Assembly (NCBI GenBank): GCA_017522515.1
Contig: JAFWZH010000258.1
Span: 12,628 to 76,627 of the forward strand
Direction: 5' to 3'
Source: Clostridia bacterium
GTDB lineage: Bacteria; Bacillota_A; Clostridia; UBA1212; UBA1255
Length of the DNA stretch: 64,000 nt
Position numbers and translations under genes: made by a program. How positions within the stretch are numbered: position 1 is the stretch's first letter; every line of letters begins with the position of its first letter. The notes beneath the pieces are model-generated. The model saw only the letters and a list, made by a program, of their open reading frames with translations, did no database searches and had not been told where the DNA came from. This document shows positions 1 to 64,000 of this stretch, one piece after another.

Positions 1-656
1 ACGCCAGCGCACCGATGGTATATGGCGTTTCTGTATATGCATATAGTATGTTAGAAACAGCTACATCATCTTCATTCAGAACATTGTTGGTAGATATGTT
101 ACGTTACGGTTCAGCTTCACAGAAGTATGCAAATCATAATGTTAACAATCTCGTTGATGCCGCTCTTACAACAGAGCAGGCTTCTTGGGGAACATCAGAG
201 TTGAGAACTCTTGTAAACTCTGCTTCAGCACCTACTTTTGAAGAAGAAGAAGATATTCCGGCAGTAGCATGGGTAGGTATGGGTCTCTTCTTGGAAAATA
301 AAGTTGCTATCAGAGGATATTTTGATGCTCCTTCAACAGCAGGCCTTTATGTTCAAATCAGCGACGATGAAGGTAATGTTCTTGGTAGAGTTACAGAAGA
401 AGACTTTACTACTGCAACAGGCCCTGCAGGAACACCTGTTACAGGATTCTTATTTGATGGACTTTCAGTAAATCAAATGAGCAAGGTTGTTAATATCACT
501 GTATACAATGAGATTGATCAAGTTGTAAGTGGTACATATACATACAGCATCGAATCTTATGCGTATAGAAATCAAAATTCTTCAAATACGGTTCTTGCTG
601 AGCTTGTTAAGTCAATGATTAAATATGGTGATGCAGCTAAGGCTTATACAGCATAA
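1..656 (+). CDS. C-terminal part of a large surface/secreted protein (5' partial)
   Basis: The reading frame is open from the first complete codon at position 3, so the gene starts before the window and only about 218 C-terminal residues are seen. The visible part has two copies of a short helical motif: one reading LVDMLRYGSASQKYA near the start and one reading SMIKYGDAAKAYTA at the very C terminus. They flank a beta-rich segment of about 110 residues. I know this arrangement (a terminal M-hyd-x-YG-D-(A/S)A-KAY motif) from the ends of large clostridial secreted or cell-wall proteins; its function is not established. No membrane anchor, sortase motif or SLH domain is visible in this portion. 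It ends just before a strong terminator at 707-749, so it is the last gene of its unit. Confidence 0.6.
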   Translation, partial: ASAPMVYGVSVYAYSMLETATSSSFRTLLVDMLRYGSASQKYANHNVNNLVDAALTTEQASWGTSELRTLVNSASAPTFEEEEDIPAVAWVGMGLFLENKVAIRGYFDAPSTAGLYVQISDDEGNVLGRVTEEDFTTATGPAGTPVTGFLFDGLSVNQMSKVVNITVYNEIDQVVSGTYTYSIESYAYRNQNSSNTVLAELVKSMIKYGDAAKAYTA

Positions 657-706
657 AATTTACAAGTTTAATTTAAAAGAGTTGTAAAAAAACAACCTAA
701 AAAGGT

Positions 707-749
707 CCCGGGATTCATGTTGTGATGAGTCTCGGGGCTTTTTGTTTTG
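707..749 (+). terminator. Intrinsic terminator after the surface protein gene
   Basis: A 12-bp stem (707-718 with 725-736, including G-U pairs) and a 6-nt loop are followed by a T-rich run. It closes the surface protein gene and isolates it from the infC promoter. Confidence 0.8.
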
Positions 750-775
750 TGCTTTTATAGATACGAAAAAAAGTG

Positions 776-805
776 TTGACTTTTATTTTGTGTATGTGGT
801 ATCAT
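776..805 (+). promoter_or_regulatory. Promoter of the infC operon
   Basis: TTGACT (776-781) and TATCAT (800-805) are separated by 18 bp. It sits about 220 bp upstream of infC, leaving a long leader. Confidence 0.65.
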
Positions 806-1024
806 ACATAAGCGCGTTAAGAGGAAGTAGTTCGCTTCACACCTTGGCCGACGATATGTCAGCGGGTATCACGCATATGTATTTGCAGTAATGCTAACAC
901 ATGATTTGTGATTTAAGATTGAGAGTCTTTTAGCAAATGAGAGCTGTGAATATCATATTGTGAAAAAGGTGTGGCGAATCGGTAACTCGGTTCGCTATTT
1001 TTATTTTATTTGGAGGTGTCGGTT
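806..1024 (+). promoter_or_regulatory. infC leader with attenuator hairpin (L20-leader type)
   Basis: About 210 nt of untranslated leader precede infC. It ends in a GC-rich hairpin (974-981 with 988-995) followed by a T-rich run (997-1010) only about 17 nt before the infC ribosome binding site. A terminator here, directly before a coding region, is the hallmark of attenuation. In other Firmicutes the infC-rpmI-rplT leader is an L20-binding autoregulatory element; I infer the same here from position and gene order. A covariance-model search (Rfam L20_leader) would decide the family. Confidence 0.6.
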
Positions 1025-1534
1025 ATAAACAAGAGCGACTTGATGGTAAATGAAGAAATCAAAGAGGCTGAGGTCAGATTAATTGATGAAGAAGGTTCTC
1101 TTATTGGGATTGTGTCATCAAAAGAGGCGTTACAAGTTGCATATCAGAAAAACCTTGATTTAGTTATGATTGCTCCTACGGCAAAACCGCCTGTATGCAA
1201 GGTTATGGACTATAACAAGTATGTTTTCGATATGGCAAAAAAAGAGCGTGAAAACCGTAAAAATCAAAAGGTTGTCAACATTAAGGAAGTAAGATTGGGA
1301 CTCGGTATCGGAGAACACGATTTTCAGGTAAAGGTAAGAGGTGCAGTTAAATTCCTTCAAGATGGTGACAAGGTAAAAGTTACAGTTCGTTTTGGCGGCA
1401 GAGAAATGAATCATACCGGAGACGGAGAAGTGTTAATTGACAGATTTGCAGATGCTGTAAGTGAACACGGTGTAATGGAAAAAAGACCTAAGCTGGAAGG
1501 CAAGAGAATGTCAGTTATTATCAGTCCTAAATAA
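1025..1534 (+). CDS. infC: Translation initiation factor IF-3, probable AUA start
   Basis: IF-3 binds the 30S subunit, checks initiator tRNA and start codon, and prevents premature 50S joining. The protein (about 170 residues) has the N-terminal IF3 domain beginning NEEIKEAEVRLIDEEG, the linker rich in Lys/Arg with PPVCKVMDYNKY, and the C-terminal RNA-binding domain starting NIKEVRLG. The ribosome binding site GGAGG lies at 1012-1016. The in-frame TTG (1010) and GTG (1016) overlap it and cannot be starts; the next ATG (1043) is 26 nt away. The codon at the proper distance is ATA at 1025 (8 nt), matching the family habit of using AUU/AUC/AUA in infC for autoregulation. Followed by rpmI and rplT in the standard operon. 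Identity is certain; the start is inferred. Confidence 0.95.
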   Translation: MNKSDLMVNEEIKEAEVRLIDEEGSLIGIVSSKEALQVAYQKNLDLVMIAPTAKPPVCKVMDYNKYVFDMAKKERENRKNQKVVNIKEVRLGLGIGEHDFQVKVRGAVKFLQDGDKVKVTVRFGGREMNHTGDGEVLIDRFADAVSEHGVMEKRPKLEGKRMSVIISPK

Positions 1535-1600
1535 AAATAACCAACACAAATTACATGGCAAAAGAAGAAATGCATAGTAGAGAAAGGAAAGGGATTTATA

Positions 1601-1798
1601 ATGCCTAAAGTAAAAACACACAGTGCTTCTAAAAAAAGATTCAGAATCAGTGCTACAGGCAAGGTTAAAATGAGCCATGCTTGCAGAAGACACAGACTCG
1701 TAAGTAAACCCAGAAAAGCTAAAAAAGCGCACAAGATGCCTGCTTTCGCAGCTGATTCAAATGCAGCAAGAGTAAAGAAAATGCTGCCTTACGTATAA
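1601..1798 (+). CDS. rpmI: 50S ribosomal protein L35
   Basis: A 65-residue, very basic protein starting MPKVKTHSASKKRF, typical of bL35 in both length and N terminus. It is a structural component of the large ribosomal subunit. A ribosome binding site (GGAAAGGG) precedes the ATG at a normal distance. It lies between infC (66 bp upstream) and rplT (22 bp downstream) in the conserved order infC-rpmI-rplT and is presumably controlled by the same leader. Confidence 0.97.
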   Translation: MPKVKTHSASKKRFRISATGKVKMSHACRRHRLVSKPRKAKKAHKMPAFAADSNAARVKKMLPYV

Positions 1799-1820
1799 TT
1801 TATAAGGAGGGTATCGAGTT

Positions 1821-2168
1821 ATGTCAAGAGTAAAAAATTCAGTAGCAACAAGAGCAAGACGTAAAAGAGTTTTAAAACTTGCTAAAGGATATTTCGGCAG
1901 AAAGAGTACAGTATTTAAGACAGCAAACCAAGCCGTTATTAAGTCTGCTATGTATGCATACAGAGACAGACGTGCTAACAAGAGAAACTTCAGAAAGCTT
2001 TGGATTGCAAGAATCAATGCGGCTGCAAGAATGAATGGCATGTCATACAGCACATTTATGCACGGACTTAAAGTTAAAGGCATTGAGCTTGACAGAAAAA
2101 TCCTTGCTGATATGGCTGTAAATGACAGTGTAGCTTTTGCTAAACTTGTAGAGACAGTTAAGGCTTAA
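1821..2168 (+). CDS. rplT: 50S ribosomal protein L20
   Basis: A 115-residue basic protein (family usually 117-119) starting [19 protein letters not shown] with the conserved AKGYFGRKS segment. bL20 is needed early in 50S assembly and, in studied Firmicutes and E. coli, represses its own operon by binding the mRNA leader. AAGGAGGG lies 9 nt before the ATG. It is the last gene of the operon and is followed by the terminator at 2191-2228. Confidence 0.97.
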
Positions 2169-2190
2169 TTCAGTCGAATATGATATTTTG

Positions 2191-2228
2191 TCCCGCAGTT
2201 CGGACATTCCGGACTTCGGGATTTTTTT
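2191..2228 (+). terminator. Terminator of infC-rpmI-rplT
   Basis: A 14-bp stem (2191-2204 with 2208-2221, one mismatch, one G-U) with a 3-nt loop is followed by seven T. Confidence 0.85.
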
Positions 2229-2246
2229 AGACAGTAATTAATTATT

Positions 2247-3032
2247 ATGGCAGATGAAATTATTACATCAAAAAATAATGACACGGTAAAATTCCTGTTG
2301 TCGCTTTCTGACAAGAGCGTCAGAGAGAGAACGGGCAGTTTTCTGTTAGAGGGGAAGCGGGCTGTCGGCGAGGCTGTAGAGGCGAAGCTGGCAACTCACA
2401 TTATAGTCTCACAAGGATATGCAAAAGAGAAAGAGTATTCCGTAGTCAAGACATGGAGATTGCCCACAACGGTTCTGTCTGATGGTATGTTCAGTCGTAT
2501 ATCTGAAACTAAAACACCTCAAGGAATTGCTGCTGTCTGCAAAATAAAAAAATATAACTTACAGACTGTTTTAGAAGAAGAAAAGAGTATTTTATTATTG
2601 GAAGATGTAAGAGATCCTGGAAATATGGGCACAGTTATACGTACTGCTGCAGCAGCGGGATTCGGTGGAATAATTGCATCTGACGGTTGCGTTGATGTTT
2701 ATAATTCTAAGGTTGTACGTTCTACGGTGGGCTGTCTTTTTAAAACTAAAATAATACAGTGCAAGGGTAGTTTCCTGAATATCACAGAAGAAATAAAGAA
2801 TAAGGGTTTTTGCCTGTATGCGGCGCATCCCAGAGGCGGCAAAGACTTGTTTGATACGGAATTCTTCCGCAAAACTGCAGTTGTGCTGGGAAACGAGGCT
2901 AATGGTTTGTCAAATGCTATGCTTAAACAGTGTGACAGTCTTGTGACAATCAGAATGGAAAAGGGTGTAGAATCCCTGAATGCATCGGTGGCGGCAGCGC
3001 TTATGATGTATGAAGTAAGAAGAAAAAAATAA
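2247..3032 (+). CDS. TrmH/SpoU-family RNA 2'-O-methyltransferase
   Basis: A SAM-dependent SPOUT methyltransferase acting on ribose 2'-OH of rRNA or tRNA. The 261-residue protein has an N-terminal L30e-like substrate-binding domain (about 1-95), then the SPOUT domain with the three family motifs: LEDVRDPGNMGTVIRTAAA (motif 1, knot Arg/Asn), VVLGNEANGLSN (motif 2) and ESLNASVAAALMMYE (motif 3). This order matches the RlmB/TrmH group found just after rplT in many Firmicutes; the exact target nucleotide cannot be read from sequence. The ribosome binding site is weak, and the gene starts 19 bp after the rplT terminator, so it may have its own weak promoter or depend on read-through. Confidence 0.9.
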   Translation: MADEIITSKNNDTVKFLLSLSDKSVRERTGSFLLEGKRAVGEAVEAKLATHIIVSQGYAKEKEYSVVKTWRLPTTVLSDGMFSRISETKTPQGIAAVCKIKKYNLQTVLEEEKSILLLEDVRDPGNMGTVIRTAAAAGFGGIIASDGCVDVYNSKVVRSTVGCLFKTKIIQCKGSFLNITEEIKNKGFCLYAAHPRGGKDLFDTEFFRKTAVVLGNEANGLSNAMLKQCDSLVTIRMEKGVESLNASVAAALMMYEVRRKK

Positions 3033-3047
3033 TTTAGGAGGATATAT

Positions 3048-3539
3048 ATGAGCCTTTACAAAAATTGGGAAGATAGTATTCAAAAAGCAGCACCTGCAAT
3101 GGCACAAGGTATGCTTGAGGAATATTACGGTAAAGAAAAAGATGCATATGCAAAAATATTAGGAGAAAAGATGCAAGTTCTTTCAGGTAAGGCATCTGAG
3201 CTCGCTGAAAAATTAGGATTAACGCCTGACGAATTCGGTGCATTTACCGATGGAATTAACACATCTTTGGAGAGTCAAATTGATGTTGATTCTCTTGAGG
3301 CTGACAGCGAAGTAGAGCTTAAAATTGTATGGAATGAACTGTATAAGAATATGCACAAGGCAAAGGCTGAATGGCTTTATAATTTGCCTGAATGGGATGG
3401 TATTCTCAGCGAAGATGAAAAAAATGTGTTATTAAGAGAGTACAGACAATCATGCCAGGCAGTAAGCCATAAAGTAGGCAGAAACGACCCCTGCCCTTGC
3501 GGTAGCGGTAAAAAGTATAAAAACTGCTGCATGGATTAA
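3048..3539 (+). CDS. SEC-C zinc-binding motif protein
   Basis: 163 residues with a charged, mostly helical N-terminal region and a C-terminal SEC-C motif ([17 protein letters not shown]), the zinc-binding tail best known from SecA. No SecA ATPase is present, so this is a stand-alone SEC-C protein, a class thought to use the motif to contact ribosomes or other partners. AGGAGG is well placed before the ATG. It sits 15 bp after the methyltransferase and is probably co-transcribed with it. It ends 4 bp from the convergent lipoate ligase gene, with no terminator visible between them. Confidence 0.8.
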
Positions 3540-3542
3540 TGA

Positions 3543-4538
3543 TTATAGAATTTCTTCGAGCCACAAGCACAAATCTTTTGCCACATCAGGGGCATCAGAA
3601 AGGCATTCGGAGAGTTTTGAACAAATTTCGTCATAAGACAGCCTGCATCCTGCAAGGCTGTTTTTTATTTTGTCCGCCAAATCGGGGTCCATTGAATCGG
3701 TAAAAATTTCTAAACTGCGTATAAAGCCTTTTTCTGCGGAGAAGGCGAGCTCAAAACAACCCCAAGGGAATTTAGTTTCATAAGACATATCAAACTCGGG
3801 TGTTTCGCCCATTCGCCATTGCCATGAGGCGTATTTTTGGTATAATTCTGCTACTTCATACGGCGCCGTCTCTTCGCCATATTCGATTTCTATTGTTAAG
3901 GTGCCGTATTCCGCGCGAAAAGCGTCTTTTAAGGCTGTTTTGACGGAATCAGGAGTAATGTTCTTGTTGAGCTCTTTGAGGTTAATTACGCGGGAACGAA
4001 CGGAATTTACACCCTTTGCTTTCATTTTTGCAGGGGACACTTGTAAATAGCGAGCCATTTTTTCGGAATCGGTATCAAGCAGTAATGTTCCGTGCATAAG
4101 TCCCTTTTCACCGGAAAATCTAAAAGCATTACCGGAAAACTTGCGCCCGTCAGGCGTTGTAATGTCATTTCTGCCGGTAAATTCAGCCGCTATTCCGTGG
4201 GATTTCACAGCTTCGAGGATGACAGAAAGTTGGCGCTCTAAATTATAAAGTCCTGAGGACGTAATAAAAGTGTAGCACATATTTCCGTCGTCGTGATAAA
4301 CTGCACCGCCGCCGGACGGACGTCTGGCAAGTTTGCCGCCGTCAGCTTCCAATACGGAAATGCGGCACTCTTTCCAAGCGTTTTGCGACTTGCCTATAAC
4401 AACAGTGTTTCTGTTCTGCCATAAATACAGAATTACAGTATTTTCGGGGATTGTATTGAATAAATATTCTTCTAAAGCCAAATTAAACCAAGGGTTAAAA
4501 GAGTTTGAAGTATAAATCAGCAAATTGATATCATTCAT
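3543..4538 (-). CDS. lplA: Lipoate-protein ligase A
   Basis: Attaches free lipoate, via lipoyl-AMP, to lipoyl domains of 2-oxoacid dehydrogenases or GcvH. The 331-residue protein has the biotin/lipoate ligase fold with the signature RRPSGGGAVYHDDGNMCYTF, an NDI(T) segment, GNAFRFSG, and the lysine-containing loop HGTLLLD, followed by the C-terminal accessory domain. Length fits LplA. A longer frame extends to 4583, but the ATG at 4538 has an AGGCGG site and gives the usual start, so I use that. It is transcribed on its own from the minus strand, toward the SEC-C gene. No lipoyl-domain gene is in the window. Confidence 0.9.
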   Translation of the reverse strand: MNDINLLIYTSNSFNPWFNLALEEYLFNTIPENTVILYLWQNRNTVVIGKSQNAWKECRISVLEADGGKLARRPSGGGAVYHDDGNMCYTFITSSGLYNLERQLSVILEAVKSHGIAAEFTGRNDITTPDGRKFSGNAFRFSGEKGLMHGTLLLDTDSEKMARYLQVSPAKMKAKGVNSVRSRVINLKELNKNITPDSVKTALKDAFRAEYGTLTIEIEYGEETAPYEVAELYQKYASWQWRMGETPEFDMSYETKFPWGCFELAFSAEKGFIRSLEIFTDSMDPDLADKIKNSLAGCRLSYDEICSKLSECLSDAPDVAKDLCLWLEEIL

Positions 4539-4676
4539 AATAAACGCCGCCTGCATAAAAAAATTGTTGTTCAAATAATACAATAACAGGAGATATATGG
4601 CAAGAAAAAAAGTAACACCTTAAAAACCGGATGCATAGTATGTAATTGTAACGAGTGAATTTGGAGGAAACAAAAA

Positions 4677-4817
4677 ATGAGATGCGGTTGCTTTGATTTT
4701 ATAAACCAGGATTGCCTTTGGTGGATCATCCTTATCGTTGCCATCCTTGCTGTTCTCAGCGATGACGGATGCGGTTGTGATTGCGGTTGCCCCGCTAACA
4801 ACGGATGCGGTTGCTGA
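4677..4817 (+). CDS. Small Cys/Gly-rich membrane peptide (46 aa)
   Basis: A short frame not usually called: 46 residues with a perfect GGAGG site 10 nt before the ATG. The N terminus reads MRCGCFDFINQDC, followed by a hydrophobic helix (about residues 14-26), then a tail with CGCDCGCP and GCGC pairs. Eight or nine cysteines in 46 residues suggest metal or disulfide chemistry at the membrane. A similar plan (helix plus Cys tail) recurs in the FeoB-associated peptide at 44147-44320. It is followed by a strong terminator, which supports a real transcript. Function unknown. Confidence 0.6.
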   Translation: MRCGCFDFINQDCLWWIILIVAILAVLSDDGCGCDCGCPANNGCGC

Positions 4818-4850
4818 TTAATGATGCTGCCAAATGCCTTTGAAGGGTGA

Positions 4851-4882
4851 AAAAAAGGGCTGTCGAAACAGCCCTTTTTTTT
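4851..4882. terminator. Bidirectional terminator
   Basis: AAAAAAGGGCTGT, the loop CGAA, and ACAGCCCTTTTTTTT form a stem with A and T runs on both sides. It ends both the Cys-rich peptide gene (+) and the pot operon (-). Confidence 0.85.
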
Positions 4883-4888
4883 ATATCG

Positions 4889-6097
4889 TCAATCATATTT
4901 CAATTTATTTAATTTATTTTTGCGAAGAATAAACACAACGACAGCAACCACGACAGCCACGGCTATAACTCCAATGATAATCCATTTTGTATATGAACTG
5001 CCACCGCCTTTTGACGCGAGGCGTACAGATTCCCAAGCTTTATTATAGGCGGCTTGAGTATCGGGCTCAAGATAAGCGAAAGGATCGCAATTAGCCAATA
5101 TCTCAGCAGACGGGTTATAAATGTTGTTGTTAATATAATCCTCACCAAGCTCGTTTAAAGCCTCTGTATGAGGAGTAGAATATTCGATGTATTCTACATT
5201 GTCATAAGCAATCTCTGTAGAACACATGAAGTCGATAAACTTCATTGCACCTTCTGTGTTTTTGCTTGTAGTCGGAATGCACATTGCGTCTATCCAGAAG
5301 TTGCTGCCTTCTTTAGGGATAACATATTCAAGAACGGACTCTCCGCCGTTAAGCTCTGCATTTTGATTTTGCATATAAAGAGCATCACCGGAATAAGCAA
5401 CAGTAAAGGAGTAAGAGCCTTGAATCATTTTGTCCTTAAGAATGTCAACACCGTATTCCGCAACAAGAGGTTTTTGCTCAACGAGGGCCTTTGCGGCAGC
5501 GTCAATTTCTGCTTGGTTTGTTGTATTAAGGTCATATCCTAATTTTTTAAGAGCAACTGCCATAGAGTCGCGCATAGAATCCAACATTAAAATTTGACCT
5601 GAATATTTCTCGTCCCAGAGAATTGACCAACTGTCAACCGTTTCGGTTACTTTTTCTTTATTGTAAAGTATGCCGAGTGTGCCCCACATATAAGGTACGG
5701 AATACTTGTTGTCAGGGTCGTAATTTGTGTTTTTGTATGCATCGCCGATATATTTGTAATTCTCTAATTGGCTCATATCGATTTCTTTAAGGCGATCTTC
5801 TTTTATTAAGCGTTCTATCATATAGTCAGAAGGTATCAGTACATCGTACGGAATATTGCTGCTTACTAACTTCTGATACATTGCTTCGTTCGTGTCGAAA
5901 ACTTCGTAAATTACATCGTATTCCGGATAAGCTTTTTCGAACTTTTCTACAGTAGTTTCTGCAATGTAGTCACCACAGTTAAATATATAGAGTTCTTTTT
6001 TGGCAGCCTTTGCCGGAGTAGGGGTGCAGGACAGCAAAATTACAACTGTCACAGCAAGAGTCATGATACGAGATAAAATTGATAAACTTTTGCGCAT
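4889..6097 (-). CDS. potD: Spermidine/putrescine-binding protein PotD, with C-terminal membrane helix
   Basis: The extracellular polyamine receptor of an ABC importer. 402 residues: a signal sequence with a lipobox-like LLSC (about 21-24), then the type-2 periplasmic-binding fold starting ELYIFNCGDYIAETTVEKFE, with YDVLIPSDYMIERL, YSVPYMWGTLGILYN and NFWIDAMCIPTTSKN, all typical of PotD. Odd point: after the binding domain it has a hydrophobic C-terminal helix (about 370-391, IIIGVIAVAVVVAVVVFIL) and a basic tail, so the receptor may be anchored at both ends. AGGAGG precedes the ATG. It is the last gene of the XRE-potABCD operon, 12 bp after potC. Confidence 0.92.
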   Translation of the reverse strand: MRKSLSILSRIMTLAVTVVILLSCTPTPAKAAKKELYIFNCGDYIAETTVEKFEKAYPEYDVIYEVFDTNEAMYQKLVSSNIPYDVLIPSDYMIERLIKEDRLKEIDMSQLENYKYIGDAYKNTNYDPDNKYSVPYMWGTLGILYNKEKVTETVDSWSILWDEKYSGQILMLDSMRDSMAVALKKLGYDLNTTNQAEIDAAAKALVEQKPLVAEYGVDILKDKMIQGSYSFTVAYSGDALYMQNQNAELNGGESVLEYVIPKEGSNFWIDAMCIPTTSKNTEGAMKFIDFMCSTEIAYDNVEYIEYSTPHTEALNELGEDYINNNIYNPSAEILANCDPFAYLEPDTQAAYNKAWESVRLASKGGGSSYTKWIIIGVIAVAVVVAVVVFILRKNKLNKLKYD

Positions 6098-6109
6098 GTT
6101 AGCGACCTC

Positions 6110-6883
6110 CTATTTTTCTGTTGATTTTTTTCCTTTTAGGTTAGTTATAAGTAATAATACAAAAACAATCACAAATATAAATGTTGAAAGGGCATTTATT
6201 GTAAGGGGGATTGCACGTTTTGTCATTGTATTTATATAAACAGACAGAGTTACAAATCCCGGACCAGAAGTGTAATAACTTATTATAAAGTCATCAAATG
6301 ACATTGTAAAAGCAAGTAAAGCACCTGAAAAAATACCGGGCATTATTTCAGGGAGAATTATCTTGCGAAAAGCCATTGCAGGTGTAGCACCTAAGTCTAA
6401 TGCTGCCTCATATATACTTTTGTTTGATTGTCTGATTCGCGGAAGCACAGACAAAACAACATAGGGCACATCGAAAATAATATGCGCTATTAAAAGCGTT
6501 GTAAAGCCCAGCGAAACAGAAATGAACACGAAGAAAAACATCAGAGAAACACCGGTTACAATTTCTGCGTTAAGCATGGGAATATTTAAAAGTTTCATAG
6601 AAACGCTTTTGTTTGCAGGTGACATTTTAGAAATAACAAAGGCAATGTAAGTACCGAGAATCGTGGAAATAACAGACGCACACAAGGCCACTACCAAAGT
6701 ATTTATAAGAGCCTCCATGAGAGTGCTGTTTTCGAACATTTTTGTGTACCATTGAAAGGAAAGGCCGGTAAAGTTTGCTCGTGTATCACCCTTGTTGAAT
6801 GAGAATAAAATCATAACAAGAATTGGAGCATACAGGAACAGTAATACAAAACCGAGATAAAAACGCTTTAAGAATTTAATCAC
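6110..6883 (-). CDS. potC: Polyamine ABC transporter permease PotC
   Basis: The second membrane subunit of the polyamine importer. 257 residues with six predicted transmembrane segments and the cytoplasmic EAA loop (EAALDLGATPAMAFRKI, ILPEIMPGI) that docks on the ATPase. The N-terminal part [21 protein letters not shown] and the SFNKG loop are typical of PotC/CysW-type permeases. The gene overlaps the end of potB by 4 bp, indicating coupled translation, and precedes potD. Confidence 0.93.
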   Translation of the reverse strand: MIKFLKRFYLGFVLLFLYAPILVMILFSFNKGDTRANFTGLSFQWYTKMFENSTLMEALINTLVVALCASVISTILGTYIAFVISKMSPANKSVSMKLLNIPMLNAEIVTGVSLMFFFVFISVSLGFTTLLIAHIIFDVPYVVLSVLPRIRQSNKSIYEAALDLGATPAMAFRKIILPEIMPGIFSGALLAFTMSFDDFIISYYTSGPGFVTLSVYINTMTKRAIPLTINALSTFIFVIVFVLLLITNLKGKKSTEK

Positions 6884-7737
6884 ATTAAGCCTCCGTTCTC
6901 AGCACCATCGCTGTCAAATTTGCTGAAAATTGACATACAGATAAAAACAATAATCATTAATATAAATGATATTGCTGCAGCCGTGTTATTTACGCCGCCG
7001 GTACTGCTGGCGTTTCCGTTAATCTGAAACTCGATAAGGCTACCGATTGTCCAGACTTTGTTATTAAGTAATTGAGGTATTACAAAAGTAGTAATACAAG
7101 GCACAAAAACCATTGTAATACCGGAAATTATACCGGGTACGGTAAGGGGAAGGATAATCTTTTTAAAAACTGTTACAGAATCAGCACCTAAGTCTTTAGC
7201 GGCTTCTACAATTCTGTTGTCGATTTTAAGCATAGATGTATAAACGGGAAGAATCATAAATGGCAGAAAGTTATACACCATACCTATTACGATAGCTGCC
7301 TCAGTGCCCGTTATACTGCCGTTAATCAAGCCCATCCATTGTAAAAATCTTGTTATTATACCTTGCTCATTAATGAGAGAAGACAAAGCGTAAGTTCTGA
7401 TAAGAAAATTCATCCACATGGGAAGTAAAAACAAAACGGATATAAAATTACGCTTGCGTTCTTCCATGTTTGCCAAAATATAAGCCAAAGGATATCCTAA
7501 AACAAGACAAACAATTGTACTTATAAGAGCATATTCCAATGAACGGAGCATTGCATCTAAGTATTGACCGTTTGTAACAGCGTCATTTAAGTATTCTAAA
7601 GTGAAGCGTATACTACCATCGTCCTGCACTTCAAAAATGGCATAAAAGAAGACCATAAGAAGCGGAACGACAGTAAAAATAATAAGCCACAAATATACGG
7701 GAATACATTTTAAAGCATTATTGATTCTCTTCGACAA
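6880..7737 (-). CDS. potB: Polyamine ABC transporter permease PotB
   Basis: The first membrane subunit of the polyamine importer, 285 residues with six predicted membrane helices and an EAA loop ([26 protein letters not shown]). The start is a TTG at 7737 that lies inside the 3' end of potA (20-bp overlap), with GAGGAG 10 nt upstream; no ATG fits. The overlap suggests translational coupling to the ATPase. Partner of PotC, PotA and PotD in the same operon. Confidence 0.92.
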
Positions 7738-9196
7738 TTTCGCTGATCTCCTCTCTTTTTCTGATTTTTATTTTGTCTGCAGGGATACGGAGTTTTATTT
7801 TCTCTCCTATGGTAACCTTGGTATATGTATGAACCAAAAGTGTAATATCTCCGCATTTGACTTGTATCTCAAAGTCATCGCCTTTGTATTTGAATGTCTC
7901 TACCTCGCCCTCAAACACATTGGGAGCTTCTTCTGCTAAAGCTACGGAATCTTGCACGGCTGCTTTTGCTTTGGAATTTGCAAGTGGTTTGGGCTGCTGT
8001 AAAACTTCGATATCTTGGGGAAGAACGTATACGTTGACTGTTTCTTCGTATTCGAATTCTGTTGCGGCACGGTTGCCGGATGATAAATCGTAATCAAGCA
8101 CTGTGTTGCCGATATCAACTTTATTATCGGGCATTATCCAACCTGTAAGTGTGTTAAAAGGAATCTTCATTATTTGAATATCAAAAGGCGCTATATTCAT
8201 GCCTACCTTAGTATCGGGAGGTGTTATCTGTGTGCTGTGAACTTTCCATTTAAAACCGTCTGAGGCTTCTACAATCATTTCGTAATGCACACCCTTAAAT
8301 AGAGCGCTGATGACAGTGCCTTGAAGCATTCCGTCTTCGGGGGAGACAAGTTTGATGTCCTCGGGACGTACAACTATGTCTACGTCTTCTTCTTTGTCAA
8401 AACCGGTGTCAACACATTGAAATTGACGACCTGAGAACTCGCACAGGCAATCTTTTATCATTACGCCGGAAAGGAGGTTGCTGTCGCCGATAAATTGGGC
8501 AACAAAAGCATTCTTGGGTTCGTTGTAAATATCTGTAGGAATGCCGATTTGCTGAATTACGCCGTTATTCATTACAACGATTGTGTCAGACATGGTGAGC
8601 GCTTCTTCTTGGTCGTGAGTTACGTATATAAATGTGATACCTGTTTTTTGTTGAAGTGCTTTTAATTCTACTTGCATTTCTTTGCGGAGCTTTAAGTCTA
8701 AAGCTCCTAAAGGTTCGTCAAGGAGAAGTACCTCGGGCTCGTTTACGATAGCGCGTGCTATTGCAATTCTTTGTTGCTGACCGCCGCTTAATGAATCGGG
8801 CATTCTTTTCTGAAAACCGCTGAGCTCTACGAGTTCAAGAACATTACGGACTTTTTCGCGTATCTCTGACTCCGGCATTTTTTTGATTCTGAGACCGAAT
8901 GCTATATTCTCATATATATTCATATGAGGGAAAAGAGAATATTTCTGGAAAACCGTATTAACTTTTCTCTTGTGAGGCGGTAGGTCAGTTATATCAACAC
9001 CGTCAAAAAGTACGCGGCCGGAATCCGGCTTTTCGAAACCGCTTATTATCCTTAGTGTGGTTGTTTTGCCGCAACCGCTGGGACCCAGTAAAGTGATAAA
9101 TTCGTTCTTGCGAATGTAGAGAGTTAAATCTTTGATAACCTCTGTGTCGCCGTAGCTTTTTGTTATATTAAATAAATCAATGATATGATGTGACAT
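7718..9196 (-). CDS. potA: Polyamine ABC transporter ATPase PotA with extended C-terminal regulatory region
   Basis: Energises polyamine uptake. The nucleotide-binding domain shows Walker A GPSGCGKT (38-46), signature LSGGQQQR (136-143), Walker B LLLDEP (157-162) and the switch His in [12 protein letters not shown] region follows (about 280-350). At 492 residues it is over 100 longer than usual PotA. The extra C terminus contains a low-complexity linker (about 395-415, [13 protein letters not shown]) and a second TOBE-like beta segment ending in [11 protein letters not shown]. An added sensor domain is an inference. It begins 35 bp after the XRE regulator and overlaps potB by 20 bp. Confidence 0.93.
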
Positions 9197-9230
9197 TTTA
9201 TTACTCCTTTATGTGCATATATACAGTAGA

Positions 9231-9791
9231 TTAAAAGCTCGGCGGGGTGGAAATCCACAAAATTTTTGCCGGACGTTCATTTTTGTTTTCTAAGTAGTGC
9301 TCCTTCTTGGGGTCGAAATAAAAGCTTTCGCCTTTTTTTACTTTGTATTCGGAATCGCCCAAGTGTAATATTACGGAACCTTCCAATATGTAGCCGAATT
9401 CTTCTCCTTCGTGGGGGTCATGGTGATTTGAGCTGCCACCGCCTGAAAGAGTTATAAGAATAGGCTCCATCTCGTTTTTTTGCGCGTTGGGGACAATCCA
9501 TTTTATGCTTTTGCCTAAATCTTCATCTTCACTTGTAAAATAGTCGTCTTTAGTGAAAACAATCTTTTCTTCGGCTGTATCGCTGAAAAAGTCTTTTAAA
9601 TTAGTGCCGAGGCATTCTAGAATATCAACAAGTGTGGCTATGGACGGAGAGGTTTGCTCGCTTTCTAACTGGGAAATAAAACCTTTTGAAAGCTCACTGC
9701 GGTTAGCGAGTTCTTCTTGAGTTAAACCATTTTTTATGCGTAAATCGCGTATTTTTGTACCGATTGCTATTCCGTTAGCAATATTTGGCAT
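9231..9791 (-). CDS. XRE-family regulator with C-terminal cupin, probable regulator of pot genes
   Basis: 186 residues: an N-terminal lambda-repressor-type helix-turn-helix (about 8-65, LRIKNGLTQEELANRSELSKGF without its end) and a C-terminal cupin barrel (about 110-183) with HHDPHEGEEFGYILEG, a likely metal or ligand-binding His/Glu set. This plan is that of PuuR-like regulators that sense polyamines or small acids. The frame opens at 9800, but that GTG lies inside AGGAGGTG; the ATG at 9791 is the better start. It is the first gene of the pot operon, only 35 bp before potA, so it probably controls its own operon through a site such as the inverted repeat at 9847-9863. Confidence 0.88.
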   Translation of the reverse strand: MPNIANGIAIGTKIRDLRIKNGLTQEELANRSELSKGFISQLESEQTSPSIATLVDILECLGTNLKDFFSDTAEEKIVFTKDDYFTSEDEDLGKSIKWIVPNAQKNEMEPILITLSGGGSSNHHDPHEGEEFGYILEGSVILHLGDSEYKVKKGESFYFDPKKEHYLENKNERPAKILWISTPPSF

Positions 9792-10161
9792 TTCCAGCAC
9801 CTCCTAATCAGAAAAATCAAAAAGGATTGATGATAGTAAACTTTTCGTTTAGATTAACTAAACTTGCGAGTGAAATTATAGCAAAAAAATTATAGCTGTC
9901 AATATGTATTTAGGGTAAATTGAGAAAAAAATTTATTATGTTTCGTTTTACCGAACTTTCAAGTAGTTAGTTGATATCTTAAGAGGAGAATAGTATATTG
10001 CATTTGGGTCTGTACGAGTTTCTTCTAAATGAAACAGGGAATAGTGGTAAGAATACATAGGGGGAATTGGCAAAATAAGTTTGGAGTAATCATCTTGATA
10101 ATCCTCTTAACTTTGGCTAAAATAAAGTAAAACTTTGGATTAGCCAAGAAAGGAGAGCGCT
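9792..10161. promoter_or_regulatory. Intergenic region with candidate operator of the XRE-pot operon
   Basis: This 370-bp stretch has no gene. It contains an inverted repeat GTTTAG-N5-CTAAAC at 9847-9863 about 55 bp upstream of the XRE start codon, and related half sites nearby (AAACTTTTCG just before it, CGAACTTTC near 9953). These are plausible operators for the XRE regulator. The rest is AT-rich, and no terminator or RNA structure stands out. Confidence 0.45.
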
Positions 10162-10386
10162 ATGTATTTCATTAAAAGACATATAGAGGGCGTTGTTGAA
10201 CGCAGATCCAAGAACAGTAAGGCTATTTTGCTTACCGGTCCCAGACAGGTCGGCAAATCGACCTTGTATAAGCATCTCTTTGGAAAGGTAAATCAGGTTA
10301 CCTTGTGTACACACCTAGTTCGAAAAGAGTTGTTTCTCTCAAATGTAAATAGACAAAACAAGTTTTACAAACAGATGAAAAATTAG
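10162..10386 (+). pseudogene. Truncated AAA ATPase (DUF4143 type)
   Basis: 74 residues starting MYFIKRHIEGVVERR with an intact Walker A (LLTGPRQVGKST). This is the N terminus of the AAA_14/DUF4143 ATPase family, normally about 400 residues. The frame continues through a diverged stretch (VNQVTL..) and stops; the Walker B, helical and DUF4143 parts are gone. A good ribosome binding site (AAAGGAGAG) remains. Its surroundings are also decayed, so this is most likely a gene remnant. A full-length but different member lies at 14885-16129. Confidence 0.75.
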
Positions 10387-10420
10387 TGTGGTATTTGATT
10401 TTGTGTTTGGAGGTATTATT

Positions 10421-10855
10421 ATGTGGAGTTTTCGAGAACAAAAAATACAAACGCAGTTGACGTTAAAAGAAATTAGCTTGCGTTTTGAAAAATCGAAGCA
10501 ATTTGTGGTGAATGTTGAAGATAAAAAAATTAAAATGAGAGAAGAATCTTTTTTGTCGAACAAAGTTTGCTACCCAATAATAGAAGGATTGATTGATGGT
10601 CAGGATAAATATACAAATTTAATCATTTCATTTAAATTGTCTAAATCTGATAAAATTGCTTTGCACTTATTTTTGTTAATCGTTATTTGTCTTTCTATAG
10701 TAATGTGCTTTTTATCTCATGATATTTTAGTTTTAGTTGTTGTTCTTTCTTGGGGTATTATTATGTCGATAGTTTTCCTGTCTTTTTACATAAAAAATTG
10801 CAAGAGAGCTTTGATGAAACTTTCTTGTCTTCTTGATGCAGAAGTATTGAGTTAA
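10421..10855 (+). CDS. Hypothetical protein with two membrane helices
   Basis: 144 residues; the ATG at 10421 has TTGGAGG 8 nt upstream, preferred over the frame opening at 10388. The N-terminal 80 residues are hydrophilic and charged. Two adjacent hydrophobic segments (about 83-101 and 105-126) form a membrane hairpin, and a short basic tail follows. I recognise no family. The codon use is AT-rich like the neighbouring immunity-like genes, and it lies between an ATPase fragment and an Rhs fragment, so it may belong to the accessory toxin/immunity island. Confidence 0.5.
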   Translation: MWSFREQKIQTQLTLKEISLRFEKSKQFVVNVEDKKIKMREESFLSNKVCYPIIEGLIDGQDKYTNLIISFKLSKSDKIALHLFLLIVICLSIVMCFLSHDILVLVVVLSWGIIMSIVFLSFYIKNCKRALMKLSCLLDAEVLS

Positions 10856-10971
10856 CTGTTATGTTTTTGCCTTTTGCAGGATTAACTAAAGTGCCTGCAC
10901 AATAAAGAGGTTTTTGCTGAAAACTTTCCGTAAAAGTAATTTGAAAAATTGACTATGTTTTTAAAAAAGAG

Positions 10972-11527
10972 TATAGTTATACATATGAGGATGGTGTTCT
11001 TGTATGTTCGCTTGAGTATGGTATTGAGATAGGGACAAACGAAAACATCACTTCGAGGAACCTAGTAAATACAATAAGATTTGATTGCCGGCTACGGCAA
11101 CCAAAGTATCACATATGATGCCCAGGGAAATCCTACATCATATCTCGGTCACACATTAACATGGGAAAAGGGCAGACAGTTAAAGACCTTTGATAACATT
11201 TCGTATGAGTACAATACAAACGGAATAAGGACGGCAAAAACTGTTGGTGGAGTGCGCCATGAATATGACTTAGAAGGTGTCCGAATTTTAAGAGAGTCAG
11301 ATGCGTTGGGCAATGTGATTGTACCGATGTACGATGGGGAAGAACAAGTGTGCGGTATGACGTACAATGGCGAGTTGTTCTTCTTCCGGAAGAATCTTCA
11401 AGGCGACATCATTGCAATAACAGACCAAACGCGATGCTTGCTGGTACATAACAGTTCTATTCCCCTATATCATGCGCGAAAACGTATTGGAGCTGGTAGA
11501 GGTGGTGGGCATATTTTTTATTTATAG
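10972..11527 (+). pseudogene. Rhs/YD-repeat protein remnant (polymorphic toxin carrier)
   Basis: Two reading frames encode pieces of one Rhs protein. From 10972 the frame reads YSYTYEDGVLVCSLEYG and ends around NITSRNLVNTIRFD. After a frame change near 11080 it continues YGNQSITYDAQGNPTSYLGH, EYNTNGIRTAKTV and FFFRKNLQGDIIAITD, the typical core just before the Rhs toxin tip. The last residues (from about 11460) no longer resemble Rhs, and the usual DAWG motif and toxin domain are missing. Intact Rhs proteins exceed 1500 residues, so this is a 3' fragment. It lies directly before an immunity-like gene, as expected for Rhs loci. Confidence 0.85.
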
Positions 11528-11541
11528 TATGAGGTGATTAT

Positions 11542-11985
11542 TTGTTAAAAGTCGAATTAAACAAAAAAAATTATAAATTGTTTATTGATTTTGTGAGCAA
11601 AACTTGTGATTATATGAGTTTAGTTTTTGAAAAAGATGCATCTGATGATAATCAATATATCTTTCAAGAAGAGTTCCTTTTGATTTTAGAAAGTATGATT
11701 GAGAAAGAACCAGTGGTTGTTCATCCAAATACAGGCAGTTGTTTTGAAAATGCAGAGATATTATATTTTAAGATAAATAATTCTGTTATATCATTTTTGA
11801 AACAGGCAGATGATATATACGATTGGAATGGTAAAATTTTGCCAGAGGAGTTATGCTTTTATAGAGAAGACAGTGTATGGTTTACTTGTATTTTTCATGA
11901 AAGATTATTATATATATATAATGAATCGTCTTCGGACTTGTCTTTTTTGAAAAATAACAACATAGTATTTTTTTATGAGGTTTGA
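11542..11985 (+). CDS. Putative immunity protein of the decayed Rhs locus
   Basis: 147 residues, starting at TTG (11542) with GAGGTGA upstream. It is acidic, soluble and has no signal or membrane segment. I do not recognise a family with certainty. Its position 14 bp after the Rhs remnant, its small size, acidity and AT-rich composition fit a cytoplasmic immunity protein that neutralised the toxin tip once encoded upstream. The frame is intact, but the partner toxin is gone. The assignment rests on context only. Confidence 0.5.
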   Translation: MLKVELNKKNYKLFIDFVSKTCDYMSLVFEKDASDDNQYIFQEEFLLILESMIEKEPVVVHPNTGSCFENAEILYFKINNSVISFLKQADDIYDWNGKILPEELCFYREDSVWFTCIFHERLLYIYNESSSDLSFLKNNNIVFFYEV

Positions 11986-12129
11986 GCTATTGTTTTTGTA
12001 TACAACGATATTTTGAATTTTTAATAAGTATGCTTGTTTATTATAGTGATGCCGCAGTAGTAATTAATAAATTCTTTATTGTACTTATAATATTATTTAT
12101 TGAGAATGGGTTTATAAATTGAATTATCT

Positions 12130-12428
12130 TTGAAGTATATTGCAAATATATTTGGGGTTGAAAAAGCAAGATTTCATTGCCTAAAGATAGTAAGATTGTT
12201 GATTTGATTGTTGAATCAAATTTTAGATACTTTTCTAATATTGCGTTATATTTTCCGAAAACAGATATGATTCTTGTGCCTACTTGTCATACAGAAATCA
12301 TAGTATACACATCTAGTTCGAAAGATGTAATTACAATGATAGAAACTGTTATCGAACGATATGCAGATGATGAGTGTAATATTGTCTGCAAAAATAGTAA
12401 TGATACAAAATATGAATTCTGTGATTAA
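12130..12428 (+). pseudogene. Frameshifted immunity-like gene fragment fused to a repeat
   Basis: From 12130 one frame reads LKYIANIFGVEKARFH. The sense then continues in the next frame from about 12177 (LPKDSKIVDLIVESNFRYFS, then MILVPTCHTEIIVYTSSS), indicating a one-base shift near 12176. There is no ribosome binding site for the second part. The last eleven codons (NSNDTKYEFCD) come from the 88-bp repeat at 12389-12476 and are identical to the end of the ATPase at 16129. I infer a broken second immunity gene whose 3' end was replaced by the repeat. Confidence 0.55.
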
Positions 12429-12476
12429 GCCGACTCAAGCAGTTTTGCCCTTTTCACGTCAAAAGGGACAAAACGG
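12389..12476 (+). repeat. 88-bp direct repeat, copy 1
   Basis: Identical by eye to 16090-16177. It includes the last codons of the upstream frame, its stop, and a hairpin (TTTTGCCCTTTT with AAAAGGGACAAAA) near the right end. Beyond the identity, both copies share a TCGnATACATTTAA block after 7 bp (copy 1) or about 18 bp (copy 2). Confidence 0.9.
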
Positions 12477-12716
12477 TGGTCGAATACATTTAAGGTTGAG
12501 TGAAAAATTAAATTCTGCTTAAACTGGAATTGTCGAGTATTTGACACATCATGTATGTATGCCATAAACAAGGAGGACTATTTTGATATGATAATTTATC
12601 TTTTGGACCACAGAAATTGGATAATACATTTGGGGGACTCTGAACATTTACAATAAACTACATTCATTATATAATGACTATAAAATAGTGGTGTGTTTCT
12701 AAGATGGAGGTGGCGT

Positions 12717-12851
12717 ATGAAAATTTGTCCCAGATGCAAAATGCGAATAGATGCTGAATACGAGTGCCCTATGTGCCATGCTACTATAACATATGAGCCC
12801 GAAGTTTGTGAAAAAAAAGAAAAGTATATTTTTAATAGATATTTACTATGA
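12717..12851 (+). CDS. Short zinc-ribbon protein, probably truncated by an IS200 element
   Basis: 44 residues reading MKICPRCKMRIDAEYECPMC and onward, with two CxxC knuckles (C4/C7 and C17/C20) typical of an N-terminal zinc ribbon. GGAGG lies 7 nt before the ATG. The frame ends FNRYLL at 12851, the position where the antisense IS200-type transposase similarity ends (12851). The stop may therefore be created by the element boundary, and the original gene (longer, probably with more domains) may have been cut. Function unknown. Confidence 0.5.
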   Translation: MKICPRCKMRIDAEYECPMCHATITYEPEVCEKKEKYIFNRYLL

Positions 12852-12946
12852 TTATATATTATTTTTCGTCTATACTTTGGCGTGAACACAATATGATATT
12901 TACATATCCATTTTGTGTGTGCTAAACTATTTGCCTTATTGGCCAT
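12851..12946 (-). pseudogene. IS200/IS605 transposase TnpA N-terminal remnant
   Basis: On the minus strand, 32 codons from ATG 12946 read MANKANSLAHTKWICKYHIV then FTPKYRRKIIYN, the N terminus of the Y1 (HUH) transposase of IS200-type elements. AAAGGTGATT provides the ribosome site. The similarity stops abruptly after IIYN; the HUH pair and catalytic Tyr are absent, so it is inactive. It marks a partly deleted insertion sequence in the accessory island. Confidence 0.85.
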
Positions 12947-13092
12947 ATAAATCACCTTTCCTTTCTTATAAGATAGCCTGAACAACTGTCATTATAAGGG
13001 AAAGGTGATTTTTTGTATAACCTATATCGCTCACCCGCATAGCGGGTGGTTTATATTTCGCTCGCTTCGCGTGCTCAACTGGGTCACGACCC
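12947..13092. mobile_element. End of the IS200/IS605 remnant with terminal hairpin
   Basis: Beyond the transposase start lies an imperfect hairpin pairing the ribosome-site region with AAGGGAAAGGTGATTT (about 12952-13012). A compact hairpin CACCCGC-ATA-GCGGGTG follows at 13032-13048, the kind of subterminal structure Y1 transposases bind. The other end is missing. Confidence 0.6.
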
Positions 13093-13136
13093 ATAAAAAA
13101 AATGGCACCCCAGCAAAGTATTTGCCGGAATGCCAT
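13093..13136 (-). terminator. Terminator of the CAP-domain lipoprotein gene
   Basis: Read on the minus strand: a stem with ATGGCA/TGCCAT arms and an inner CAAA/TTTG pairing (13102-13136) followed by eight T. Confidence 0.8.
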
Positions 13137-13204
13137 CTGTGAGTTTGATCTCTATTATATTTTTTCCCTGCAAAAATGGTAAACCCCCAGCAAATTACCC
13201 CTTC

Positions 13205-14266
13205 CTAGCTTGTAAATATCTGTGTCCAGTAATATCCATAGCCTCCAATGCCTTGATTACTCATTCCCACTCCCAGCTTAGTATAGCCTGTATTTACCAT
13301 ATTGGCATAATGTCCTGATGAATTCTTCCATCCCTCAACAACTGCCTCTGGACTTCTATAGCCAGCAGCTATATTCTCTCCGCAACTCCAGTATTCAACA
13401 TTAAACGTATCTAACACATCAAAGCAACTACTACCATCAGGTCTTGTGTGATCAAACAAGCCCGAATAATCCATCTCCAATGCTCTCATGGTAGCCGCCT
13501 TACACAATGTAACATCTAATTCCAAAGGCGAAGCCCCTGCTTCTGCTCTAATGGCATTTACTAAATCAAGTACCTCTTTGTAATAGCTCATATTATTTCC
13601 CTGCAACTTATTAGTTTCATCCATTAATTCTGCATCTGTTGCCGAATATCCTGATGTATCATATTCGTCGTAGGTAGAGGTATGATATGCTTCCTTTGAA
13701 CCATCTGAATACACATAGTAATATGTAACTGTGGTTTCAACCTTCTTAATTCCGTATTTATAATTAATCTTTTTACTTGTAGTTTCCTCTGTATAGTCTA
13801 CGATTTCCAGCGGAGCCTTTGTTGGTGCTTTTGTAGGTGTTTTTGTCGGCTTATTTGTCGGTACCGCTGTCGGCTTCTTGGTTGGTGCTTTTGTCGGTAC
13901 CGCTGTCGGCTTCTTGGTTGGCGCCTTCGTCGGTTCTACTGGCAGCTTGCTTGTTGGTGCCTTCGTTGACTCTATTGTTGGCTCTTTTGTCGGTGCCTCT
14001 GGTGCCTGTGTTGGTTCTATTGTTGGTGCCTCTGGCCCTTCTTTATCAGGTTCTCTCGTAGAGTTTTCTATCTTATCAGGTCCCTTTGTGAAATTATCCG
14101 GCTCTTTCTCAGGTTCTTTTGTAGTATTTTCCCGTGTCGGAGTTGCTGAGCTAGCCAATGAAGGCGCCACATCCTGTGGCAAACCTATATCATTTCCCTT
14201 TCCACATCCTACAGATATTACAGCCACAGCAATTAAAACATATATAACATACAATCTTTTTCCCAT
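13205..14266 (-). CDS. CAP (SCP/PR-1-like) domain lipoprotein with Pro-Thr repeat linker
   Basis: 353 residues. The lipobox VISVGC (about 17-22) marks a membrane-anchored lipoprotein. Residues about 30-150 are a Pro/Thr/Lys-rich spacer with repeated KAPTKKPTAVPT units (two exact 36-bp DNA repeats at 13857-13928), which would span the wall. The C-terminal CAP domain (about 225-353) has LVNAIRAEAGASPLELD, the cavity His in FDHTRPDG, ENIAAG and the second His in SSGHYANMV, so the usual CAP site residues are present. The biochemical role of bacterial CAP proteins is poorly known. The start is the ATG at 14266, 9 nt after GGAGGG, rather than 14281. It has its own terminator and is not in an operon. 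Confidence 0.88.
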   Translation of the reverse strand: MGKRLYVIYVLIAVAVISVGCGKGNDIGLPQDVAPSLASSATPTRENTTKEPEKEPDNFTKGPDKIENSTREPDKEGPEAPTIEPTQAPEAPTKEPTIESTKAPTSKLPVEPTKAPTKKPTAVPTKAPTKKPTAVPTNKPTKTPTKAPTKAPLEIVDYTEETTSKKINYKYGIKKVETTVTYYYVYSDGSKEAYHTSTYDEYDTSGYSATDAELMDETNKLQGNNMSYYKEVLDLVNAIRAEAGASPLELDVTLCKAATMRALEMDYSGLFDHTRPDGSSCFDVLDTFNVEYWSCGENIAAGYRSPEAVVEGWKNSSGHYANMVNTGYTKLGVGMSNQGIGGYGYYWTQIFTS

Positions 14267-14884
14267 TCTGATACCCTCCATTCACATCATTCACAATACA
14301 TCTTAGCTCATCTCGTGAATACATTTCAGTAGTTAAATATATTTTAGTATAATTTTCTATAATTATCAACTACTTTGCTTGAGCAAGATGGTGTCAAGTT
14401 ATTCTTGGGTTTTCAAAAATTTCTGCCACACTCGACATTTTAACGAAAACTCCCGATTTTGTGTCAACTTACTACTTTTGCCTTGCCATATGCTTTCATT
14501 AGCACTTTCAAGCCTGTTACTTTTCCTTTTGTGTTGCGAATACGCTCCAGTCGTACTTTCCGTCGAAAATTTTGCTTATCTGGTTCTGCGCGTACTCCTG
14601 ATACAGCTCTACCACTTTTGGTATAGGCGGTGCTTTTCTTCTACGGCGGTTCTTGCCTGTCTATCATACCTTCCTTAAGCACATAAACCAAGCTCATTGA
14701 TTAGAGGAGCTTGGGTGCTTTTGTATGCAGTTATAGATAAATATATTATAGGTTATAATAAATAAGCAAGTATAAAACTTGCAAATTATAGATTATAATC
14801 GATAAAATAACAATATTCGTATTGACTTTCGATTATAGTTGTGAAATAATATATTTATCTAAGAGGAAAGTGGCGAGTGAAACT
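14267..14884. other. Intergenic stretch with a degenerate coding fragment and a hairpin
   Basis: About 620 bp without an intact gene. On the minus strand an open stretch (14517-14660) reads TGKNRRRRKAPPIPKVVELY and ends FDGKYDWSVFATQKEK with a stop; it looks like the C terminus of a lost protein that I do not recognise. A strong hairpin with CCAAGCTC/GAGCTTGG and AAGCAC/GTGCTT arms lies at 14678-14722, followed by TTTTG, and could be a terminator in either direction. The rest is AT-rich. Confidence 0.4.
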
Positions 14885-16129
14885 ATGATTAAAAGAGAAA
14901 GTTATTTATCCCAAATCAGACCATTTATAGATAAAAGTGAGCTTATAAAGGTAATAGTCGGTGTAAGAAGAAGCGGAAAATCCATTATGCTGGAGCTTAT
15001 CAAGGAAGAATTGCTTGATAAGCACGTGCCACAGGAACAGATGATATCTATTAACTTTGAAGATATGAATTATTCCAAACTTACTACTGCGGAGGCATTA
15101 CACGATTATTTGAAGCAGAAAATTGAAACCGTAAATGGTCGTGCATATATTTTTCTTGATGAGATACAAGAGGTTAAGAATTGGGAAAAGTGTGTAAATT
15201 CGTTGCGCGTGAATTCTGATGCTGATATCTATATTACCGGTTCGAATGCAAAAATGCTCTCGGGTGAATATGCGACGTTGCTTTCGGGCAGATACGTGGA
15301 GTTTACTATATATCCTTTTTCGTTTTCTGAATACTGCGAAGCGCGACGTATTGAGAATGAGAACAAAAGTATAAATGAGTATTTTATGGAGTACGTAAAA
15401 TACGGAGGTTTGCCGTTCCTTGCAACCACGCCTCTTGACGAGCGGGCTAAGACACAATATCTTAAGGATATTTATGCTTCAGTTGTAATCAAAGATATTG
15501 TGAAAAGAAATAAGCTTCGTGATGTAGATCTGTTGGAGCGTATCATAGCCTATGTTGCCGCTAATATCGGTCGAACCTTCTCTGCAAACAGCATTGCCGC
15601 ATATTTCAAAAGCGAAAAAAGGACCGTTGCGGTTGATACAATCATTAATTATTTGAACTCATGCGAAAAGGCGTACTTGTTTCATAAAATCAGCCGTATG
15701 AACTTGGAGGGCAAAGAGATATTGCAGATTAACGAAAAATACTATCTTGCAGATCACGGATTGCGACAGGCCACCTATGGTAATAATCAACGTGATATTG
15801 AACTGATTCTTGAAAATATTATTTGCCTTGAATTGCTTCGACTCGGTTATAAGGTAACGATAGGTAAGAATGGAACAAAAGAGATAGATTTTGTTTGTGA
15901 TAAAGATGGTAAGCGTATTTACATTCAAGTATGCTACTATTTGTCCTCCGAAAAAACCGAAGAACGAGAATTTGGCGCATACGAGAACATTAAAGATAAT
16001 TATCCCAAATACGTTCTTTCAATGGATGAATTCGATATGAGCCGAAACGGCATTATCCATATGAATATCCGGGACTTTCTTTTGAACTTCAAAAATAGTA
16101 ATGATACAAAATATGAATTCTGTGATTAA
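14885..16129 (+). CDS. AAA ATPase of the AAA_14/DUF4143 family
   Basis: 414 residues: Walker A GVRRSGKS (26-33), Walker B IFLDEIQ (89-95), a sensor-like ITGSNAKM, a winged-helix segment (ANSIAAYFKSEKRTVAVDT) and a C-terminal DUF4143 part with NGTKEIDFVCDKDGKRIYIQ. The last resembles the D-(x)n-E-x-K/Q core of PD-(D/E)XK nuclease-like folds. These ATPases are very common in gut anaerobes and have no firm function. The frame opens at 14822; ATG 14885 matches the family start, though the ribosome site is weak. The last eleven codons come from the 88-bp repeat shared with 12428, so the native C terminus was replaced. Confidence 0.85.
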   Translation: MIKRESYLSQIRPFIDKSELIKVIVGVRRSGKSIMLELIKEELLDKHVPQEQMISINFEDMNYSKLTTAEALHDYLKQKIETVNGRAYIFLDEIQEVKNWEKCVNSLRVNSDADIYITGSNAKMLSGEYATLLSGRYVEFTIYPFSFSEYCEARRIENENKSINEYFMEYVKYGGLPFLATTPLDERAKTQYLKDIYASVVIKDIVKRNKLRDVDLLERIIAYVAANIGRTFSANSIAAYFKSEKRTVAVDTIINYLNSCEKAYLFHKISRMNLEGKEILQINEKYYLADHGLRQATYGNNQRDIELILENIICLELLRLGYKVTIGKNGTKEIDFVCDKDGKRIYIQVCYYLSSEKTEEREFGAYENIKDNYPKYVLSMDEFDMSRNGIIHMNIRDFLLNFKNSNDTKYEFCD

Positions 16130-16177
16130 GCCGACTCAAGCAGTTTTGCCCTTTTCACGTCAAAAGGGACAAAACGG
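16090..16177 (+). repeat. 88-bp direct repeat, copy 2
   Basis: Same sequence as 12389-12476. The two copies bound about 3.6 kb holding the zinc-ribbon gene, IS200 remnant, CAP gene and ATPase. The copy contains the ATPase stop codon and a hairpin that may act as its terminator. Confidence 0.9.
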
Positions 16178-16221
16178 AGAACGAAAACATTTCGTCGCAT
16201 ACATTTAATAACATTAAAAGC

Positions 16222-16249
16222 TTGCATTTTGCCACCATAGCTGTATAAT
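16222..16249 (+). promoter_or_regulatory. Promoter of the aldolase gene
   Basis: TTGCAT (16222-16227) and TATAAT (16244-16249) with a 16-bp spacer, 60 bp before the start codon. Confidence 0.7.
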
Positions 16250-16308
16250 AATAAAGATATTTAAAGTATCAATATAAATTTAATTATGATTAAAGGAGTT
16301 GTTCATTC

Positions 16309-17244
16309 ATGCCATTGGTAACATCAAAGGAAATGTTTGAGAAAGCATATAAAGGCGGATACGCTATTGGTGCTTTTAACGTAAACAACATGGAAATTAT
16401 TCAAGGAATCACAGAAGCAGCTAAAGAGGAAAATGCTCCTCTTATTCTTCAAGTTTCCGCAGGTGCAAGAAAATATGCTAACCACACATATCTTATAAAG
16501 TTGGTAGAAGCAGCTATCATTGAAACAGATCTTCCAATCTGTCTCCACTTGGATCACGGTGATTCATTTGAGCTTTGTAAGTCTTGTATTGATGGTGGAT
16601 TCACATCAGTTATGATTGACGGATCACATCATTCATTTGAAGACAACATCGCTCTCACAAAGAAAGTTGTTGAGTACGCTCATGAAAGAGGCGTTACAGT
16701 AGAGGGTGAGCTTGGACGTCTTGCAGGAATCGAGGATGCTGTTAACGTATCAGCAGAAGATGCTTCTTATACAAGACCTGAAGAAGTAGAAGAGTTCGTT
16801 TCAAGAACAGGTGTTGACTCTTTGGCTATCGCTATCGGTACAAGCCATGGCGCATATAAATTCAAACCCGGTCAAAAGCCTCAGCTCAGATTTGATATTC
16901 TTGAAGAAGTAGAGAAGAAACTCCCCGGATTCCCGATCGTTCTTCACGGTGCTTCATCAGTTATCCCTGAGTATGTTGAGACAATCAACAAATTTGGCGG
17001 TAAAATGCCTGATGCTATCGGTATTCCTGAGGACATGCTCAGAAAAGCAGCTTCAATGGCAGTTTGTAAGATTAACATTGACTCTGACCTTCGTCTTGCT
17101 ATGACAGCAGCAATCAGAGAGCATTTTGCAGAAGCTCCTTCTGACTTCGACCCCAGACAATATCTTAAGCCCGCAAGAGCTAACATCAAAGCTTTGGTTA
17201 AACATAAGCTTGTTAACGTTCTCGGATGCAACGGTAAGGCTTAA
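16309..17244 (+). CDS. fba: Class II fructose-1,6-bisphosphate aldolase
   Basis: Cleaves fructose-1,6-bisphosphate to DHAP and glyceraldehyde-3-phosphate in glycolysis, in the cytoplasm, using Zn2+. 311 residues with the class II signature: GAFNVNN, catalytic/metal HLDHG (H80, D82, H83), EGELGRLAG, the GTSHGAYK loop with a second metal His, LHGASS with the third, and the phosphate-binding NIDSDLR. Length fits the family. AAAGGAG is well placed, and the gene has its own consensus promoter. It ends exactly where the convergent PBP5-like gene ends; its terminator (17308-17343) lies inside that gene. Confidence 0.96.
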   Translation: MPLVTSKEMFEKAYKGGYAIGAFNVNNMEIIQGITEAAKEENAPLILQVSAGARKYANHTYLIKLVEAAIIETDLPICLHLDHGDSFELCKSCIDGGFTSVMIDGSHHSFEDNIALTKKVVEYAHERGVTVEGELGRLAGIEDAVNVSAEDASYTRPEEVEEFVSRTGVDSLAIAIGTSHGAYKFKPGQKPQLRFDILEEVEKKLPGFPIVLHGASSVIPEYVETINKFGGKMPDAIGIPEDMLRKAASMAVCKINIDSDLRLAMTAAIREHFAEAPSDFDPRQYLKPARANIKALVKHKLVNVLGCNGKA

Positions 17245-18546
17245 TTATTTATTTCTTAACTTGTTGATAACAAAAATTAAAACGAGAAAAATTTCAAGAA
17301 GAATGAGCACCGATATCAAAATAAAGATATCGGTGTTTTCTTGTATTGTTTTATAAAATAAATTTATTGCTTTGTTGTCGGAATGCACGCTGTTGCCGGC
17401 TATTATGCTTACGGAATGTATGCTGCCGTCTTTTAGAAGGTAGTTCGCAGTCCCGATTATACTGTCCTTTTCGATAGGAGCATCAAGATCCTCTAAAGTT
17501 ACAGCATTGCCCGGGACTGTAGAGGTAGTGCTTTTTTGAGTGATATTGTAGCTGATATTTTCTACGTAATTGCTGACGTCAGCAGGTATCATGCAGTAAC
17601 GCGTTTCGTTGGCATTAATAAGAAGGTCACTTCTGCCGACTTTGGTCGTGATTAAGGTATCTCCTTTTTTTACAATAGCTGTTTTTTTATAATTCAGGAA
17701 AACATTATTAATAAAATTAACACCAAATTCGTATGCGCTTTCCGGAGAGATGCCGCTTATTACCATAGAAAGCTTTACTGCCGGAGTATTGTTTGTTTGA
17801 GTACCTACAAAATAAAGCATTGTGGTAGACAAATTTTCTTCGGTGTTGTATACAGCAAGAGCTCCGGAAGTTACAGATGCATTCGTAAAAGCACTGCCGG
17901 AAACTAATTTACACTCATTTATAACAGCTGTGCCTCCCCATATATGGGCAGCAGGATTGGCGGCAGTGTTACGGAATTGCACGTTTGACATAGCGTATGT
18001 CAAGAAAACTGACATATCATTTACAGTGGTACGTTGAAGTTCGTCAGGGCTACCGTCGGGATTTGTAAAATATGTGTTTTTTAATCCTATTTCTATTGCT
18101 TTTTGATTCATAAGAGAAACAAAATATTCTTTGTTTGGATTGATTTTTTCTGCCAGAACACGAGCAGCATTGTCGGCATTGCATAAAACGACAGCTTTTA
18201 ATAAGTGGTCAACCATATATTGGTTAGAAGCAGTAAGTGAGTAGCGACCTGACAATGAAGTGCTGTTTTCTGTAGGTGTTACGTAATCTGTGACGGATAA
18301 AGAGGGGTTTTCGTAGACAAGAAGACATGTCATAAGTCTTGCAAGTAATGAACAATCGGCAATAACTTCTGTGTTGTGCTTTTCCAGTGTTTGTTTTGTA
18401 TCGCATTCATAAATAACGTATGAAATACTTGATGTGTCTGCCGCAAGAATATCTAAAGGTAAACATTCTGAAAAAACAATACAGCATGTTATTAAAAATA
18501 ATATAAAGTTTACAGCTTTGCTTTGCGCAAATTTATTTTTTTTCAT
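17245..18546 (-). CDS. PBP5-like D-Ala-D-Ala carboxypeptidase homologue lacking all catalytic motifs
   Basis: 433 residues: an N-terminal signal/anchor (13-35), a peptidase S11-like domain (about 40-270), a PBP5-type C-terminal beta domain, a C-terminal membrane helix (about 407-428) and a short basic tail. The fold is recognisable from RLMTCLLVYE, AARVLAEKIN and TYFTNPDGSPDELQRTTVNDM. The three active motifs are altered: SxxK reads SLLAR (S66, R70, no Lys), SxN reads NAD (123-125), and KTG reads VSG (215-217). It should not hydrolyse D-Ala-D-Ala. The frame is long and undamaged, so a binding or structural role at the envelope is likelier than decay. The gene stands alone and is convergent with fba. 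Confidence 0.85.
   Translation of the reverse strand: MKKNKFAQSKAVNFILFLITCCIVFSECLPLDILAADTSSISYVIYECDTKQTLEKHNTEVIADCSLLARLMTCLLVYENPSLSVTDYVTPTENSTSLSGRYSLTASNQYMVDHLLKAVVLCNADNAARVLAEKINPNKEYFVSLMNQKAIEIGLKNTYFTNPDGSPDELQRTTVNDMSVFLTYAMSNVQFRNTAANPAAHIWGGTAVINECKLVSGSAFTNASVTSGALAVYNTEENLSTTMLYFVGTQTNNTPAVKLSMVISGISPESAYEFGVNFINNVFLNYKKTAIVKKGDTLITTKVGRSDLLINANETRYCMIPADVSNYVENISYNITQKSTTSTVPGNAVTLEDLDAPIEKDSIIGTANYLLKDGSIHSVSIIAGNSVHSDNKAINLFYKTIQENTDIFILISVLILLEIFLVLIFVINKLRNK
17308..17343 (+). terminator. Terminator of fba, located inside the convergent gene
   Basis: A perfect 10-bp stem CACCGATATC/GATATCGGTG (17308-17317 with 17326-17335) with an 8-nt loop, then TTTTCTTG. It lies within the codons for the C-terminal membrane helix of the convergent gene. 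Confidence 0.85.
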
Positions 18547-18655
18547 ACTGAAACTCCCCGAGGGTTAATTAATGTAACACAGTGAGTATAACACATATTT
18601 CCGTCTTTGCAAAAAAGAATTATCATGGAAATATAAATGGGAAATACAAACAGCG

Positions 18656-18685
18656 TTGACTGCTTTTTTTATACGAGAGTATATT
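18656..18685 (+). promoter_or_regulatory. Promoter of the UvrD-like helicase gene
   Basis: TTGACT (18656-18661) and TATATT (18680-18685), 18-bp spacer, 40 bp before the TTG start. Confidence 0.65.
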
Positions 18686-18725
18686 AGCAAGCACATATAC
18701 AAATATGTGAAGGAGCTGAAAATAA

Positions 18726-20375
18726 TTGAAATATTCTTTAGATGAAAATCAAGAAAAAATTGTCTCACATATTGATGGTCCTGCTCTTGTTTTAGCAGGA
18801 CCGGGAAGCGGTAAAACAACTGTCTTGATAGAAAGAACGATAAGACTGGCAAGAAAAATCAAAATGCCTCAAAAAATATTGTGCGTTACATTTACAAATG
18901 CTGCGGCAAGGGAAATGGAAAAAAGATTTCTGCAATCACAAAATGAAACTGACGATAAATTTTCTCAAACTCCTGTTTTTAAAACTGTCCACAGTTTTTG
19001 CAACGAGGTCATAAAGGAGTACGAGCGTTCCATAGGAGTAAAATATAAGAGGATAGAAGGAAACAGCGGAGAAAAGAGAAAAATTTTTAAGGATTTGTAC
19101 AAGGAGATTAATGGAGAAGATGGAGAGGAGTATATAATTGACAAACTAAATGATTTTAATAAAAAAAGCAATACTGTACTTGAAATTAAAGGTTTTCGCA
19201 AAATTATGGCATCGTATGACAAATATAAAAATAAATATTGTATGATAGATTTTGATGATATGATTACAATTGCATTGGGGATTTTGTCTTCGGCAGAGAA
19301 AAACAAGCTTCGAATAAGGGAGCATTTCTGCAGTAGATTTGATTATATACAAGTGGATGAGGCGCAGGACCTTACATCTGAACAGTTTGCGATAATTGAG
19401 ATGATAGGCAAACACGGAAATGTTTTTGTAGTGGCTGACGATGACCAGAGCATATACGGATTTAGAGGTGCAGCACCGGAGTGCTTATTTAAGTTTCAAA
19501 AGAATTTTTCTGATTGCAAAACATATTATTTGTCAAGAAATTACAGGTCAGTGGGTAATATCGTTGATTATTCTTGTAAATTCATAGCGCAGAATAAAGA
19601 CAGATTCAGCAAAAATCTTTACAGCAAAAACATAAAAGGTCCCGTACCAAGAATAAAATGTTTTAAAAACGGTATTAAGCAAGCGGAATTTGTTTACAAA
19701 GAAACAAAAAAGCTTTTAAAAGTTAATAAAGACACGAAAATAGGTGTACTTTACAGGAATAATATTTCCGGATTATTACCAAGGGCTGTATTTGTTTGTG
19801 AAGGATATATTTTGAAATGCGGAGAAGACTTTTTTAAGACGAGAGAAATGGATTTTTTAGATGATATAATCTCCGCAATGAGAAGAATGGAAAGAAATTG
19901 CGTAGTAGTGCCGACTCCTTCTAAAATGTTGAGAACACTAAGAGAAGAGGGGCTAAGTAATAAATTAGAAAATTATTGCAGAAACTCCGGCAGAAATATA
20001 TATTATAAGGAGATATTAAGCGAGTTTCTTGAGTTTTTATGTATGTACTCAGGCAGTGTGAAAAATATGGTATCTTTATTGGACAAAATTGATGATAACA
20101 ATATAATTTCTCGGACATGCAACACTTGCTGCGTTGAGTTATCAACAGTTCATTCCTCTAAAGGTCTTGAATATGATGTCGTTTTTTTGATTGATGTTGT
20201 AAGAGGCGAGTTTCCCGGACGGAATGCAACAGTCGGCAAAGCTTTAGAGGAGGAAAGGCGCCTTTTTTACGTCGCTATGACAAGAGCTAAGGAATCTTTA
20301 TATGTGCTGTACCCTCAACGACGAGGAGAAGAAAGTGCCTTTATTACTGAGCTGAAAAAATTAGCTGCTCTTTAG
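18726..20375 (+). CDS. Compact UvrD/PcrA-like superfamily 1 DNA helicase
   Basis: An ATP-dependent 3'-5' DNA helicase of the UvrD/Rep group. 549 residues carry the SF1 motifs in order: Q motif (DENQEKIV), I GPGSGKTT (25-32), Ia VTFTNAAAREM, II VDEAQDLT, III ADDDQSIYGFRGA, IV YLSRNYRS, V STVHSSKGLEYDVVFL and VI EEERRLFYVAMTRAKESL. The protein is about 170 residues shorter than UvrD/PcrA, with a reduced 2B region and no C-terminal RNA polymerase-binding tail. The start is TTG with GGAG upstream. It could serve repair or recombination; a second full-length UvrD presumably exists elsewhere. Single gene, own promoter. Confidence 0.9.
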   Translation: MKYSLDENQEKIVSHIDGPALVLAGPGSGKTTVLIERTIRLARKIKMPQKILCVTFTNAAAREMEKRFLQSQNETDDKFSQTPVFKTVHSFCNEVIKEYERSIGVKYKRIEGNSGEKRKIFKDLYKEINGEDGEEYIIDKLNDFNKKSNTVLEIKGFRKIMASYDKYKNKYCMIDFDDMITIALGILSSAEKNKLRIREHFCSRFDYIQVDEAQDLTSEQFAIIEMIGKHGNVFVVADDDQSIYGFRGAAPECLFKFQKNFSDCKTYYLSRNYRSVGNIVDYSCKFIAQNKDRFSKNLYSKNIKGPVPRIKCFKNGIKQAEFVYKETKKLLKVNKDTKIGVLYRNNISGLLPRAVFVCEGYILKCGEDFFKTREMDFLDDIISAMRRMERNCVVVPTPSKMLRTLREEGLSNKLENYCRNSGRNIYYKEILSEFLEFLCMYSGSVKNMVSLLDKIDDNNIISRTCNTCCVELSTVHSSKGLEYDVVFLIDVVRGEFPGRNATVGKALEEERRLFYVAMTRAKESLYVLYPQRRGEESAFITELKKLAAL

Positions 20376-20409
20376 AAAAAAGTATTTATTTAACCCAAAT
20401 TTTACTATC

Positions 20410-20438
20410 TTGACGAAACGATTTATTAAGGCTATAGT
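20410..20438 (+). promoter_or_regulatory. Promoter of the phosphodiester glycosidase gene pair
   Basis: TTGACG (20410-20415), 17-bp spacer, TATAGT (20433-20438), 40 bp before the ATG. Confidence 0.7.
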
Positions 20439-20478
20439 AGTAATTGTGATGACATATTATAAAAGAAGGTTTTGACGC

Positions 20479-21786
20479 ATGAAATACAAGATTAATTATT
20501 CAAAACACGGGAGCGAGCAAGTTGTGGATAGGCTTTGCGATTATATAGAAAAGTGGCAGAGCAGAAAGCAGAATGCCGCTTTTGTTCCCGTGAAAAAAAT
20601 CCAAAGCAGAAGACCATCGAATATTAACAGAATTTTAGATGATAATATTGAAATAAAGCAACATAATGATGTCAAACGAGTGCAGAAACCGCAGAACACC
20701 AAGAAGAAAAATTCTGCTAAAACCGTTTTATCCAGGGTAGGCATCTCTTTTCTTACTTTTTTGTTGGCAATTGTTATGCTGGCTCTTTGTGCAGATATTA
20801 TTGTGCTTCATGGTCCGTCAGAATCAGCAAGAGACAGATTTGTTCTGACTGTTACGGAAACAAGTGCAGCAGGCTTTTTGGCTACGTGGTTTTTGTCTGA
20901 CGAAACGGTTGAAAGCATTATTAATAATAACGCTATAGTTGACAGCTCGGGACAAACAGATCCGACGCTTATTAAACTCCCTGATGGCGAAAACGATGAA
21001 AATAATGGGGATGAGCCCGTTGATATAAACAGTGTGCAACTGATTGATATTGAGGGAAAAACTTATAAAGGTAAACTTCTTATAGTGCAAAATCCAAAGA
21101 GAGTATACATAGGCACACCGGCAGCTTACGGAAACGATAAGGAGGGCGTTACCACGCTTAATATGGTAAAAAATGACAACGCTCTTTACGGAATAAACGG
21201 CGGTGGCTTTTACGACACAGGTAAAGGCAACGGCGGTATTCCGACAGGTAGAGAAAACTCCTCAGGTATTGTTATATCAAAAGGTGTTCTTATGTACGGC
21301 AGCAAAAGTCGCGAGTACGAAGTAATCGGAATAAATAAGCAAGGCGTTCTGGTGCTGGGCAAAATGACGGCTCAACAAGCTTTGGACAGCGGTGTTGTGG
21401 AGGCCTTGAATTTCGGACCGTATCTTGTAATGAACGGAAAGGCTTGCGAGGTAGGCGGCTTTACGGAGGCAGGGTTAAATCCTCGTACTGCAATAGGACA
21501 AAGAGCAGACGGAGCAATGCTTTTGCTTACAATTGATGGCAGACAGCCTTCAAGCATGGGCGCAACTTATGAGGATTTAATAGAAATTATGATGAATTAC
21601 GGTGCTGTAAATGCGGCGAATTTAGATGGCGGTTCATCTACATATATGGCACAGAATCAAGAAAATGAGAATAATCCGCAAATTATTACGCAATGCGCTT
21701 CTTTGTACGGACCGAGAAAAATGGCTACGTCAATTCTTGTGAGCAGAGCAGATCAAATTAATACTCAATATGAGCAAGGCAATTAA
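20479..21786 (+). CDS. Membrane-anchored phosphodiester glycosidase (NAGPA domain)
   Basis: 435 residues: a basic cytoplasmic N terminus (1-85), one membrane helix (about 87-112), a spacer, and an extracellular NAGPA domain (about 215-430). The domain shows GINGGGFYD, PTGRENSSGIV, LNPRTAIGQ, LTIDGR and the hallmark NLDGGSSTYM. Members hydrolyse N-acetylglucosamine-1-phosphodiester bonds or modify/process exopolysaccharide and wall teichoic acid-type polymers. Type II topology puts the catalytic domain outside. The next gene starts 18 bp after the stop and is also a membrane-anchored envelope protein, so the two probably work together on a surface polymer. Confidence 0.85.
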   Translation: MKYKINYSKHGSEQVVDRLCDYIEKWQSRKQNAAFVPVKKIQSRRPSNINRILDDNIEIKQHNDVKRVQKPQNTKKKNSAKTVLSRVGISFLTFLLAIVMLALCADIIVLHGPSESARDRFVLTVTETSAAGFLATWFLSDETVESIINNNAIVDSSGQTDPTLIKLPDGENDENNGDEPVDINSVQLIDIEGKTYKGKLLIVQNPKRVYIGTPAAYGNDKEGVTTLNMVKNDNALYGINGGGFYDTGKGNGGIPTGRENSSGIVISKGVLMYGSKSREYEVIGINKQGVLVLGKMTAQQALDSGVVEALNFGPYLVMNGKACEVGGFTEAGLNPRTAIGQRADGAMLLLTIDGRQPSSMGATYEDLIEIMMNYGAVNAANLDGGSSTYMAQNQENENNPQIITQCASLYGPRKMATSILVSRADQINTQYEQGN

Positions 21787-21804
21787 GAATTGGAGGGTGT
21801 TATA

Positions 21805-23442
21805 ATGGGTAAAATTAAAGAACTTATAAAAAACTCTAAATTTTGGAAAATATATTTTTGCTCAATATGTATTTTTGTTTGCCTGTTGGTTATAGGTGCG
21901 ATTTTCTTTTCTTTTTGGTTGGCAGATTATGAGAGCAGTCAGAATACGGTAGAAGTGAACCGTATTATGTCGCTTTTTCAAGATAAAAAATACAATGAAA
22001 TACTTGATAAAACAGATGTGGTGATGACAGGCTTTGTTTCACGTGAGGATTACGAAGCGAAGCTTAAAGAAGCAATAGAGGGTAAGGAGCTTTCCTATGT
22101 TAAAGCATTCTCTTATGATAGATTTGAAAAGCCTGCTTTTACAATAAAAGCTGACGGAGAGGACTTATGTAAGTTGACACTTAAAAAATCTAAAGAAACA
22201 AGCACCTTCGGATTCAGTTTATATGAGTTTGATTGTATTTCGGACTTTTCTTTTGCAGATATAAATGTTGTGATTCTTGCGCCTGAGACCACTACTCCTT
22301 TTGTTGACGGAAAGGCAGTTGAAGATGTATTTAAACAGGAAATTGCTAAGGACCAGCCGGCGAAAACAGAATATACGGTTGATGGCAATAAAAAAATATT
22401 CCGTTATGAGATATGCGGACTTTTGACAGCTCCGGAAAATATCGAAGTAAAGACATCAAACGGAGCGATTATTGATGTTGTAAATAATGCTAATAATGAA
22501 ATCGTTGCTCGGTTGTCAGATGTTACCATAAATGCGCCTGCAGGCTTTGAGGTTACCGTAAACGGCACAAAATTAACAGAAAAATATTCAACAGGACAAT
22601 CTCAAGAAAACAAATTTATGCAATATATGCTTAGTGAAGCGGATAAATCGTCACTTAAGACGATAAATACTTACGAGGTTCACCAGCTTATCGGAAAGCC
22701 GGAAGTTGTCGTTAAAGATAACAACGGTAATATTGTAGAATGTACGTATAATGCGCAAACAAAAACTTTCGACGTTGGTTTTAAGGTGTTTAATTTTGAG
22801 ATTCCTTCAAATTATACTGTTGTTGTAAACGGCCAAGAAATTACTGCAAGTGATACTTGGAAAACAGAGCAGAATGTTAAAATAGATGAATTGGAAAATA
22901 TTCCTACTGAATATTTTGCGCCGCCGGTAGTTAATAAATACAAAGCTGCAGTAGTTTCGGGAGAACTTGATATTGTGGCTAAAAACTATAACGGAGATAT
23001 TGTTCCTCTGCGTTATGACAGTGAAAGTATGACATATTACGGCGATTTTGCAGTTTCTGACAGCAATCAGAATAAGTACAAGGATATTGCAATAAGCGGA
23101 GCAAAAAAATATGCAGGGTTTATGTCAAATGATATTTCTATGAGTAATTTTCTCTCCGGAATCATAAAAAACACACAGATGTACAAGGATATGAGTGAGT
23201 ATCGCCAATATTGGTATACAGATCATAATTCCACTAAGTTTGAAAACACAGAAGCATATGACCTGAGAGTTTATGGTGACGATTGTTTTTCTTGTGCTGT
23301 TTATTTTGACTATTGGATATACGGTCAAAGAGGAAAGCCTGATTTTAAACAAAAATTAGAGACAAATACAAGAATATGGTATGTGAACAGAAACGGTACG
23401 TGGTATATGTCTGATATAGAAATTTTTGACAGGGAAAAATAA
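21805..23442 (+). CDS. Membrane-anchored extracellular protein of unknown function
   Basis: 545 residues with a short cytoplasmic basic N terminus, one membrane helix (about 17-40) and a long extracellular region. Three internal modules share a beta pattern around Val-x-Val-(D/N)-G (TVEVNR.., FEVTVNGTKLTEKY, YTVVVNGQEITASD), suggesting repeated small beta domains. The C-terminal about 110 residues look like an NTF2-like fold ending RNGTWYMSDIEIFDREK. The plan recalls TcaA/YvbJ-type envelope proteins, but I do not recognise a specific family. The start at 21805 follows GGAGGG; an upstream in-frame ATG at 21790 lies before it. In an operon with the NAGPA protein; its terminator is inside the convergent tadA. 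Confidence 0.65.
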   Translation: MGKIKELIKNSKFWKIYFCSICIFVCLLVIGAIFFSFWLADYESSQNTVEVNRIMSLFQDKKYNEILDKTDVVMTGFVSREDYEAKLKEAIEGKELSYVKAFSYDRFEKPAFTIKADGEDLCKLTLKKSKETSTFGFSLYEFDCISDFSFADINVVILAPETTTPFVDGKAVEDVFKQEIAKDQPAKTEYTVDGNKKIFRYEICGLLTAPENIEVKTSNGAIIDVVNNANNEIVARLSDVTINAPAGFEVTVNGTKLTEKYSTGQSQENKFMQYMLSEADKSSLKTINTYEVHQLIGKPEVVVKDNNGNIVECTYNAQTKTFDVGFKVFNFEIPSNYTVVVNGQEITASDTWKTEQNVKIDELENIPTEYFAPPVVNKYKAAVVSGELDIVAKNYNGDIVPLRYDSESMTYYGDFAVSDSNQNKYKDIAISGAKKYAGFMSNDISMSNFLSGIIKNTQMYKDMSEYRQYWYTDHNSTKFENTEAYDLRVYGDDCFSCAVYFDYWIYGQRGKPDFKQKLETNTRIWYVNRNGTWYMSDIEIFDREK

Positions 23443-23446
23443 AATA

Positions 23447-23893
23447 TTATTTATTTCTTAATTTTTCAAAGAAATCTTTGAGGAGCGACTGACAGTCGCT
23501 CTTTTTTATTCCGCCGAAAACTTTGACGTGAGGATAAAGAATATTGTAAACAGTGCCTGCTGCACCGTCACTGAGATTATAGGCGCCAAAGTATAATTCT
23601 TCTATGTGTGCGGCACGTATTGCGCCTGCACACATAGGACAAGGTTCTAAGGTAACAAAAATCTTGCAACCTTGGAGTTTATAACTGCCAAGAAGCTTTT
23701 CGGCTTCTTCTATTGCTTGAATTTCTGCATGACCTGTGACTTTACAATTGTTTTCTCTGCTGTTATAACCATAGGAAATTATTTTATTATCTTTTACTAT
23801 TACACAGCCTACCGGAACATCAAGGGGATTGCTTGCGGCAGAGATTTTCGCGTATTCTATTGCTTTGTCCATAAAGTTCCATATATCTGACAC
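23447..23893 (-). CDS. tadA: tRNA-specific adenosine deaminase
   Basis: Deaminates A34 to inosine in tRNA-Arg(ACG). About 149 residues with the zinc deaminase motifs HAEIQA (His55, catalytic Glu57) and PCPMCAGAI (Cys85, Cys88), and the family start DVPVGCVIVKDNKII. The start is uncertain: GTG at 23893 keeps the helix DIWNFMDKAIEYA that TadA normally has; GTG 23908 or ATG 23872 are alternatives. Convergent with the envelope operon, 4 bp between stops. Interestingly, both this gene and the PBP5-like gene end in the codons for KLRNK next to a convergent neighbour. Confidence 0.92.
   Translation of the reverse strand: MSDIWNFMDKAIEYAKISAASNPLDVPVGCVIVKDNKIISYGYNSRENNCKVTGHAEIQAIEEAEKLLGSYKLQGCKIFVTLEPCPMCAGAIRAAHIEELYFGAYNLSDGAAGTVYNILYPHVKVFGGIKKSDCQSLLKDFFEKLRNK
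23483..23507 (+). terminator. Terminator of the envelope operon, inside convergent tadA
   Basis: Perfect 8-bp stem GAGCGACT/AGTCGCTC (23483-23490 with 23494-23501), 3-nt loop, then six T. It lies in the 3' coding part of tadA. Confidence 0.85.
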
Positions 23894-24018
23894 AGTTTGT
23901 TTACACACCTTTGTTAGAATTATAAATAAAATTTGCCCTCAGACATTTAATGTATTATAATCAATACATGTGGCTTTGCGCAACATATTTTAATAACTTC
24001 AGAAATGACAGGTGCTTT

Positions 24019-24693
24019 ATGATACAAATTGAACCTAAGAAAAAGGGAGAAAAATATTCCTTAGAGGAGCTTTATCATATAATCGAACTTTTGCGTTCGC
24101 CGGAGGGTTGCCCTTGGGACAGAGTACAAACGCATGAAACTTTGATTAAACCCATGATAGAGGAGGCTTACGAGGCTGTTGATGCTATAAAAAAAGAGAG
24201 TACGGAGAAACTTTGCGAAGAGTTGGGTGACGTGCTTTTGCAAGTTATTTTTCACTCTATTTTAGCAAAAGAGGAAGGCAAATTTGAATTTAGCGACGTT
24301 ACTGACAGATGTGCTAAAAAGATGCTTTTCAGACATACTCATGTATTCGGAGATGTTAATGTGCAGGATGAAAAAGAGGCTCTTGACAACTGGGAAAAAA
24401 GAAAGCTTACCGAGAAAGGATTCTCTTCTTTACAGCAAGATTTAGAAGACATACCGGATGTGTTTCCGGCTTTGATGAGAAGTCAAAAAGTCGCAAAAAA
24501 AATACGGAAAGCGGGCATGGGCGAAGGCATTCCGTCCGGAGAAGAATTTGAAAAAGCATCTGAAGAAGAAATAGGCGAACTTTTGTATTCGATTTGCAGA
24601 TTGGCGGATAATTCTGATGTGGATGCAGAAGTGGCATTGGCAAAGTATACCGACAAGGTTATTGCAGATATGAGGGACAAGAATGAGAATTGA
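24019..24693 (+). CDS. mazG: Nucleoside triphosphate pyrophosphohydrolase MazG
   Basis: Hydrolyses (d)NTPs to monophosphate and pyrophosphate, a house-cleaning activity. 224 residues. The catalytic MazG domain shows SPEGCPWDRVQTHETL, the Mg-binding EExxE in MIEEAYEAVDAI and ExxD in EELGDVLLQV, then FRHTHVFGD. A shorter second MazG-like repeat is at the C terminus. In many Firmicutes MazG is fused to a methylase domain (YabN); here it stands alone. The start is ATG 24019 (AGGTG just upstream), not the frame opening at 23950. Its stop overlaps rqcP by 11 bp, the usual mazG-yabO neighbourhood. Confidence 0.93.
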   Translation: MIQIEPKKKGEKYSLEELYHIIELLRSPEGCPWDRVQTHETLIKPMIEEAYEAVDAIKKESTEKLCEELGDVLLQVIFHSILAKEEGKFEFSDVTDRCAKKMLFRHTHVFGDVNVQDEKEALDNWEKRKLTEKGFSSLQQDLEDIPDVFPALMRSQKVAKKIRKAGMGEGIPSGEEFEKASEEEIGELLYSICRLADNSDVDAEVALAKYTDKVIADMRDKNEN

Positions 24694-24928
24694 TAAATTT
24701 TTAAAAGTATCGAGAGTGATTAAACGTCGCACAGTTGCAAATGAGGCTTGTGATGGCGGCAGAGTATCTATAAACGGCAAGCCTGCTAAGGCAAGTGCAG
24801 CGGTTAAACCGGGAGATATTGTGGAGATAGCTTTCGCAGGAGGCAAAACAAAATTTGAAATCCTCAGCGTGGCGGAAACTGTGCGAAAAGATGACGCTAA
24901 GGATATGTATAAAATTATTACGGAATGA
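24683..24928 (+). CDS. rqcP: S4-domain RNA-binding protein RqcP (YabO/Hsp15 type)
   Basis: 81 residues consisting almost wholly of an S4 RNA-binding domain: MRIDKFLKVSRVIKRRTVAN, then GGRVSINGKPAKASAAVKPG. In Bacillus this protein works with RqcH in alanine tailing on obstructed 50S subunits (ribosome quality control). The start codon overlaps the end of mazG (11 bp), suggesting coupled translation, in the same order as in Bacillus. Confidence 0.9.
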   Translation: MRIDKFLKVSRVIKRRTVANEACDGGRVSINGKPAKASAAVKPGDIVEIAFAGGKTKFEILSVAETVRKDDAKDMYKIITE

Positions 24929-24942
24929 TTACGGAGGCATGT

Positions 24943-27258
24943 ATGAATAAGTACATTAAGTTTATTGCATTGGTTTTATCTTTGGTTATGTTGGCAGGTG
25001 TTTTTTTCGGATGCAACAAAAAGGCCGGAAATTGCATAGGAACTGTTAACGGAGAGAAAATTCCGGATAGTGTTTTTATAAATACTTTTTTTGATGTTCT
25101 TGATGAAGAAAGCACAAGTGAAAGTTGGTCAGAGGATTATAATGAGCTTTATGGTAAGGAGCTTTATGAAGCACTTGTTGCAGATAAAAAGGATGGCAAA
25201 TCATACTTTGATTTGATTGTTGACAAGACAGTTGAAAAAAGTCGTGTTTTTATGATTCAGCATCTTGTTTTCTCTACGAAGGCAGAGTGGCCCAATGAAG
25301 AAAAAAGAAAAGAATTAAAAGAAAATGCAGTTTCTTATATCGAGCAGATGAATACTTATTACGGACCGTCTTTTGGCGTTAAAACTGTTGAGGAGTTTGT
25401 AAAAGTTGCTTATTCCATGAATTATGACCAGCTTGTAGAATATTTTGTAATGTCAGGCAGCATAGAAACGTACAAACAAAAACTTGAAGAAGATGTAGCG
25501 CCTAAAGATGAGGAAATTCTCAAGTATTACGAAGACAATCTCTCAAAGTTCAAAACTGTTGAGGTAAGACATTCCTTGCTTAAGTTCCCCGATGAAGCTG
25601 ATGATAAAGCTAAAGCAGAGCTTCGCACAGAGGCACAGACACTCATTGATAAATACAATGCAGGTGAGATTACAATTGATGATATAATGGAAAGATCCGA
25701 AGATGTAGATGGAGAAGGTAAACCTAACAGTGACGGGTATTATACCGTGTTTGAAGGAGCAAGCTACGTGGAAGCTTTCAAAGAATGGAGCTTAAAACAA
25801 ACTGCTGCCTCGGAGAAATTGGAAATAGTTGAGACAGAATACGGTTACCATATTATGATGTGTACAAAAATCTTAGATACTTCTAACGAAGAAGTACATG
25901 ATAGAGTATATACTGCATATATGGACGAAAAGGTTGATTCTAAGGTAGATGAAGAGATTGCTTCATACAAGGATAGCAAGGATTACAAGATAAAGGATTA
26001 TAATAAAAAATATGCTTGCGAGCTTGCGAAAAAAGTAATTATAGGCGATGAGGCACTTTCTGCTTCTGCTGAAGCAACATCTACATCTGCGGCAACAGGT
26101 GCTACAGACGCGGCAAAAGCGACTCCGACACCTACAGTAAGCGATGCTGCGGCTGGTACTACTGTAGTTGCTAGGTACAATGGTACTCCGATATATAAGG
26201 CTTATTACACACAGTTCTTCTCTCAGGCGATGAACAGTTGTTTCGCAGAATATGATTTCACGGAGCTTAATAAAATCGAATCAGAGAAGGAGTATTTTGA
26301 GGCGCTTAAAAAGGTATTCTACGAAGAATATAAGGACGGCAAGAATTATCTTGATTATTCAAAAGAAGAAGCTTTAGATTTGATGCTTAAGTTTTTTGCT
26401 GCAAAGGAAATGGCAATAGCGGCGGAAAAGGGTTATTCAGATGACAAAAAAGCAGAGCTTCTTAAAGAATTAGATACTCAAATTGATTCTATGATGAGTT
26501 ATTCGGGAGAACAATATGGAGTAAAAACAAGAGATGAATTATTGCAAAAAATCATGAGTATGAATGTAAATGATTATAAGAACATTTATATTGATCAAAT
26601 GATTGTAAATGATTATGCTACGTCTGTTATAGAAGAAATAAAACCGGATGAAAGTGTTTTGCTTTCTCATTACAACAAGAACCCTGATGATTACAGGATT
26701 GTTACCATCAGAGTAATCACAAAATCCATATTGGACGCAGATAAAAAAGAAGTTTCAGAAAAGGAACAGGCTGATGTATTGAAATTTTTGAAGATTCTTG
26801 AAGAGAAAATCAAAAACGGTGATTCTGCCGAAGCTTTGGCAATAGGATATTCTGATGATACCGATTCTGCTAACGGTTTGATGGATTTAACAAAAGCAAA
26901 GTCTGCTCTTGTGGGTGATGATATTGCGGATTGGGCATTCAAACAAACAGAGGTTGGTGCTACAACTATTGTAAAGACTGACTCAGCATATAAATTGGTT
27001 GTTATAGAAGGCTTAACTGATTATAACGAAACAAAAGGAATTACCACTTCTTCAGATATTAATCATAAGGTTGTTCGAGACCAAGTTCAGACGGAATATA
27101 AGAATTATGCATATGATGACCAAGTAGATAAATATGTAAAAGATAATGCTCTTGCTTTGACCGATATTAATCAAACTGTTATACAACAGGTTATAGAAGA
27201 GTATATGAGTTACGAATCTTCTGAGGAAGAAAAAGATTCTACAAAAGAAACAGAATAA
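24943..27258 (+). CDS. Tandem PrsA/SurA-like peptidyl-prolyl isomerase lipoprotein
   Basis: 771 residues. Lipobox (VFFGC, about 19-23) and N-terminal SurA/PrsA-like helices precede a parvulin-type region (about 205-325: EVRHSLLKF then GYHIMMCTKI). A Ser/Thr/Ala/Pro linker follows (about 370-410, ATPTPTVSDAA). The whole plan then repeats: RYNGTPIYKAYYTQFF helical part, then a second parvulin-like region (about 580-700: IVTIRVITKSI then SAYKLVVIEGL). The second region is diverged. It thus looks like two foldases fused, twice the usual PrsA length. Role: folding of secreted proteins at the outer membrane face. The start is ATG 24943 after GGAGG. Its stop is followed by a strong terminator; likely co-transcribed with mazG-rqcP. 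Confidence 0.82.
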   Translation: MNKYIKFIALVLSLVMLAGVFFGCNKKAGNCIGTVNGEKIPDSVFINTFFDVLDEESTSESWSEDYNELYGKELYEALVADKKDGKSYFDLIVDKTVEKSRVFMIQHLVFSTKAEWPNEEKRKELKENAVSYIEQMNTYYGPSFGVKTVEEFVKVAYSMNYDQLVEYFVMSGSIETYKQKLEEDVAPKDEEILKYYEDNLSKFKTVEVRHSLLKFPDEADDKAKAELRTEAQTLIDKYNAGEITIDDIMERSEDVDGEGKPNSDGYYTVFEGASYVEAFKEWSLKQTAASEKLEIVETEYGYHIMMCTKILDTSNEEVHDRVYTAYMDEKVDSKVDEEIASYKDSKDYKIKDYNKKYACELAKKVIIGDEALSASAEATSTSAATGATDAAKATPTPTVSDAAAGTTVVARYNGTPIYKAYYTQFFSQAMNSCFAEYDFTELNKIESEKEYFEALKKVFYEEYKDGKNYLDYSKEEALDLMLKFFAAKEMAIAAEKGYSDDKKAELLKELDTQIDSMMSYSGEQYGVKTRDELLQKIMSMNVNDYKNIYIDQMIVNDYATSVIEEIKPDESVLLSHYNKNPDDYRIVTIRVITKSILDADKKEVSEKEQADVLKFLKILEEKIKNGDSAEALAIGYSDDTDSANGLMDLTKAKSALVGDDIADWAFKQTEVGATTIVKTDSAYKLVVIEGLTDYNETKGITTSSDINHKVVRDQVQTEYKNYAYDDQVDKYVKDNALALTDINQTVIQQVIEEYMSYESSEEEKDSTKETE

Positions 27259-27283
27259 AACATATAAAATAACCTCTTTGACG

Positions 27284-27316
27284 AAAAGCAGAATGCCTTG
27301 TGTATTCTGCTTTTTG
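27284..27316 (+). terminator. Terminator after the foldase gene
   Basis: 11-bp stem AAAAGCAGAAT/ATTCTGCTTTT (27284-27294 with 27304-27314), 9-nt loop, T run. Confidence 0.85.
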
Positions 27317-27319
27317 TAT

Positions 27320-27348
27320 TTGACAATTCTGCTCGCGTGTGTGATAAT
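27320..27348 (+). promoter_or_regulatory. Probable promoter of the malate-to-succinate gene cluster
   Basis: TTGACA (27320-27325) and GATAAT (27343-27348) with a 17-bp spacer directly after the terminator. A 120-nt leader follows that contains two GTGCGC blocks with A/T runs between them (27355-27385). No other promoter is evident until after 40026. Confidence 0.6.
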
Positions 27349-27468
27349 ATCAGAGTGCGCGCAAAGGCGTTTTTTGTTGTGCGCAAAAACGTAAGATTTC
27401 GTTATTTACAGCATAAATACGCAGTATAATTTTGAGATTGAAAATATTTTTTAGAAAAGAGGATGCAT

Positions 27469-28419
27469 ATGAGCAACAAGGTAACAATTATCGGAGCAGG
27501 CAGCGTTGGTTCAACAATCGCATATACTATGACAGTAAAGGGAATTGCTTCAGAAATCGTACTCATTGATATCAACCACGATAAAGCCGAAGGTGAGGCT
27601 ATGGATATTCAGCAGGGAACACCTTTCTGCTGTCCTGTAACTATTTACTCCGGCACATACGAGGATGCCAAGGATTCTGACGTGGTAGTAATTTCTTCCG
27701 GACTTCCGAGAAAACCCGGACAGACAAGACTTGATCTTGCACAAACTAACGTAAATATTATGAAAGAAATTGCACCTGAAATTGCAAAACATGCACCTGA
27801 TGCGTTATATATTATAGTTAGTAATCCTGTTGATATCATGACTTATGCTTTTATGAAGTATTCAGGACTGCCGGAAAGTAAGATTATCGGTTCAGGTACT
27901 ATACTTGATACAGCACGTCTTCGTTACTACCTTTCAGATCACTTCGGTGTTTGCCAAAAGAATATACATGCGTATGTAATGGGCGAACATGGTGATTCAT
28001 CTTTTATACCTTGGTCTTTGGCAAAAATTGCTGCTATTGGCATAGAAGATTACTGTAAAGGAATTAAATACACAGGTAAAAATATAGTAACACCGCCTAA
28101 TTATGATGAGGTTATTGAATATGTAAGAACTTCCGGCGGCGAGATTATTAAGAACAAACAAGCTACTTATTATGCTGTTTCTGTTTCTGTGTGCAGTATT
28201 GTAGAATCTCTCTTTACCGGTAAGGATTATATCATGACAGTTTCTTCAATGATGCATGGTGAATATGGATTAAGCGATGTATGCATTAGCCACCTTTTTG
28301 TTTTGGGTATTGACGGAGTAAAGGGTTGTGTAACACCTACACTTTTGGATAGTGAGATTGAACTCATGCACAAGAGCGGCAATGTTCTTAAAGACCTTAT
28401 TGCAAAACTTGAATTTTAA
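27469..28419 (+). CDS. LDH-family dehydrogenase with malate-type specificity residue
   Basis: NAD-dependent 2-hydroxyacid dehydrogenase, 316 residues, Rossmann motif GAGSVGST (9-16), NAD-ribose Asp in VLIDINHDKAEG, catalytic DTARLR and GEHGDSS (proton-relay His). Overall it resembles L-lactate dehydrogenase, but the specificity loop reads SGLPRKPGQTR: Arg81 stands where lactate dehydrogenases have Gln (position 102 in LDH numbering). That Gln-to-Arg change is the established switch to malate/oxaloacetate. The next genes are fumarase and fumarate reductase, so I predict reduction of oxaloacetate to malate. Start ATG 27469 (AGAGGA upstream); the ATG at 27463 overlaps that site. Confidence 0.85.
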   Translation: MSNKVTIIGAGSVGSTIAYTMTVKGIASEIVLIDINHDKAEGEAMDIQQGTPFCCPVTIYSGTYEDAKDSDVVVISSGLPRKPGQTRLDLAQTNVNIMKEIAPEIAKHAPDALYIIVSNPVDIMTYAFMKYSGLPESKIIGSGTILDTARLRYYLSDHFGVCQKNIHAYVMGEHGDSSFIPWSLAKIAAIGIEDYCKGIKYTGKNIVTPPNYDEVIEYVRTSGGEIIKNKQATYYAVSVSVCSIVESLFTGKDYIMTVSSMMHGEYGLSDVCISHLFVLGIDGVKGCVTPTLLDSEIELMHKSGNVLKDLIAKLEF

Positions 28420-28453
28420 TTTTTATATAGACAATATTTTGGAGGAAAAAGAT

Positions 28454-29818
28454 ATGGAATATCGTATAGAGCGCGATTCGATGGGTGAAATGCAAGTGCC
28501 CGCAGACCGTTACTGGGCTGCACAGACGCAGAGAAGTTTTCAGAACTTCAAAATCGGCGGAGAAATAATGCCACGTGAAATTACTCATGCATTTGGCATT
28601 TTAAAAAAGGCCGCTGCAATTGCCAACTTTAATTTAGGCAAAATGGACGAAGAAAAGAAAAATATTATCAGCCAAGCTTGTGATGAAGTAATAGCAGGTA
28701 ATTTGAACGACCATTTTCCGTTAGTTGTTTGGCAGACAGGAAGTGGCACACAGTCTAATATGAATGCAAATGAGGTAATCGCAAACAGAGGCAATGAAAT
28801 TTGCGGTAAAAAGCTTCTTCATCCTAACGACCATATTAATATGTCACAAAGCTCAAATGATACGTTCCCCACAGCAATGCATATTGCAGCTGTTATTGGT
28901 ATCGAAGATAAGCTCTTCCCTGCAATGGATACTTTTATTGCAACATTAAAACGCCTTGAAGCAGAGAATGATGATATTGTAAAAAGCGGACGTACACACC
29001 TTCAGGATGCAACTCCTGTTAAATTTTCTCAGGAGATCAGCGGTTGGAGAAATATGATAGAAAAAACAAAAGGTATGCTTGAAGCCGCTCTTCCCGGACT
29101 TAAGGAACTTGCTCTTGGCGGTACAGCAGTAGGCACGGGACTTAACGCGCCTAAAACATTCGGTGCCGAGGTTGCAAAAGTTGTTTCTGACCTTACAGGC
29201 AAGAAATTCGAAACAGCCGAAAATAAATTCCACGCACTCACATCAAAAGATGAGCTTGTGTTTGCTCACGGAGCACTTAAAGCTTTGGCTGCAGACCTTA
29301 TGAAGATTGCTAATGACGTACGTTGGCTTGCCAGCGGTCCGAGATGTGGTCTTGGCGAAATTTTCATTCCTGAGAATGAACCCGGCAGTTCAATCATGCC
29401 CGGAAAGGTTAATCCCACACAGTGCGAGTCTATGACAATGGTTGCAGTACAGGTAATTGCAAATGATGTTGCAGTAGGTATGGCAGCGTCACAGGGCAAC
29501 TTCGAACTTAATGTTTTCATGCCTGTACTCATATACAACTTCCTCCAGTCAGTACGCCTTTTGGCAGACGGAATTCGTTCCTTCAACGATAATTGTGTTG
29601 CCGGCATTACTGCAAACAGAGAAAAAATGAAACATAACCTTTATAATTCACTTATGCTCGTAACAGCTTTGAATCCTTACATAGGATATGATAATGCTGC
29701 TAAAACAGCTAAGAAGGCTTATAAAGAAAACATATCATTAAAAGAAGCATGTGTAGCGCTTGGCTTCCTCACAGCAGAAAAGTTTGACGAAGTATTCAAG
29801 CCTGAACAGATGGTATAA
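28454..29818 (+). CDS. fumC: Class II fumarate hydratase
   Basis: Interconverts malate and fumarate without a metal cluster. 454 residues with the superfamily motifs TGSGTQSNMNANEV, SSNDTFPTAMH, HLQDATPVKFSQEISGW, GGTAVGTG and the signature GSSIMPGKVNPTQCE. Aspartase-specific features are not apparent, and FumC is supported by the neighbours. A long frame opens at 28352, but ATG 28454 has GGAGG 8 nt upstream. 34 bp after the dehydrogenase; supplies fumarate to the downstream flavoprotein. Confidence 0.93.
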   Translation: MEYRIERDSMGEMQVPADRYWAAQTQRSFQNFKIGGEIMPREITHAFGILKKAAAIANFNLGKMDEEKKNIISQACDEVIAGNLNDHFPLVVWQTGSGTQSNMNANEVIANRGNEICGKKLLHPNDHINMSQSSNDTFPTAMHIAAVIGIEDKLFPAMDTFIATLKRLEAENDDIVKSGRTHLQDATPVKFSQEISGWRNMIEKTKGMLEAALPGLKELALGGTAVGTGLNAPKTFGAEVAKVVSDLTGKKFETAENKFHALTSKDELVFAHGALKALAADLMKIANDVRWLASGPRCGLGEIFIPENEPGSSIMPGKVNPTQCESMTMVAVQVIANDVAVGMAASQGNFELNVFMPVLIYNFLQSVRLLADGIRSFNDNCVAGITANREKMKHNLYNSLMLVTALNPYIGYDNAAKTAKKAYKENISLKEACVALGFLTAEKFDEVFKPEQMV

Positions 29819-29865
29819 AATTAATATTACAATAACTTAAATTTAAAACTGAAAGGAAAATGAAT

Positions 29866-30651
29866 ATGACTTACAGTTATTATCCCGGATGTACATTAAA
29901 AACTAAAGCAAAAGAATTGGATCGTTACGCCAGAGTTTCAGCCGAAGCTCTCGGCGTTACGCTTGCAGAAATAGAAGATTGGCAATGTTGCGGTGCTGTT
30001 TATCCTTTGGCACTTGATGAGATTGCTACTAAATTATCTGCGGTACGTGCTCTTGACAGTGCAAAAAAAGAAGGTAGGGAATTACTTACATTGTGTTCTG
30101 CTTGTCATCATGTTATAAAAAGAGTAAACAACGATATGCTTACAAATGATGATATCCGAATGAAAGTAAATAATTATCTTAAACTTGACACGGATTACGT
30201 AGGCGAAACAAATGTTGTTCACTATCTTGAAATGTTAAGAGACGCTGTAGGCTTTGATAACCTTAAAGCAGCAGTTAAAAATCCTCTTAAAGGCAGAAAA
30301 ATTGCAGCATATTATGGTTGCTTGTTGTTGAGACCTGCAAAAGTTATGCAGTTTGATAACCCTGAAAATCCTACAATTCTTGAGGATTTTATAAAAGCAA
30401 TCGGCGCTACTCCGGTAATTACGGGATATCGTAATGAATGTTGCGGTGGTTATGTTGCTTTAGAGGATAAAGCTATTCCGCAAAAGCGTGCTAATATGAT
30501 TCTTGAAGAAGCAGTATCAAAAGGTGCTGACACAGTTATTACAGCTTGTCCTTTGTGCTTGTATAATTTAGAAACAAACAGCACAATCGAAAACAAACCG
30601 ACAATCTGCTACTTTACAGAATTACTTGCCGAAGCACTCGGCATAAAATAA
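29866..30651 (+). CDS. hdrB: Heterodisulfide reductase subunit B-like protein (two CCG domains)
   Basis: 261 residues with two complete CCG motifs: C9-x31-CC(41,42)-x34-C77xxC80, and C152-x39-CC(192,193)-x34-C228xxC231. In methanogen HdrB these bind two non-cubane [4Fe-4S] clusters that cleave the CoM-S-S-CoB disulfide. The organism is a bacterium, so the natural substrate is unknown; it may instead pass electrons directly to the fumarate reductase. The start ATG 29866 gives MTYSYYPGCT, as in relatives. Followed 12 bp later by hdrC. No coenzyme M or B genes are seen. Confidence 0.92.
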   Translation: MTYSYYPGCTLKTKAKELDRYARVSAEALGVTLAEIEDWQCCGAVYPLALDEIATKLSAVRALDSAKKEGRELLTLCSACHHVIKRVNNDMLTNDDIRMKVNNYLKLDTDYVGETNVVHYLEMLRDAVGFDNLKAAVKNPLKGRKIAAYYGCLLLRPAKVMQFDNPENPTILEDFIKAIGATPVITGYRNECCGGYVALEDKAIPQKRANMILEEAVSKGADTVITACPLCLYNLETNSTIENKPTICYFTELLAEALGIK

Positions 30652-30663
30652 GGAGGGATTTTT

Positions 30664-31056
30664 GTGACGGTAAACGAGAAAGAACTTGCAGAGCGCGTGA
30701 TAAGAATCAGCGGTGTTAATACAAAAAAGTGTATGAAATGCGGTAAGTGCTCAGGTACGTGTCCCTCATTTGACGAGATGGAGTATCATCCTCATCAATT
30801 TGTTTCTATGGTAGAAAAGGGACAAATAAAAAAATTGATGGAGTCTAAGTCAATCTGGACTTGTCTTTCTTGCTTTGCATGTATTGAAAGATGTCCCAGA
30901 AGCGTTGAACCTGCAAAGCTTATAGAAGCAGTGCGTGTTTGCGTTATAAGACAGCAGGGCGAGAACCATCTTAAGGCGAATGCAGTGCCTGAAAAGTTGG
31001 ACGAAAATATGCCACAACAGGCAATTGTAAGTGCATTCAGAAAATACAGTAAGTAA
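30664..31056 (+). CDS. hdrC: Heterodisulfide reductase subunit C-like ferredoxin
   Basis: 130 residues with two [4Fe-4S] motifs, CMKCGKCSGTCP (C23-C33) and CLSCFACIERCP (C67-C77), linking HdrA to HdrB. Starts at GTG 30664, 8 nt after AGGAGGG. The motif spacing and length fit the soluble HdrC type (no membrane helix). Sits between hdrB and hdrA, in the order B-C-A. Confidence 0.92.
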   Translation: MTVNEKELAERVIRISGVNTKKCMKCGKCSGTCPSFDEMEYHPHQFVSMVEKGQIKKLMESKSIWTCLSCFACIERCPRSVEPAKLIEAVRVCVIRQQGENHLKANAVPEKLDENMPQQAIVSAFRKYSK

Positions 31057-31082
31057 ACAGATAAAGATTGGAAGTGAATAAA

Positions 31083-33068
31083 TTGCAAAAAATCGGAGTA
31101 TTTGTTTGTTGGTGCGGCAGTAATATTGCAGGCACAGTAGATGTAGAAAGAGTAGCACAGGCTGTAGCGAATGAGCCGGGTGTTGTTATATCAACAGACT
31201 ATCAGTATATGTGTTCCGAAGCCGGTCAGCTTAAAATCAGACAGGCTATAAAAGAATACGGCCTTACCGGCATTGTAGTATGTTCGTGTTCACCTCGTAT
31301 GCACGAAGCTACATTCCGTAAGACAGCCCAGGCTGCAGGTCTTAACCCTTACATGGTAGAAATCGCCAATATTCGTGAGCAGTGCTCTTGGATACATAAA
31401 GATAAAGACGAGGGTACAGAGAAAGCAATTATTTTGGCGAAGGCGGCAATTGCCAAGCTTCACCTTAATACACCATTAAAGGCCGGTGAAAGTGCAGTAA
31501 CGAAAAGAGCGCTTGTAATCGGCGGTGGTATTGCAGGTATTCAGACAGCACTTGACATTGCTGATGCAGGATATGAGGTTGATATAGTTGAGAAATCTCC
31601 TACCATCGGCGGTAAAATGGCTCAGCTTGATAAAACATTCCCCACACTTGACTGTGCGGCATGTATATTGACACCTAAGATGGTTGATGCATCAGCTCAT
31701 GAGAAAATCAACCTTTATACGTACAGTGAGGTTGAGGGTGTATCGGGTTTCGTAGGTAATTTTAAAGTAAAGATTAGAAAAAAGGCAAGACACGTAAAAG
31801 CAGACCTTTGTACAGGTTGCGGTGTTTGTACTGAGAAATGTCCTTCAAGAAAGGCTCCCAATGAGTTTAACCAAGGACTTAATAAACGAGGTGCAATTTA
31901 TATACCTTTTGCGCAGGCTATACCTAATGTTCCTGTAATTGACACAGAGTATTGTGTAAAAATGAAAACAGGTAAATGCGGTCTTTGTGCAACTGTTTGT
32001 CCTTCAAAGGCTATTGATTTTGAACAACAGGACGAAATAATTGAGAGAGAGTATGGTGCAATTGTTGCAGCAACAGGTTATAAGCTTATCAATCTTGATA
32101 ACTTTGAGGAGTTCGGATATGCTCAAAATAAAGATGTTATTACATCGTTAGAGCTTGAAAGACTTATGAATGCGGCAGGTCCTACAAAGGGTACGCTTCT
32201 TCGTCCTTCTGACAATGAACATCCCCATGAGATAGTATTTATACAGTGTGTAGGTTCAAGAGATGTTTCCGGTTGCGGTAAACCATATTGCTCAAAGATT
32301 TGTTGTATGTATACAGCAAAGCACGCAATGATGATTCGTGATAAATATCCGGATACAAAGGTACATGTATTCTATATTGATGTAAGAACTCCCGGTAAGA
32401 ATTTTGATGAATTCTACCGCAGAGCAGTTGAAGAATACGGCGTTGACTACATAAAGGGTATGGTTGGTAAAGTTGTAGAAAAAGATGGCAAGCTTCTTGT
32501 TCAAGGTTCTGACCTTATTGCCAATGAGCAAATTAAAATTGAAGCAGACCTCGTTGTTCTTGCGACTGCAATCGAGCCTGATCCCAGTGTTAAAAATCTT
32601 GCTACAATGCTTACAGCAAGTATCGACACAAATAATTTCCTTACAGAGGCTCACGCAAAACTTCGTCCCGTAGAGAGTCCTACAGCAGGTGTGTTCCTTT
32701 CAGGCGTATGTCAAGGACCTAAGGACGTTCCGGAAACAGTCGCTCAGGCAAGTGCAGCAGCAGCTAAAGTTATTGGATTGCTTGCCAAAGATAAACTTAC
32801 ATGTAATCCTTGTGTTGCAAATTCAAATGAGCTTCTTTGTAACGGATGTTCACAGTGTGCTAATGTTTGTCCTTACGGAGCAATTGAATATATAAATAAA
32901 GAGGTAAATGACCACGGTAAGAGAGAAGTTCGCCGTATTGCTTTGGTAAATGAAGCAGTATGTCAAGGTTGCGGTGCTTGTACTGTAACTTGTCCGTCAG
33001 GCGCAATGGATCTTAAGGGCTTTACTACAAGACAAATTATGGCGGAGGTTGACGCAATATGCAAATAA
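31083..33068 (+). CDS. hdrA: Heterodisulfide reductase subunit A-like flavoprotein (bifurcating FAD subunit)
   Basis: 661 residues. N-terminal domain MQKIGVFVCWCGSNIAG, then FAD-binding VIGGGIAGIQTALDIA, the HdrA core PTLDCAACILTPKMV, an inserted pair of ferredoxin-type motifs (CTGCGVCTEKCP and CGLCATVCP), the thioredoxin-reductase-like fold, and two C-terminal [4Fe-4S] motifs (CNGCSQCANVCP, CQGCGACTVTCP). In HdrABC-MvhADG the HdrA FAD splits electron pairs between ferredoxin and the heterodisulfide; the same is proposed for HdrABC-Flox. Start is TTG 31083 after GGAAGTGA; the TTG at 31068 precedes that site. Overlaps mvhD by 10 bp. Confidence 0.94.
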   Translation: MQKIGVFVCWCGSNIAGTVDVERVAQAVANEPGVVISTDYQYMCSEAGQLKIRQAIKEYGLTGIVVCSCSPRMHEATFRKTAQAAGLNPYMVEIANIREQCSWIHKDKDEGTEKAIILAKAAIAKLHLNTPLKAGESAVTKRALVIGGGIAGIQTALDIADAGYEVDIVEKSPTIGGKMAQLDKTFPTLDCAACILTPKMVDASAHEKINLYTYSEVEGVSGFVGNFKVKIRKKARHVKADLCTGCGVCTEKCPSRKAPNEFNQGLNKRGAIYIPFAQAIPNVPVIDTEYCVKMKTGKCGLCATVCPSKAIDFEQQDEIIEREYGAIVAATGYKLINLDNFEEFGYAQNKDVITSLELERLMNAAGPTKGTLLRPSDNEHPHEIVFIQCVGSRDVSGCGKPYCSKICCMYTAKHAMMIRDKYPDTKVHVFYIDVRTPGKNFDEFYRRAVEEYGVDYIKGMVGKVVEKDGKLLVQGSDLIANEQIKIEADLVVLATAIEPDPSVKNLATMLTASIDTNNFLTEAHAKLRPVESPTAGVFLSGVCQGPKDVPETVAQASAAAAKVIGLLAKDKLTCNPCVANSNELLCNGCSQCANVCPYGAIEYINKEVNDHGKREVRRIALVNEAVCQGCGACTVTCPSGAMDLKGFTTRQIMAEVDAICK

Positions 33069-33505
33069 ATGAGAATAATAAAGAATTTAAACCGTTGATT
33101 GTTGCATTTTGCTGCAATTGGTGTAGCTATGCCGGTGCAGACCTTGCAGGCTCAAGCAGACTTTCTTACCCTGCAAATGTAAAGGTTATACGCGTTCCTT
33201 GTTCATGTCGTGTAAATCCTTTGTTTATTTTACGTGCATTCCAAAGAGGTGCTGATGGCGTAATTATAGCCGGATGTCATCCGGGAGACTGCCATTATAC
33301 ATCAGGTAATTACTTTGCAAGAAGACGAATGACGCTTCTTTTCAGTATGCTTGACTATTTGGGAATAGAAAAAGGCAGAACACGTGTTGAGTGGATTTCC
33401 GCAGCAGAGGGTGCTAAATTCTCGGCGACAATGAATGAATTTGTAGAAACTATCCACAATTTGGGACCTAATAAGAAATTGGAGGATTTGAGATGCAAAG
33501 AATAA
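33059..33505 (+). CDS. MvhD/FloxD-type iron-sulfur subunit
   Basis: 148 residues. Cys motifs CCNWCSYAGADLAG (C18, C19, C22), PCSCR (C48, C50) and GCHPGDCHY (C73, C78) define the MvhD family, which holds a [2Fe-2S] cluster and passes electrons from the input module to HdrA. It overlaps hdrA upstream and the next Fe-S gene downstream, so stoichiometric synthesis is likely. No hydrogenase genes are present; the input here is the Flox-like module. Confidence 0.9.
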   Translation: MQINENNKEFKPLIVAFCCNWCSYAGADLAGSSRLSYPANVKVIRVPCSCRVNPLFILRAFQRGADGVIIAGCHPGDCHYTSGNYFARRRMTLLFSMLDYLGIEKGRTRVEWISAAEGAKFSATMNEFVETIHNLGPNKKLEDLRCKE

Positions 33506-34491
33506 GTAAAGAAATTTTAGCAAAATGCCGTGCTTTGTTAGAAGACGGCACAGCAGACAGAGTTATGGGTTGGGAGAACGGTGAGTTTTATTACGATGTA
33601 ACTCCTGCTGTTTTCACAAAAGAAACTTTGGATAACATGATTTATGATGATTTTTGCGCTTCAAATCAAAGCAAGTATTTTATACTTGAATCTAAAAAAG
33701 AAGGTAAAATCATTGCACTTTTAAAGCCTTGCGATACATACAGCTTTAATCAACTTTTAAAAGAAAACAGAATTAACCGCGAGAATGTATACGTTTTGGG
33801 AATTCCTTGTGATGGCAAGATTGATGTTCAAAAAGCAGCTCTGCTTGGCATCAAGGGTATTACCGGTGTTAAATCGGTAGGCGACGAAGTTGTTTTTGAA
33901 ACAATTTACGGAGAAAAATCATGCGCTAAAAAAGATGTTCTTTTTGAAAAGTGTATGGCATGTAAGGGCAAAAAACATATGATATATGATGCTCTTTCCA
34001 ATGAAGAGCAAGAGCCCGAGACAGCTGTTGCAAATGAGGATTTCGGTAACAGATTTGCGTATATCGAAAATCTTGAGCACATGACTCCCGATGAGAGATT
34101 TGATTTCTGGAGAGGGGAGCTTTCAAGATGTATTCGTTGTAACGCTTGTCGTAACGTATGTCCGGCTTGCTCTTGTCTTACATGTGTATTTGACAACCCC
34201 AAATCAGGTGTAGACAGCAAAGCGAATACAGATGATTTCGAAGAAAATCTTTTCCACATTATAAGAGCTTTCCACGTAGCAGGCAGATGTACAGACTGCG
34301 GAGAGTGCACAAGAGTTTGTCCTCAGAATATTCCGCTTCATTTGCTTAATCGTAAATTCATTAAAGATATCAATGAGCTTTACGGTGAATATCAGGCAGG
34401 TGCGGATATTGAGCTGGGCATGCCTTTGACATCTTATACAAAGCAGGATGTAGAGCCAAGTATTGTTTATGAGAGAGGCGGTAAGAAATGA
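33493..34491 (+). CDS. Flox-type dicluster ferredoxin subunit (FloxC-like)
   Basis: 332 residues. The N-terminal half resembles the F420-hydrogenase/formate-type beta region (KPCDTYSFNQLLKEN, GIPCDGK, CMACKGKKH). The C-terminal half has a Cys-rich cluster site CIRCNACRNVCPACSCLTC and CTDCGECTRVCPQ. Predicted to relay electrons between the NAD(P)H-oxidising flavoprotein and MvhD/HdrA. It overlaps mvhD by 13 bp and the next gene by 4 bp. The exact Flox letter is uncertain; the role comes from its neighbours, as in the hdrABC-floxABCD clusters of sulfate reducers and fermenters. Confidence 0.82.
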   Translation: MQRISKEILAKCRALLEDGTADRVMGWENGEFYYDVTPAVFTKETLDNMIYDDFCASNQSKYFILESKKEGKIIALLKPCDTYSFNQLLKENRINRENVYVLGIPCDGKIDVQKAALLGIKGITGVKSVGDEVVFETIYGEKSCAKKDVLFEKCMACKGKKHMIYDALSNEEQEPETAVANEDFGNRFAYIENLEHMTPDERFDFWRGELSRCIRCNACRNVCPACSCLTCVFDNPKSGVDSKANTDDFEENLFHIIRAFHVAGRCTDCGECTRVCPQNIPLHLLNRKFIKDINELYGEYQAGADIELGMPLTSYTKQDVEPSIVYERGGKK

Positions 34492-35540
34492 TGTACAAAA
34501 TAGCTAAAGACCGTTTACCTGAATTATACGCGGCAGTTTCAGCAATTAAGAATATTTATGTTCCCGTAGAAAGTGCAAATCAATGCCTTTTTGAGCAATG
34601 GACACCTACAAGCAACGTAAACATTGATTGCCTTAAAACTGTTAAGTCAGCAAAAGAATTGTTTTTCCCACAAAGTGAAAATCTTATTTCGTTTAAAGTT
34701 ACAGGTAAAAACATAGATATTATTGAAGATCGCGATCCTGCAGAACCTTTTGTGATTTTCGGTGTGCGTGCATGTGACGCTAAGAGCTTTGAAGTACTCG
34801 ATAACGTATTTTTAAGCGAGCCCGTTGATACTTTTTACAAGAGCAGAAGAGAAAACGGCGTTATAGTTACGATGGCTTGCAACGAACCCGAAGAAACTTG
34901 TTTCTGTGGTGCATTCGGAATAAATGCGGCTAACCCACAAGGTGGCGACGTAACTACATGGTTGGTTGGCGATATTCTGTATTGGAAAGCTGAAACAGCA
35001 AAAGGTGAAGAGCTTACAAAAGCACTCGCAAATGTTTTGGAGAGCGCAGAAAGTTCCGACGAGGCAAAAGTAGAAGCAGCAAAGAGTGCAATAGAAAATA
35101 TTTTGAATAAGTTGCCTCTTAAGGACTTGGATCTTTCATATTTCAGTGGTGAGCACTTAACTACCAAGCTTAACGATGTTTTCTATGCTGAACAATGGAA
35201 AGAACTTTACAAAGCATGTCTTGGTTGCGGCACATGTACTTTCGTGTGTCCTACTTGCCAATGCTATGATATAAGAGATTTTGATACGGGACACGGAGTA
35301 AAAAGATTCCGTTGCTGGGATTCTTGCATGTTCTCTGATTTTACAAAGTGTGCACACGGAAATCCCCGTACAAGTCAAATGGAGCGTTTCCGTCAGCGCT
35401 TTATGCACAAGCTGGTTTATTATCCGGCTAATAATGACGGTTTGTATTCATGCGTAGGCTGTGGCAGATGTTTGTCAAAATGCCCCGTATCTTTGAATAT
35501 TGTAAAAGTAATTAAATCTTTCGGAGGTGAATCGAAATGA
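34488..35540 (+). CDS. AsrA/FloxB-like iron-sulfur subunit
   Basis: 350 residues with an N-terminal domain of the anaerobic sulfite reductase A / hydrogenase beta type (FVIFGVRACDAKSFEVLDNV, ACNEPEETCFCG). Two C-terminal [4Fe-4S] motifs follow, CLGCGTCTFVCPTCQC and CVGCGRCLSKCP. It pairs with the following AsrB-like FAD subunit, as AsrA pairs with AsrB. No siroheme subunit (AsrC) is present, so sulfite reduction is unlikely. Starts in a 4-bp overlap (ATGA). Confidence 0.85.
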   Translation: MMYKIAKDRLPELYAAVSAIKNIYVPVESANQCLFEQWTPTSNVNIDCLKTVKSAKELFFPQSENLISFKVTGKNIDIIEDRDPAEPFVIFGVRACDAKSFEVLDNVFLSEPVDTFYKSRRENGVIVTMACNEPEETCFCGAFGINAANPQGGDVTTWLVGDILYWKAETAKGEELTKALANVLESAESSDEAKVEAAKSAIENILNKLPLKDLDLSYFSGEHLTTKLNDVFYAEQWKELYKACLGCGTCTFVCPTCQCYDIRDFDTGHGVKRFRCWDSCMFSDFTKCAHGNPRTSQMERFRQRFMHKLVYYPANNDGLYSCVGCGRCLSKCPVSLNIVKVIKSFGGESK

Positions 35541-36364
35541 ATCCCGATGCATTAATACCTCAGCTTGGTATAGTTACTGACATTCGTCAGGATACACCGG
35601 ATGTTAAAACATTTCGTGTAAATGCTCCCGGTGGCGGTAAGTGCTTTGAGCATATGCCGGGACAGTGCGCAATGCTGTCAATTCCCGGAGTAGGTGAGGC
35701 GATGTTCTCAATAACTTCTTCGCCCACAAATAAAGAATTTATGGAATTCAGTATTAAGCGTTGCGGACAGCTTACTGATTGGCTCCATCAAATGGAGGTA
35801 GGTCAGACAGTTACAATTCGCGGACCTTACGGACGTAATTTCCCGGTTGAAGAAGAGCTTAAAGGTAAAGATTTGCTCTTTATTGCCGGCGGTATTGGAT
35901 TGGCACCGCTTCGTTCCGTAATCGATTACTGTCTTGCAAACCGTGCAAATTACGGTAAAATCGATATAGTTTACGGTTCTCGTTCAGCAGATGATTTGGT
36001 AGATTATGACCAGATTTGCAATGATTGGATGAAAGCAGAAAACGTAAATGTTCACCTTACCATAGACAGACCTCAAGAGGGTTGGGAAGGACATGTAGGT
36101 TTTGTTCCTGCTTACGTAAAAGAGCTTAATTTTGATACTAACAAAACGGCGCTCCTTTGCGGTCCTCCGATAATGATTAAGTTTACATTGGCATCTCTGC
36201 AGGAGATGGGCTACGATAAGACTCAAGTTTATACAACAATGGAACTTCGTATGAAGTGCGGCATAGGAAAATGTGGCCGTTGTAACATAGGATCGAAGTA
36301 CGTTTGCAAAGACGGACCGGTATTCCGTTGCGACCAGTTGGATGAACTCCCGAATGAGTATTAA
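35537..36364 (+). CDS. AsrB/FloxA-like FAD- and NAD(P)H-binding subunit
   Basis: 275 residues of the ferredoxin-NADP reductase fold. FAD part with MPGQCAMLSI and MFSITSSP, NAD(P) part with FIAGGIGLAPLRSVI and ALLCGPPIMI, and a C-terminal PyrK-like [2Fe-2S] site (CGIGKCGRCNIG plus a further Cys). It is the entry point for NAD(P)H electrons into the complex. Starts in a 4-bp overlap with the AsrA-like gene. The cofactor preference (NADH or NADPH) cannot be read safely. Confidence 0.88.
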   Translation: MNPDALIPQLGIVTDIRQDTPDVKTFRVNAPGGGKCFEHMPGQCAMLSIPGVGEAMFSITSSPTNKEFMEFSIKRCGQLTDWLHQMEVGQTVTIRGPYGRNFPVEEELKGKDLLFIAGGIGLAPLRSVIDYCLANRANYGKIDIVYGSRSADDLVDYDQICNDWMKAENVNVHLTIDRPQEGWEGHVGFVPAYVKELNFDTNKTALLCGPPIMIKFTLASLQEMGYDKTQVYTTMELRMKCGIGKCGRCNIGSKYVCKDGPVFRCDQLDELPNEY

Positions 36365-36400
36365 TACTAATTATTTTTACAGAAAGTGAAGGCAAAAAAC

Positions 36401-37075
36401 ATGGAAAATATGGTAAATGTATTTATAATGGGCAAAAAGTATTCCGTACCGTCGGAGCTTACAATTATGGACGCTATGGAATATGCCGGCTATCAGCTTG
36501 TACGCGGATGCGGATGCCGTAACGGATTCTGCGGAGCATGTGCTTCGGTTTACAGAATAAAAGGCGATCCTGAACTCAAGGTTTGTCTTGCTTGTCAAAC
36601 AAAGGTAGAAGAGAATATGTACGTAGCACAAATTCCTTTCTTCCCGGTTGTTAAACAGACTTATGATATTAACGAAATTCGTCCAACAGAGAGCATAATG
36701 ATGCAGCTTTATCCCGAGATTTACAGTTGTATCGGCTGTAATGCTTGTACAAAGAGCTGTACACAGAGTCTTAATACAATGCAGTACATAGCATACGCAC
36801 AAAGAGGCGAATATGCTAAGTGCGCAGAGGAGTCTTTTGACTGCGTAATGTGCGGAATTTGTTCCTCACGTTGCCCGGCTCAAATTTCTCACCCTCAGGT
36901 AGCTCTTCTTGCAAGAAGACTTACAGGAAAGTATATTGCGCCTAAGGCAGAACACCTTGAAAAAAGAGCAGCAGAAATTGCAAACGGTGATTTTGAACAG
37001 TCTATGAAAGAGCTTATGGCAAAGCCTATAGATGAGCTTAAAGACATGTACAATCACAGAGATATAGAGAAATAA
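36401..37075 (+). CDS. TfrB/SdhB-like iron-sulfur protein of a soluble fumarate reductase
   Basis: 224 residues: a plant-type ferredoxin domain (C37, C39, C44, C47 and C62/C65) followed by two [4Fe-4S] motifs (CIGCNACTKSC, C110-C120; CVMCGICSSRC, C148-C158). This is the electron-transfer subunit for the next flavoprotein. Methanogen thiol:fumarate reductase TfrB has this same front half fused to an HdrB-like CCG domain; here the CCG domain is absent, while a separate HdrB lies in the operon. Quinone-reactive SdhB has a 3Fe-4S motif and membrane partners, both missing. Start ATG 36401 with AAGG upstream. Confidence 0.85.
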   Translation: MENMVNVFIMGKKYSVPSELTIMDAMEYAGYQLVRGCGCRNGFCGACASVYRIKGDPELKVCLACQTKVEENMYVAQIPFFPVVKQTYDINEIRPTESIMMQLYPEIYSCIGCNACTKSCTQSLNTMQYIAYAQRGEYAKCAEESFDCVMCGICSSRCPAQISHPQVALLARRLTGKYIAPKAEHLEKRAAEIANGDFEQSMKELMAKPIDELKDMYNHRDIEK

Positions 37076-37088
37076 GGAGGAAAGCAAA

Positions 37089-38717
37089 ATGAGCGATGCA
37101 TTTTATACACAGGAGATGCTGGATTCAATAAAGAAGGTTGAAGCAAGTCGTGCATCACGTATCGGTTTTGAACCAAGAAGAATGACAGCAGAGGAAAAGG
37201 AAGCTTTACTTGCAAAATTCCATCCTGATTATAAGAAAGAAAATTTTGCCACATTGGAAATGGGTCCTAATAAAGGTGAACAGGTTCCTACTGAGCTTGC
37301 TGCATTGTTGCAGGCACACAGCCGCATAAATCCCGATGAAATCGATTTAAGCCATGCAGATTATGATGTTGATGTTCTCGTAATCGGCGGAGGCGGAGCA
37401 GGTTCTTCTGCAGCAGTTATGGCACATGAGAACGGTGCTAATGTTATGATAGTAACAAAGCTTCGTCACGGTGATGCAAATACTATGATGGCAGAGGGCG
37501 GTATTCAGGCTGCAGATAAAGAAAACGACTCACCTATGACTCACTACGTTGACGCTTTAGGTGGCGGACACTTCAAAAACGTTCCGGAGTTGTTATATAA
37601 ACTTGTTACAGACGGCCCCGGCGCAGTTAAGTGGCTTAACGATTTGGGCGTTATGTTTGATAAAGAAGAAGACGGCACAATGGTTACAACACATGGCGGC
37701 GGTACATCAAGGAAGAGAATGCACGCAGCAAAAGACTATTCCGGTGCTGAAATCATGCGTGTTCTTCGTGATGAAGTTATTAACAGACAGATTCCTGTTG
37801 TTGACTATACAGCAGCAGTAGAGCTTATTCTTGACGAAAACGGCAAGGCAGCCGGCGCTGTTCTTATGAATATGGAGACGCATGAAATCCTTATTGCAAA
37901 GGCAAAGACAGTTGTTATTGCTACAGGTGGTGCAGGAAGACTTCACTATCAAGGATTCCCCACATCAAATCACTACGGTGCTACAGCTGATGGTCTTGTG
38001 CTTGCATACCGTGTAGGTGCTCCGCTTTTGTATGCGTATACATTGCAGTACCATCCTACAGGTGTTGCTTTCCCCGCACAGATTTTCGGTGCTCTCGTTA
38101 CGGAAAAGGTTCGCTCTCTCGGAGCAATGCTTATTAACGTAGAGGGAGAAGCATTTATGCATCCTCTTGAGACACGTGACGTTTCTGCTGCTTCTATTAT
38201 TCGTGAGTGCAAAGAAAGAGGCAAGGGTGTACCTACTCCGGATGGTTACGGTATATGGCTCGACACTCCTATGATTGAAGAAATTCACGGTAAGGGTGCC
38301 ATTGAGAAGAGAATTCCTGCTATGCTCCGTATGTTTATGAAATACGGTTATGATATGAGAGAAAAACCGATTTTGATTTATCCTACACTTCACTATCAAA
38401 ATGGTGGTATCAAAATAGGTGCTGACGGTATGTCAGAGGTAGAGAACCTCTTTGTTGCAGGTGAGGCTGTCGGAGGAATCCACGGTGAAAACAGACTTAT
38501 GGGTAACTCACTTCTCGATATTATTGTATTCGGACGTAATGCCGGCGTTCACGCTGCAGCTAAGGCAAAAACTGTTGGCGAAGTTGGTAAGTTGACTCTT
38601 GATCACGTTAAGAAATTTGACAAAGAGCTTGCTGATGCAGGCATAGTTACTGATAAAGTATCTCCTCAATTGTTGCCCAGATATACACATGGCAATCCTA
38701 AGTATGAGGCTAAATAA
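37089..38717 (+). CDS. Fumarate reductase flavoprotein, TfrA/FrdA-like
   Basis: 542 residues. An N-terminal extension of about 92 residues precedes the FAD site VLVIGGGGAGSSAAV (97-111). Core motifs: MMAEGGIQAA, ATGGAGRLHY, the substrate-binding QYHPTGV, and ENRLMGNSLLDIIVFGR with the catalytic-loop Arg. Where FrdA/SdhA have the His that binds FAD covalently (SHT), this has ANT (Asn131), so FAD should be non-covalent, as in L-aspartate oxidase and TfrA. No nadA/nadC neighbours, so an NAD-biosynthetic role is less likely. GGAGG before ATG, 14 bp after the Fe-S gene. Predicted to reduce fumarate to succinate in the cytoplasm. Confidence 0.88.
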   Translation: MSDAFYTQEMLDSIKKVEASRASRIGFEPRRMTAEEKEALLAKFHPDYKKENFATLEMGPNKGEQVPTELAALLQAHSRINPDEIDLSHADYDVDVLVIGGGGAGSSAAVMAHENGANVMIVTKLRHGDANTMMAEGGIQAADKENDSPMTHYVDALGGGHFKNVPELLYKLVTDGPGAVKWLNDLGVMFDKEEDGTMVTTHGGGTSRKRMHAAKDYSGAEIMRVLRDEVINRQIPVVDYTAAVELILDENGKAAGAVLMNMETHEILIAKAKTVVIATGGAGRLHYQGFPTSNHYGATADGLVLAYRVGAPLLYAYTLQYHPTGVAFPAQIFGALVTEKVRSLGAMLINVEGEAFMHPLETRDVSAASIIRECKERGKGVPTPDGYGIWLDTPMIEEIHGKGAIEKRIPAMLRMFMKYGYDMREKPILIYPTLHYQNGGIKIGADGMSEVENLFVAGEAVGGIHGENRLMGNSLLDIIVFGRNAGVHAAAKAKTVGEVGKLTLDHVKKFDKELADAGIVTDKVSPQLLPRYTHGNPKYEAK

Positions 38718-38739
38718 GAAAAGAGGCAAATTATAAGCA

Positions 38740-40026
38740 ATGGATATTATTGACAAAATATTTTCATTAGGTGCAGTCGGCAGTACAACCATTGTGCTTT
38801 GCGGAGCAATGTTGATAGCGTTTATCGGTTATGCATTAGGTAGCATAAAAATCAAAGGCGTATCCTTGGGAACAGCCGGTGTATTTTTAATGGCTTTACT
38901 TTTCGGTTACTTGTTTACATTGCCGGTATTGAAGGATGTTCCGATTATAGGAAAATTCTTTATTGAAGATGCCACAGCAGGTGCGGTAAGCAAGTACAAG
39001 ATGTTAAGCTCAATAGGATTGGTATTATTTGTTACGGCAGTAGGTTTTATAGCAGGTCCGAGCTTCTTTAAAAATCTTAAAAAGAATGCAAAATCTTACG
39101 TTCTTTTGGGAGTGTTGATTGTAGGTTCAGGCGCGCTTGTGTGTGCATTGTTCTCTTTGATAAAGGGAAGTGCTTACGGTACCGGAATTATGTCAGGTGC
39201 ATTAACAAGTACTCCCGGTTTCTCTGCATCACAAGAAGCCGTTTCAAGTTCAAATCCTGACCAATTGGGACTTGTTGCTTTAGGTCATGCAGTTGCATAT
39301 CCTTTCGGAGTGGTTGGTGTTGTGTTGTTTGTACAACTGATACCTAAATTCTTAAAAGCAGACATGGCAAAAGAAAGAGAACTTATGAAAGTAGGTACGG
39401 AGTCTGTCGTTGAAGAGAAAAAAGAAACTAAGAAGCTTTTTGAGCTTGACGAATTCGGACTTGGCGCATTTGGATTGGCTGTTGTTTTGGGAATTTTTCT
39501 CGGTTCAATAAAAATTCCTCTTTCAGGCTCAGGCTATGCAGAGGGTGCAGCAACATTCTCTTTGGGTAATACAGGCGGTCCGCTTATAATGGCGCTTATT
39601 TTGGGACACTTTGGCAGAATGGGCAAGTTAAGTTTAAAAGTTCCGGAGAAGACTCTTAAAGTATTCCGTGAATTTGGTTTAATGCTTTTCTTGTTGGGTG
39701 CAGGCGTTGAAGGTGGAGTTGAGCTTGTTGACCAAATAAAGCAATCCTCTGACGGAGCAATGATTATTTTATATGGTTTTGTCAGTGGAGCATTAATGAC
39801 AATTATTCCTATGATTATCGGATACGTTATTGCAAGAAAACTTCTCAAAATGAGTATGCTTAACGCATTGGGCTCAATTACAGGAGGTATGACAAGTACA
39901 CCTGCTTTAGGAACACTTATAAATGTTGCCGGTACAGATGATGTTGCAGCTGCTTATGCGTCAACATATCCTGTTGCCCTTGTTCTTGTAGTTCTTGCAT
40001 CACAGCTTATAGCTGTACTCATATAA
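38740..40026 (+). CDS. AspT/YidE-superfamily transporter, probable C4-dicarboxylate carrier
   Basis: 428 residues with about 10-11 membrane segments in two homologous halves. Each half has the family signature: TSTPGFSASQEA (first) and GGMTSTPALGTL (second). AspT of Tetragenococcus exchanges aspartate for alanine. This protein lacks the central TrkA_C domains and is shorter; a hydrophilic loop (about 215-235) replaces them. As the last gene of the malate-fumarate-succinate operon, a role in succinate export or dicarboxylate exchange is the best guess. Followed by a strong terminator. Confidence 0.8.
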   Translation: MDIIDKIFSLGAVGSTTIVLCGAMLIAFIGYALGSIKIKGVSLGTAGVFLMALLFGYLFTLPVLKDVPIIGKFFIEDATAGAVSKYKMLSSIGLVLFVTAVGFIAGPSFFKNLKKNAKSYVLLGVLIVGSGALVCALFSLIKGSAYGTGIMSGALTSTPGFSASQEAVSSSNPDQLGLVALGHAVAYPFGVVGVVLFVQLIPKFLKADMAKERELMKVGTESVVEEKKETKKLFELDEFGLGAFGLAVVLGIFLGSIKIPLSGSGYAEGAATFSLGNTGGPLIMALILGHFGRMGKLSLKVPEKTLKVFREFGLMLFLLGAGVEGGVELVDQIKQSSDGAMIILYGFVSGALMTIIPMIIGYVIARKLLKMSMLNALGSITGGMTSTPALGTLINVAGTDDVAAAYASTYPVALVLVVLASQLIAVLI

Positions 40027-40053
40027 GTATTTGTATAAGAGTATTTTGTTTTT

Positions 40054-40092
40054 AAAAGCAGAGCTTGTCTTGTTGATAAGTTCTGCTTTTTG
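40054..40092 (+). terminator. Terminator of the malate-to-succinate operon
   Basis: 13-bp stem (40054-40066 with 40078-40090, one G-U), 11-nt loop, then T run. Confidence 0.85.
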
Positions 40093-40095
40093 AAT

Positions 40096-41076
40096 ATGCG
40101 GCGTAATTTAACAACTTTTGGAGATAATAAAAAAGACAGGAGAAGCAATGGAAGCAGCAAAAAAGAACGATTAAAAAAAATATTGATTTCATTCTTAATT
40201 GCCGTATTTATAACGGTTATTGTTGTTATACCATTGTTGACTGCAGTTGTTTACAATATTATTTTTGACAGACGATTTGAGCTTGATGAAGAAAATGCAT
40301 ATTCCGTAGAAGATTTTAAAGAACTACGGGTAGATAATTGCAACTTTAACTCGGATAACGGGCAAAAGCTTGCAGGATATAAATACTATAAAGAAAATAA
40401 CAGCAAGGCAAAAGGCGTTATAGTTATTGCTCACGGAATGGGTTGCGGAGGGCAAAACGCTTTTATGGAAGTTGCGGATGCTTTTACCTCAGCAGGTTAT
40501 TTAGTGTTTTCTTATGACGCTACAGGTAACGGGGCCAGTGAAGGTGACGGAATAGGTGGGTTGCCTCAAGGTGTTGCCGATATGGATTATGCACTGAAAT
40601 TTATAAAAAAACAGCAGGAATACAAAGATTTGCCTATTATGTTATTTGGTCATAGTTGGGGAGCGTATTCCGTATGTGCTGTGCTGAATTTCCATAATGA
40701 TATTGATGCGGTTATATCTGTAGCCGGCTTTAACCAATCGTCAGATTTGTTGAAACAACAAGGCGAAAAGTACACCGGTGCAGCCGTAAATTTGCTTTTA
40801 CCATATGTTAAAGGATATGAGAGATTACTTTTTGGCAAGTACGCGAGTGCTACAGCCATGGGTGGTTTTGAAAAAACAGACACACGGATAATGGTAATGC
40901 ACAGCAAAGATGATGTTACTGTTCCTGTAAAATACGGTTATGAAAAGTATCATGATAAATATAAAAATTCAGATAGATTTGTTTTTGAACTTTTTGACGA
41001 CAAAGGTCATTTTGCAAAATTTGATGGTGAATTAATAGAAATCTTTATATCTTTTTACGATAAATCTCTTGAATGA
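40096..41076 (+). CDS. Membrane-anchored alpha/beta hydrolase
   Basis: 326 residues with a basic N terminus, one membrane helix (about 28-52) and an alpha/beta-hydrolase domain. Oxyanion strand VIVIAHGMGCGG, nucleophile elbow GHSWG, acid in MHSKDDVTVPV and His in DDKGHFAKF form a complete triad. Substrate unknown; the family includes esterases and peptidases. The start is uncertain: ATG 40096 is in the tail of the preceding terminator and no ribosome binding site is visible, so translation may be weak or leaderless. Confidence 0.75.
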   Translation: MRRNLTTFGDNKKDRRSNGSSKKERLKKILISFLIAVFITVIVVIPLLTAVVYNIIFDRRFELDEENAYSVEDFKELRVDNCNFNSDNGQKLAGYKYYKENNSKAKGVIVIAHGMGCGGQNAFMEVADAFTSAGYLVFSYDATGNGASEGDGIGGLPQGVADMDYALKFIKKQQEYKDLPIMLFGHSWGAYSVCAVLNFHNDIDAVISVAGFNQSSDLLKQQGEKYTGAAVNLLLPYVKGYERLLFGKYASATAMGGFEKTDTRIMVMHSKDDVTVPVKYGYEKYHDKYKNSDRFVFELFDDKGHFAKFDGELIEIFISFYDKSLE

Positions 41077-41146
41077 GAATATTCGGACTTTTTTGTTATT
41101 TTCTGCATAGAATATAAAAAACAGTTATTAAAGGGAGTTTTTTGTA

Positions 41147-41368
41147 ATGTATACAGAGAAAACAAAAGTGCGCGAAATAATGCATTTGCCGGGAATATTG
41201 CAAATTGTGGAAAAATACACCAAAAGAAGAATTAATATGGCAACATTGAAAATGGGTGCAAATCTTACGATAAAGACAGTAGGGGAATATCTTCATTGGA
41301 CGCAAGAGCAATTCAAAGAGGTTCTTACGGAGCTTAACAGTCTAAATAATAATTTAAAAAATAAATAA
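41147..41368 (+). CDS. Small helical protein, possibly DUF1858-like
   Basis: 73 residues, start with AAAGGGAG upstream. The pattern (KVREIMHLPGILQIVEKY, then a gap, then TVGEYLHWTQEQFKEVLTEL) resembles the small DUF1858/ScdA N-terminal fold, but the usual Cys pair is absent. It lies just upstream of the iron-regulated feo promoter. Function unknown; the family match is tentative. Confidence 0.5.
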   Translation: MYTEKTKVREIMHLPGILQIVEKYTKRRINMATLKMGANLTIKTVGEYLHWTQEQFKEVLTELNSLNNNLKNK

Positions 41369-41375
41369 AAAAGTC

Positions 41376-41428
41376 TTGACAAGGCAGTTAGGATGTGCTA
41401 ACATATGGAATGGTTAGTTAAGACTAAC
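41376..41428 (+). promoter_or_regulatory. feo promoter with two DtxR-like inverted repeats
   Basis: TTGACA (41376-41381), 17 bp, TAACAT (41399-41404). Box 1 GTTAG-N6-CTAAC (41387-41402) covers the spacer and start of the -10. Box 2 GTTAG-N6-CTAAC (41413-41428) lies just downstream near the transcription start. Both positions suit repression by a metal-bound regulator. Confidence 0.7.
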
Positions 41429-41482
41429 TGTACTTTTTCAATTTGATGAGAAATTGATGATTTTATATGAGGAGGCTATGAC

Positions 41483-41704
41483 ATGTCTACATTAAGAGAC
41501 GTGAAAATCGGTAAAACTGTCACTGTTGTTAAACTGTGGGGTGAAGGTGCCGTGAAACGCAGAATAATGGATATGGGCATTACGAAGGGAGTAAAAGTAA
41601 CGGTTAGAAAAGTTGCTCCGTTAGGAGATCCGATTGAGATAACTGTAAGGGGATATGAACTCTCAATAAGAAAAGCAGATGCTGAAATGATTGAAGTGCA
41701 GTAA
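41483..41704 (+). CDS. feoA: Ferrous iron transport protein A
   Basis: 73 residues, SH3-like FeoA fold: GKTVTVVKLWGEGAVKRRIM, DMGITKGVKVTVRKVAPLGD, EITVRGYELSIRKADA. FeoA assists the GTP-driven Fe2+ transporter FeoB on its cytoplasmic side. GAGGAGG precedes the ATG. First gene of feoA-feoB-Cys peptide, under the iron-box promoter at 41376. Confidence 0.93.
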   Translation: MSTLRDVKIGKTVTVVKLWGEGAVKRRIMDMGITKGVKVTVRKVAPLGDPIEITVRGYELSIRKADAEMIEVQ

Positions 41705-41719
41705 TTTTTTTAAAAATAA

Positions 41720-41735
41720 GTTAGTTTTGGCTAAC
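41720..41735 (+). promoter_or_regulatory. Third iron-box-like inverted repeat, between feoA and feoB
   Basis: GTTAG-N6-CTAAC within AAGTTAG-N6-CTAACTT; same spacing as the two boxes at the feo promoter. It may control internal initiation or act as a roadblock. Confidence 0.6.
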
Positions 41736-41771
41736 TTGATTTACATATAATAAAAAGAGAGGAAAATAAAA

Positions 41772-44114
41772 ATGAGTATAAAAATCGCTCTTGCAGGTAA
41801 TCCGAACAGTGGAAAAACAACACTTTTTAATGCTTTGACCGGCTCAAACCAGTTTGTTGGCAATTGGCCCGGAGTAACGGTAGAAAAAAAAGAAGGCAAA
41901 TTCAAAAAGGACAGTGACGTAATAATTGTCGATTTGCCCGGTATTTATTCTCTTTCTCCATATACGTTAGAAGAAGTTGTTGCGAGAAATTACCTTGTAG
42001 GAGAGCGACCTGATGCTATATTAAATATCGTTGACGGTACTAATATAGAAAGAAATCTTTATTTAACAACACAGTTAAAAGAATTAGGTATTCCTGTAGT
42101 TGTTGCAGTGAATATGATGGATATTGTCATAAAAAACGGAGATAAAATAAATATACCGGAGCTTTCAAAGGCTATGGGCTGCAAAATAGTAGAGATTTCC
42201 GCTTTGAAAGAAACAGGTATAACAGAGGCTGCAGAAGAAGCAATAAAGGCAGCAAAAGGAACAAAGATTATTCCGCAGCATTGTTTTAGCGGAGAAGTAG
42301 AACATACACTGGCGCACATAGAAGAGGCGGCAGTTCACGGACTGCCTATAGAACAGCAGCGTTGGTATGCAATTAAAATTTTTGAACGTGACAGCAAAGT
42401 TTTGGAGCAACTTAATCTTGATAAAGAAGTGATGCAACACATAGAGGAAGACATTCAGGCAACAGAGCAAGCAATGGATGATGATTCCGAGAGCATTATC
42501 ACGAATGAGCGTTATACATATATAGAAACAATTTTAAAAGGTTGTTATCATAAGAAAAATGCCAGCAAAATGACAATTTCAGACAAAATTGACAGAATTT
42601 TAACGAATAGATTTGCCGCACTTCCCATATTTGCAATAATAATGTTTGCAGTTTATTTTATTTCGGTAACTACCATTGGTGCTTGGGTGACAGATTGGAC
42701 TAATGACGGATTGTTTGGTGATGGTTTCCATCTGTTTAACATAGGTGTTTCTGAATATGAAGCGGCAACAGACGAGTTTGCTGAAATAATATGGGCGGAC
42801 AAGACGGTTAATGATGCGGTAGATAAAGCGGTAAAAGATAAACTGCCCGGAGCAGAAGAAATTCAAAGTGCAATTGATAATAAAGATTTTGCAGCTTTTG
42901 AAGAGGCGTATGGCTCTTACGGTGAAGTTATTGGTGAAACTTTTACGAGTGATGTAAACGCTCTTCTTGAGGGGGCACCAAATCCTGCGGATTATGGTGT
43001 GTGGGTGCCGGGCATACCTGTTTTGGCAGAAAAAGGTTTAAATGCTATCAATTGTAATGAAACTGTAAGTAGTCTTGTGCTTGACGGAATTATTGGTGGT
43101 GTAGGTGCGGTTTTGGGCTTTGTTCCTCAAATGTTGGTGCTCTTTATTTTCCTTGCTTTTCTTGAAGCTTGCGGATATATGGCCAGAATCGCTTTCGTTA
43201 TGGACAGACTTTTCTGTAAAATCGGACTTTCGGGTAAGTCGTTTATTCCTTTGCTTGTAGGAACCGGTTGCGGAGTTCCCGGTATAATGGCTTCCAGAAC
43301 TATTGAGAATGAACGAGATAGGAGAATGACAATAATTACAACAACATTCATTCCTTGCGGAGCAAAGCTTCCTGTTATAGCGCTCGTTGCGTCTGCTCTT
43401 TTCGGGGGTGCTTGGTGGGTTGGACCCAGTGCGTATTTTATTGGAATGGCGGCTGTCGTCGTTTCCGGTATAATGCTGAAAAAGACAAAAATGTTTGCCG
43501 GCGAACCGGCTCCGTTTGTGATGGAATTGCCACCGTATCACATGCCCACATTCCGTAATATAATGCGCAGTATGTGGGAACGTGGTTGGTCTTTTATAAA
43601 GAAGGCGACAACAATTATTCTCCTTTCTACAGTTATTATTTGGGCTGCAGACTATTTCGGAATGCTTGATCCGATTGGCAATGCTATAAAATGGATTTTT
43701 GTTCCCTTGGGATTTGGCTCAGGTGAGGCAGGCGCTACTGCTTCCGTTGCTACGATAATGGGTCTGATTGCAAAAGAAGAGATTGTAGCAGTATTTGGTG
43801 TCACTGACATTATGGGTATGACAAAGCTGACAGCATATTCATTCTTGATCTTCAATTTGCTGTGTGCACCGTGTTTTGCGGCAATCGGGGCAATAAGAAG
43901 GGAAATGAACTCTGCAAAATGGACATTGTTTGCAATAGGATATCAGACATTGTTTGCGTATGCGATTTCTTTCATTGTATATCAGTTGGGAATGCTGTTT
44001 GTGGGAAGCGGAAATATAATTTGTGCTATTATCGCTTTTATACTTATTGCAGCTTTTGTATACATGTTGTTTAAACCGTATAAAGAAAGTACAAAACTCA
44101 CGACAAAAATATAA
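41772..44114 (+). CDS. feoB: Ferrous iron transporter FeoB
   Basis: 780 residues. N-terminal G domain: GNPNSGKTTLFNALTG (G1), DLPGIYSL (G3), VNMMD (G4). Then a helical GDI region and a membrane domain with GTGCGVPGIMASRT and the FIPCGAKLPV motif (conserved Cys). After the first membrane helix (about 280-298) there is a long hydrophilic loop (about 300-430) rich in Glu/Asp/Ala, much larger than in standard FeoB, which explains the extra length. It takes up Fe2+ for the many Fe-S enzymes encoded nearby. Preceded by feoA and an iron-box; followed by the Cys-rich peptide. Confidence 0.95.
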   Translation: MSIKIALAGNPNSGKTTLFNALTGSNQFVGNWPGVTVEKKEGKFKKDSDVIIVDLPGIYSLSPYTLEEVVARNYLVGERPDAILNIVDGTNIERNLYLTTQLKELGIPVVVAVNMMDIVIKNGDKINIPELSKAMGCKIVEISALKETGITEAAEEAIKAAKGTKIIPQHCFSGEVEHTLAHIEEAAVHGLPIEQQRWYAIKIFERDSKVLEQLNLDKEVMQHIEEDIQATEQAMDDDSESIITNERYTYIETILKGCYHKKNASKMTISDKIDRILTNRFAALPIFAIIMFAVYFISVTTIGAWVTDWTNDGLFGDGFHLFNIGVSEYEAATDEFAEIIWADKTVNDAVDKAVKDKLPGAEEIQSAIDNKDFAAFEEAYGSYGEVIGETFTSDVNALLEGAPNPADYGVWVPGIPVLAEKGLNAINCNETVSSLVLDGIIGGVGAVLGFVPQMLVLFIFLAFLEACGYMARIAFVMDRLFCKIGLSGKSFIPLLVGTGCGVPGIMASRTIENERDRRMTIITTTFIPCGAKLPVIALVASALFGGAWWVGPSAYFIGMAAVVVSGIMLKKTKMFAGEPAPFVMELPPYHMPTFRNIMRSMWERGWSFIKKATTIILLSTVIIWAADYFGMLDPIGNAIKWIFVPLGFGSGEAGATASVATIMGLIAKEEIVAVFGVTDIMGMTKLTAYSFLIFNLLCAPCFAAIGAIRREMNSAKWTLFAIGYQTLFAYAISFIVYQLGMLFVGSGNIICAIIAFILIAAFVYMLFKPYKESTKLTTKI

Positions 44115-44146
44115 ATTACCGATACACAAAGGAGGCACTAAAAGAG

Positions 44147-44320
44147 ATGGAATTTATTAAAGCTTATGGTGGAACAATATTAGTGGCAGCTGTTGTTTTG
44201 GCAGTGGTGATTGCGGTTATCATAAAAATTATTAAAGATAAAAAATCCGGTAAAGCCTCATGTGGTTGCGGATGCGGTTGTAAAAACTGCCCGTCTTCCG
44301 GTAGGTGCCAAGATAAATAG
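44147..44320 (+). CDS. FeoB-associated Cys-rich membrane peptide
   Basis: 57 residues: a membrane helix (about 8-30) and a tail with CGCGCGCKNCP and a final Cys. Small proteins of this kind follow feoB in many Firmicutes and may take the place of FeoC or handle iron at the membrane. GGAGG lies about 11 nt before the ATG. 32 bp after feoB, same operon. Confidence 0.85.
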   Translation: MEFIKAYGGTILVAAVVLAVVIAVIIKIIKDKKSGKASCGCGCGCKNCPSSGRCQDK

Positions 44321-44411
44321 CAGGGGATTTCGTTGTTTATGAGTTTGACACACTTTTTTTTTATTGTTATAATTTAACGAAGAATTATGGAATAATAAGG
44401 AGGTGTGCTTT

Positions 44412-45602
44412 GTGAGAAACAGCTCAAAAATTAAAGTGACTATAATATTTGTTCTTGCAATATTTGCATTGTTACTTGCTTTTACATCTTGTAAGGGTGA
44501 AAGTTTGCCCAAAAGCAATATAGGGGCTAAGGATGCCTGGGATTTTGTCAGTGCCGGCTTTAATAAGACATCAGAAGCAACAAGCTATAAAGTTGTTTTT
44601 GAAACACATAGTGAAGCAGCTTTCGGTGAGTTTTCCTCTGAGGACAGCACAAAGAACACAATGACAATTTGTGGCTTGGGTACAGATGATTTTATGGCAA
44701 CAGCCGAAAAACATAATTCAGAAACGATAATTACAAATGAATATTTTTTTACGCCCGATAAGTTCTACACAGTAGAGAAAAACAGCGATACTGTTTCGAT
44801 GCCGTGCTTATACGTATCTGACAATATTGATGTTGTTGAAGAAGTAACGGGACTTAATGTTTTCGAAATTGAAATGGATGCTGTAAAAAAAGCAATTGAA
44901 AACAGCAAAAGTATTGTAAAAGAAACAGAAAAGGATTTGTCATATATTAGATTTTCAATTACATCAGATGAATTGGTTTCAGTTTTAGGTAGTTCTTATG
45001 AGGTTTTTAATGACATGAAAAGCTTTTCGGGATTTATGTTTTTCTATGTAAACAGTGACGGATATCTTGTGAAGTTTGGTTATGATTCTTCTTACTCAGA
45101 AACGTATGAAGAACAAGAAACTTACGTTAATTTAAAAGTAGAATATGCCTTTTCTGATATAAACAGTGTTAAGCTTGTTTCTGAGCCTCAGTGGGTGTCA
45201 ACATTAAAACCGGAGGCTTATGATACGGTAAAATATGTAAAAAATAACGTGGAGTATTTCTTTTTATGTGAAAGACCGGATAAGGGATCTGATTATTCTT
45301 ATAAGCTTTATGAAATAACAAATTTAGAGGATAAAGAAGCTCCGGTAAAGTTTGCGGAAATTCCCGAAACTATAGAAGGTGTTCCCGTTACAGCGATAAG
45401 CGGTACAGCTATTGCATTTGGTAAAGGCGTAGAAACTTTGGTAATGCCCAAATATATAAAAGAAGTTCCGTATCCTGAGAACTCTACACCGATGACTGTT
45501 TTTTGTAAGTGCTCCGAGCTGTTAGATGTGCCGCCGACAGAGGTGACGGTTTATTTGGCAGATGAATGGGAATATGTAAACGGTGTTCCTACCGTAAAGT
45601 AA
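44412..45602 (+). CDS. Lipoprotein of unknown function
   Basis: 396 residues, GTG start at 44412 (AAGGAGG upstream; the ATG-like opening at 44403 lies in that site). Signal peptide with lipobox FTSC (about 26-29). The mature part has a beta-rich domain (about 45-240) resembling the LolA/LppX-like or DUF6612-type lipoprotein folds (SEATSYKVVFETHS, YVNSDGYLVKFGYD). A C-terminal region (about 260-395) contains FAEIPETIEGVPVTAISGTAI, as in BspA-type leucine-rich repeats, though only one unit is clear. Function unknown; extracellular, membrane-anchored. Confidence 0.6.
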   Translation: MRNSSKIKVTIIFVLAIFALLLAFTSCKGESLPKSNIGAKDAWDFVSAGFNKTSEATSYKVVFETHSEAAFGEFSSEDSTKNTMTICGLGTDDFMATAEKHNSETIITNEYFFTPDKFYTVEKNSDTVSMPCLYVSDNIDVVEEVTGLNVFEIEMDAVKKAIENSKSIVKETEKDLSYIRFSITSDELVSVLGSSYEVFNDMKSFSGFMFFYVNSDGYLVKFGYDSSYSETYEEQETYVNLKVEYAFSDINSVKLVSEPQWVSTLKPEAYDTVKYVKNNVEYFFLCERPDKGSDYSYKLYEITNLEDKEAPVKFAEIPETIEGVPVTAISGTAIAFGKGVETLVMPKYIKEVPYPENSTPMTVFCKCSELLDVPPTEVTVYLADEWEYVNGVPTVK

Positions 45603-45630
45603 TTGATATAAAATTTGTGGAGTGGATAGT

Positions 45631-46494
45631 ATGAAGTTAGATAATATTTTTGATAATAAACAAGTATTTTCTTTAGAGGTTTTTCCTCCCAAAAGAGACA
45701 TGCCTATTGATACAATATATAAGACTCTTGATGAGCTGTCTGAGATAAAACCTGCATTTATAAGCGTAACGTACGGTGCGGGGGGCAGTGAAAATTGTGC
45801 CGCAACTTTAGAAATTGCATCTACAATAAAGAATAAATACGGAATAGAAGCTGTGGCACATTTACCGGGTATTAATCTCGCAAAAGCAGATGTTGTTAAT
45901 ATGCTTGATGATTTTAAGAAAAACGGCATTCAAAATATTTTAGCTTTGAGAGGTGACGGCAATCCGGAGATGGAGCCTGTGGGAGATTTTAATCATGCAG
46001 ACGAGCTTGTTACTTTTATAAAAGAACACGGCGATTTTCATGTTGCAGGTGCATGCTATCCCGAAGGTCACACAGAGTCGGAGAATTTAATAACAGATAT
46101 AAAATATCTTAAGCAAAAAGTTGATGCAGGCTGTGATCATTTGATTTCTCAACTGTTTTTTGACAATGATCATTTTTACAGATTCAGAGAGCGTTGCGAC
46201 TTGGCCGGTATAAATGTACCCATCGAAGCAGGCATTATGCCTGTACTTAATAAAAAACAAATTGAAAGAATGGTTACAATGTGCGGGGCAAGCCTTCCAA
46301 ATAAATTCGTGAAAATGATGGCAAGATACGAGAATAATCCTGAAGCTTTAAAAGATGCGGCTATTGCGTATGCCGTAGATCAAATTGTGGACTTAGTATC
46401 ACAAGGTGTTGACGGAATACACTTATACACCATGAATAAACCTGATACGGCAAAGCGAATTTACAATTGCGTGGCTTCACTTTTTAAATGTTGA
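45631..46494 (+). CDS. metF: Methylenetetrahydrofolate reductase
   Basis: Reduces 5,10-methylene-THF to 5-methyl-THF for methionine synthesis. 287 residues with SLEVFPPKRD (catalytic Glu), SVTYGAGGS, LALRGDGNP and CYPEGHTES, and LISQLFFDND, all conserved in the FAD-containing family. Single-domain bacterial size. No metV-type zinc partner nearby, although the next gene encodes an Fe-S aldo/keto reductase. Start ATG 45631 after GGAG. Ends 28 bp before the reductase; probably one transcript. Confidence 0.94.
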   Translation: MKLDNIFDNKQVFSLEVFPPKRDMPIDTIYKTLDELSEIKPAFISVTYGAGGSENCAATLEIASTIKNKYGIEAVAHLPGINLAKADVVNMLDDFKKNGIQNILALRGDGNPEMEPVGDFNHADELVTFIKEHGDFHVAGACYPEGHTESENLITDIKYLKQKVDAGCDHLISQLFFDNDHFYRFRERCDLAGINVPIEAGIMPVLNKKQIERMVTMCGASLPNKFVKMMARYENNPEALKDAAIAYAVDQIVDLVSQGVDGIHLYTMNKPDTAKRIYNCVASLFKC

Positions 46495-46522
46495 AAGCTT
46501 GATTATATTAAGGAGGTAAAAA

Positions 46523-47629
46523 ATGGTTTACAGAGACCTTGGTAATACCGGTGTGCGTTTGTCACCTCTCGGATTCGGAATGATGCGACTTCCTTCTGAT
46601 GAGCGTGTTGTTACAAAAATGGTAAGGGATGCGATTGATGCAGGCGTAAATTATATTGATACGGCATATGGCTATTTAGACGGTAAAAGCGAGTCCATTA
46701 CAGGCAGAGTTCTTTCCGATGGTTACAGAGATAAAATTTACCTTGCTACGAAGTGCCCTGTTTGGTTGATTGAAAAGGATACTGATTTTGACCGTATTTT
46801 AAATGAACAGTTGAAAAGATTAAAAACAGAACAAATAGATTTTTATTTACTTCACTCTCTTAATAAGAACAATTGGGAGCGAGTGAAGAAGTTTGGCTTG
46901 TTGGAGAAAATGAAAGAGGCACGTGAACAAGGTAAGATATGTTATCTTGGTTTTTCTTTCCACGATACGTATGATTTGTTTCAAGAAATAGTAGATAGCT
47001 TTGAAGAATGGGATTTCTGTCAAATACAGCTAAACTATTTAGATACAAAGTATCAGGCAGGTATTAAGGGAATGAAATATGCAGCAGAAAAAGGGCTGGG
47101 GATAATTGTTATGGAGCCGCTTAGAGGCGGTTATTTGGCCAACGTTCCTCAAACAGTACAAGATATATTCGGTAAGAATAAATCGCCTATAGAGTGGTCT
47201 TTCGACTTCTTGTGGGATATGCCTGAAGTAGGTACAGTTTTAAGTGGTATGAGCACACAAGAACAAGTTGAACAAAATGTAAAATATGCAGAGCGTTCCT
47301 CAGTAGGGATGTTGTCAGAAGACGATAAAAAGGTAATAGAAGCAGTAACAAAAGAATTCAAGAAGATGGGAACTGTTCCTTGTACCGGTTGTTCTTATTG
47401 TAATATTTGTCCTCAAAAAATTGCTATACCTCAAAGTTTTGCGGCATATAACAGCGCTTTGTTAGAAGATAATTTTGAGCAATCGAAGCATCAGTATGTA
47501 GACTGGGTACCGCGTTTCGGTGCTCTGCCTTCAAACTGTATAAGTTGTCATAAATGCGAGGAAATATGTCCCCAACATATAAAAATCAGTGAATATATGC
47601 ATAAAATACACGAATTCTTTCAAGAATGA
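46523..47629 (+). CDS. Aldo/keto reductase with C-terminal ferredoxin-type clusters
   Basis: 368 residues. An aldo/keto reductase barrel (about 1-275) with GFGMMRLP, the catalytic Asp/Tyr in DAGVNYIDTAYGY, Lys in ATKCPVW and His in YLLHSL, followed by a C-terminal part with CTGCSYCNICPQ and CISCHKCEEICPQ, two [4Fe-4S] motifs. This 'ferredoxin-like AKR' type is common in anaerobes; the substrate is unknown. The Fe-S tail suggests electron exchange with ferredoxin rather than NADPH alone. Confidence 0.88.
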   Translation: MVYRDLGNTGVRLSPLGFGMMRLPSDERVVTKMVRDAIDAGVNYIDTAYGYLDGKSESITGRVLSDGYRDKIYLATKCPVWLIEKDTDFDRILNEQLKRLKTEQIDFYLLHSLNKNNWERVKKFGLLEKMKEAREQGKICYLGFSFHDTYDLFQEIVDSFEEWDFCQIQLNYLDTKYQAGIKGMKYAAEKGLGIIVMEPLRGGYLANVPQTVQDIFGKNKSPIEWSFDFLWDMPEVGTVLSGMSTQEQVEQNVKYAERSSVGMLSEDDKKVIEAVTKEFKKMGTVPCTGCSYCNICPQKIAIPQSFAAYNSALLEDNFEQSKHQYVDWVPRFGALPSNCISCHKCEEICPQHIKISEYMHKIHEFFQE

Positions 47630-47650
47630 TTTTTACTTTTTGGAGGTTGT

Positions 47651-49552
47651 ATGAGAAAAACAAAGCTCGAATGTATAACTTTTTTGTTTTTTTGTGTGCT
47701 TTTTGTTTTATGTTTGGTATGCGGTTGTGCAGATAGTAATCGATTAGGTAGCGGAACAAAAAATAAAACATATACTCAGGATGTATCGCTGCTTACCCAG
47801 CCTGTCTTTTCGGACAGAGGAGGTTTTTACAGTGATAATTTAAAATTGGAAATAACAATCCCTGAGAAGCTAAGTAATAATGCAAAAACCATAAGAGTAA
47901 CATTTGATGGCAGTGAGCCTACCTCAAATAGTGATGAGTATAAAGGCAGCATTTTACTGCCTGATGCCGGCTTTGTGAAAACCGGATTCGCTAAAAAAGA
48001 AGAGAATGTAAAAGTTTCCGTAGTGAGAGCTGCATGCTTTGATGATAATGGTAATGTAGTAGGTCAAATAGCTACAGCAACGTATATACAATTAGAGGAA
48101 AGCAGTAGCGGCAGCGGAAAAACAAGATTTGATTTGCCGGTAATTTCCCTTGTGACAGATGACAGTAATTTAAACAGCCGCGATTACGGTATATTTAGAA
48201 ATACAGATGGTCGCGGTTCGGAATGGGAACGGCCGGTTAATGTTTCTTTTTTTGAAACGGATGGTGGTTTGGCCTTTGCACAAGATGCGGGAATTCGTTT
48301 GTTTGGTGGCAGTACAAGAAATTTGACACAAAAATCATTCCGCATTACAGCAAGAAAAACAGATTATTTTCAAACTGATGTATATGACGGGGCAGGTAAG
48401 TTTAAGTATGCGTTGTTTAGTGACAGAAAAGACAGCCAAGGCAATATACTTGACAGATATGACAGCTTTGTTTTAAGAAACGGAGGAAATGACTCTATCT
48501 TTTTTGCTGAGGATAGCTCTCGTATAACATTTTTAAGAGATGGTCTTGCGGCAAAAATAACTCAAATGGCAGCTCCCGAAGTAGATACAATGGATTACAG
48601 ACCTGTAGTTGTTTTCTTAAATGGTGAGTATTACGGTATAATGAATTTAAGAGAATATCAAAATAATAAATATATTCAAAACGTCTACGGTATTGATGAT
48701 AAAGACGGAATTACTGTTATTTCGACTGAAATGGACACCTCTTTGGGAGGCAGATATGATGGTAAATGGTTTTATTATAAGCAAGATGACGGACCGGAAG
48801 GTGAGTTGCAAGCTTTCTTGACACTTTTGTCTGATATTACTTCAGGTAAGTACACTTATGAACAGGCTTGTGAAAAAATAGATATGGATAACTTTATGAA
48901 ATATTGTGCATTGAATTTATTCTTGTGCAATACTGACTGGCCCCATAATAATGTAAAGCTTTGGCGCTATGCAGGTAACAATCCGGGAGGAAATGCAGAT
49001 GCAGCGGCAACTGACGGTAAATGGAGATTTATGCTTAAAGACGCAGATTTGGGGTTAGGAAGGTTTGTTTGTGCAGCAGAAAAGCGCCAATATCCTATTG
49101 AACTTTATACAAAAGCAGATTGTCAAAGCATACGCTTTTTGCTTGCAAACTATATTTCTTTTGATAATAAGTCAGGTTATCCATCTGTTAATAATAACAC
49201 ATATCCTGATGCATTAAAGATTCAAGGGTTGTTTTATTTTTGTATGCAACATGATGAATTTGCTGATAAATTCTATGATTTTTGCAATAAGCTCACTACA
49301 CAAATTTGTTCATACAATACGCTTAAAGCCTTAATAGAAGAGTCCTATAAGGAATTAGAAAACGAATTTGATAATTATTTAAATAAGGATTTCGGCAATT
49401 GGCCGTGGGAAGGCAACACTACACTCAAACAGTGGAAATCGGCTGTATGTGACAACAAAGATTCGTTATTAACATGGGCAAAGGCAAGAACAGGCTCTGA
49501 CGGAGAATTTATGAAACAGGTAACGGAGCTTAGGGATGTTCTCAACATATAA
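47651..49552 (+). CDS. CotH-kinase family lipoprotein (short form)
   Basis: 633 residues. Signal peptide with lipobox (VCGC, about 23-26), a chitobiase-C/Fn3-like beta domain (about 45-150, with TFDGSEPTSNSDEY), and a CotH kinase-like domain (about 160-630). In the latter, LPVISLVTDDSNL, NGEYYGIMNLRE and the DxDxG-type metal site (LKDADLGLG) are present. B. subtilis CotH phosphorylates spore coat proteins; secreted CotH homologues are common in Clostridia, and their targets are unknown. Part of a run of three co-directional surface protein genes. A paralogue with RCC1 repeats lies at 52884-56090. Confidence 0.82.
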   Translation: MRKTKLECITFLFFCVLFVLCLVCGCADSNRLGSGTKNKTYTQDVSLLTQPVFSDRGGFYSDNLKLEITIPEKLSNNAKTIRVTFDGSEPTSNSDEYKGSILLPDAGFVKTGFAKKEENVKVSVVRAACFDDNGNVVGQIATATYIQLEESSSGSGKTRFDLPVISLVTDDSNLNSRDYGIFRNTDGRGSEWERPVNVSFFETDGGLAFAQDAGIRLFGGSTRNLTQKSFRITARKTDYFQTDVYDGAGKFKYALFSDRKDSQGNILDRYDSFVLRNGGNDSIFFAEDSSRITFLRDGLAAKITQMAAPEVDTMDYRPVVVFLNGEYYGIMNLREYQNNKYIQNVYGIDDKDGITVISTEMDTSLGGRYDGKWFYYKQDDGPEGELQAFLTLLSDITSGKYTYEQACEKIDMDNFMKYCALNLFLCNTDWPHNNVKLWRYAGNNPGGNADAAATDGKWRFMLKDADLGLGRFVCAAEKRQYPIELYTKADCQSIRFLLANYISFDNKSGYPSVNNNTYPDALKIQGLFYFCMQHDEFADKFYDFCNKLTTQICSYNTLKALIEESYKELENEFDNYLNKDFGNWPWEGNTTLKQWKSAVCDNKDSLLTWAKARTGSDGEFMKQVTELRDVLNI

Positions 49553-49569
49553 AAGTTAAAGGAGAGAAA

Positions 49570-50973
49570 ATGATGATAAAAAGATTAGTTTCTTTATGTT
49601 TGGCTTTGATTATTCTTTTAACAGGTATTTGTTTTTTTTATAATTCAAACAATATTACATTGATGGTAAAGAAAACTATGCTTGGCAACGAGGATTTTGA
49701 GAAGCAAGATAGGGCAATAAACGCTTTTATAGATGCTTTTAACAATGAATATCCACAGATAAATGTGAAAATTAATTATGTAAATGAATATCCTGCTCAT
49801 TTAAATGAGACCGAGCTTATACTTTTTGGGGCAGACGAAATGTTGGAATATGCTCCAAATGATTTAAAAGTATTGACGGATATTGTTTCTACAAATAATA
49901 TACCGGAAAAAATAGCTAACACGGGACGATTGGCTATTAAGAGTGATAAGAAAGATTTATATATGTTACCGTTTAATTATGATAGAGCTGTAGTATATTT
50001 AGACAAAGAAGTATTTGATTTTTTAGGAGTAGATATACCAAGTGTTGATTGGACATACGAGGATTTTAAAGAAACAGCTCAAAATACTACAAGAAGGTAT
50101 TTTGATTATAAAGAATATAAAAACATTTTAGGTGTTCATTTGCCTATCGGAAAAGCTTATGTGTGGAAATATTTTTATGATAATTTGGGAGATGAATGGC
50201 ATAATGATTCTTTCCGAGTAGAATTTAATACTGATAAAAATCTTAAGGTTATGGAAGATGTACTCGACTTATGCAAAAAAAACGGAAAGTGCTATTCAAT
50301 GACGTTGAAAAGTTCAGCTCTTTTCTATGCTGAGACAGCTATGGCTTGGGTGAATGCGTGTCAGCCTGAATATGACGATTATAGAATCATATCAGACGAA
50401 GTTAGCGATTCATTAGTTGGCAGAAGAGCAAAACAGCTTGCGGCGAATGGAAATCTTGTTTTACTGCCTCTACCAAGTGTTAACGGCACCAATATGAGTT
50501 ACTCCAATACAGAATTTATAAAAGGTATAGGAATAAGCGCGTATATTTCTCATAGCAAAATGGAAAATGCTGTTAAGCTCGTACAATTTGCACAAACGTA
50601 TAAGGGCAACAGTGCACTTAATTCATATTATGGAGGTATACCGTCTAACGAGAGTTTGTGGGGAGAGGAATATTGGAAAAAAGGCTGTCTGCAAGGAGAA
50701 AATGCAGACAATGTACTTATAGGTATTGAAAATGACAAAAGAGACGATTATGCAGATATTTTAATCAAAGACGAAGCAATATATGAGAAAAACTTGAGAT
50801 TAAGGGCAATAAGCGCAGGTTTGCTGCTCCAAGAGTTTAGGGAAACTCAAAGAAATATAAAGAACTTTGAAGAAATTATGAATCGTATGGCAAGATATTT
50901 TAATATGACCATAAAGAATAGCGGTATACCTGATGGGTTTAATCGTGACATAATTAAAAGGGAGGAACCTTAA
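49570..50973 (+). CDS. Extracellular solute-binding-like protein
   Basis: 467 residues with an uncleaved-looking signal/anchor (about 4-24, no lipobox Cys) and the family-1 solute-binding fold: NAFIDAFNNEYPQINVKINY, LPFNYDRAVVYLDKEVF, VDWTYEDFKETA. It resembles carbohydrate-binding proteins of ABC importers, but no permease or ATPase genes are near. It sits between a CotH protein and a glycosidase-like protein (1 bp gap), so it may have become a surface sugar-binding module rather than a transporter part. Confidence 0.7.
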   Translation: MMIKRLVSLCLALIILLTGICFFYNSNNITLMVKKTMLGNEDFEKQDRAINAFIDAFNNEYPQINVKINYVNEYPAHLNETELILFGADEMLEYAPNDLKVLTDIVSTNNIPEKIANTGRLAIKSDKKDLYMLPFNYDRAVVYLDKEVFDFLGVDIPSVDWTYEDFKETAQNTTRRYFDYKEYKNILGVHLPIGKAYVWKYFYDNLGDEWHNDSFRVEFNTDKNLKVMEDVLDLCKKNGKCYSMTLKSSALFYAETAMAWVNACQPEYDDYRIISDEVSDSLVGRRAKQLAANGNLVLLPLPSVNGTNMSYSNTEFIKGIGISAYISHSKMENAVKLVQFAQTYKGNSALNSYYGGIPSNESLWGEEYWKKGCLQGENADNVLIGIENDKRDDYADILIKDEAIYEKNLRLRAISAGLLLQEFRETQRNIKNFEEIMNRMARYFNMTIKNSGIPDGFNRDIIKREEP

Positions 50974-50974
50974 A

Positions 50975-52912
50975 ATGAAATACTGTAAAGGAATTGCAGC
51001 ATTATTACTTATATGCTGTATATGTTTTGGTAATATTAGTTCTTCTTATGCAGCAGATATACGAGATGTTAAGAATGATACATGGATTGCTACAGATGAT
51101 TTAGGCAGAGTTTTACCGCTCAATGATAAAACAGGTAATGTAAAAGAAGATAAATACGTAGGTATTTTTTATTTTCTTTTTCTTAATGGCTCACAAGATG
51201 AAGCGATTTTAGACATAACACACTCATATAAACGCGGCGGAATTGAGGCTGTTTGGGAAGATTTACTTTATGGCAGCGGAACCTTTTTTTGGGCAGAACC
51301 ATATTTTGGTTATTATCGTAATAATGACGCTTGGGTATATGCTAAACATGCGCAGCTTTTGTGTGATGCAGGAGTAGACTTTGTGTTTTTAGATATAACA
51401 AATCACTCTGCATTTTTTGAAGATGCATGGCAGCTGTTATTGGATGTTTGGTCTGATATAAGAGCAAAAGGAGGAAATACTCCTCAAGTGGTATTCCATT
51501 GCGGAGACCAAGAGGCAACGGGAAAGATGCACATAGAATGGCTTTGGGATAAATTATACAAAGATGAGCTTCATAAAGAACTATGGTTTTACTGGAATGG
51601 CAAGCCATTGATTTTAGGCAATACAAAAACACTTTCTGATGAGATAAAAAGTTTTTTTACCATCCGTCGTTCTTGGGCGTTTAATTCATGGACTTTGGAA
51701 ACAGAAGGAAAAGGTAGATGGCCATGGATAGCACAATATCCTCAAGAACCAGGAAGAGATGAAGACGGCAATATAGAGCAGGTTGCAGTGTCTGCCGGCT
51801 TCCACGCAAATTCTTCAAAGGGAAGAAGTTATCACAAAGGAAAAAATGAAATGTCAGGGCGATTTGACTTTGGCTTTGGGCTCGAAACATCGGGGCTTGG
51901 CCTTGCTTTTGCAGAGCAATGGTCAAGAGTCTTTGAGTTGGATCCTAAACTTGTTATGATTACGGGCTGGAATGAATTTACTGCAGGTCGTTGGATAGAC
52001 CCTAATGCTAATACGCAGCTTGTAGCAGGTTCTTATGTGGTTACGCCCAATGACCCACAATTCAAATATGTTTATGTGGATTTGTTAAGCCCTGAATACA
52101 GTCGTGATATAGAGCCTATCAGTGATTTTTTCAGAGATAACTATTATTATCAAATGGCATATTATATAAGGCTTTTTAAAGGAACTCGCGCAGGAGAAAA
52201 AGGTACGGGAAGTGTTGATATTGATATAAAAGGAGACTTGTCTGTATTGGATTCTGTAGGTCCGGAATATTTAGATAGCACGAATGATATTCTTCATAGA
52301 AATGCAGATGGTATTGGTGCAATATATACATACGTAAATGAAACGGGACGCAATGATATAGCTCTTGCAAAAGTGTCCAAAACGGGAAAATATACGTATT
52401 TTTATGTAAAATGCGAATCTGATATCATAGAGGCAGAAGGTACAAATTGGATGAATCTTTATATTGACAGTGATCAATATTACTATACCGGCTGGGCAGG
52501 ATTTGATTTTGTAATCAACAGAAGCCATGGCGACGGAAAGGTTTCCGTGGAGAGATTCGTGGATAATTCTTGGAAATTTGAAAGTGTGGGCGAAGCAGAA
52601 TACACTTTAAATGGCAAAGAGCTAATAATAAAGGTTAATTCTTCTCTGGTAGCGCTTGATGAGAGAGATAATTTTGATTTTAAATGGGCAGATAATTCTA
52701 CAGTAACCGGAGAAGTTATGGAGTTTATGGACGTTGGTGACAGTGCGCCAAACGCCCGCTTTAACTATAGATATGAAAAAGCGGGCGGCATAATATCTAA
52801 TGAAATATTATCATCAGAATCAAATATTAAATTAATTATAATAATTGGCGCAGGCCTTTTAATTTCGGCCTGCGCTGCAATCATCATTTCGAAAATTTAC
52901 CGGAAGAAATAG
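50975..52912 (+). CDS. Membrane-anchored glycosidase-like surface protein (GH71/GH99-like)
   Basis: 645 residues. Cleavable signal (SSSYAAD near 27), a TIM-barrel-like domain (about 50-400) with KYVGIFYFLFLN, FWAEPYFGYY, GVDFVFLDITN, VFHCGDQEA and MITGWNEFTAGRW, a pattern I associate with GH71/GH99-like glycoside hydrolases. A beta domain follows (about 425-600), then a C-terminal membrane helix (about 618-640) and an RKK stop-transfer tail. Substrate unknown. Its 3' end overlaps the convergent CotH-RCC1 gene by 29 bp. Likely co-expressed with the two genes upstream. Confidence 0.6.
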   Translation: MKYCKGIAALLLICCICFGNISSSYAADIRDVKNDTWIATDDLGRVLPLNDKTGNVKEDKYVGIFYFLFLNGSQDEAILDITHSYKRGGIEAVWEDLLYGSGTFFWAEPYFGYYRNNDAWVYAKHAQLLCDAGVDFVFLDITNHSAFFEDAWQLLLDVWSDIRAKGGNTPQVVFHCGDQEATGKMHIEWLWDKLYKDELHKELWFYWNGKPLILGNTKTLSDEIKSFFTIRRSWAFNSWTLETEGKGRWPWIAQYPQEPGRDEDGNIEQVAVSAGFHANSSKGRSYHKGKNEMSGRFDFGFGLETSGLGLAFAEQWSRVFELDPKLVMITGWNEFTAGRWIDPNANTQLVAGSYVVTPNDPQFKYVYVDLLSPEYSRDIEPISDFFRDNYYYQMAYYIRLFKGTRAGEKGTGSVDIDIKGDLSVLDSVGPEYLDSTNDILHRNADGIGAIYTYVNETGRNDIALAKVSKTGKYTYFYVKCESDIIEAEGTNWMNLYIDSDQYYYTGWAGFDFVINRSHGDGKVSVERFVDNSWKFESVGEAEYTLNGKELIIKVNSSLVALDERDNFDFKWADNSTVTGEVMEFMDVGDSAPNARFNYRYEKAGGIISNEILSSESNIKLIIIIGAGLLISACAAIIISKIYRKK

Positions 52913-55900
52913 TGGTTTTACCGATTTTATATGAATTAGAACCTGTGCCGGATATTCCGTATTCGTTTTTACCCCAGACTGTAACGCTGCCGTCTTTGTT
53001 GAGAATGGCAGAGAACCATGAACCTGCGGCTCCCGTCTTAGCGCTACTGTTTATGAGCTGCGGCGTGGAGAACGAAGATGCTGAAGATGAAGTAGAAACT
53101 TGATTATAAGAATTAAGTCCCCAACCGTATATCTTACCGTCTTTTGTGACGATAATTGCGTGCTCATCTTGCATGCTGGCAGAAGCAACATTAGACATAA
53201 CTTTGTGGAGTTGACCGTCACCCGCTCCGGTTGAGAAAGTTGAAGTACTTCTCCAACCGAAGTAATAAAGGTCTCCGGCGCTGTCTATACAGAAAGTTGA
53301 GTGCTCGCCGGCAAATACTTTAGTTATGGTTTTTGTTGAAATCTGAACAGGAGAGGTAAATACCTCTGTGCTGCTTGATGTAAGCTTTTTCCAACGGTTA
53401 TCGCCCAATCCATACATTTTGCCGCCTTTTACGTATACGGTGTGACGCCTTCCTGCTGCCATAGATGTTACATTTGTGGCAATTTTTGTAAATGTTGTAA
53501 CTTTGCCTTTGTAATTTGCAGAACCGAGCTGTCCTTTTTCGTTATTTCCGATACCGTAAAGGTCGCCGTTCGTCATCAAAATCAAACTGTGGTCATAGCC
53601 GGCACTGATTTCCGCAATTGTTCCTGACGGAACGCCGCTTACCGGTCTTAGCGTGTAATATTCATCGCCGGAGTAACCTGTTTGGTTGTAATTATTATTT
53701 CCTACAGAATATAACTTGCCATCGGCAGATAAAATTAATGTATGGGGATCGTCTCCTACATTTCCTCCTTGTGAAGTTGATACTTGTTTAACTGATGTCA
53801 TAACGAGTGAAACAGGGAGCAGTGACGTACCGGTGAAAATACCGCTTTGTCCGTTTTCGCTGGCACCCCAAGCATATAAGTCTCCGTTTGCTTTCAGGTA
53901 GAATATGTTTCTGGAGCCTGCAACGAGAGCTTCAGATGCTGTGAAGCCGGTTTTGCGTGCAAATACAGAAATTGTCATTTTGCCTGTTACTGTAATAGTA
54001 ACAGAAGATGAACTGTAAAATGTTTGCTCGCCGTCTGCTGTTGAAATTGCTATTCCTGCGAAAGTGTAGCCGCTTTTTACATTTGCTTTTAAAGTGATTT
54101 TTTCGCCTACGGAATATGCCACGGTGCTTCCGGAAGATACGCTCTTGGAGTTGACTGTCGCAGAAGAAATACCATCTGAAAAAGTTATGCCGATATTAAT
54201 CGGAACAAGATTAAAGTATTCATTAAAATGCTTTGTGGCATAATACGTTCTGTTTTCAAGGAATGTTTCAATTTTGCTGATTTCGCTGCTCCATTTAGAA
54301 ACAGAAAAACCTGAACTTGACCAACGGTTGCTGTGAAGAGCTAAAATGGGATGAATTTCGTCTGCCATACTGTCCAGCACAGGGAGCATTTTGCTTGCTA
54401 CGAAAATGTTCTTCATTACATAGTCGAATCGATTTATGAATTTTTGCTTGAAGTTTTTATTTGCAAGCAAAGCAGACATAAGGTCTGATAAAATTTCGTC
54501 GCAGCTTACACGTCCCATCATGTTAAGTTTATAATCGTTAACTAAGCTGCATCCGTGATCCATATCTAAAAGCACAAAACGCCACTTTGTATCAAGGCCG
54601 CTGGGATCTTCGGAATTTTTATTTCTCCAAACTTTTATATTATTTGAAGGCCAGTCAACATTGCAGAAATAGATATTACAAATGTAAAAATCGATAAGAC
54701 TGTCGACATCCAATTGGTCAGTTACGTGTTTGTAATATGTTTCATTAGAAAGATTGTGACTTTTTGCATAAGAAACAAGGTCGTTAAAGGGCTTGTCATC
54801 TCCCGCAACACCGTCATTAACCTCATACGGAGGTTTGTTCACACTGGATTTAAGAGGTGACGGAGCTTCTAACATAACAAAATTTTCTTCAAGAACACCA
54901 TAATGTGACTCGAAATATTTAGAGTCAAAACGCTCTCGTATATTATAAAGTCCCCAAAATTCGCCGTTTATAAAAACTGCGGCAGGTTGAGTTTCCATGT
55001 AATCTACATTCATGCCTTTGCAAAGTCGTTGCATTAAAGCATCACGGAGCATAGAATAAGTACAATCATTACCGGAATTTCTAAGAATAAGACGCTTGTA
55101 TGAATCTATATTTTCTCCCGTAAAATCAAATACGCGACCCTCAAAGATATCGTATTTTAATTTGCCCGGATTATTGGTTACAGCCGGATTTGCATCTTTT
55201 TTAAAGTAAACACGCATGGATTTTTGCTGATTTCCGAGAGAACCGTTACCATTCATGGAAAGCTCTATGTATTGACCGGCAACCTTTGAACCGGCCCTGT
55301 CAAAAAGTTCAAAAAATGCTACTTTTCGCTCTTTTTTGCCAAAGGGATCACTCATTACGCTGACATATATACCTGAGCTTGTAGCAAAATCGGAAGATTT
55401 CAAGGATATAGAAACGCTGGGAAGTTTGTAAGTACTTGTAAAACTTGAAGAAACTATATAAGTATTCGTTACAGTATCAATGGTTTTACTTCCGTTTTTA
55501 GCACACGCCTTAATAACTGTGCCCACCATTTGAGAAGAAGGTGCGGGGTATCTGAAAGTAGATGCAATACTACTCGTAAGATATCCTGCAGAACCGGTGC
55601 TGTTTTTTACAGTTATAGGTGTGGAATACTTTTTGCCGTTTGTCATGGGATCAGAACCATCTGTTGTATAGTAAATGGTGTATCCCGGATCTGACGTTAA
55701 TTTTATCTCTAAAGCCTTTGTGTAAATACCACCATCTACTGAAAACTTAACAGTAGGACCTTGTGGCGTGGGCGTAGGTTTTTCCGTAGGCTTTGCAGTA
55801 GGCTTATTTGTAGGTGATGCGGTCGTGCCGGAGACGGGCGCATTCGTTACGTTTGAAGGTGTATTTGTGCCGCCCTGTGTTGGCGCATCTGCTGATATTA

Positions 55901-56090
55901 CAGCCTCTGTGACGGAATCGCCTGTTGGCTGACTGCTGTTGCTTCCTGTGACGTGTGCAGTAGGTGTAGCTGTGCTTGTACTTGCGATTGTTTTTGTACT
56001 TTCGTGATTGTTTTTTTTGCTTTCTTCTGCACAACCAACAAATATTAAAAGTAAAACAACAGCGAATAAAATTAAAAGTTTTCTTTTCAT
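52884..56090 (-). CDS. CotH-kinase lipoprotein with C-terminal RCC1 repeats
   Basis: 1068 residues. Lipobox IFVGC (about 16-20), a Ser/Thr/Pro spacer (25-110), a chitobiase-C-like domain (about 112-215, IYYTTDGSDPMTNGKKY), a CotH kinase domain (about 225-640, NGEFWGLYNIRERFD and the metal site LLDMDHGCS), and a bacterial-repeat (Flg_new-like) domain (about 650-730). Six or seven RCC1-type beta-propeller blades follow (about 735-1068; LYAWGASENGQSG, LYGIGNNEKGQLG, IYGWGLNSYNQVS). RCC1 propellers mediate protein binding. The fusion suggests a surface kinase-like protein with its own docking module. Single gene or co-transcribed with the upstream GH2-like gene (1 bp gap). Confidence 0.85.
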   Translation of the reverse strand: MKRKLLILFAVVLLLIFVGCAEESKKNNHESTKTIASTSTATPTAHVTGSNSSQPTGDSVTEAVISADAPTQGGTNTPSNVTNAPVSGTTASPTNKPTAKPTEKPTPTPQGPTVKFSVDGGIYTKALEIKLTSDPGYTIYYTTDGSDPMTNGKKYSTPITVKNSTGSAGYLTSSIASTFRYPAPSSQMVGTVIKACAKNGSKTIDTVTNTYIVSSSFTSTYKLPSVSISLKSSDFATSSGIYVSVMSDPFGKKERKVAFFELFDRAGSKVAGQYIELSMNGNGSLGNQQKSMRVYFKKDANPAVTNNPGKLKYDIFEGRVFDFTGENIDSYKRLILRNSGNDCTYSMLRDALMQRLCKGMNVDYMETQPAAVFINGEFWGLYNIRERFDSKYFESHYGVLEENFVMLEAPSPLKSSVNKPPYEVNDGVAGDDKPFNDLVSYAKSHNLSNETYYKHVTDQLDVDSLIDFYICNIYFCNVDWPSNNIKVWRNKNSEDPSGLDTKWRFVLLDMDHGCSLVNDYKLNMMGRVSCDEILSDLMSALLANKNFKQKFINRFDYVMKNIFVASKMLPVLDSMADEIHPILALHSNRWSSSGFSVSKWSSEISKIETFLENRTYYATKHFNEYFNLVPINIGITFSDGISSATVNSKSVSSGSTVAYSVGEKITLKANVKSGYTFAGIAISTADGEQTFYSSSSVTITVTGKMTISVFARKTGFTASEALVAGSRNIFYLKANGDLYAWGASENGQSGIFTGTSLLPVSLVMTSVKQVSTSQGGNVGDDPHTLILSADGKLYSVGNNNYNQTGYSGDEYYTLRPVSGVPSGTIAEISAGYDHSLILMTNGDLYGIGNNEKGQLGSANYKGKVTTFTKIATNVTSMAAGRRHTVYVKGGKMYGLGDNRWKKLTSSSTEVFTSPVQISTKTITKVFAGEHSTFCIDSAGDLYYFGWRSTSTFSTGAGDGQLHKVMSNVASASMQDEHAIIVTKDGKIYGWGLNSYNQVSTSSSASSFSTPQLINSSAKTGAAGSWFSAILNKDGSVTVWGKNEYGISGTGSNSYKIGKTTISSGKFSK

Positions 56091-56091
56091 A

Positions 56092-58389
56092 TTATGCCTC
56101 CGTTATTCCGGGTAGAGTACGACTCTCTCTTAATATGTCTGTACTTTCTGTGAAAATAGGTTTTATTGTAAATGAGTAGAAAAATAGCTTGTCATCAAGA
56201 GCTTGATTGTAATCTATTCGAAGGAGAGAACAATGTTCGTTCGTGTCATGTTGTACAGCACTGAAACCTACCTCGGGCATACCTTTTATCATAATTCCGC
56301 GGCCTTCTGCATCGTGCACTACAGCCCATTGTACATCACAGTGATTTACTGAGTGGTGTGGGAATTTCTGAAGTGCGGCTTCTTGGGCAATTGTTGATTG
56401 GTAAATGCCTTTTCTGCAATGATTTTTCATGTTGGGAAGTGATGAATACGGGCCATAACCGTAGTAACTTACGAACTTGTTATCTGCAGGCATTTTCAAT
56501 TCAAAGCCAAAACGTGAGAAGTTGGGAGAATCGGGCTTGACCTCTGCTGTGACACCTACGCCTATTTCTCCACTGCCGTAAATTGCCCACAAAACTGAAA
56601 ATGTGACAAAAGGTTCAGCAGAAGGTGACGCTATTGAGTAAGAAGCCAATAAGGTAATATATTTACTTCCTTTAGATAATATTTTACAGGAACATGGTTG
56701 CTGGTGTAATAAAAGCGGTTTGTTGTCTGTGGTTGCTTTGCAGACAGAAAAGAAAGGTGTGCTGTGCAGCATTTCTATATCGTTAAAAATGACATTTGTA
56801 AATGAACCGGTTGCCATGTTGAAGCGGTAAGTGAAATCTTCGCCTTCTATTGACATTATGCCGCTTTCGTTCTCTTCTGAAAAGTATACGCTGAAGGGAG
56901 GCATGGAGGCGGTTGTTTCCGTCTCGGGAACGGTTTGTAAAACAGGTAACTTTGTTTGTGAAAAACCTGCTTCGTAACCGGCATGAGCCCATACAGTGTC
57001 TTTTTTTAATTTACAGCTAAATTCAATGAAAAATTCCTCGAAGGAGAATTCGGGAAAAGTAAAATCTATGCTCTTGCAGATTGTGTCATGAGGGGCACAA
57101 TTTATATTTAAAACATCCTGTGCAAAAACTTGCGAAGGTGTTTTTATTGTATACATGATTATGAAGTCTTCCAGATTTGTGAAATCACATGTGTTTGTGA
57201 AACTGTATGTTTGCTTTGTGAATGTCATTTCCTGTGCCTTAATGACAGCAGGAGAAAAATAGACATCGTCATTAGTATCAAAGTCGATATCATCAACTGT
57301 ATAAAAACCTATTTCGTCACACAACTTGGCAAAAGCCGGAGTATTAGGGTAGAAAGAGGATTTGACACAGTTTATATTATGCTTTTTCATGACCAGAAGC
57401 TCATCAATAATCACACGTAAAGGTTTATATTGAAAAGCATCAGTGTGCAATTTGTGTTGGTTAAAGCCTTTAAGATTGACCGGCTGATTGTTTACAAGAA
57501 ATTCTCCTGCTTCATTTACAGTATAAATACGTAAACCGACTCTTACGGGAATAACTTCGTTAAAACCGTGTATAAGGGCTGTGTAGAGATAAGGATTTTC
57601 TGCAGTCCAATTTATGGGATTGTCTATTTTGATTTCAAAAGATGCTTGACTGTTTTTGATTATAGAGTCTTTTCTTACTATGAGTTGATTGTTGTTGTCG
57701 TAAAGTTCAACCGTCGCAGCTCCATTTTCTTTAGTTGCCTCTATGTCTATATATATGGTATCAAGTGTTGTTCTGACCTTAAAATCTCTTATATGATCCG
57801 GAGTTCGAGCTAAAAGATATACATCTCGAGATATACTTGATTTCGCAAGAGTTATCACCGTGACGGTGTTTTTGCCTGCTTTAAGTAGGGGCGTGATACG
57901 GAATTCTGCCGTTCGGTTTGTACTGTTGCCGGCTCCTGCAAATTCATCATTAATATAAATGTAGAAGAAAGTATCAATACCGTCGAAGTTAATATATACA
58001 TCTCTGCCTGTCCATGTTCCCGGAAGTGTGAAGTCGCGTTGATAGATGCAGAAAGATTTTTCTGAAATAAGAGACGCGTTAAGATTTGAGGGAACTTTGA
58101 TTTTTTGAAAGTTTGAAGTGTCAAAGTCAGAATTGAAAAAATTCTCTGCCTCGCCTTTATTGCGGCAAAAGAGGAAAGACCAGTCGCCGTTAAGTAATTT
58201 GCGACGTGTGCTTTTTTCTGAAATTATGCCGGCATAGGCAGATTCCGGGGTATATCCGTTTAAAACGCGAGCACCCGAAAGTGCGTTGCAACGGCAGCTG
58301 TAAGGTATAAACCAAGTCCTTGAAGGCTCTTTGTTAACAGAGCTTATTTCCGGGTTTGACAATGATGAAAAATCAGGCATGGTTTTCAT
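56092..58389 (-). CDS. GH2 beta-galactosidase-like protein lacking the catalytic barrel
   Basis: 765 residues against about 1000 for LacZ. Domains: the sugar-binding jelly roll (about 40-195, LLNGDWSFLFCRN), the Ig-like domain (about 200-300) and the first part of the TIM barrel (304-372: NLKGFNQHKLHTD, ELLVMKKHNINCVKSSFYPN, GFYTVDDIDFDTND). Then it jumps directly to the next Ig-like domain (from about 375) and the C-terminal bgal small-chain domain (about 500-765). The remaining two-thirds of the barrel, with the acid/base Glu (usual NE motif) and the nucleophile Glu, are missing in frame. No signal peptide. It cannot be a normal glycosidase; it may be a binding protein or a deletion remnant still expressed. 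Confidence 0.85.
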   Translation of the reverse strand: MKTMPDFSSLSNPEISSVNKEPSRTWFIPYSCRCNALSGARVLNGYTPESAYAGIISEKSTRRKLLNGDWSFLFCRNKGEAENFFNSDFDTSNFQKIKVPSNLNASLISEKSFCIYQRDFTLPGTWTGRDVYINFDGIDTFFYIYINDEFAGAGNSTNRTAEFRITPLLKAGKNTVTVITLAKSSISRDVYLLARTPDHIRDFKVRTTLDTIYIDIEATKENGAATVELYDNNNQLIVRKDSIIKNSQASFEIKIDNPINWTAENPYLYTALIHGFNEVIPVRVGLRIYTVNEAGEFLVNNQPVNLKGFNQHKLHTDAFQYKPLRVIIDELLVMKKHNINCVKSSFYPNTPAFAKLCDEIGFYTVDDIDFDTNDDVYFSPAVIKAQEMTFTKQTYSFTNTCDFTNLEDFIIMYTIKTPSQVFAQDVLNINCAPHDTICKSIDFTFPEFSFEEFFIEFSCKLKKDTVWAHAGYEAGFSQTKLPVLQTVPETETTASMPPFSVYFSEENESGIMSIEGEDFTYRFNMATGSFTNVIFNDIEMLHSTPFFSVCKATTDNKPLLLHQQPCSCKILSKGSKYITLLASYSIASPSAEPFVTFSVLWAIYGSGEIGVGVTAEVKPDSPNFSRFGFELKMPADNKFVSYYGYGPYSSLPNMKNHCRKGIYQSTIAQEAALQKFPHHSVNHCDVQWAVVHDAEGRGIMIKGMPEVGFSAVQHDTNEHCSLLRIDYNQALDDKLFFYSFTIKPIFTESTDILRESRTLPGITEA

Positions 58390-58462
58390 GTTATCTGATA
58401 CTCCTTTTGATACGCTGATGATCTTATGATATTATACCAATTTAAGAGCAAAAATCAAGAAA

Positions 58463-58517
58463 TATCAACAAAAATTGATGTTTCGTTGATACTAAGTTGA
58501 CAAAAAGATGTTATACT
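58463..58517 (+). promoter_or_regulatory. Promoter and candidate operator of the two-component system
   Basis: An inverted repeat TATCAAC-N15-GTTGATA spans 58463-58491. Downstream is an extended -10 (TGT then TATACT at 58512-58517). The same ATCAAC/GTTGAT half sites form the palindrome at 60307-60322 after the kinase gene. Confidence 0.5.
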
Positions 58518-58555
58518 TTATTTGAGTAGAAGATACTGCATAATCGGAGGTTAAT

Positions 58556-59227
58556 ATGTTTCAGGTTTTAATAGCGGAAGATGACAGAGAATTAAGGCAG
58601 CTTTTTCAACATGTTCTTGTAAAGAACGGGTATTCCGTAACGGGTGTTTCTGATGGCAGAGAAGCTCTGCAGGAGCTAGAGAAAGGTTATTACGACATTG
58701 TTATTTCAGATGTTATGATGCCGGTCATGGATGGATACGAGCTTGTAAGAGCTTTGAGAGAAACAAATAATAATATCCCAGTAATGATGATTACTGCAAA
58801 GGATGCATTTGATGATATGAGAATGGGCTTCCTTTCCGGTACGGATGATTATATGGTAAAACCTGTTAATGTTAATGAGATGGTACTTCGCGTCAGTGCT
58901 TTGCTCAGGCGTGCACAGATGATAAATGAAAGGCGTCAAACAATAGGAAATACGGTGCTGGAGTGTGATTCTCTTACAGTGACAGTTGATGGGAGTAAAT
59001 ATATCTTACCCCAAAAAGAATTTATGCTTTTATATAAAATGGCATCTTTTCCGGGCAGAATATTCACTCGTCAACAACTCATGGATGATATTTGGGGATA
59101 TGATTCGGAGACAGATACACACACTGTTGATGTGCATATAGGTAGGCTGCGAGAAAAATTCAGTAATAATAAAGATTTTAAAATAATAACGATGCGAGGT
59201 GTGGGATATAAGGTGGTTAAGCTATGA
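58556..59227 (+). CDS. OmpR/PhoB-family response regulator
   Basis: 223 residues: a receiver domain with the acidic pair EDD (8-10), phosphoacceptor Asp52 in VISDVMMPVMDG, Thr and Lys (MITAKD, MVKPVN), and a C-terminal winged helix (DDIWGYDSETDTHTVDVHIG). The start has GGAGG 8 nt upstream. Its stop overlaps the kinase start by 4 bp. The output genes are unknown. The ATCAAC/GTTGAT repeats on both sides suggest that it binds its own promoter and perhaps that of the DegV gene downstream. Confidence 0.93.
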   Translation: MFQVLIAEDDRELRQLFQHVLVKNGYSVTGVSDGREALQELEKGYYDIVISDVMMPVMDGYELVRALRETNNNIPVMMITAKDAFDDMRMGFLSGTDDYMVKPVNVNEMVLRVSALLRRAQMINERRQTIGNTVLECDSLTVTVDGSKYILPQKEFMLLYKMASFPGRIFTRQQLMDDIWGYDSETDTHTVDVHIGRLREKFSNNKDFKIITMRGVGYKVVKL

Positions 59228-60297
59228 AAACGCTTGAAACATTAAAAAACATAAAGGCTAAGCAATACAAAATACGCTTTGGCATAACGTGGTACTTTAC
59301 GATTATTGTTTCTATAGAGATACTGGCAACAGTTGCCGTTTCGGCTGCGGTTACATACGTTTTTGAGAATGTTCTTGGTTGGCAGTTCGATTTTTCTTCT
59401 TCTGTATGGCTTATAATCTGCAGTCTTTTTATCGGTTTTGCTACATCTGTTGTAGCAAATAGGATAATGCTTGCTCCTATCAGAAAACTTAACAAAGCAA
59501 TGAAACAGGTGGCAAAAGGAGATTTCCATATTGCATTAGAGCCGAATAGCCGAATTAACGAAATAAAAGATATTTATGAAAGCTTTAACATGATGACGAG
59601 GGAACTTAATGCTACTGAGATTTTGCAAACGGATTTTGTTTCTAATGTTTCGCATGAGATAAAAACACCTGTTAATGCAATTGAAGGATACGCTATGCTT
59701 TTGCAAGACAGTTCCAGCTCGGATGATGAGAAAGAACAATATACCGATAAGATTCTTTTTAATACAAAGCGTTTGTCTGAATTGGTAAGTAATATTTTAC
59801 TTTTATCAAGGCTTGATAATCAGACTTTTGATACCAAGAAAAAAGCATTCCGACTTGATGAACAAATAAGGCAATCTGTCTTGCTTCTGGAACCTAAATG
59901 GGCAGAAAAGAATATAGAGTTTGACGTAGACATGGAGAGTGTTATTTATAATAGAAATGAAGCACTTCTACAGCATGTTTGGGATAATTTAATATCAAAT
60001 GCTATAAAATTCGGACCTTGCAACGGTTTGATTAAAATTAGGTTGATAAAACAGCAATGTGAACAGGTGAGGAAAATGTTGGTGTTCACGATAGAAGATG
60101 AGGGAAATGGCATAGAAGAAAAGGATATTTGTCATATTTTTGGTAAATTTTACCAAGCTGACAGCTCTCATAAGCAAGAGGGCAATGGTCTGGGGTTAGC
60201 TCTCTGCAAAAAAATAGTTGATATATCCGGAGGAGAAATATTTGCGGAAAATATGAAAGAAGGCGGTTGCAGATTTACTGTTAAATTGCCGATGTAA
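59224..60297 (+). CDS. Sensor histidine kinase
   Basis: 357 residues with two membrane helices (about 20-42 and 57-78) separated by only a short loop, so it has almost no extracellular sensor. HAMP domain (APIRKLNKAMKQVAKGDF), HisKA with FVSNVSHEIKTPVNA (phospho-His), and HATPase_c with HVWDNLISNAIKFG (N box), EDEGNGI (G1) and GNGLGLALCKK (G2). A kinase with no periplasmic domain usually senses membrane state or a partner protein. Operon with the response regulator. Confidence 0.93.
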   Translation: MKTLETLKNIKAKQYKIRFGITWYFTIIVSIEILATVAVSAAVTYVFENVLGWQFDFSSSVWLIICSLFIGFATSVVANRIMLAPIRKLNKAMKQVAKGDFHIALEPNSRINEIKDIYESFNMMTRELNATEILQTDFVSNVSHEIKTPVNAIEGYAMLLQDSSSSDDEKEQYTDKILFNTKRLSELVSNILLLSRLDNQTFDTKKKAFRLDEQIRQSVLLLEPKWAEKNIEFDVDMESVIYNRNEALLQHVWDNLISNAIKFGPCNGLIKIRLIKQQCEQVRKMLVFTIEDEGNGIEEKDICHIFGKFYQADSSHKQEGNGLGLALCKKIVDISGGEIFAENMKEGGCRFTVKLPM

Positions 60298-60306
60298 AAA
60301 TTTTTT

Positions 60307-60322
60307 ATCAACAATTGTTGAT
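60307..60322. promoter_or_regulatory. Palindrome ATCAACAATTGTTGAT
   Basis: A perfect 16-bp palindrome 9 bp after the kinase stop and upstream of the DegV gene. Its arms match the repeat at 58463-58491, so the same regulator may bind. No good terminator is seen after the kinase gene. Confidence 0.5.
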
Positions 60323-60403
60323 TTTGAGTTGAGGTTGAGTTGCTTTTTTATTTATATACTTTGTGATATCAATTATTAATATCGCGAAGGAGATGCAACA
60401 AAA

Positions 60404-61303
60404 ATGAGACCTGTCAAAATACTAACGGATTCCTGCTCTGATTTAAATGCAGAACTTTTGAGAGAATATGATATAGACTACGCTAAGATGCGCACAGTAT
60501 ATAATGGAGAAGAAAAAATTGCTTCCTTAACTTGGAGTTATGATGAAATGCATAATCTATATGAGATTATGCGTGGAGGAGAACGTATTACAACTACACA
60601 AGTGCCTCCTGAGGAGTTTATTAATCTTTTTACAAAGTACCTTGGCGAAGGTTACGATATAGTTTACATTGGATGTTCTTCTAAGCAGTCCGGTTCTGTA
60701 AATACTGCGAATATTATAGCCAAAAAACTAAAACAAGAATACACGAATGCGGAGATTTATTGCATTGATTCTCTTAATGCAAGTATCGGCGAAGGAATGC
60801 TTGCTATAGAAGCAGCAAAATTGGTTAAAGCAGGTAAACAGGCAAAGGAAATTACAGATTCTATTGTTTTACTTCGCAAAAAAATAAATGAATTTGTTAC
60901 GGTTCATTCTCTTGATACTTTAAAAAAAGCAGGTAGAGTAACAGGTCCATCTGCCTTTTTCGGTAATCTTATGGGAGTTAAACCGATTATTATTGCTGAT
61001 GCAGACGGTGAGCAAGCTGCATACAGAAAGGTGAAGGGTAGAATCAATTCTTTTGCTGAAATTGTCAAACTTTTAAAAGAAAACATTATAAATCCTGAGG
61101 AACAGATAATATATTTTGCCCATGCGGATTGCAAAAGTGAAGAAGTGGAACAGCTAAAGACAATGATAAAAAAAGATATTCCGTGTAAGGACGTTTGCGT
61201 TGTTACAATCGGGCCGATTATAGGTGCTTCTATTGGACCGGATGCTGTTGGTATATGGGGCTTTGGCAAGGAAGTCACTTTTAGAATCGGAGATAAAAAA
61301 TGA
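60404..61303 (+). CDS. DegV family fatty-acid-binding protein
   Basis: 299 residues. DegV fold: start KILTDSCSDLNAELLREYDI, fatty-acid-site TTTQVPPEEF, IGCSSKQSGSVNTA, and the C-terminal GPIIGASIGPDAVGIWG. In Firmicutes, DegV/FakB proteins present fatty acids to the kinase FakA. It overlaps by 4 bp with a DAK2-domain protein of the FakA type, and plsY follows, which together point to fatty acid phosphorylation and phospholipid synthesis. Confidence 0.9.
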   Translation: MRPVKILTDSCSDLNAELLREYDIDYAKMRTVYNGEEKIASLTWSYDEMHNLYEIMRGGERITTTQVPPEEFINLFTKYLGEGYDIVYIGCSSKQSGSVNTANIIAKKLKQEYTNAEIYCIDSLNASIGEGMLAIEAAKLVKAGKQAKEITDSIVLLRKKINEFVTVHSLDTLKKAGRVTGPSAFFGNLMGVKPIIIADADGEQAAYRKVKGRINSFAEIVKLLKENIINPEEQIIYFAHADCKSEEVEQLKTMIKKDIPCKDVCVVTIGPIIGASIGPDAVGIWGFGKEVTFRIGDKK

Positions 61304-62922
61304 ATGAATTTAAATACATAGATGCAGAACAATTTTCAAAAGCTTTTATTATGGGAACGGAGAATTTACGTGCACACAAGCAAGAAGTAAACGATCTTAA
61401 CGTTTTTCCCATACCTGACGGAGATACAGGTGACAACATGTTTATGACTATGGTAGGAGGTGTAAGGAGCGCCGAGAAGAGTTGTACATCTGTTGAAATG
61501 GTTTCAAAAAGTATTTCAGAAAGTATGCTTTTGAGTGCACGTGGAAATTCAGGAGTAATACTTTCGCAATTTTTTTACGGAATGGCAGAGGGATTCGGTG
61601 GTGTGATTTGTGCAGATTGCAAACAGCTGGGATATGCTTTCCGAAAAGGTGCAGAGTTTGCATATAATGCTGTTATGCAGCCCACAGAGGGCACTATTCT
61701 GACTGTTATAAGAGAATCTGTCGAGTATGCTTGCTCTTGTAAAAGTGAAAGCGTAACAGAATATTTTGAATGTCTCATAGAAGAAGCGAAGCGATCTTTA
61801 AGTCGTACTCCTCAATTATTGCCGGTACTTAAAAAAGCAGGTGTTGTTGATAGTGGCGGTGCAGGCTTTATTTATATAGCAGAAGGCATGAGAAAATCTT
61901 TTGAAAACGAAGTTGTTTTTAAAGAGCCTGAGTTAGATAACAATACGAACGAAATAGATATCAATTATTTTACTGAAGACAGTATTTTGGAGTTCGGTTA
62001 CTGTACAGAGATTTTGCTTCGCCTGCAACGAAGCAAGATAAATCCCAAGAGTTTTAATGTGAAGCTTTTGACGGATTTCTTGCAAGAAATTGGAGATTCA
62101 GTAGCAACATTCAAAGCTGACAGTGTGGTTAAAATTCATGTTCACACAATGAATCCGGGAAAAGTGTTGGATTATTGCCAAAATTTTGGTGAATTTCTAA
62201 AAGTTAAAATAGAAAACATGTCGCTGCAGCATAACAACATTCCGTCTGAAGAGCAAGAAAAGAAACCTTATGGCATAGTGGCTGTGGCGTCGGGAGAGGG
62301 AATAAAAAAGACATTCATCAATATGGGAGCAGATATAATTGTTGATGGAGGGCAAAGCATGAATCCTTCAACAGAGGATTTTATCAGGGCTTTTAAAAGA
62401 GTCGATGCGGAGTGTATAATTGTTTTTCCGAATAATTCAAATGTTATTCTTGCGGCGAAGCAAGCTGCTGCTTTGTATGAAGGTAATGTGCGTGTGTTGG
62501 AAAGTCATACTATCGGTGAAGGTTATGCTGCACTTTCTATGTTGGACACAGATTTAGAAAATACTGAGGATATTATTTCGGCTTTAGAAGAAGCTATGCA
62601 AGATGTTGTTACAGCTGAGATTTCTTGTTGTGTAAGAGATGCCGAAATGGATGGTGTTTCGCTTAAATGCGGAAACTATATTGGCTTTAAAGGAAAAAGT
62701 ATTCTTGCTCATGGCAGTGACAGAATGAAGGTCATAAAAGAAACTGCTGAATGTATGGGTTTTGATGAACATTATGTGGGAATTATTATAAGGGGAATTG
62801 ATTCTAATGATGCGGAAGCAGAGAATATACATGATTTTCTTGTGCAAAAGTATCCTTTTGTGGAGTTTTACGTTGTTGATGGCGGTCAGGATGTTTACAG
62901 TTATATTTTAGTCGCAGAATAG
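61300..62922 (+). CDS. DAK2-domain protein, FakA-like (YloV family)
   Basis: 540 residues. An N-terminal DhaL/DAK2 ATP-binding domain with NDLNVFPIPDGDTGDNMFMT (metal Asp triad), ARGNSGVILSQFF and KAGVVDSGGAGF, a middle domain with the IHVHTMNPG motif (active-site-like His), and a C-terminal DegV-like domain (about 320-540). This is the FakA/YloV arrangement: the kinase that phosphorylates FakB-bound fatty acids to acyl-phosphate. Acyl-phosphate is the substrate of PlsY, encoded 12 bp downstream. Confidence 0.9.
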   Translation: MNEFKYIDAEQFSKAFIMGTENLRAHKQEVNDLNVFPIPDGDTGDNMFMTMVGGVRSAEKSCTSVEMVSKSISESMLLSARGNSGVILSQFFYGMAEGFGGVICADCKQLGYAFRKGAEFAYNAVMQPTEGTILTVIRESVEYACSCKSESVTEYFECLIEEAKRSLSRTPQLLPVLKKAGVVDSGGAGFIYIAEGMRKSFENEVVFKEPELDNNTNEIDINYFTEDSILEFGYCTEILLRLQRSKINPKSFNVKLLTDFLQEIGDSVATFKADSVVKIHVHTMNPGKVLDYCQNFGEFLKVKIENMSLQHNNIPSEEQEKKPYGIVAVASGEGIKKTFINMGADIIVDGGQSMNPSTEDFIRAFKRVDAECIIVFPNNSNVILAAKQAAALYEGNVRVLESHTIGEGYAALSMLDTDLENTEDIISALEEAMQDVVTAEISCCVRDAEMDGVSLKCGNYIGFKGKSILAHGSDRMKVIKETAECMGFDEHYVGIIIRGIDSNDAEAENIHDFLVQKYPFVEFYVVDGGQDVYSYILVAE

Positions 62923-62934
62923 GGTGATGTTTTT

Positions 62935-63549
62935 ATGATGATATTTATTCCGGTTTTCGCTGCAATCGCTACATATATGATTACAAGTGTTAATCTTTCG
63001 GTGATACTATCGTTAAAAATTTATTTGAAGGATATTCGTTCTTGCGGCAGCGGTAATCCGGGTTTTACTAATTTTAAACGGAATTTTGGAAGCAAGTATG
63101 CATGGGTGATTCTTGTGTTTGATTTGCTTAAAGCGGCTGTGCCGGTGCTGGCTTTTAGTTGTGTGTTTGAATTTATGTATGGGTGCGGTCAGCTTGGCGC
63201 TGCTTACACCGGCTTGTTTGCACTGCTTGGACATAATTTCCCTTTGTGGCATGGTTTTAAGGGCGGAAAGGGTTTCTTGGTTTATATGTCGGTTATATGG
63301 TTTGTTGATTGGCGCGCAGGTCTTGTAGCTGTGACTGTGCTTTGTTTGCTTCTGATGCTTACGAAGTATATGTCTCTTTCAACAATGTGCGCTGTGCTTT
63401 CTACTCCCGCTACTTTGATTTTTACAAGTACGGAATCTTTATGGGTTATCATTATCTGTGCCGTACAGGCTTTATTTATTGTGGCACGTCATAAGGAAAA
63501 TATAAAACGACTTTATAAGCATACGGAGTCTAAATTTCATTTTCGATGA
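62935..63549 (+). CDS. plsY: Acyl-phosphate glycerol-3-phosphate acyltransferase
   Basis: Transfers the acyl group from acyl-phosphate to glycerol-3-phosphate, the first step of phospholipid synthesis. 204 residues with about five membrane helices and the three PlsY motifs: RSCGSGNPGFTNFKRNFG (motif 1), GHNFPLWHGFKGGKGF (motif 2) and the C-terminal RHKENIKRL (motif 3). GGTGA lies before ATG ATG. Last gene of the DegV-DAK2-plsY unit; an AT-rich weak hairpin follows at about 63568-63596. Confidence 0.93.
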   Translation: MMIFIPVFAAIATYMITSVNLSVILSLKIYLKDIRSCGSGNPGFTNFKRNFGSKYAWVILVFDLLKAAVPVLAFSCVFEFMYGCGQLGAAYTGLFALLGHNFPLWHGFKGGKGFLVYMSVIWFVDWRAGLVAVTVLCLLLMLTKYMSLSTMCAVLSTPATLIFTSTESLWVIIICAVQALFIVARHKENIKRLYKHTESKFHFR

Positions 63550-63605
63550 CAAATTTATAAAATCGAAAAATTTTAAAAAAATTTTTTTTATGTTATAAAA
63601 AAGTG

Positions 63606-63634
63606 TTGACAAGCAGAGAAAATGTATGTATAAT
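63606..63634 (+). promoter_or_regulatory. Consensus promoter of the tRNA genes
   Basis: TTGACA (63606-63611), 17 bp, TATAAT (63629-63634): a perfect sigma-A promoter 37 bp before tRNA-Thr. Confidence 0.85.
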
Positions 63635-63670
63635 CATCAGCGTTGTCGCGCATGACGCACAGCGAGATTC

Positions 63671-63746
63671 GCTGGTGTAGCTCAGTTGGTAGAGCAGCTG
63701 ATTTGTAATCAGCAGGTCGGGGGTTCGAATCCGTCCACCAGCTCCA
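63671..63746 (+). tRNA. tRNA-Thr (anticodon TGT)
   Basis: 76 nt including encoded CCA. Acceptor GCTGGTG/CACCAGC, D-arm with TAGCTCAGTTGGTAGAGC, anticodon loop TTTGTAA (TGT), T-loop GTTCGAATC. Confidence 0.97.
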
Positions 63747-63770
63747 GCCGTTTTATAACGGCTGTATTTT
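63745..63770 (+). terminator. Hairpin in the tRNA-Thr trailer
   Basis: An 8-bp perfect stem CAGCCGTT/AACGGCTG (63745-63752 with 63757-63764) followed by TATTTTT. It starts within the CCA end of tRNA-Thr, so it may be a terminator or a processing structure. Confidence 0.45.
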
Positions 63771-63776
63771 TAATAA

Positions 63777-63861
63777 GGGAGATTTCCAGAGCGGCCAAAT
63801 GGGGCAGACTGTAAATCTGTTGTCTACGACTTCCATGGTTCGAATCCATGATCTCCCACCA
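63777..63861 (+). tRNA. tRNA-Tyr (anticodon GTA)
   Basis: 85 nt including encoded CCA. Acceptor GGGAGAT/ATCTCCC, anticodon loop with GTA in CAGACTGTAAATCTG, long variable arm (class II), T-arm CATGGTTCGAATCCATG. Confidence 0.96.
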
Positions 63862-63890
63862 AAACTTGTGGTCAATTTAGATGCCACGCG

Positions 63891-63919
63891 AAAAAAGCCC
63901 TACATGTAGGGCTTTTTTT
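63891..63919. terminator. Terminator after the tRNA genes
   Basis: Palindromic stem AAAAAAGCCCTAC/GTAGGGCTTTTTTT with a two-base centre; works on both strands. Confidence 0.85.
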
Positions 63920-64000
63920 GATGTTTAAGGGTCGAAAATTTTACTCATGTTTCATAGATGCAAAATACATACATCATGGATTCGAACGACCGTAATGAAA

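Follow-up and report, generated by a model that had tools for sequence, protein, structure and literature searches.

A conserved operon of gut Clostridia that may encode a soluble, electron-bifurcating fumarate reductase

INTRODUCTION

In gut and rumen, succinate is one of the main compounds from which propionate is made. Here we ask how it might be formed by the products of an operon in which hdr, flx and tfr genes stand together, located in a 64,000 nucleotide stretch of DNA from a gut member of the Clostridia (the whole stretch is referred to as the window), and whether ferredoxin may be reduced alongside fumarate. The FlxABCD–HdrABC system of Desulfovibrio vulgaris is alike in its composition of Flx, HdrABC and an MvhD-like part and uses a thiol or DsrC acceptor, whereas the window instead carries a built-in fumarate reductase. 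HdrABC–MvhAGD of methanogens (5odc) shares HdrA, HdrB, HdrC and MvhD; in the window an NADH module replaces the hydrogenase and a fumarate reductase is added.

The operon is not new in outline, and what is added here is the breadth of TfrBA neighbourhoods. The original prediction knew of no characterised complex of such composition, but a gene set of this kind and the proposal of bifurcation have already been published (PMC7282089 and, for a related gammaproteobacterial cluster, PMC6315080, each in its available portion). The same portion of PMC7282089 (2020), which cites a 2019 preprint (10.20944/preprints201912.0288), describes an operon of this kind, with transcript data and the same bifurcation hypothesis, for Pseudoclostridium thermosuccinogenes; this ‘succinate operon’ is alike in its fumarase, seven-gene Flx-Hdr set, two-gene fumarate reductase and possible succinate transporter, while the window has a malate dehydrogenase at the head, the likeness being one of published gene content. 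In tubeworm symbionts and Thioflavicoccus, the available parts of PMC6315080 and PMC11636981 place tfrAB amid flx-hdr genes in a korABCD-tfrAB-flxABCD-hdrABC cluster, for which a direct electron shuttle was proposed; the setting differs in being autotrophic (rTCA with OGOR), and in Endoriftia expression of tfrAB diverged from that of its Hdr-Flx cluster. From further sources, again in their available portions, we note fumarate reductase activity and frdAB transcription in Blautia luti (PMC12773636, whose main text has there no word starting ‘hdr’), a fumarate reductase of membrane type as well as HdrCB together with QmoAB (PMC4149029), and no mention of such a complex in PMC9044749, which reports CRISPRi in P. 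thermosuccinogenes, or PMC12918512. The literature searched yielded no bench proof of the bifurcating mechanism.

RESULTS

Layout of the operon

Inspection of the ORFs of the window revealed 12 genes, all on the + strand, at 27469–40026, as originally described, and profile searches bore out the families earlier named for all of them. The features, in order, are as follows.

27320..27348, +, promoter-like site TTGACA-17-GATAAT with TG ahead of the second hexamer (consensus scan), directly behind hairpin 27281–27317
27469..28419, +, malate dehydrogenase, LDH/MDH family, 316 aa (NCBIfam, query began at 27463; Arg81)
28454..29818, +, class II fumarase FumC, 454 aa (TIGR00979)
29860..30651, +, HdrB-like, two complete CCG motifs (two non-cubane [4Fe-4S] sites), 263 aa (PF02754 in two stretches; HdrB structures)
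30664..31056, +, HdrC-like, two [4Fe-4S], 130 aa (profile matches; ligand Cys)
31068..33068, +, HdrA with its FAD and ferredoxin domains, 666 aa (aligns with solved HdrA along the whole chain)
33059..33505, +, MvhD/FlpD adaptor, 148 aa (PF02662, 187 bits)
33493..34491, +, FlxC-like Fe-S subunit, 332 aa (match to FdhB chains)
34488..35540, +, FlxB-like (AsrA/ShyB type) Fe-S subunit, 350 aa (NF040829, PF17179)
35537..36364, +, FlxA-like NAD(P)H flavoprotein with [2Fe-2S] domain, 275 aa (PF00175, PF10418, PF00970)
36386..37075, +, TfrB-like, ligands for [2Fe-2S] and two [4Fe-4S], 229 aa (profile matches; cluster Cys)
37089..38717, +, TfrA-like fumarate reductase flavoprotein, 542 aa (profiles, catalytic residues, fold matches)
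38740..40026, +, AspT/YidE-family carrier, 428 aa (PF06826, TIGR01625, hydropathy)
40054..40090, +, terminator-like hairpin with a T run at the end of the 3' arm (z -7.0)

Four of the 11 gene junctions overlap (by 4, 4, 10 and 13 bases) and the remaining seven are gaps of 11 to 41 bases; the gap before fumC is 31 bases, or 34 if fumC starts at ATG 28454. This ATG, which lies behind GGAGG, is probably the true start, and not GTG 28352 of the mechanical ORF. The promoter-like site matches 11 of 12 consensus bases and ranks top of the 36 sites in the scan, a count that is itself meaningless given 33.5 expected by chance. The hairpin immediately ahead of it (27281–27317, z -7.8) probably terminates the upstream gene; neither this hairpin nor that at 40054–40090 was listed by the consensus scan. 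The predicted operon limits of 27320–40092 fit the promoter-like site and the terminator-like hairpin.

In a simple hydropathy scan, TM segments were confined to the carrier (nine hydrophobic segments), and no membrane anchor subunit of the quinol:fumarate reductase type was seen in the operon, in accord with the predicted soluble enzyme lacking anchor, quinone site and hydrogenase. By its family membership the carrier is a possible succinate exporter.

Malate dehydrogenase and fumarase

The dehydrogenase scored over NCBI cut-offs for two L-lactate dehydrogenase models and one malate dehydrogenase subfamily. Arg81 occupies the substrate-specificity position of LDH Gln102 and is kept in 25/25 rows (one of 26 having been dropped for length), whereas 1a5z has Gln there; on this residue we reject the lactate dehydrogenase name of NCBIfam, with the counterpoint that 1y6j, the best solved match, was deposited as an L-lactate dehydrogenase and yet also has Arg. 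Arg81 speaks for a malate rather than a lactate dehydrogenase. FumC exceeded the TIGR00979 cut-off (733.8 bits, with a query started two codons early).

Hdr and Flx subunits

The two CCG motifs for non-cubane clusters place the HdrB-like protein in its family, and nine of the ten ligand Cys are kept in 66/66 rows, the first being present in 65 with one gap; in HdrC eight Cys are kept in 68/68 rows. Residues 8–663 of HdrA align with 5odc_A (5.8e-206), Fer4 domains are present, and both the FAD and the ferredoxin domains align with solved HdrA, although matches to the NCBIfam HdrA/HdrA2 models fell below their cut-offs; this protein is probably the bifurcating subunit, as judged from the alignments. 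The cluster of the MvhD/FlpD adaptor we take to be [2Fe-2S]. The C-terminal Fe-S part of the FlxC-like subunit matches FdhB chains in three structure entries that also contain HdrA, and the FlxB-like subunit matched NF040829 at 185.8 bits, under the cut-off of 690.

TfrB and TfrA

TfrBA resembles methanogen TfrAB in its TfrA-like flavoprotein, Fe-S partner and HdrB-like part. It differs in that TfrA reached 324.7 bits against the NCBIfam methanogen TfrA model, short of the cut-off of 718, and in that the CCG part is a separate gene: TfrB (229 aa) keeps 12 cluster Cys in 84/84 rows but, unlike methanogen TfrB, gave no match to the CCG domain (PF02754). Along the one-piece methanogen TfrB model (488), the window TfrB matches 17–93, HdrC 132–221 and HdrB 416–485, matches by which the CCG part of methanogen TfrB appears here to be supplied by HdrB. 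Viral contigs searched with TfrB as the query yielded no relative.

The His, Thr, Glu and Arg residues that serve catalysis and dicarboxylate binding in the fumarate reductase/SDH flavoprotein superfamily are kept in TfrA. Its nearest solved folds are fumarate reductases, with urocanate reductase and L-aspartate oxidase among the neighbours, in comparisons that span mainly residues 75–527 and so leave the N-terminal extension of about 90 residues unclassed. Asn131 replaces the covalent-FAD His in 86/86 rows; considering what is known from His mutants of E. coli FrdA, this replacement would favour fumarate reduction over succinate oxidation. Three longer TfrA proteins (P0003, P0082 and P0109) were rejected as fusions, as they contain, by eye, internal TfrA repeats and are probably assembly artefacts.

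Conservation and wider neighbourhoods

The gene order hdrBCA-mvhD-flxCBA-tfrBA, whose conservation had been proposed as a check, is colinear over all nine genes in 39/39 related loci whose upstream flank reaches 8.2 kb or more (of the 52 group loci, 13 were dropped for short flank; the loci surveyed are mostly from metagenome bins, while Merdimmobilis hominis, L055, is a cultured carrier), and in loci with enough flank the core is preceded by fumC in 32/36 and by MDH in 20/36. Among 391 sampled class genomes, with at most three candidates scored per genome so that weaker HdrA paralogues are undercounted, TfrA was found in 53, HdrA in 56 and both in 52. The two lie on one contig in 46 genomes, on a common strand in 46/46, with a gap of about 4 kb in 45/46 (median 3987 bases) and of 1277 in G270; the two unpaired close matches are both at contig ends. 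Save at contig ends, close TfrA and HdrA co-occur, in agreement with the prediction that the Hdr-Flx set is tied to TfrBA. In G270 the order is tfrBA-hdrBCA-mvhD-flxCBA, and a quick tree, which has several long branches (L083, L104, L112, L085), sets its TfrA apart from the main Hdr-Flx clade. No in-frame fusion of neighbouring genes was seen among best hits per gene in 80 named loci, a survey to which second copies are invisible; hdr and tfr subunits fused to each other would have strengthened the case. The operon is conserved far beyond chance. Gene content and conservation in relatives agree in supporting one operon from oxaloacetate/malate to succinate, and by gene count of the published content this operon, with fumarase, hdrBCA-mvhD-flxCBA and a two-gene fumarate reductase, is of the ‘succinate operon’ type.

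Regular separation of tfrAB from hdr-flox genes had been named as grounds for abandoning the prediction. Such separation was encountered in part: outside the close group, distant TfrBA homologues follow hdrCB in 10 loci that have neither hdrA nor flx upstream, and in 2 loci they have no hdr gene in reach, and flx-hdr genes occur without tfr in two genomes of the class (G038 and G066); it was not encountered for the close TfrA/HdrA of the class. The FlxCBA-linked version occurs in gut Clostridia and a Treponema, and distant TfrBA pairs lie beside HdrA arrays in Chloroflexota and Deltaproteobacteria. In two loci of Thermoplasmata (L098 and L102) hdrA-mvhD-mvhG-mvhA-protease-hdrC-hdrB, that is, Hdr and [NiFe] hydrogenase genes, stand ahead of tfrBA. 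In L102 a second hdr set intervenes, and a second HdrA of this locus is fused to MvhD (807 aa).

DISCUSSION

We suggest, with a probability of roughly 0.6, that the operon makes succinate by way of a nine-subunit soluble assembly in which HdrA would bifurcate NADH electrons between ferredoxin and fumarate. Malate dehydrogenase and fumarase would convert oxaloacetate to fumarate, and HdrBCA, MvhD, FlxCBA and TfrBA would form a single soluble assembly, in which hydride from NADH, rather than NADPH, would enter at FlxA and its electrons reach the HdrA FAD via FlxB, FlxC and MvhD. Ferredoxin would receive one electron by way of the ferredoxin domains of HdrA; the second would travel along HdrC and both non-cubane clusters of HdrB into TfrB and on to the TfrA FAD, at which fumarate would be reduced, for a predicted net reaction of 2 NADH + fumarate + oxidised ferredoxin (2 e-) -> 2 NAD+ + succinate + reduced ferredoxin. 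Succinate, the presumed fermentation end product, would probably leave the cell through the AspT-type carrier. Among 15 genomes tested, menD was above cut-off in 0, GTP-PEPCK was found in 12 and ATP-PEPCK in 2, and all 15 carry [FeFe] hydrogenase domains. In the nearest genomes RnfC was above cut-off in 0/4 of the genus and 1/10 of the family, and [NiFe] hydrogenase was seen in 0/10 of the family, which makes the benefit of reduced ferredoxin less obvious.

It is rather unlikely, in our estimate, that Flx-Hdr and TfrBA are instead two enzymes of one pathway, linked by a small disulfide or a thiol protein that HdrB reduces and whose thiol serves TfrBA in the reduction of fumarate. Thiols serve as the reductant of methanogen TfrAB, and the ligands of both non-cubane clusters are kept in HdrB; moreover, the available portion of PMC7282089 has electrons passing to ferredoxin and thiols. 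Nevertheless, TfrB without a CCG domain leaves no known thiol-oxidising site in TfrBA alone, and hdrC-hdrB lies directly ahead of tfrBA in the 10 distant loci without hdrA or flx upstream, as if HdrCB belonged to the reductase. A plain soluble NADH:fumarate reductase, with HdrA as a mere electron conduit and no ferredoxin reduction, would accord with RnfC not being over cut-off in 27 of the 53 TfrA-bearing genomes and with the potentials, which make fumarate reduction by NADH strongly exergonic even when uncoupled; considering that HdrA aligns full-length with solved HdrA, including ferredoxin-type domains needless for a conduit, we judge this about as unlikely.

Further, the presence of urocanate reductase and L-aspartate oxidase among the fold neighbours would permit TfrBA to act on another enoate, or succinate to be oxidized with confurcation. 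These options seem very improbable, given the frequency of fumC and MDH upstream, the invariant Asn131 (against succinate oxidation) and succinate production by P. thermosuccinogenes (PMC7282089, available portion). Besides the scarcity of RnfC and [NiFe] hydrogenase in the nearest genomes, three observations were counted against the bifurcating assembly: both disulfide-type sites of HdrB are kept, distant TfrBA pairs occur without hdrA or flx upstream (two of them with no hdr gene in reach), and tfrAB expression diverged in Endoriftia.

Since TfrBA occurs beside HdrCB alone, HdrA arrays, or Hdr with [NiFe] hydrogenase, it looks like a swappable output module. We tentatively propose, as somewhat less than an even chance, that TfrBA (with HdrCB) is the fumarate output module of HdrABC in a family of bifurcating fumarate reductases, with inputs from NADH through FlxCBA, from H2 through MvhAGD (Thermoplasmata) and from others via HdrA arrays, and that the non-cubane clusters of HdrB may relay electrons into an Fe-S protein instead of reducing a disulfide. 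Neither the Thermoplasmata set nor the wider distribution was evident in titles and abstract openings of the 20 papers listed out of 46 matched; different Hdr-hydrogenase-SdhA clusters in archaea are described in the available part of PMC9723716.

Finally, a bifurcating assembly, if real, would explain succinate formation by gut Clostridia without detected menD, and energy would be recovered as reduced ferredoxin from a step usually regarded as no more than a sink for NADH. A second independent test would come from the archaeal version linked to hydrogenase, if that is real. Should electrons pass directly from HdrB to TfrB, a direct test of what the unusual HdrB clusters do would open up in a bacterium with no need of methanogen cofactors.

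Operon structure and gene families

The original prediction of twelve co-directional genes with named families proves real and well described. The operon and other features of the window are as follows.

27320, promoter-like site agreeing with the consensus at 11 of 12 bases, directly behind a hairpin
27469-40026, + strand, operon of 12 genes
40054-40090, second hairpin, the operon's closing element
41772-44114, FeoB ferrous iron transporter, shortly 3' of the iron-sulfur-rich operon
47651-49552, + strand, the second, smaller CotH-kinase protein
52884-56090, - strand, the larger of two CotH-kinase proteins (1068 aa, RCC1-like repeats)

With fumC taken from the ATG at 28454, four gene junctions overlap and the remaining seven have 11 to 41 bases between them. 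The hairpin just before the promoter-like site probably ends the upstream gene; a consensus scan of the window listed neither of the two hairpins flanking the operon. The proximity of FeoB may be coincidence.

By family, the genes encode a malate/lactate dehydrogenase, FumC, HdrB, HdrC, HdrA, MvhD, an FlxC-type Fe-S protein, an AsrA/ShyB-type FlxB, the AsrB-type NAD(P)H flavoprotein FlxA, TfrB-like and TfrA-like proteins and an AspT-type carrier, the three Flx names resting on resemblance and not on any family search. Three NCBIfam entries match the dehydrogenase above their cut-offs, two of them models for L-lactate dehydrogenase and the third a malate dehydrogenase subfamily. Its Arg81, at the position of Gln102 in lactate dehydrogenases, is present in 25/25 aligned rows (a 26th was removed for length); at this position the solved 1a5z has Gln, and 1y6j, the best solved match, deposited as a lactate dehydrogenase, carries Arg.

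Conservation of the operon

The operon is conserved. In a sample of 391 genomes from the nearest genome's class (at most three candidates scored in each), 53 have a TfrA match at E <= 1e-90, 56 an HdrA match at E <= 1e-80, and 52 have both, on the same contig in 46 of the 52 and on separate contigs in six. The same-contig pairs always share a strand (46/46), with hdrA upstream in 45 and a median gap of 3987 bases (range 3939 to 4187), the exception being genome G270 (1277). In G072, with TfrA and no HdrA match, the contig stops within flxC, and in G033, with HdrA and no TfrA match, it stops within flxA; in the other HdrA-only genomes, G023, G038 and G066, HdrA is merely 41-47 percent alike.

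Gene order, which the original prediction had proposed as a check, is likewise maintained within the close group of 52 named loci (L032-L082 and L105; L107 was excluded as a TfrA fragment): hdrBCA-mvhD-flxCBA-tfrBA is colinear in 39/39 loci with at least 8.2 kb upstream, fumC lies upstream in 32/36 and MDH in 20/36 with at least 9.9 kb upstream, and the AspT gene lies downstream in 39/46 with at least 1.5 kb downstream. Inherited neighbourhood alone is a weaker explanation of this order, because G270 keeps all nine genes rearranged (tfrB-tfrA-hdrB-hdrC-hdrA-mvhD-flxC-flxB-flxA) and a quick tree sets its TfrA, with a long branch, apart from the main Hdr-Flx clade. Three overlong database TfrA proteins (P0003, P0082, P0109), with an internal stretch repeated, are probably assembly artefacts.

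Proposed electron path

We consider the proposed mechanism likely. Electrons would pass from NADH through FlxA, FlxB, FlxC and MvhD to HdrA, from which one output would reduce ferredoxin and the other would run through HdrC, HdrB, TfrB and TfrA to fumarate. We infer this whole path from cluster ligands, the HdrA alignment and the FlxC and TfrB-model matches. In TfrB the ligands of one [2Fe-2S] and two [4Fe-4S] clusters are unchanged across 84/84 rows; the eight Cys of HdrC are present in 68/68 rows; and HdrB has both CCG motifs, with nine of its ten Cys in 66/66 rows and the first in 65, plus one gap. HdrA aligns end to end with solved HdrA. Among solved structures, the FlxC-like protein is closest to FdhB chains, whose entries include HdrA as well; Hdr-complex membership is named for none of the 53 solved sequences matching TfrA at E <= 1e-10. 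The window's TfrB, HdrC and HdrB match positions 17-93, 132-221 and 416-485 of the 488-position methanogen TfrB model, each far under its cut-off, so that three separate proteins of the window correspond to parts of a single natural one in methanogens. Redox potentials would make the coupled reaction exergonic by about 33 to 49 kJ for each mol of fumarate.

Regarding cell context, among 15 genomes (most in many contigs and possibly incomplete) GTP-PEPCK is above cut-off in 12 and ATP-PEPCK in two others, menD in none, a futalosine-route family marginally in three (31-34 bits vs 26), flavoproteins carrying the SDH C-terminal domain occur in seven, [NiFe] hydrogenase in three and [FeFe] hydrogenase domains in all 15. 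RnfC is above cut-off in 26/53 TfrA-bearing genomes and in only 1/10 of the nearest family, where [NiFe] hydrogenase is above cut-off in 0/10. Together, the RnfC and hydrogenase counts suggest that the closest relatives of the window's bacterium more likely spend reduced ferredoxin on hydrogen than on Rnf.

Distant TfrBA loci

The 80 loci named here, the top of a set of 261, include 27 distant ones (TfrA identity 56-64 percent), four of which end too near for neighbours to be read; an hdr gene is within reach in 21 of the 23 readable. In 10/27, including Desulfofundulus, Desulfovirgula and Ammonifex, hdrC-hdrB immediately precede tfrBA, without hdrA or flx upstream; L103, with hdrC-hdrB before tfrBA, has HdrA genes downstream. 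HdrA genes occur in 9/27, seven of them also with mvhD and a weak FlxC-like match (Chloroflexota, Omnitrophota, Deltaproteobacteria). HdrA arrays, mvhD and an FrhB/FlxC-like protein lie before tfrBA in L110:516-11668, L111, L089, L092, L096, L099 and L104, the L110 array including a 1010-aa protein.

Two of the 27, L098:3043-11659 and L102:35-11659, are from Thermoplasmata and carry hdrA-mvhD-mvhG-mvhA-protease-hdrC-hdrB, then tfrB-tfrA, where mvhG and mvhA encode the [NiFe] hydrogenase small and large subunits; in L102 another hdr set plus one more gene separates the hydrogenase-hdr set from tfrBA, and the protease-like gene of L098 matches HycI below cut-off. We regard these sets as candidates for an H2-driven bifurcating fumarate reductase. 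At the Frackibacter locus L085:5766-12899, where hdr genes gave no hit, tfrBA is preceded by NapC/cytochrome c7 and FMN-binding Fe-S genes and followed by malic enzyme, and is perhaps served by a cytochrome donor. L083:7895-11653 has fumC, then tfrB and tfrA, no hdr or flx genes within reach, and a TfrA on a long branch of the tree. Conversely, G038 and G066 (L117, L118) have HdrA arrays with mvhD and flxCBA, with tfr genes absent from the sequence read there. The separation of tfrAB from hdr-flox genes that the original prediction counted as evidence against it is therefore seen in part, at the ten hdrCB-only loci, L083, L085 and G038/G066.

Relation to prior work

The operon belongs to a kind already proposed in print, as the 'succinate operon' of Pseudoclostridium thermosuccinogenes (PMC7282089), which is described there with fumarase, seven Flx-Hdr genes, a fumarate reductase of two genes and a possible succinate transporter, and with the bifurcation hypothesis. 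That paper cites an older study in which succinate formation nearly ceased when H2 was added, as would fit an enzyme that reduces ferredoxin, and Na2S had the opposite effect. A similar proposal for rTCA clusters appears in PMC6315080 and PMC11636981, the latter reporting tfrAB expression out of step with its cluster. Titles and abstract openings among the matches listed, with subscription papers mostly outside their scope, yielded no purified or solved complex. Leaving aside the 2019 preprint cited in PMC7282089, most of what is new here lies in the modular view of the family across phyla.
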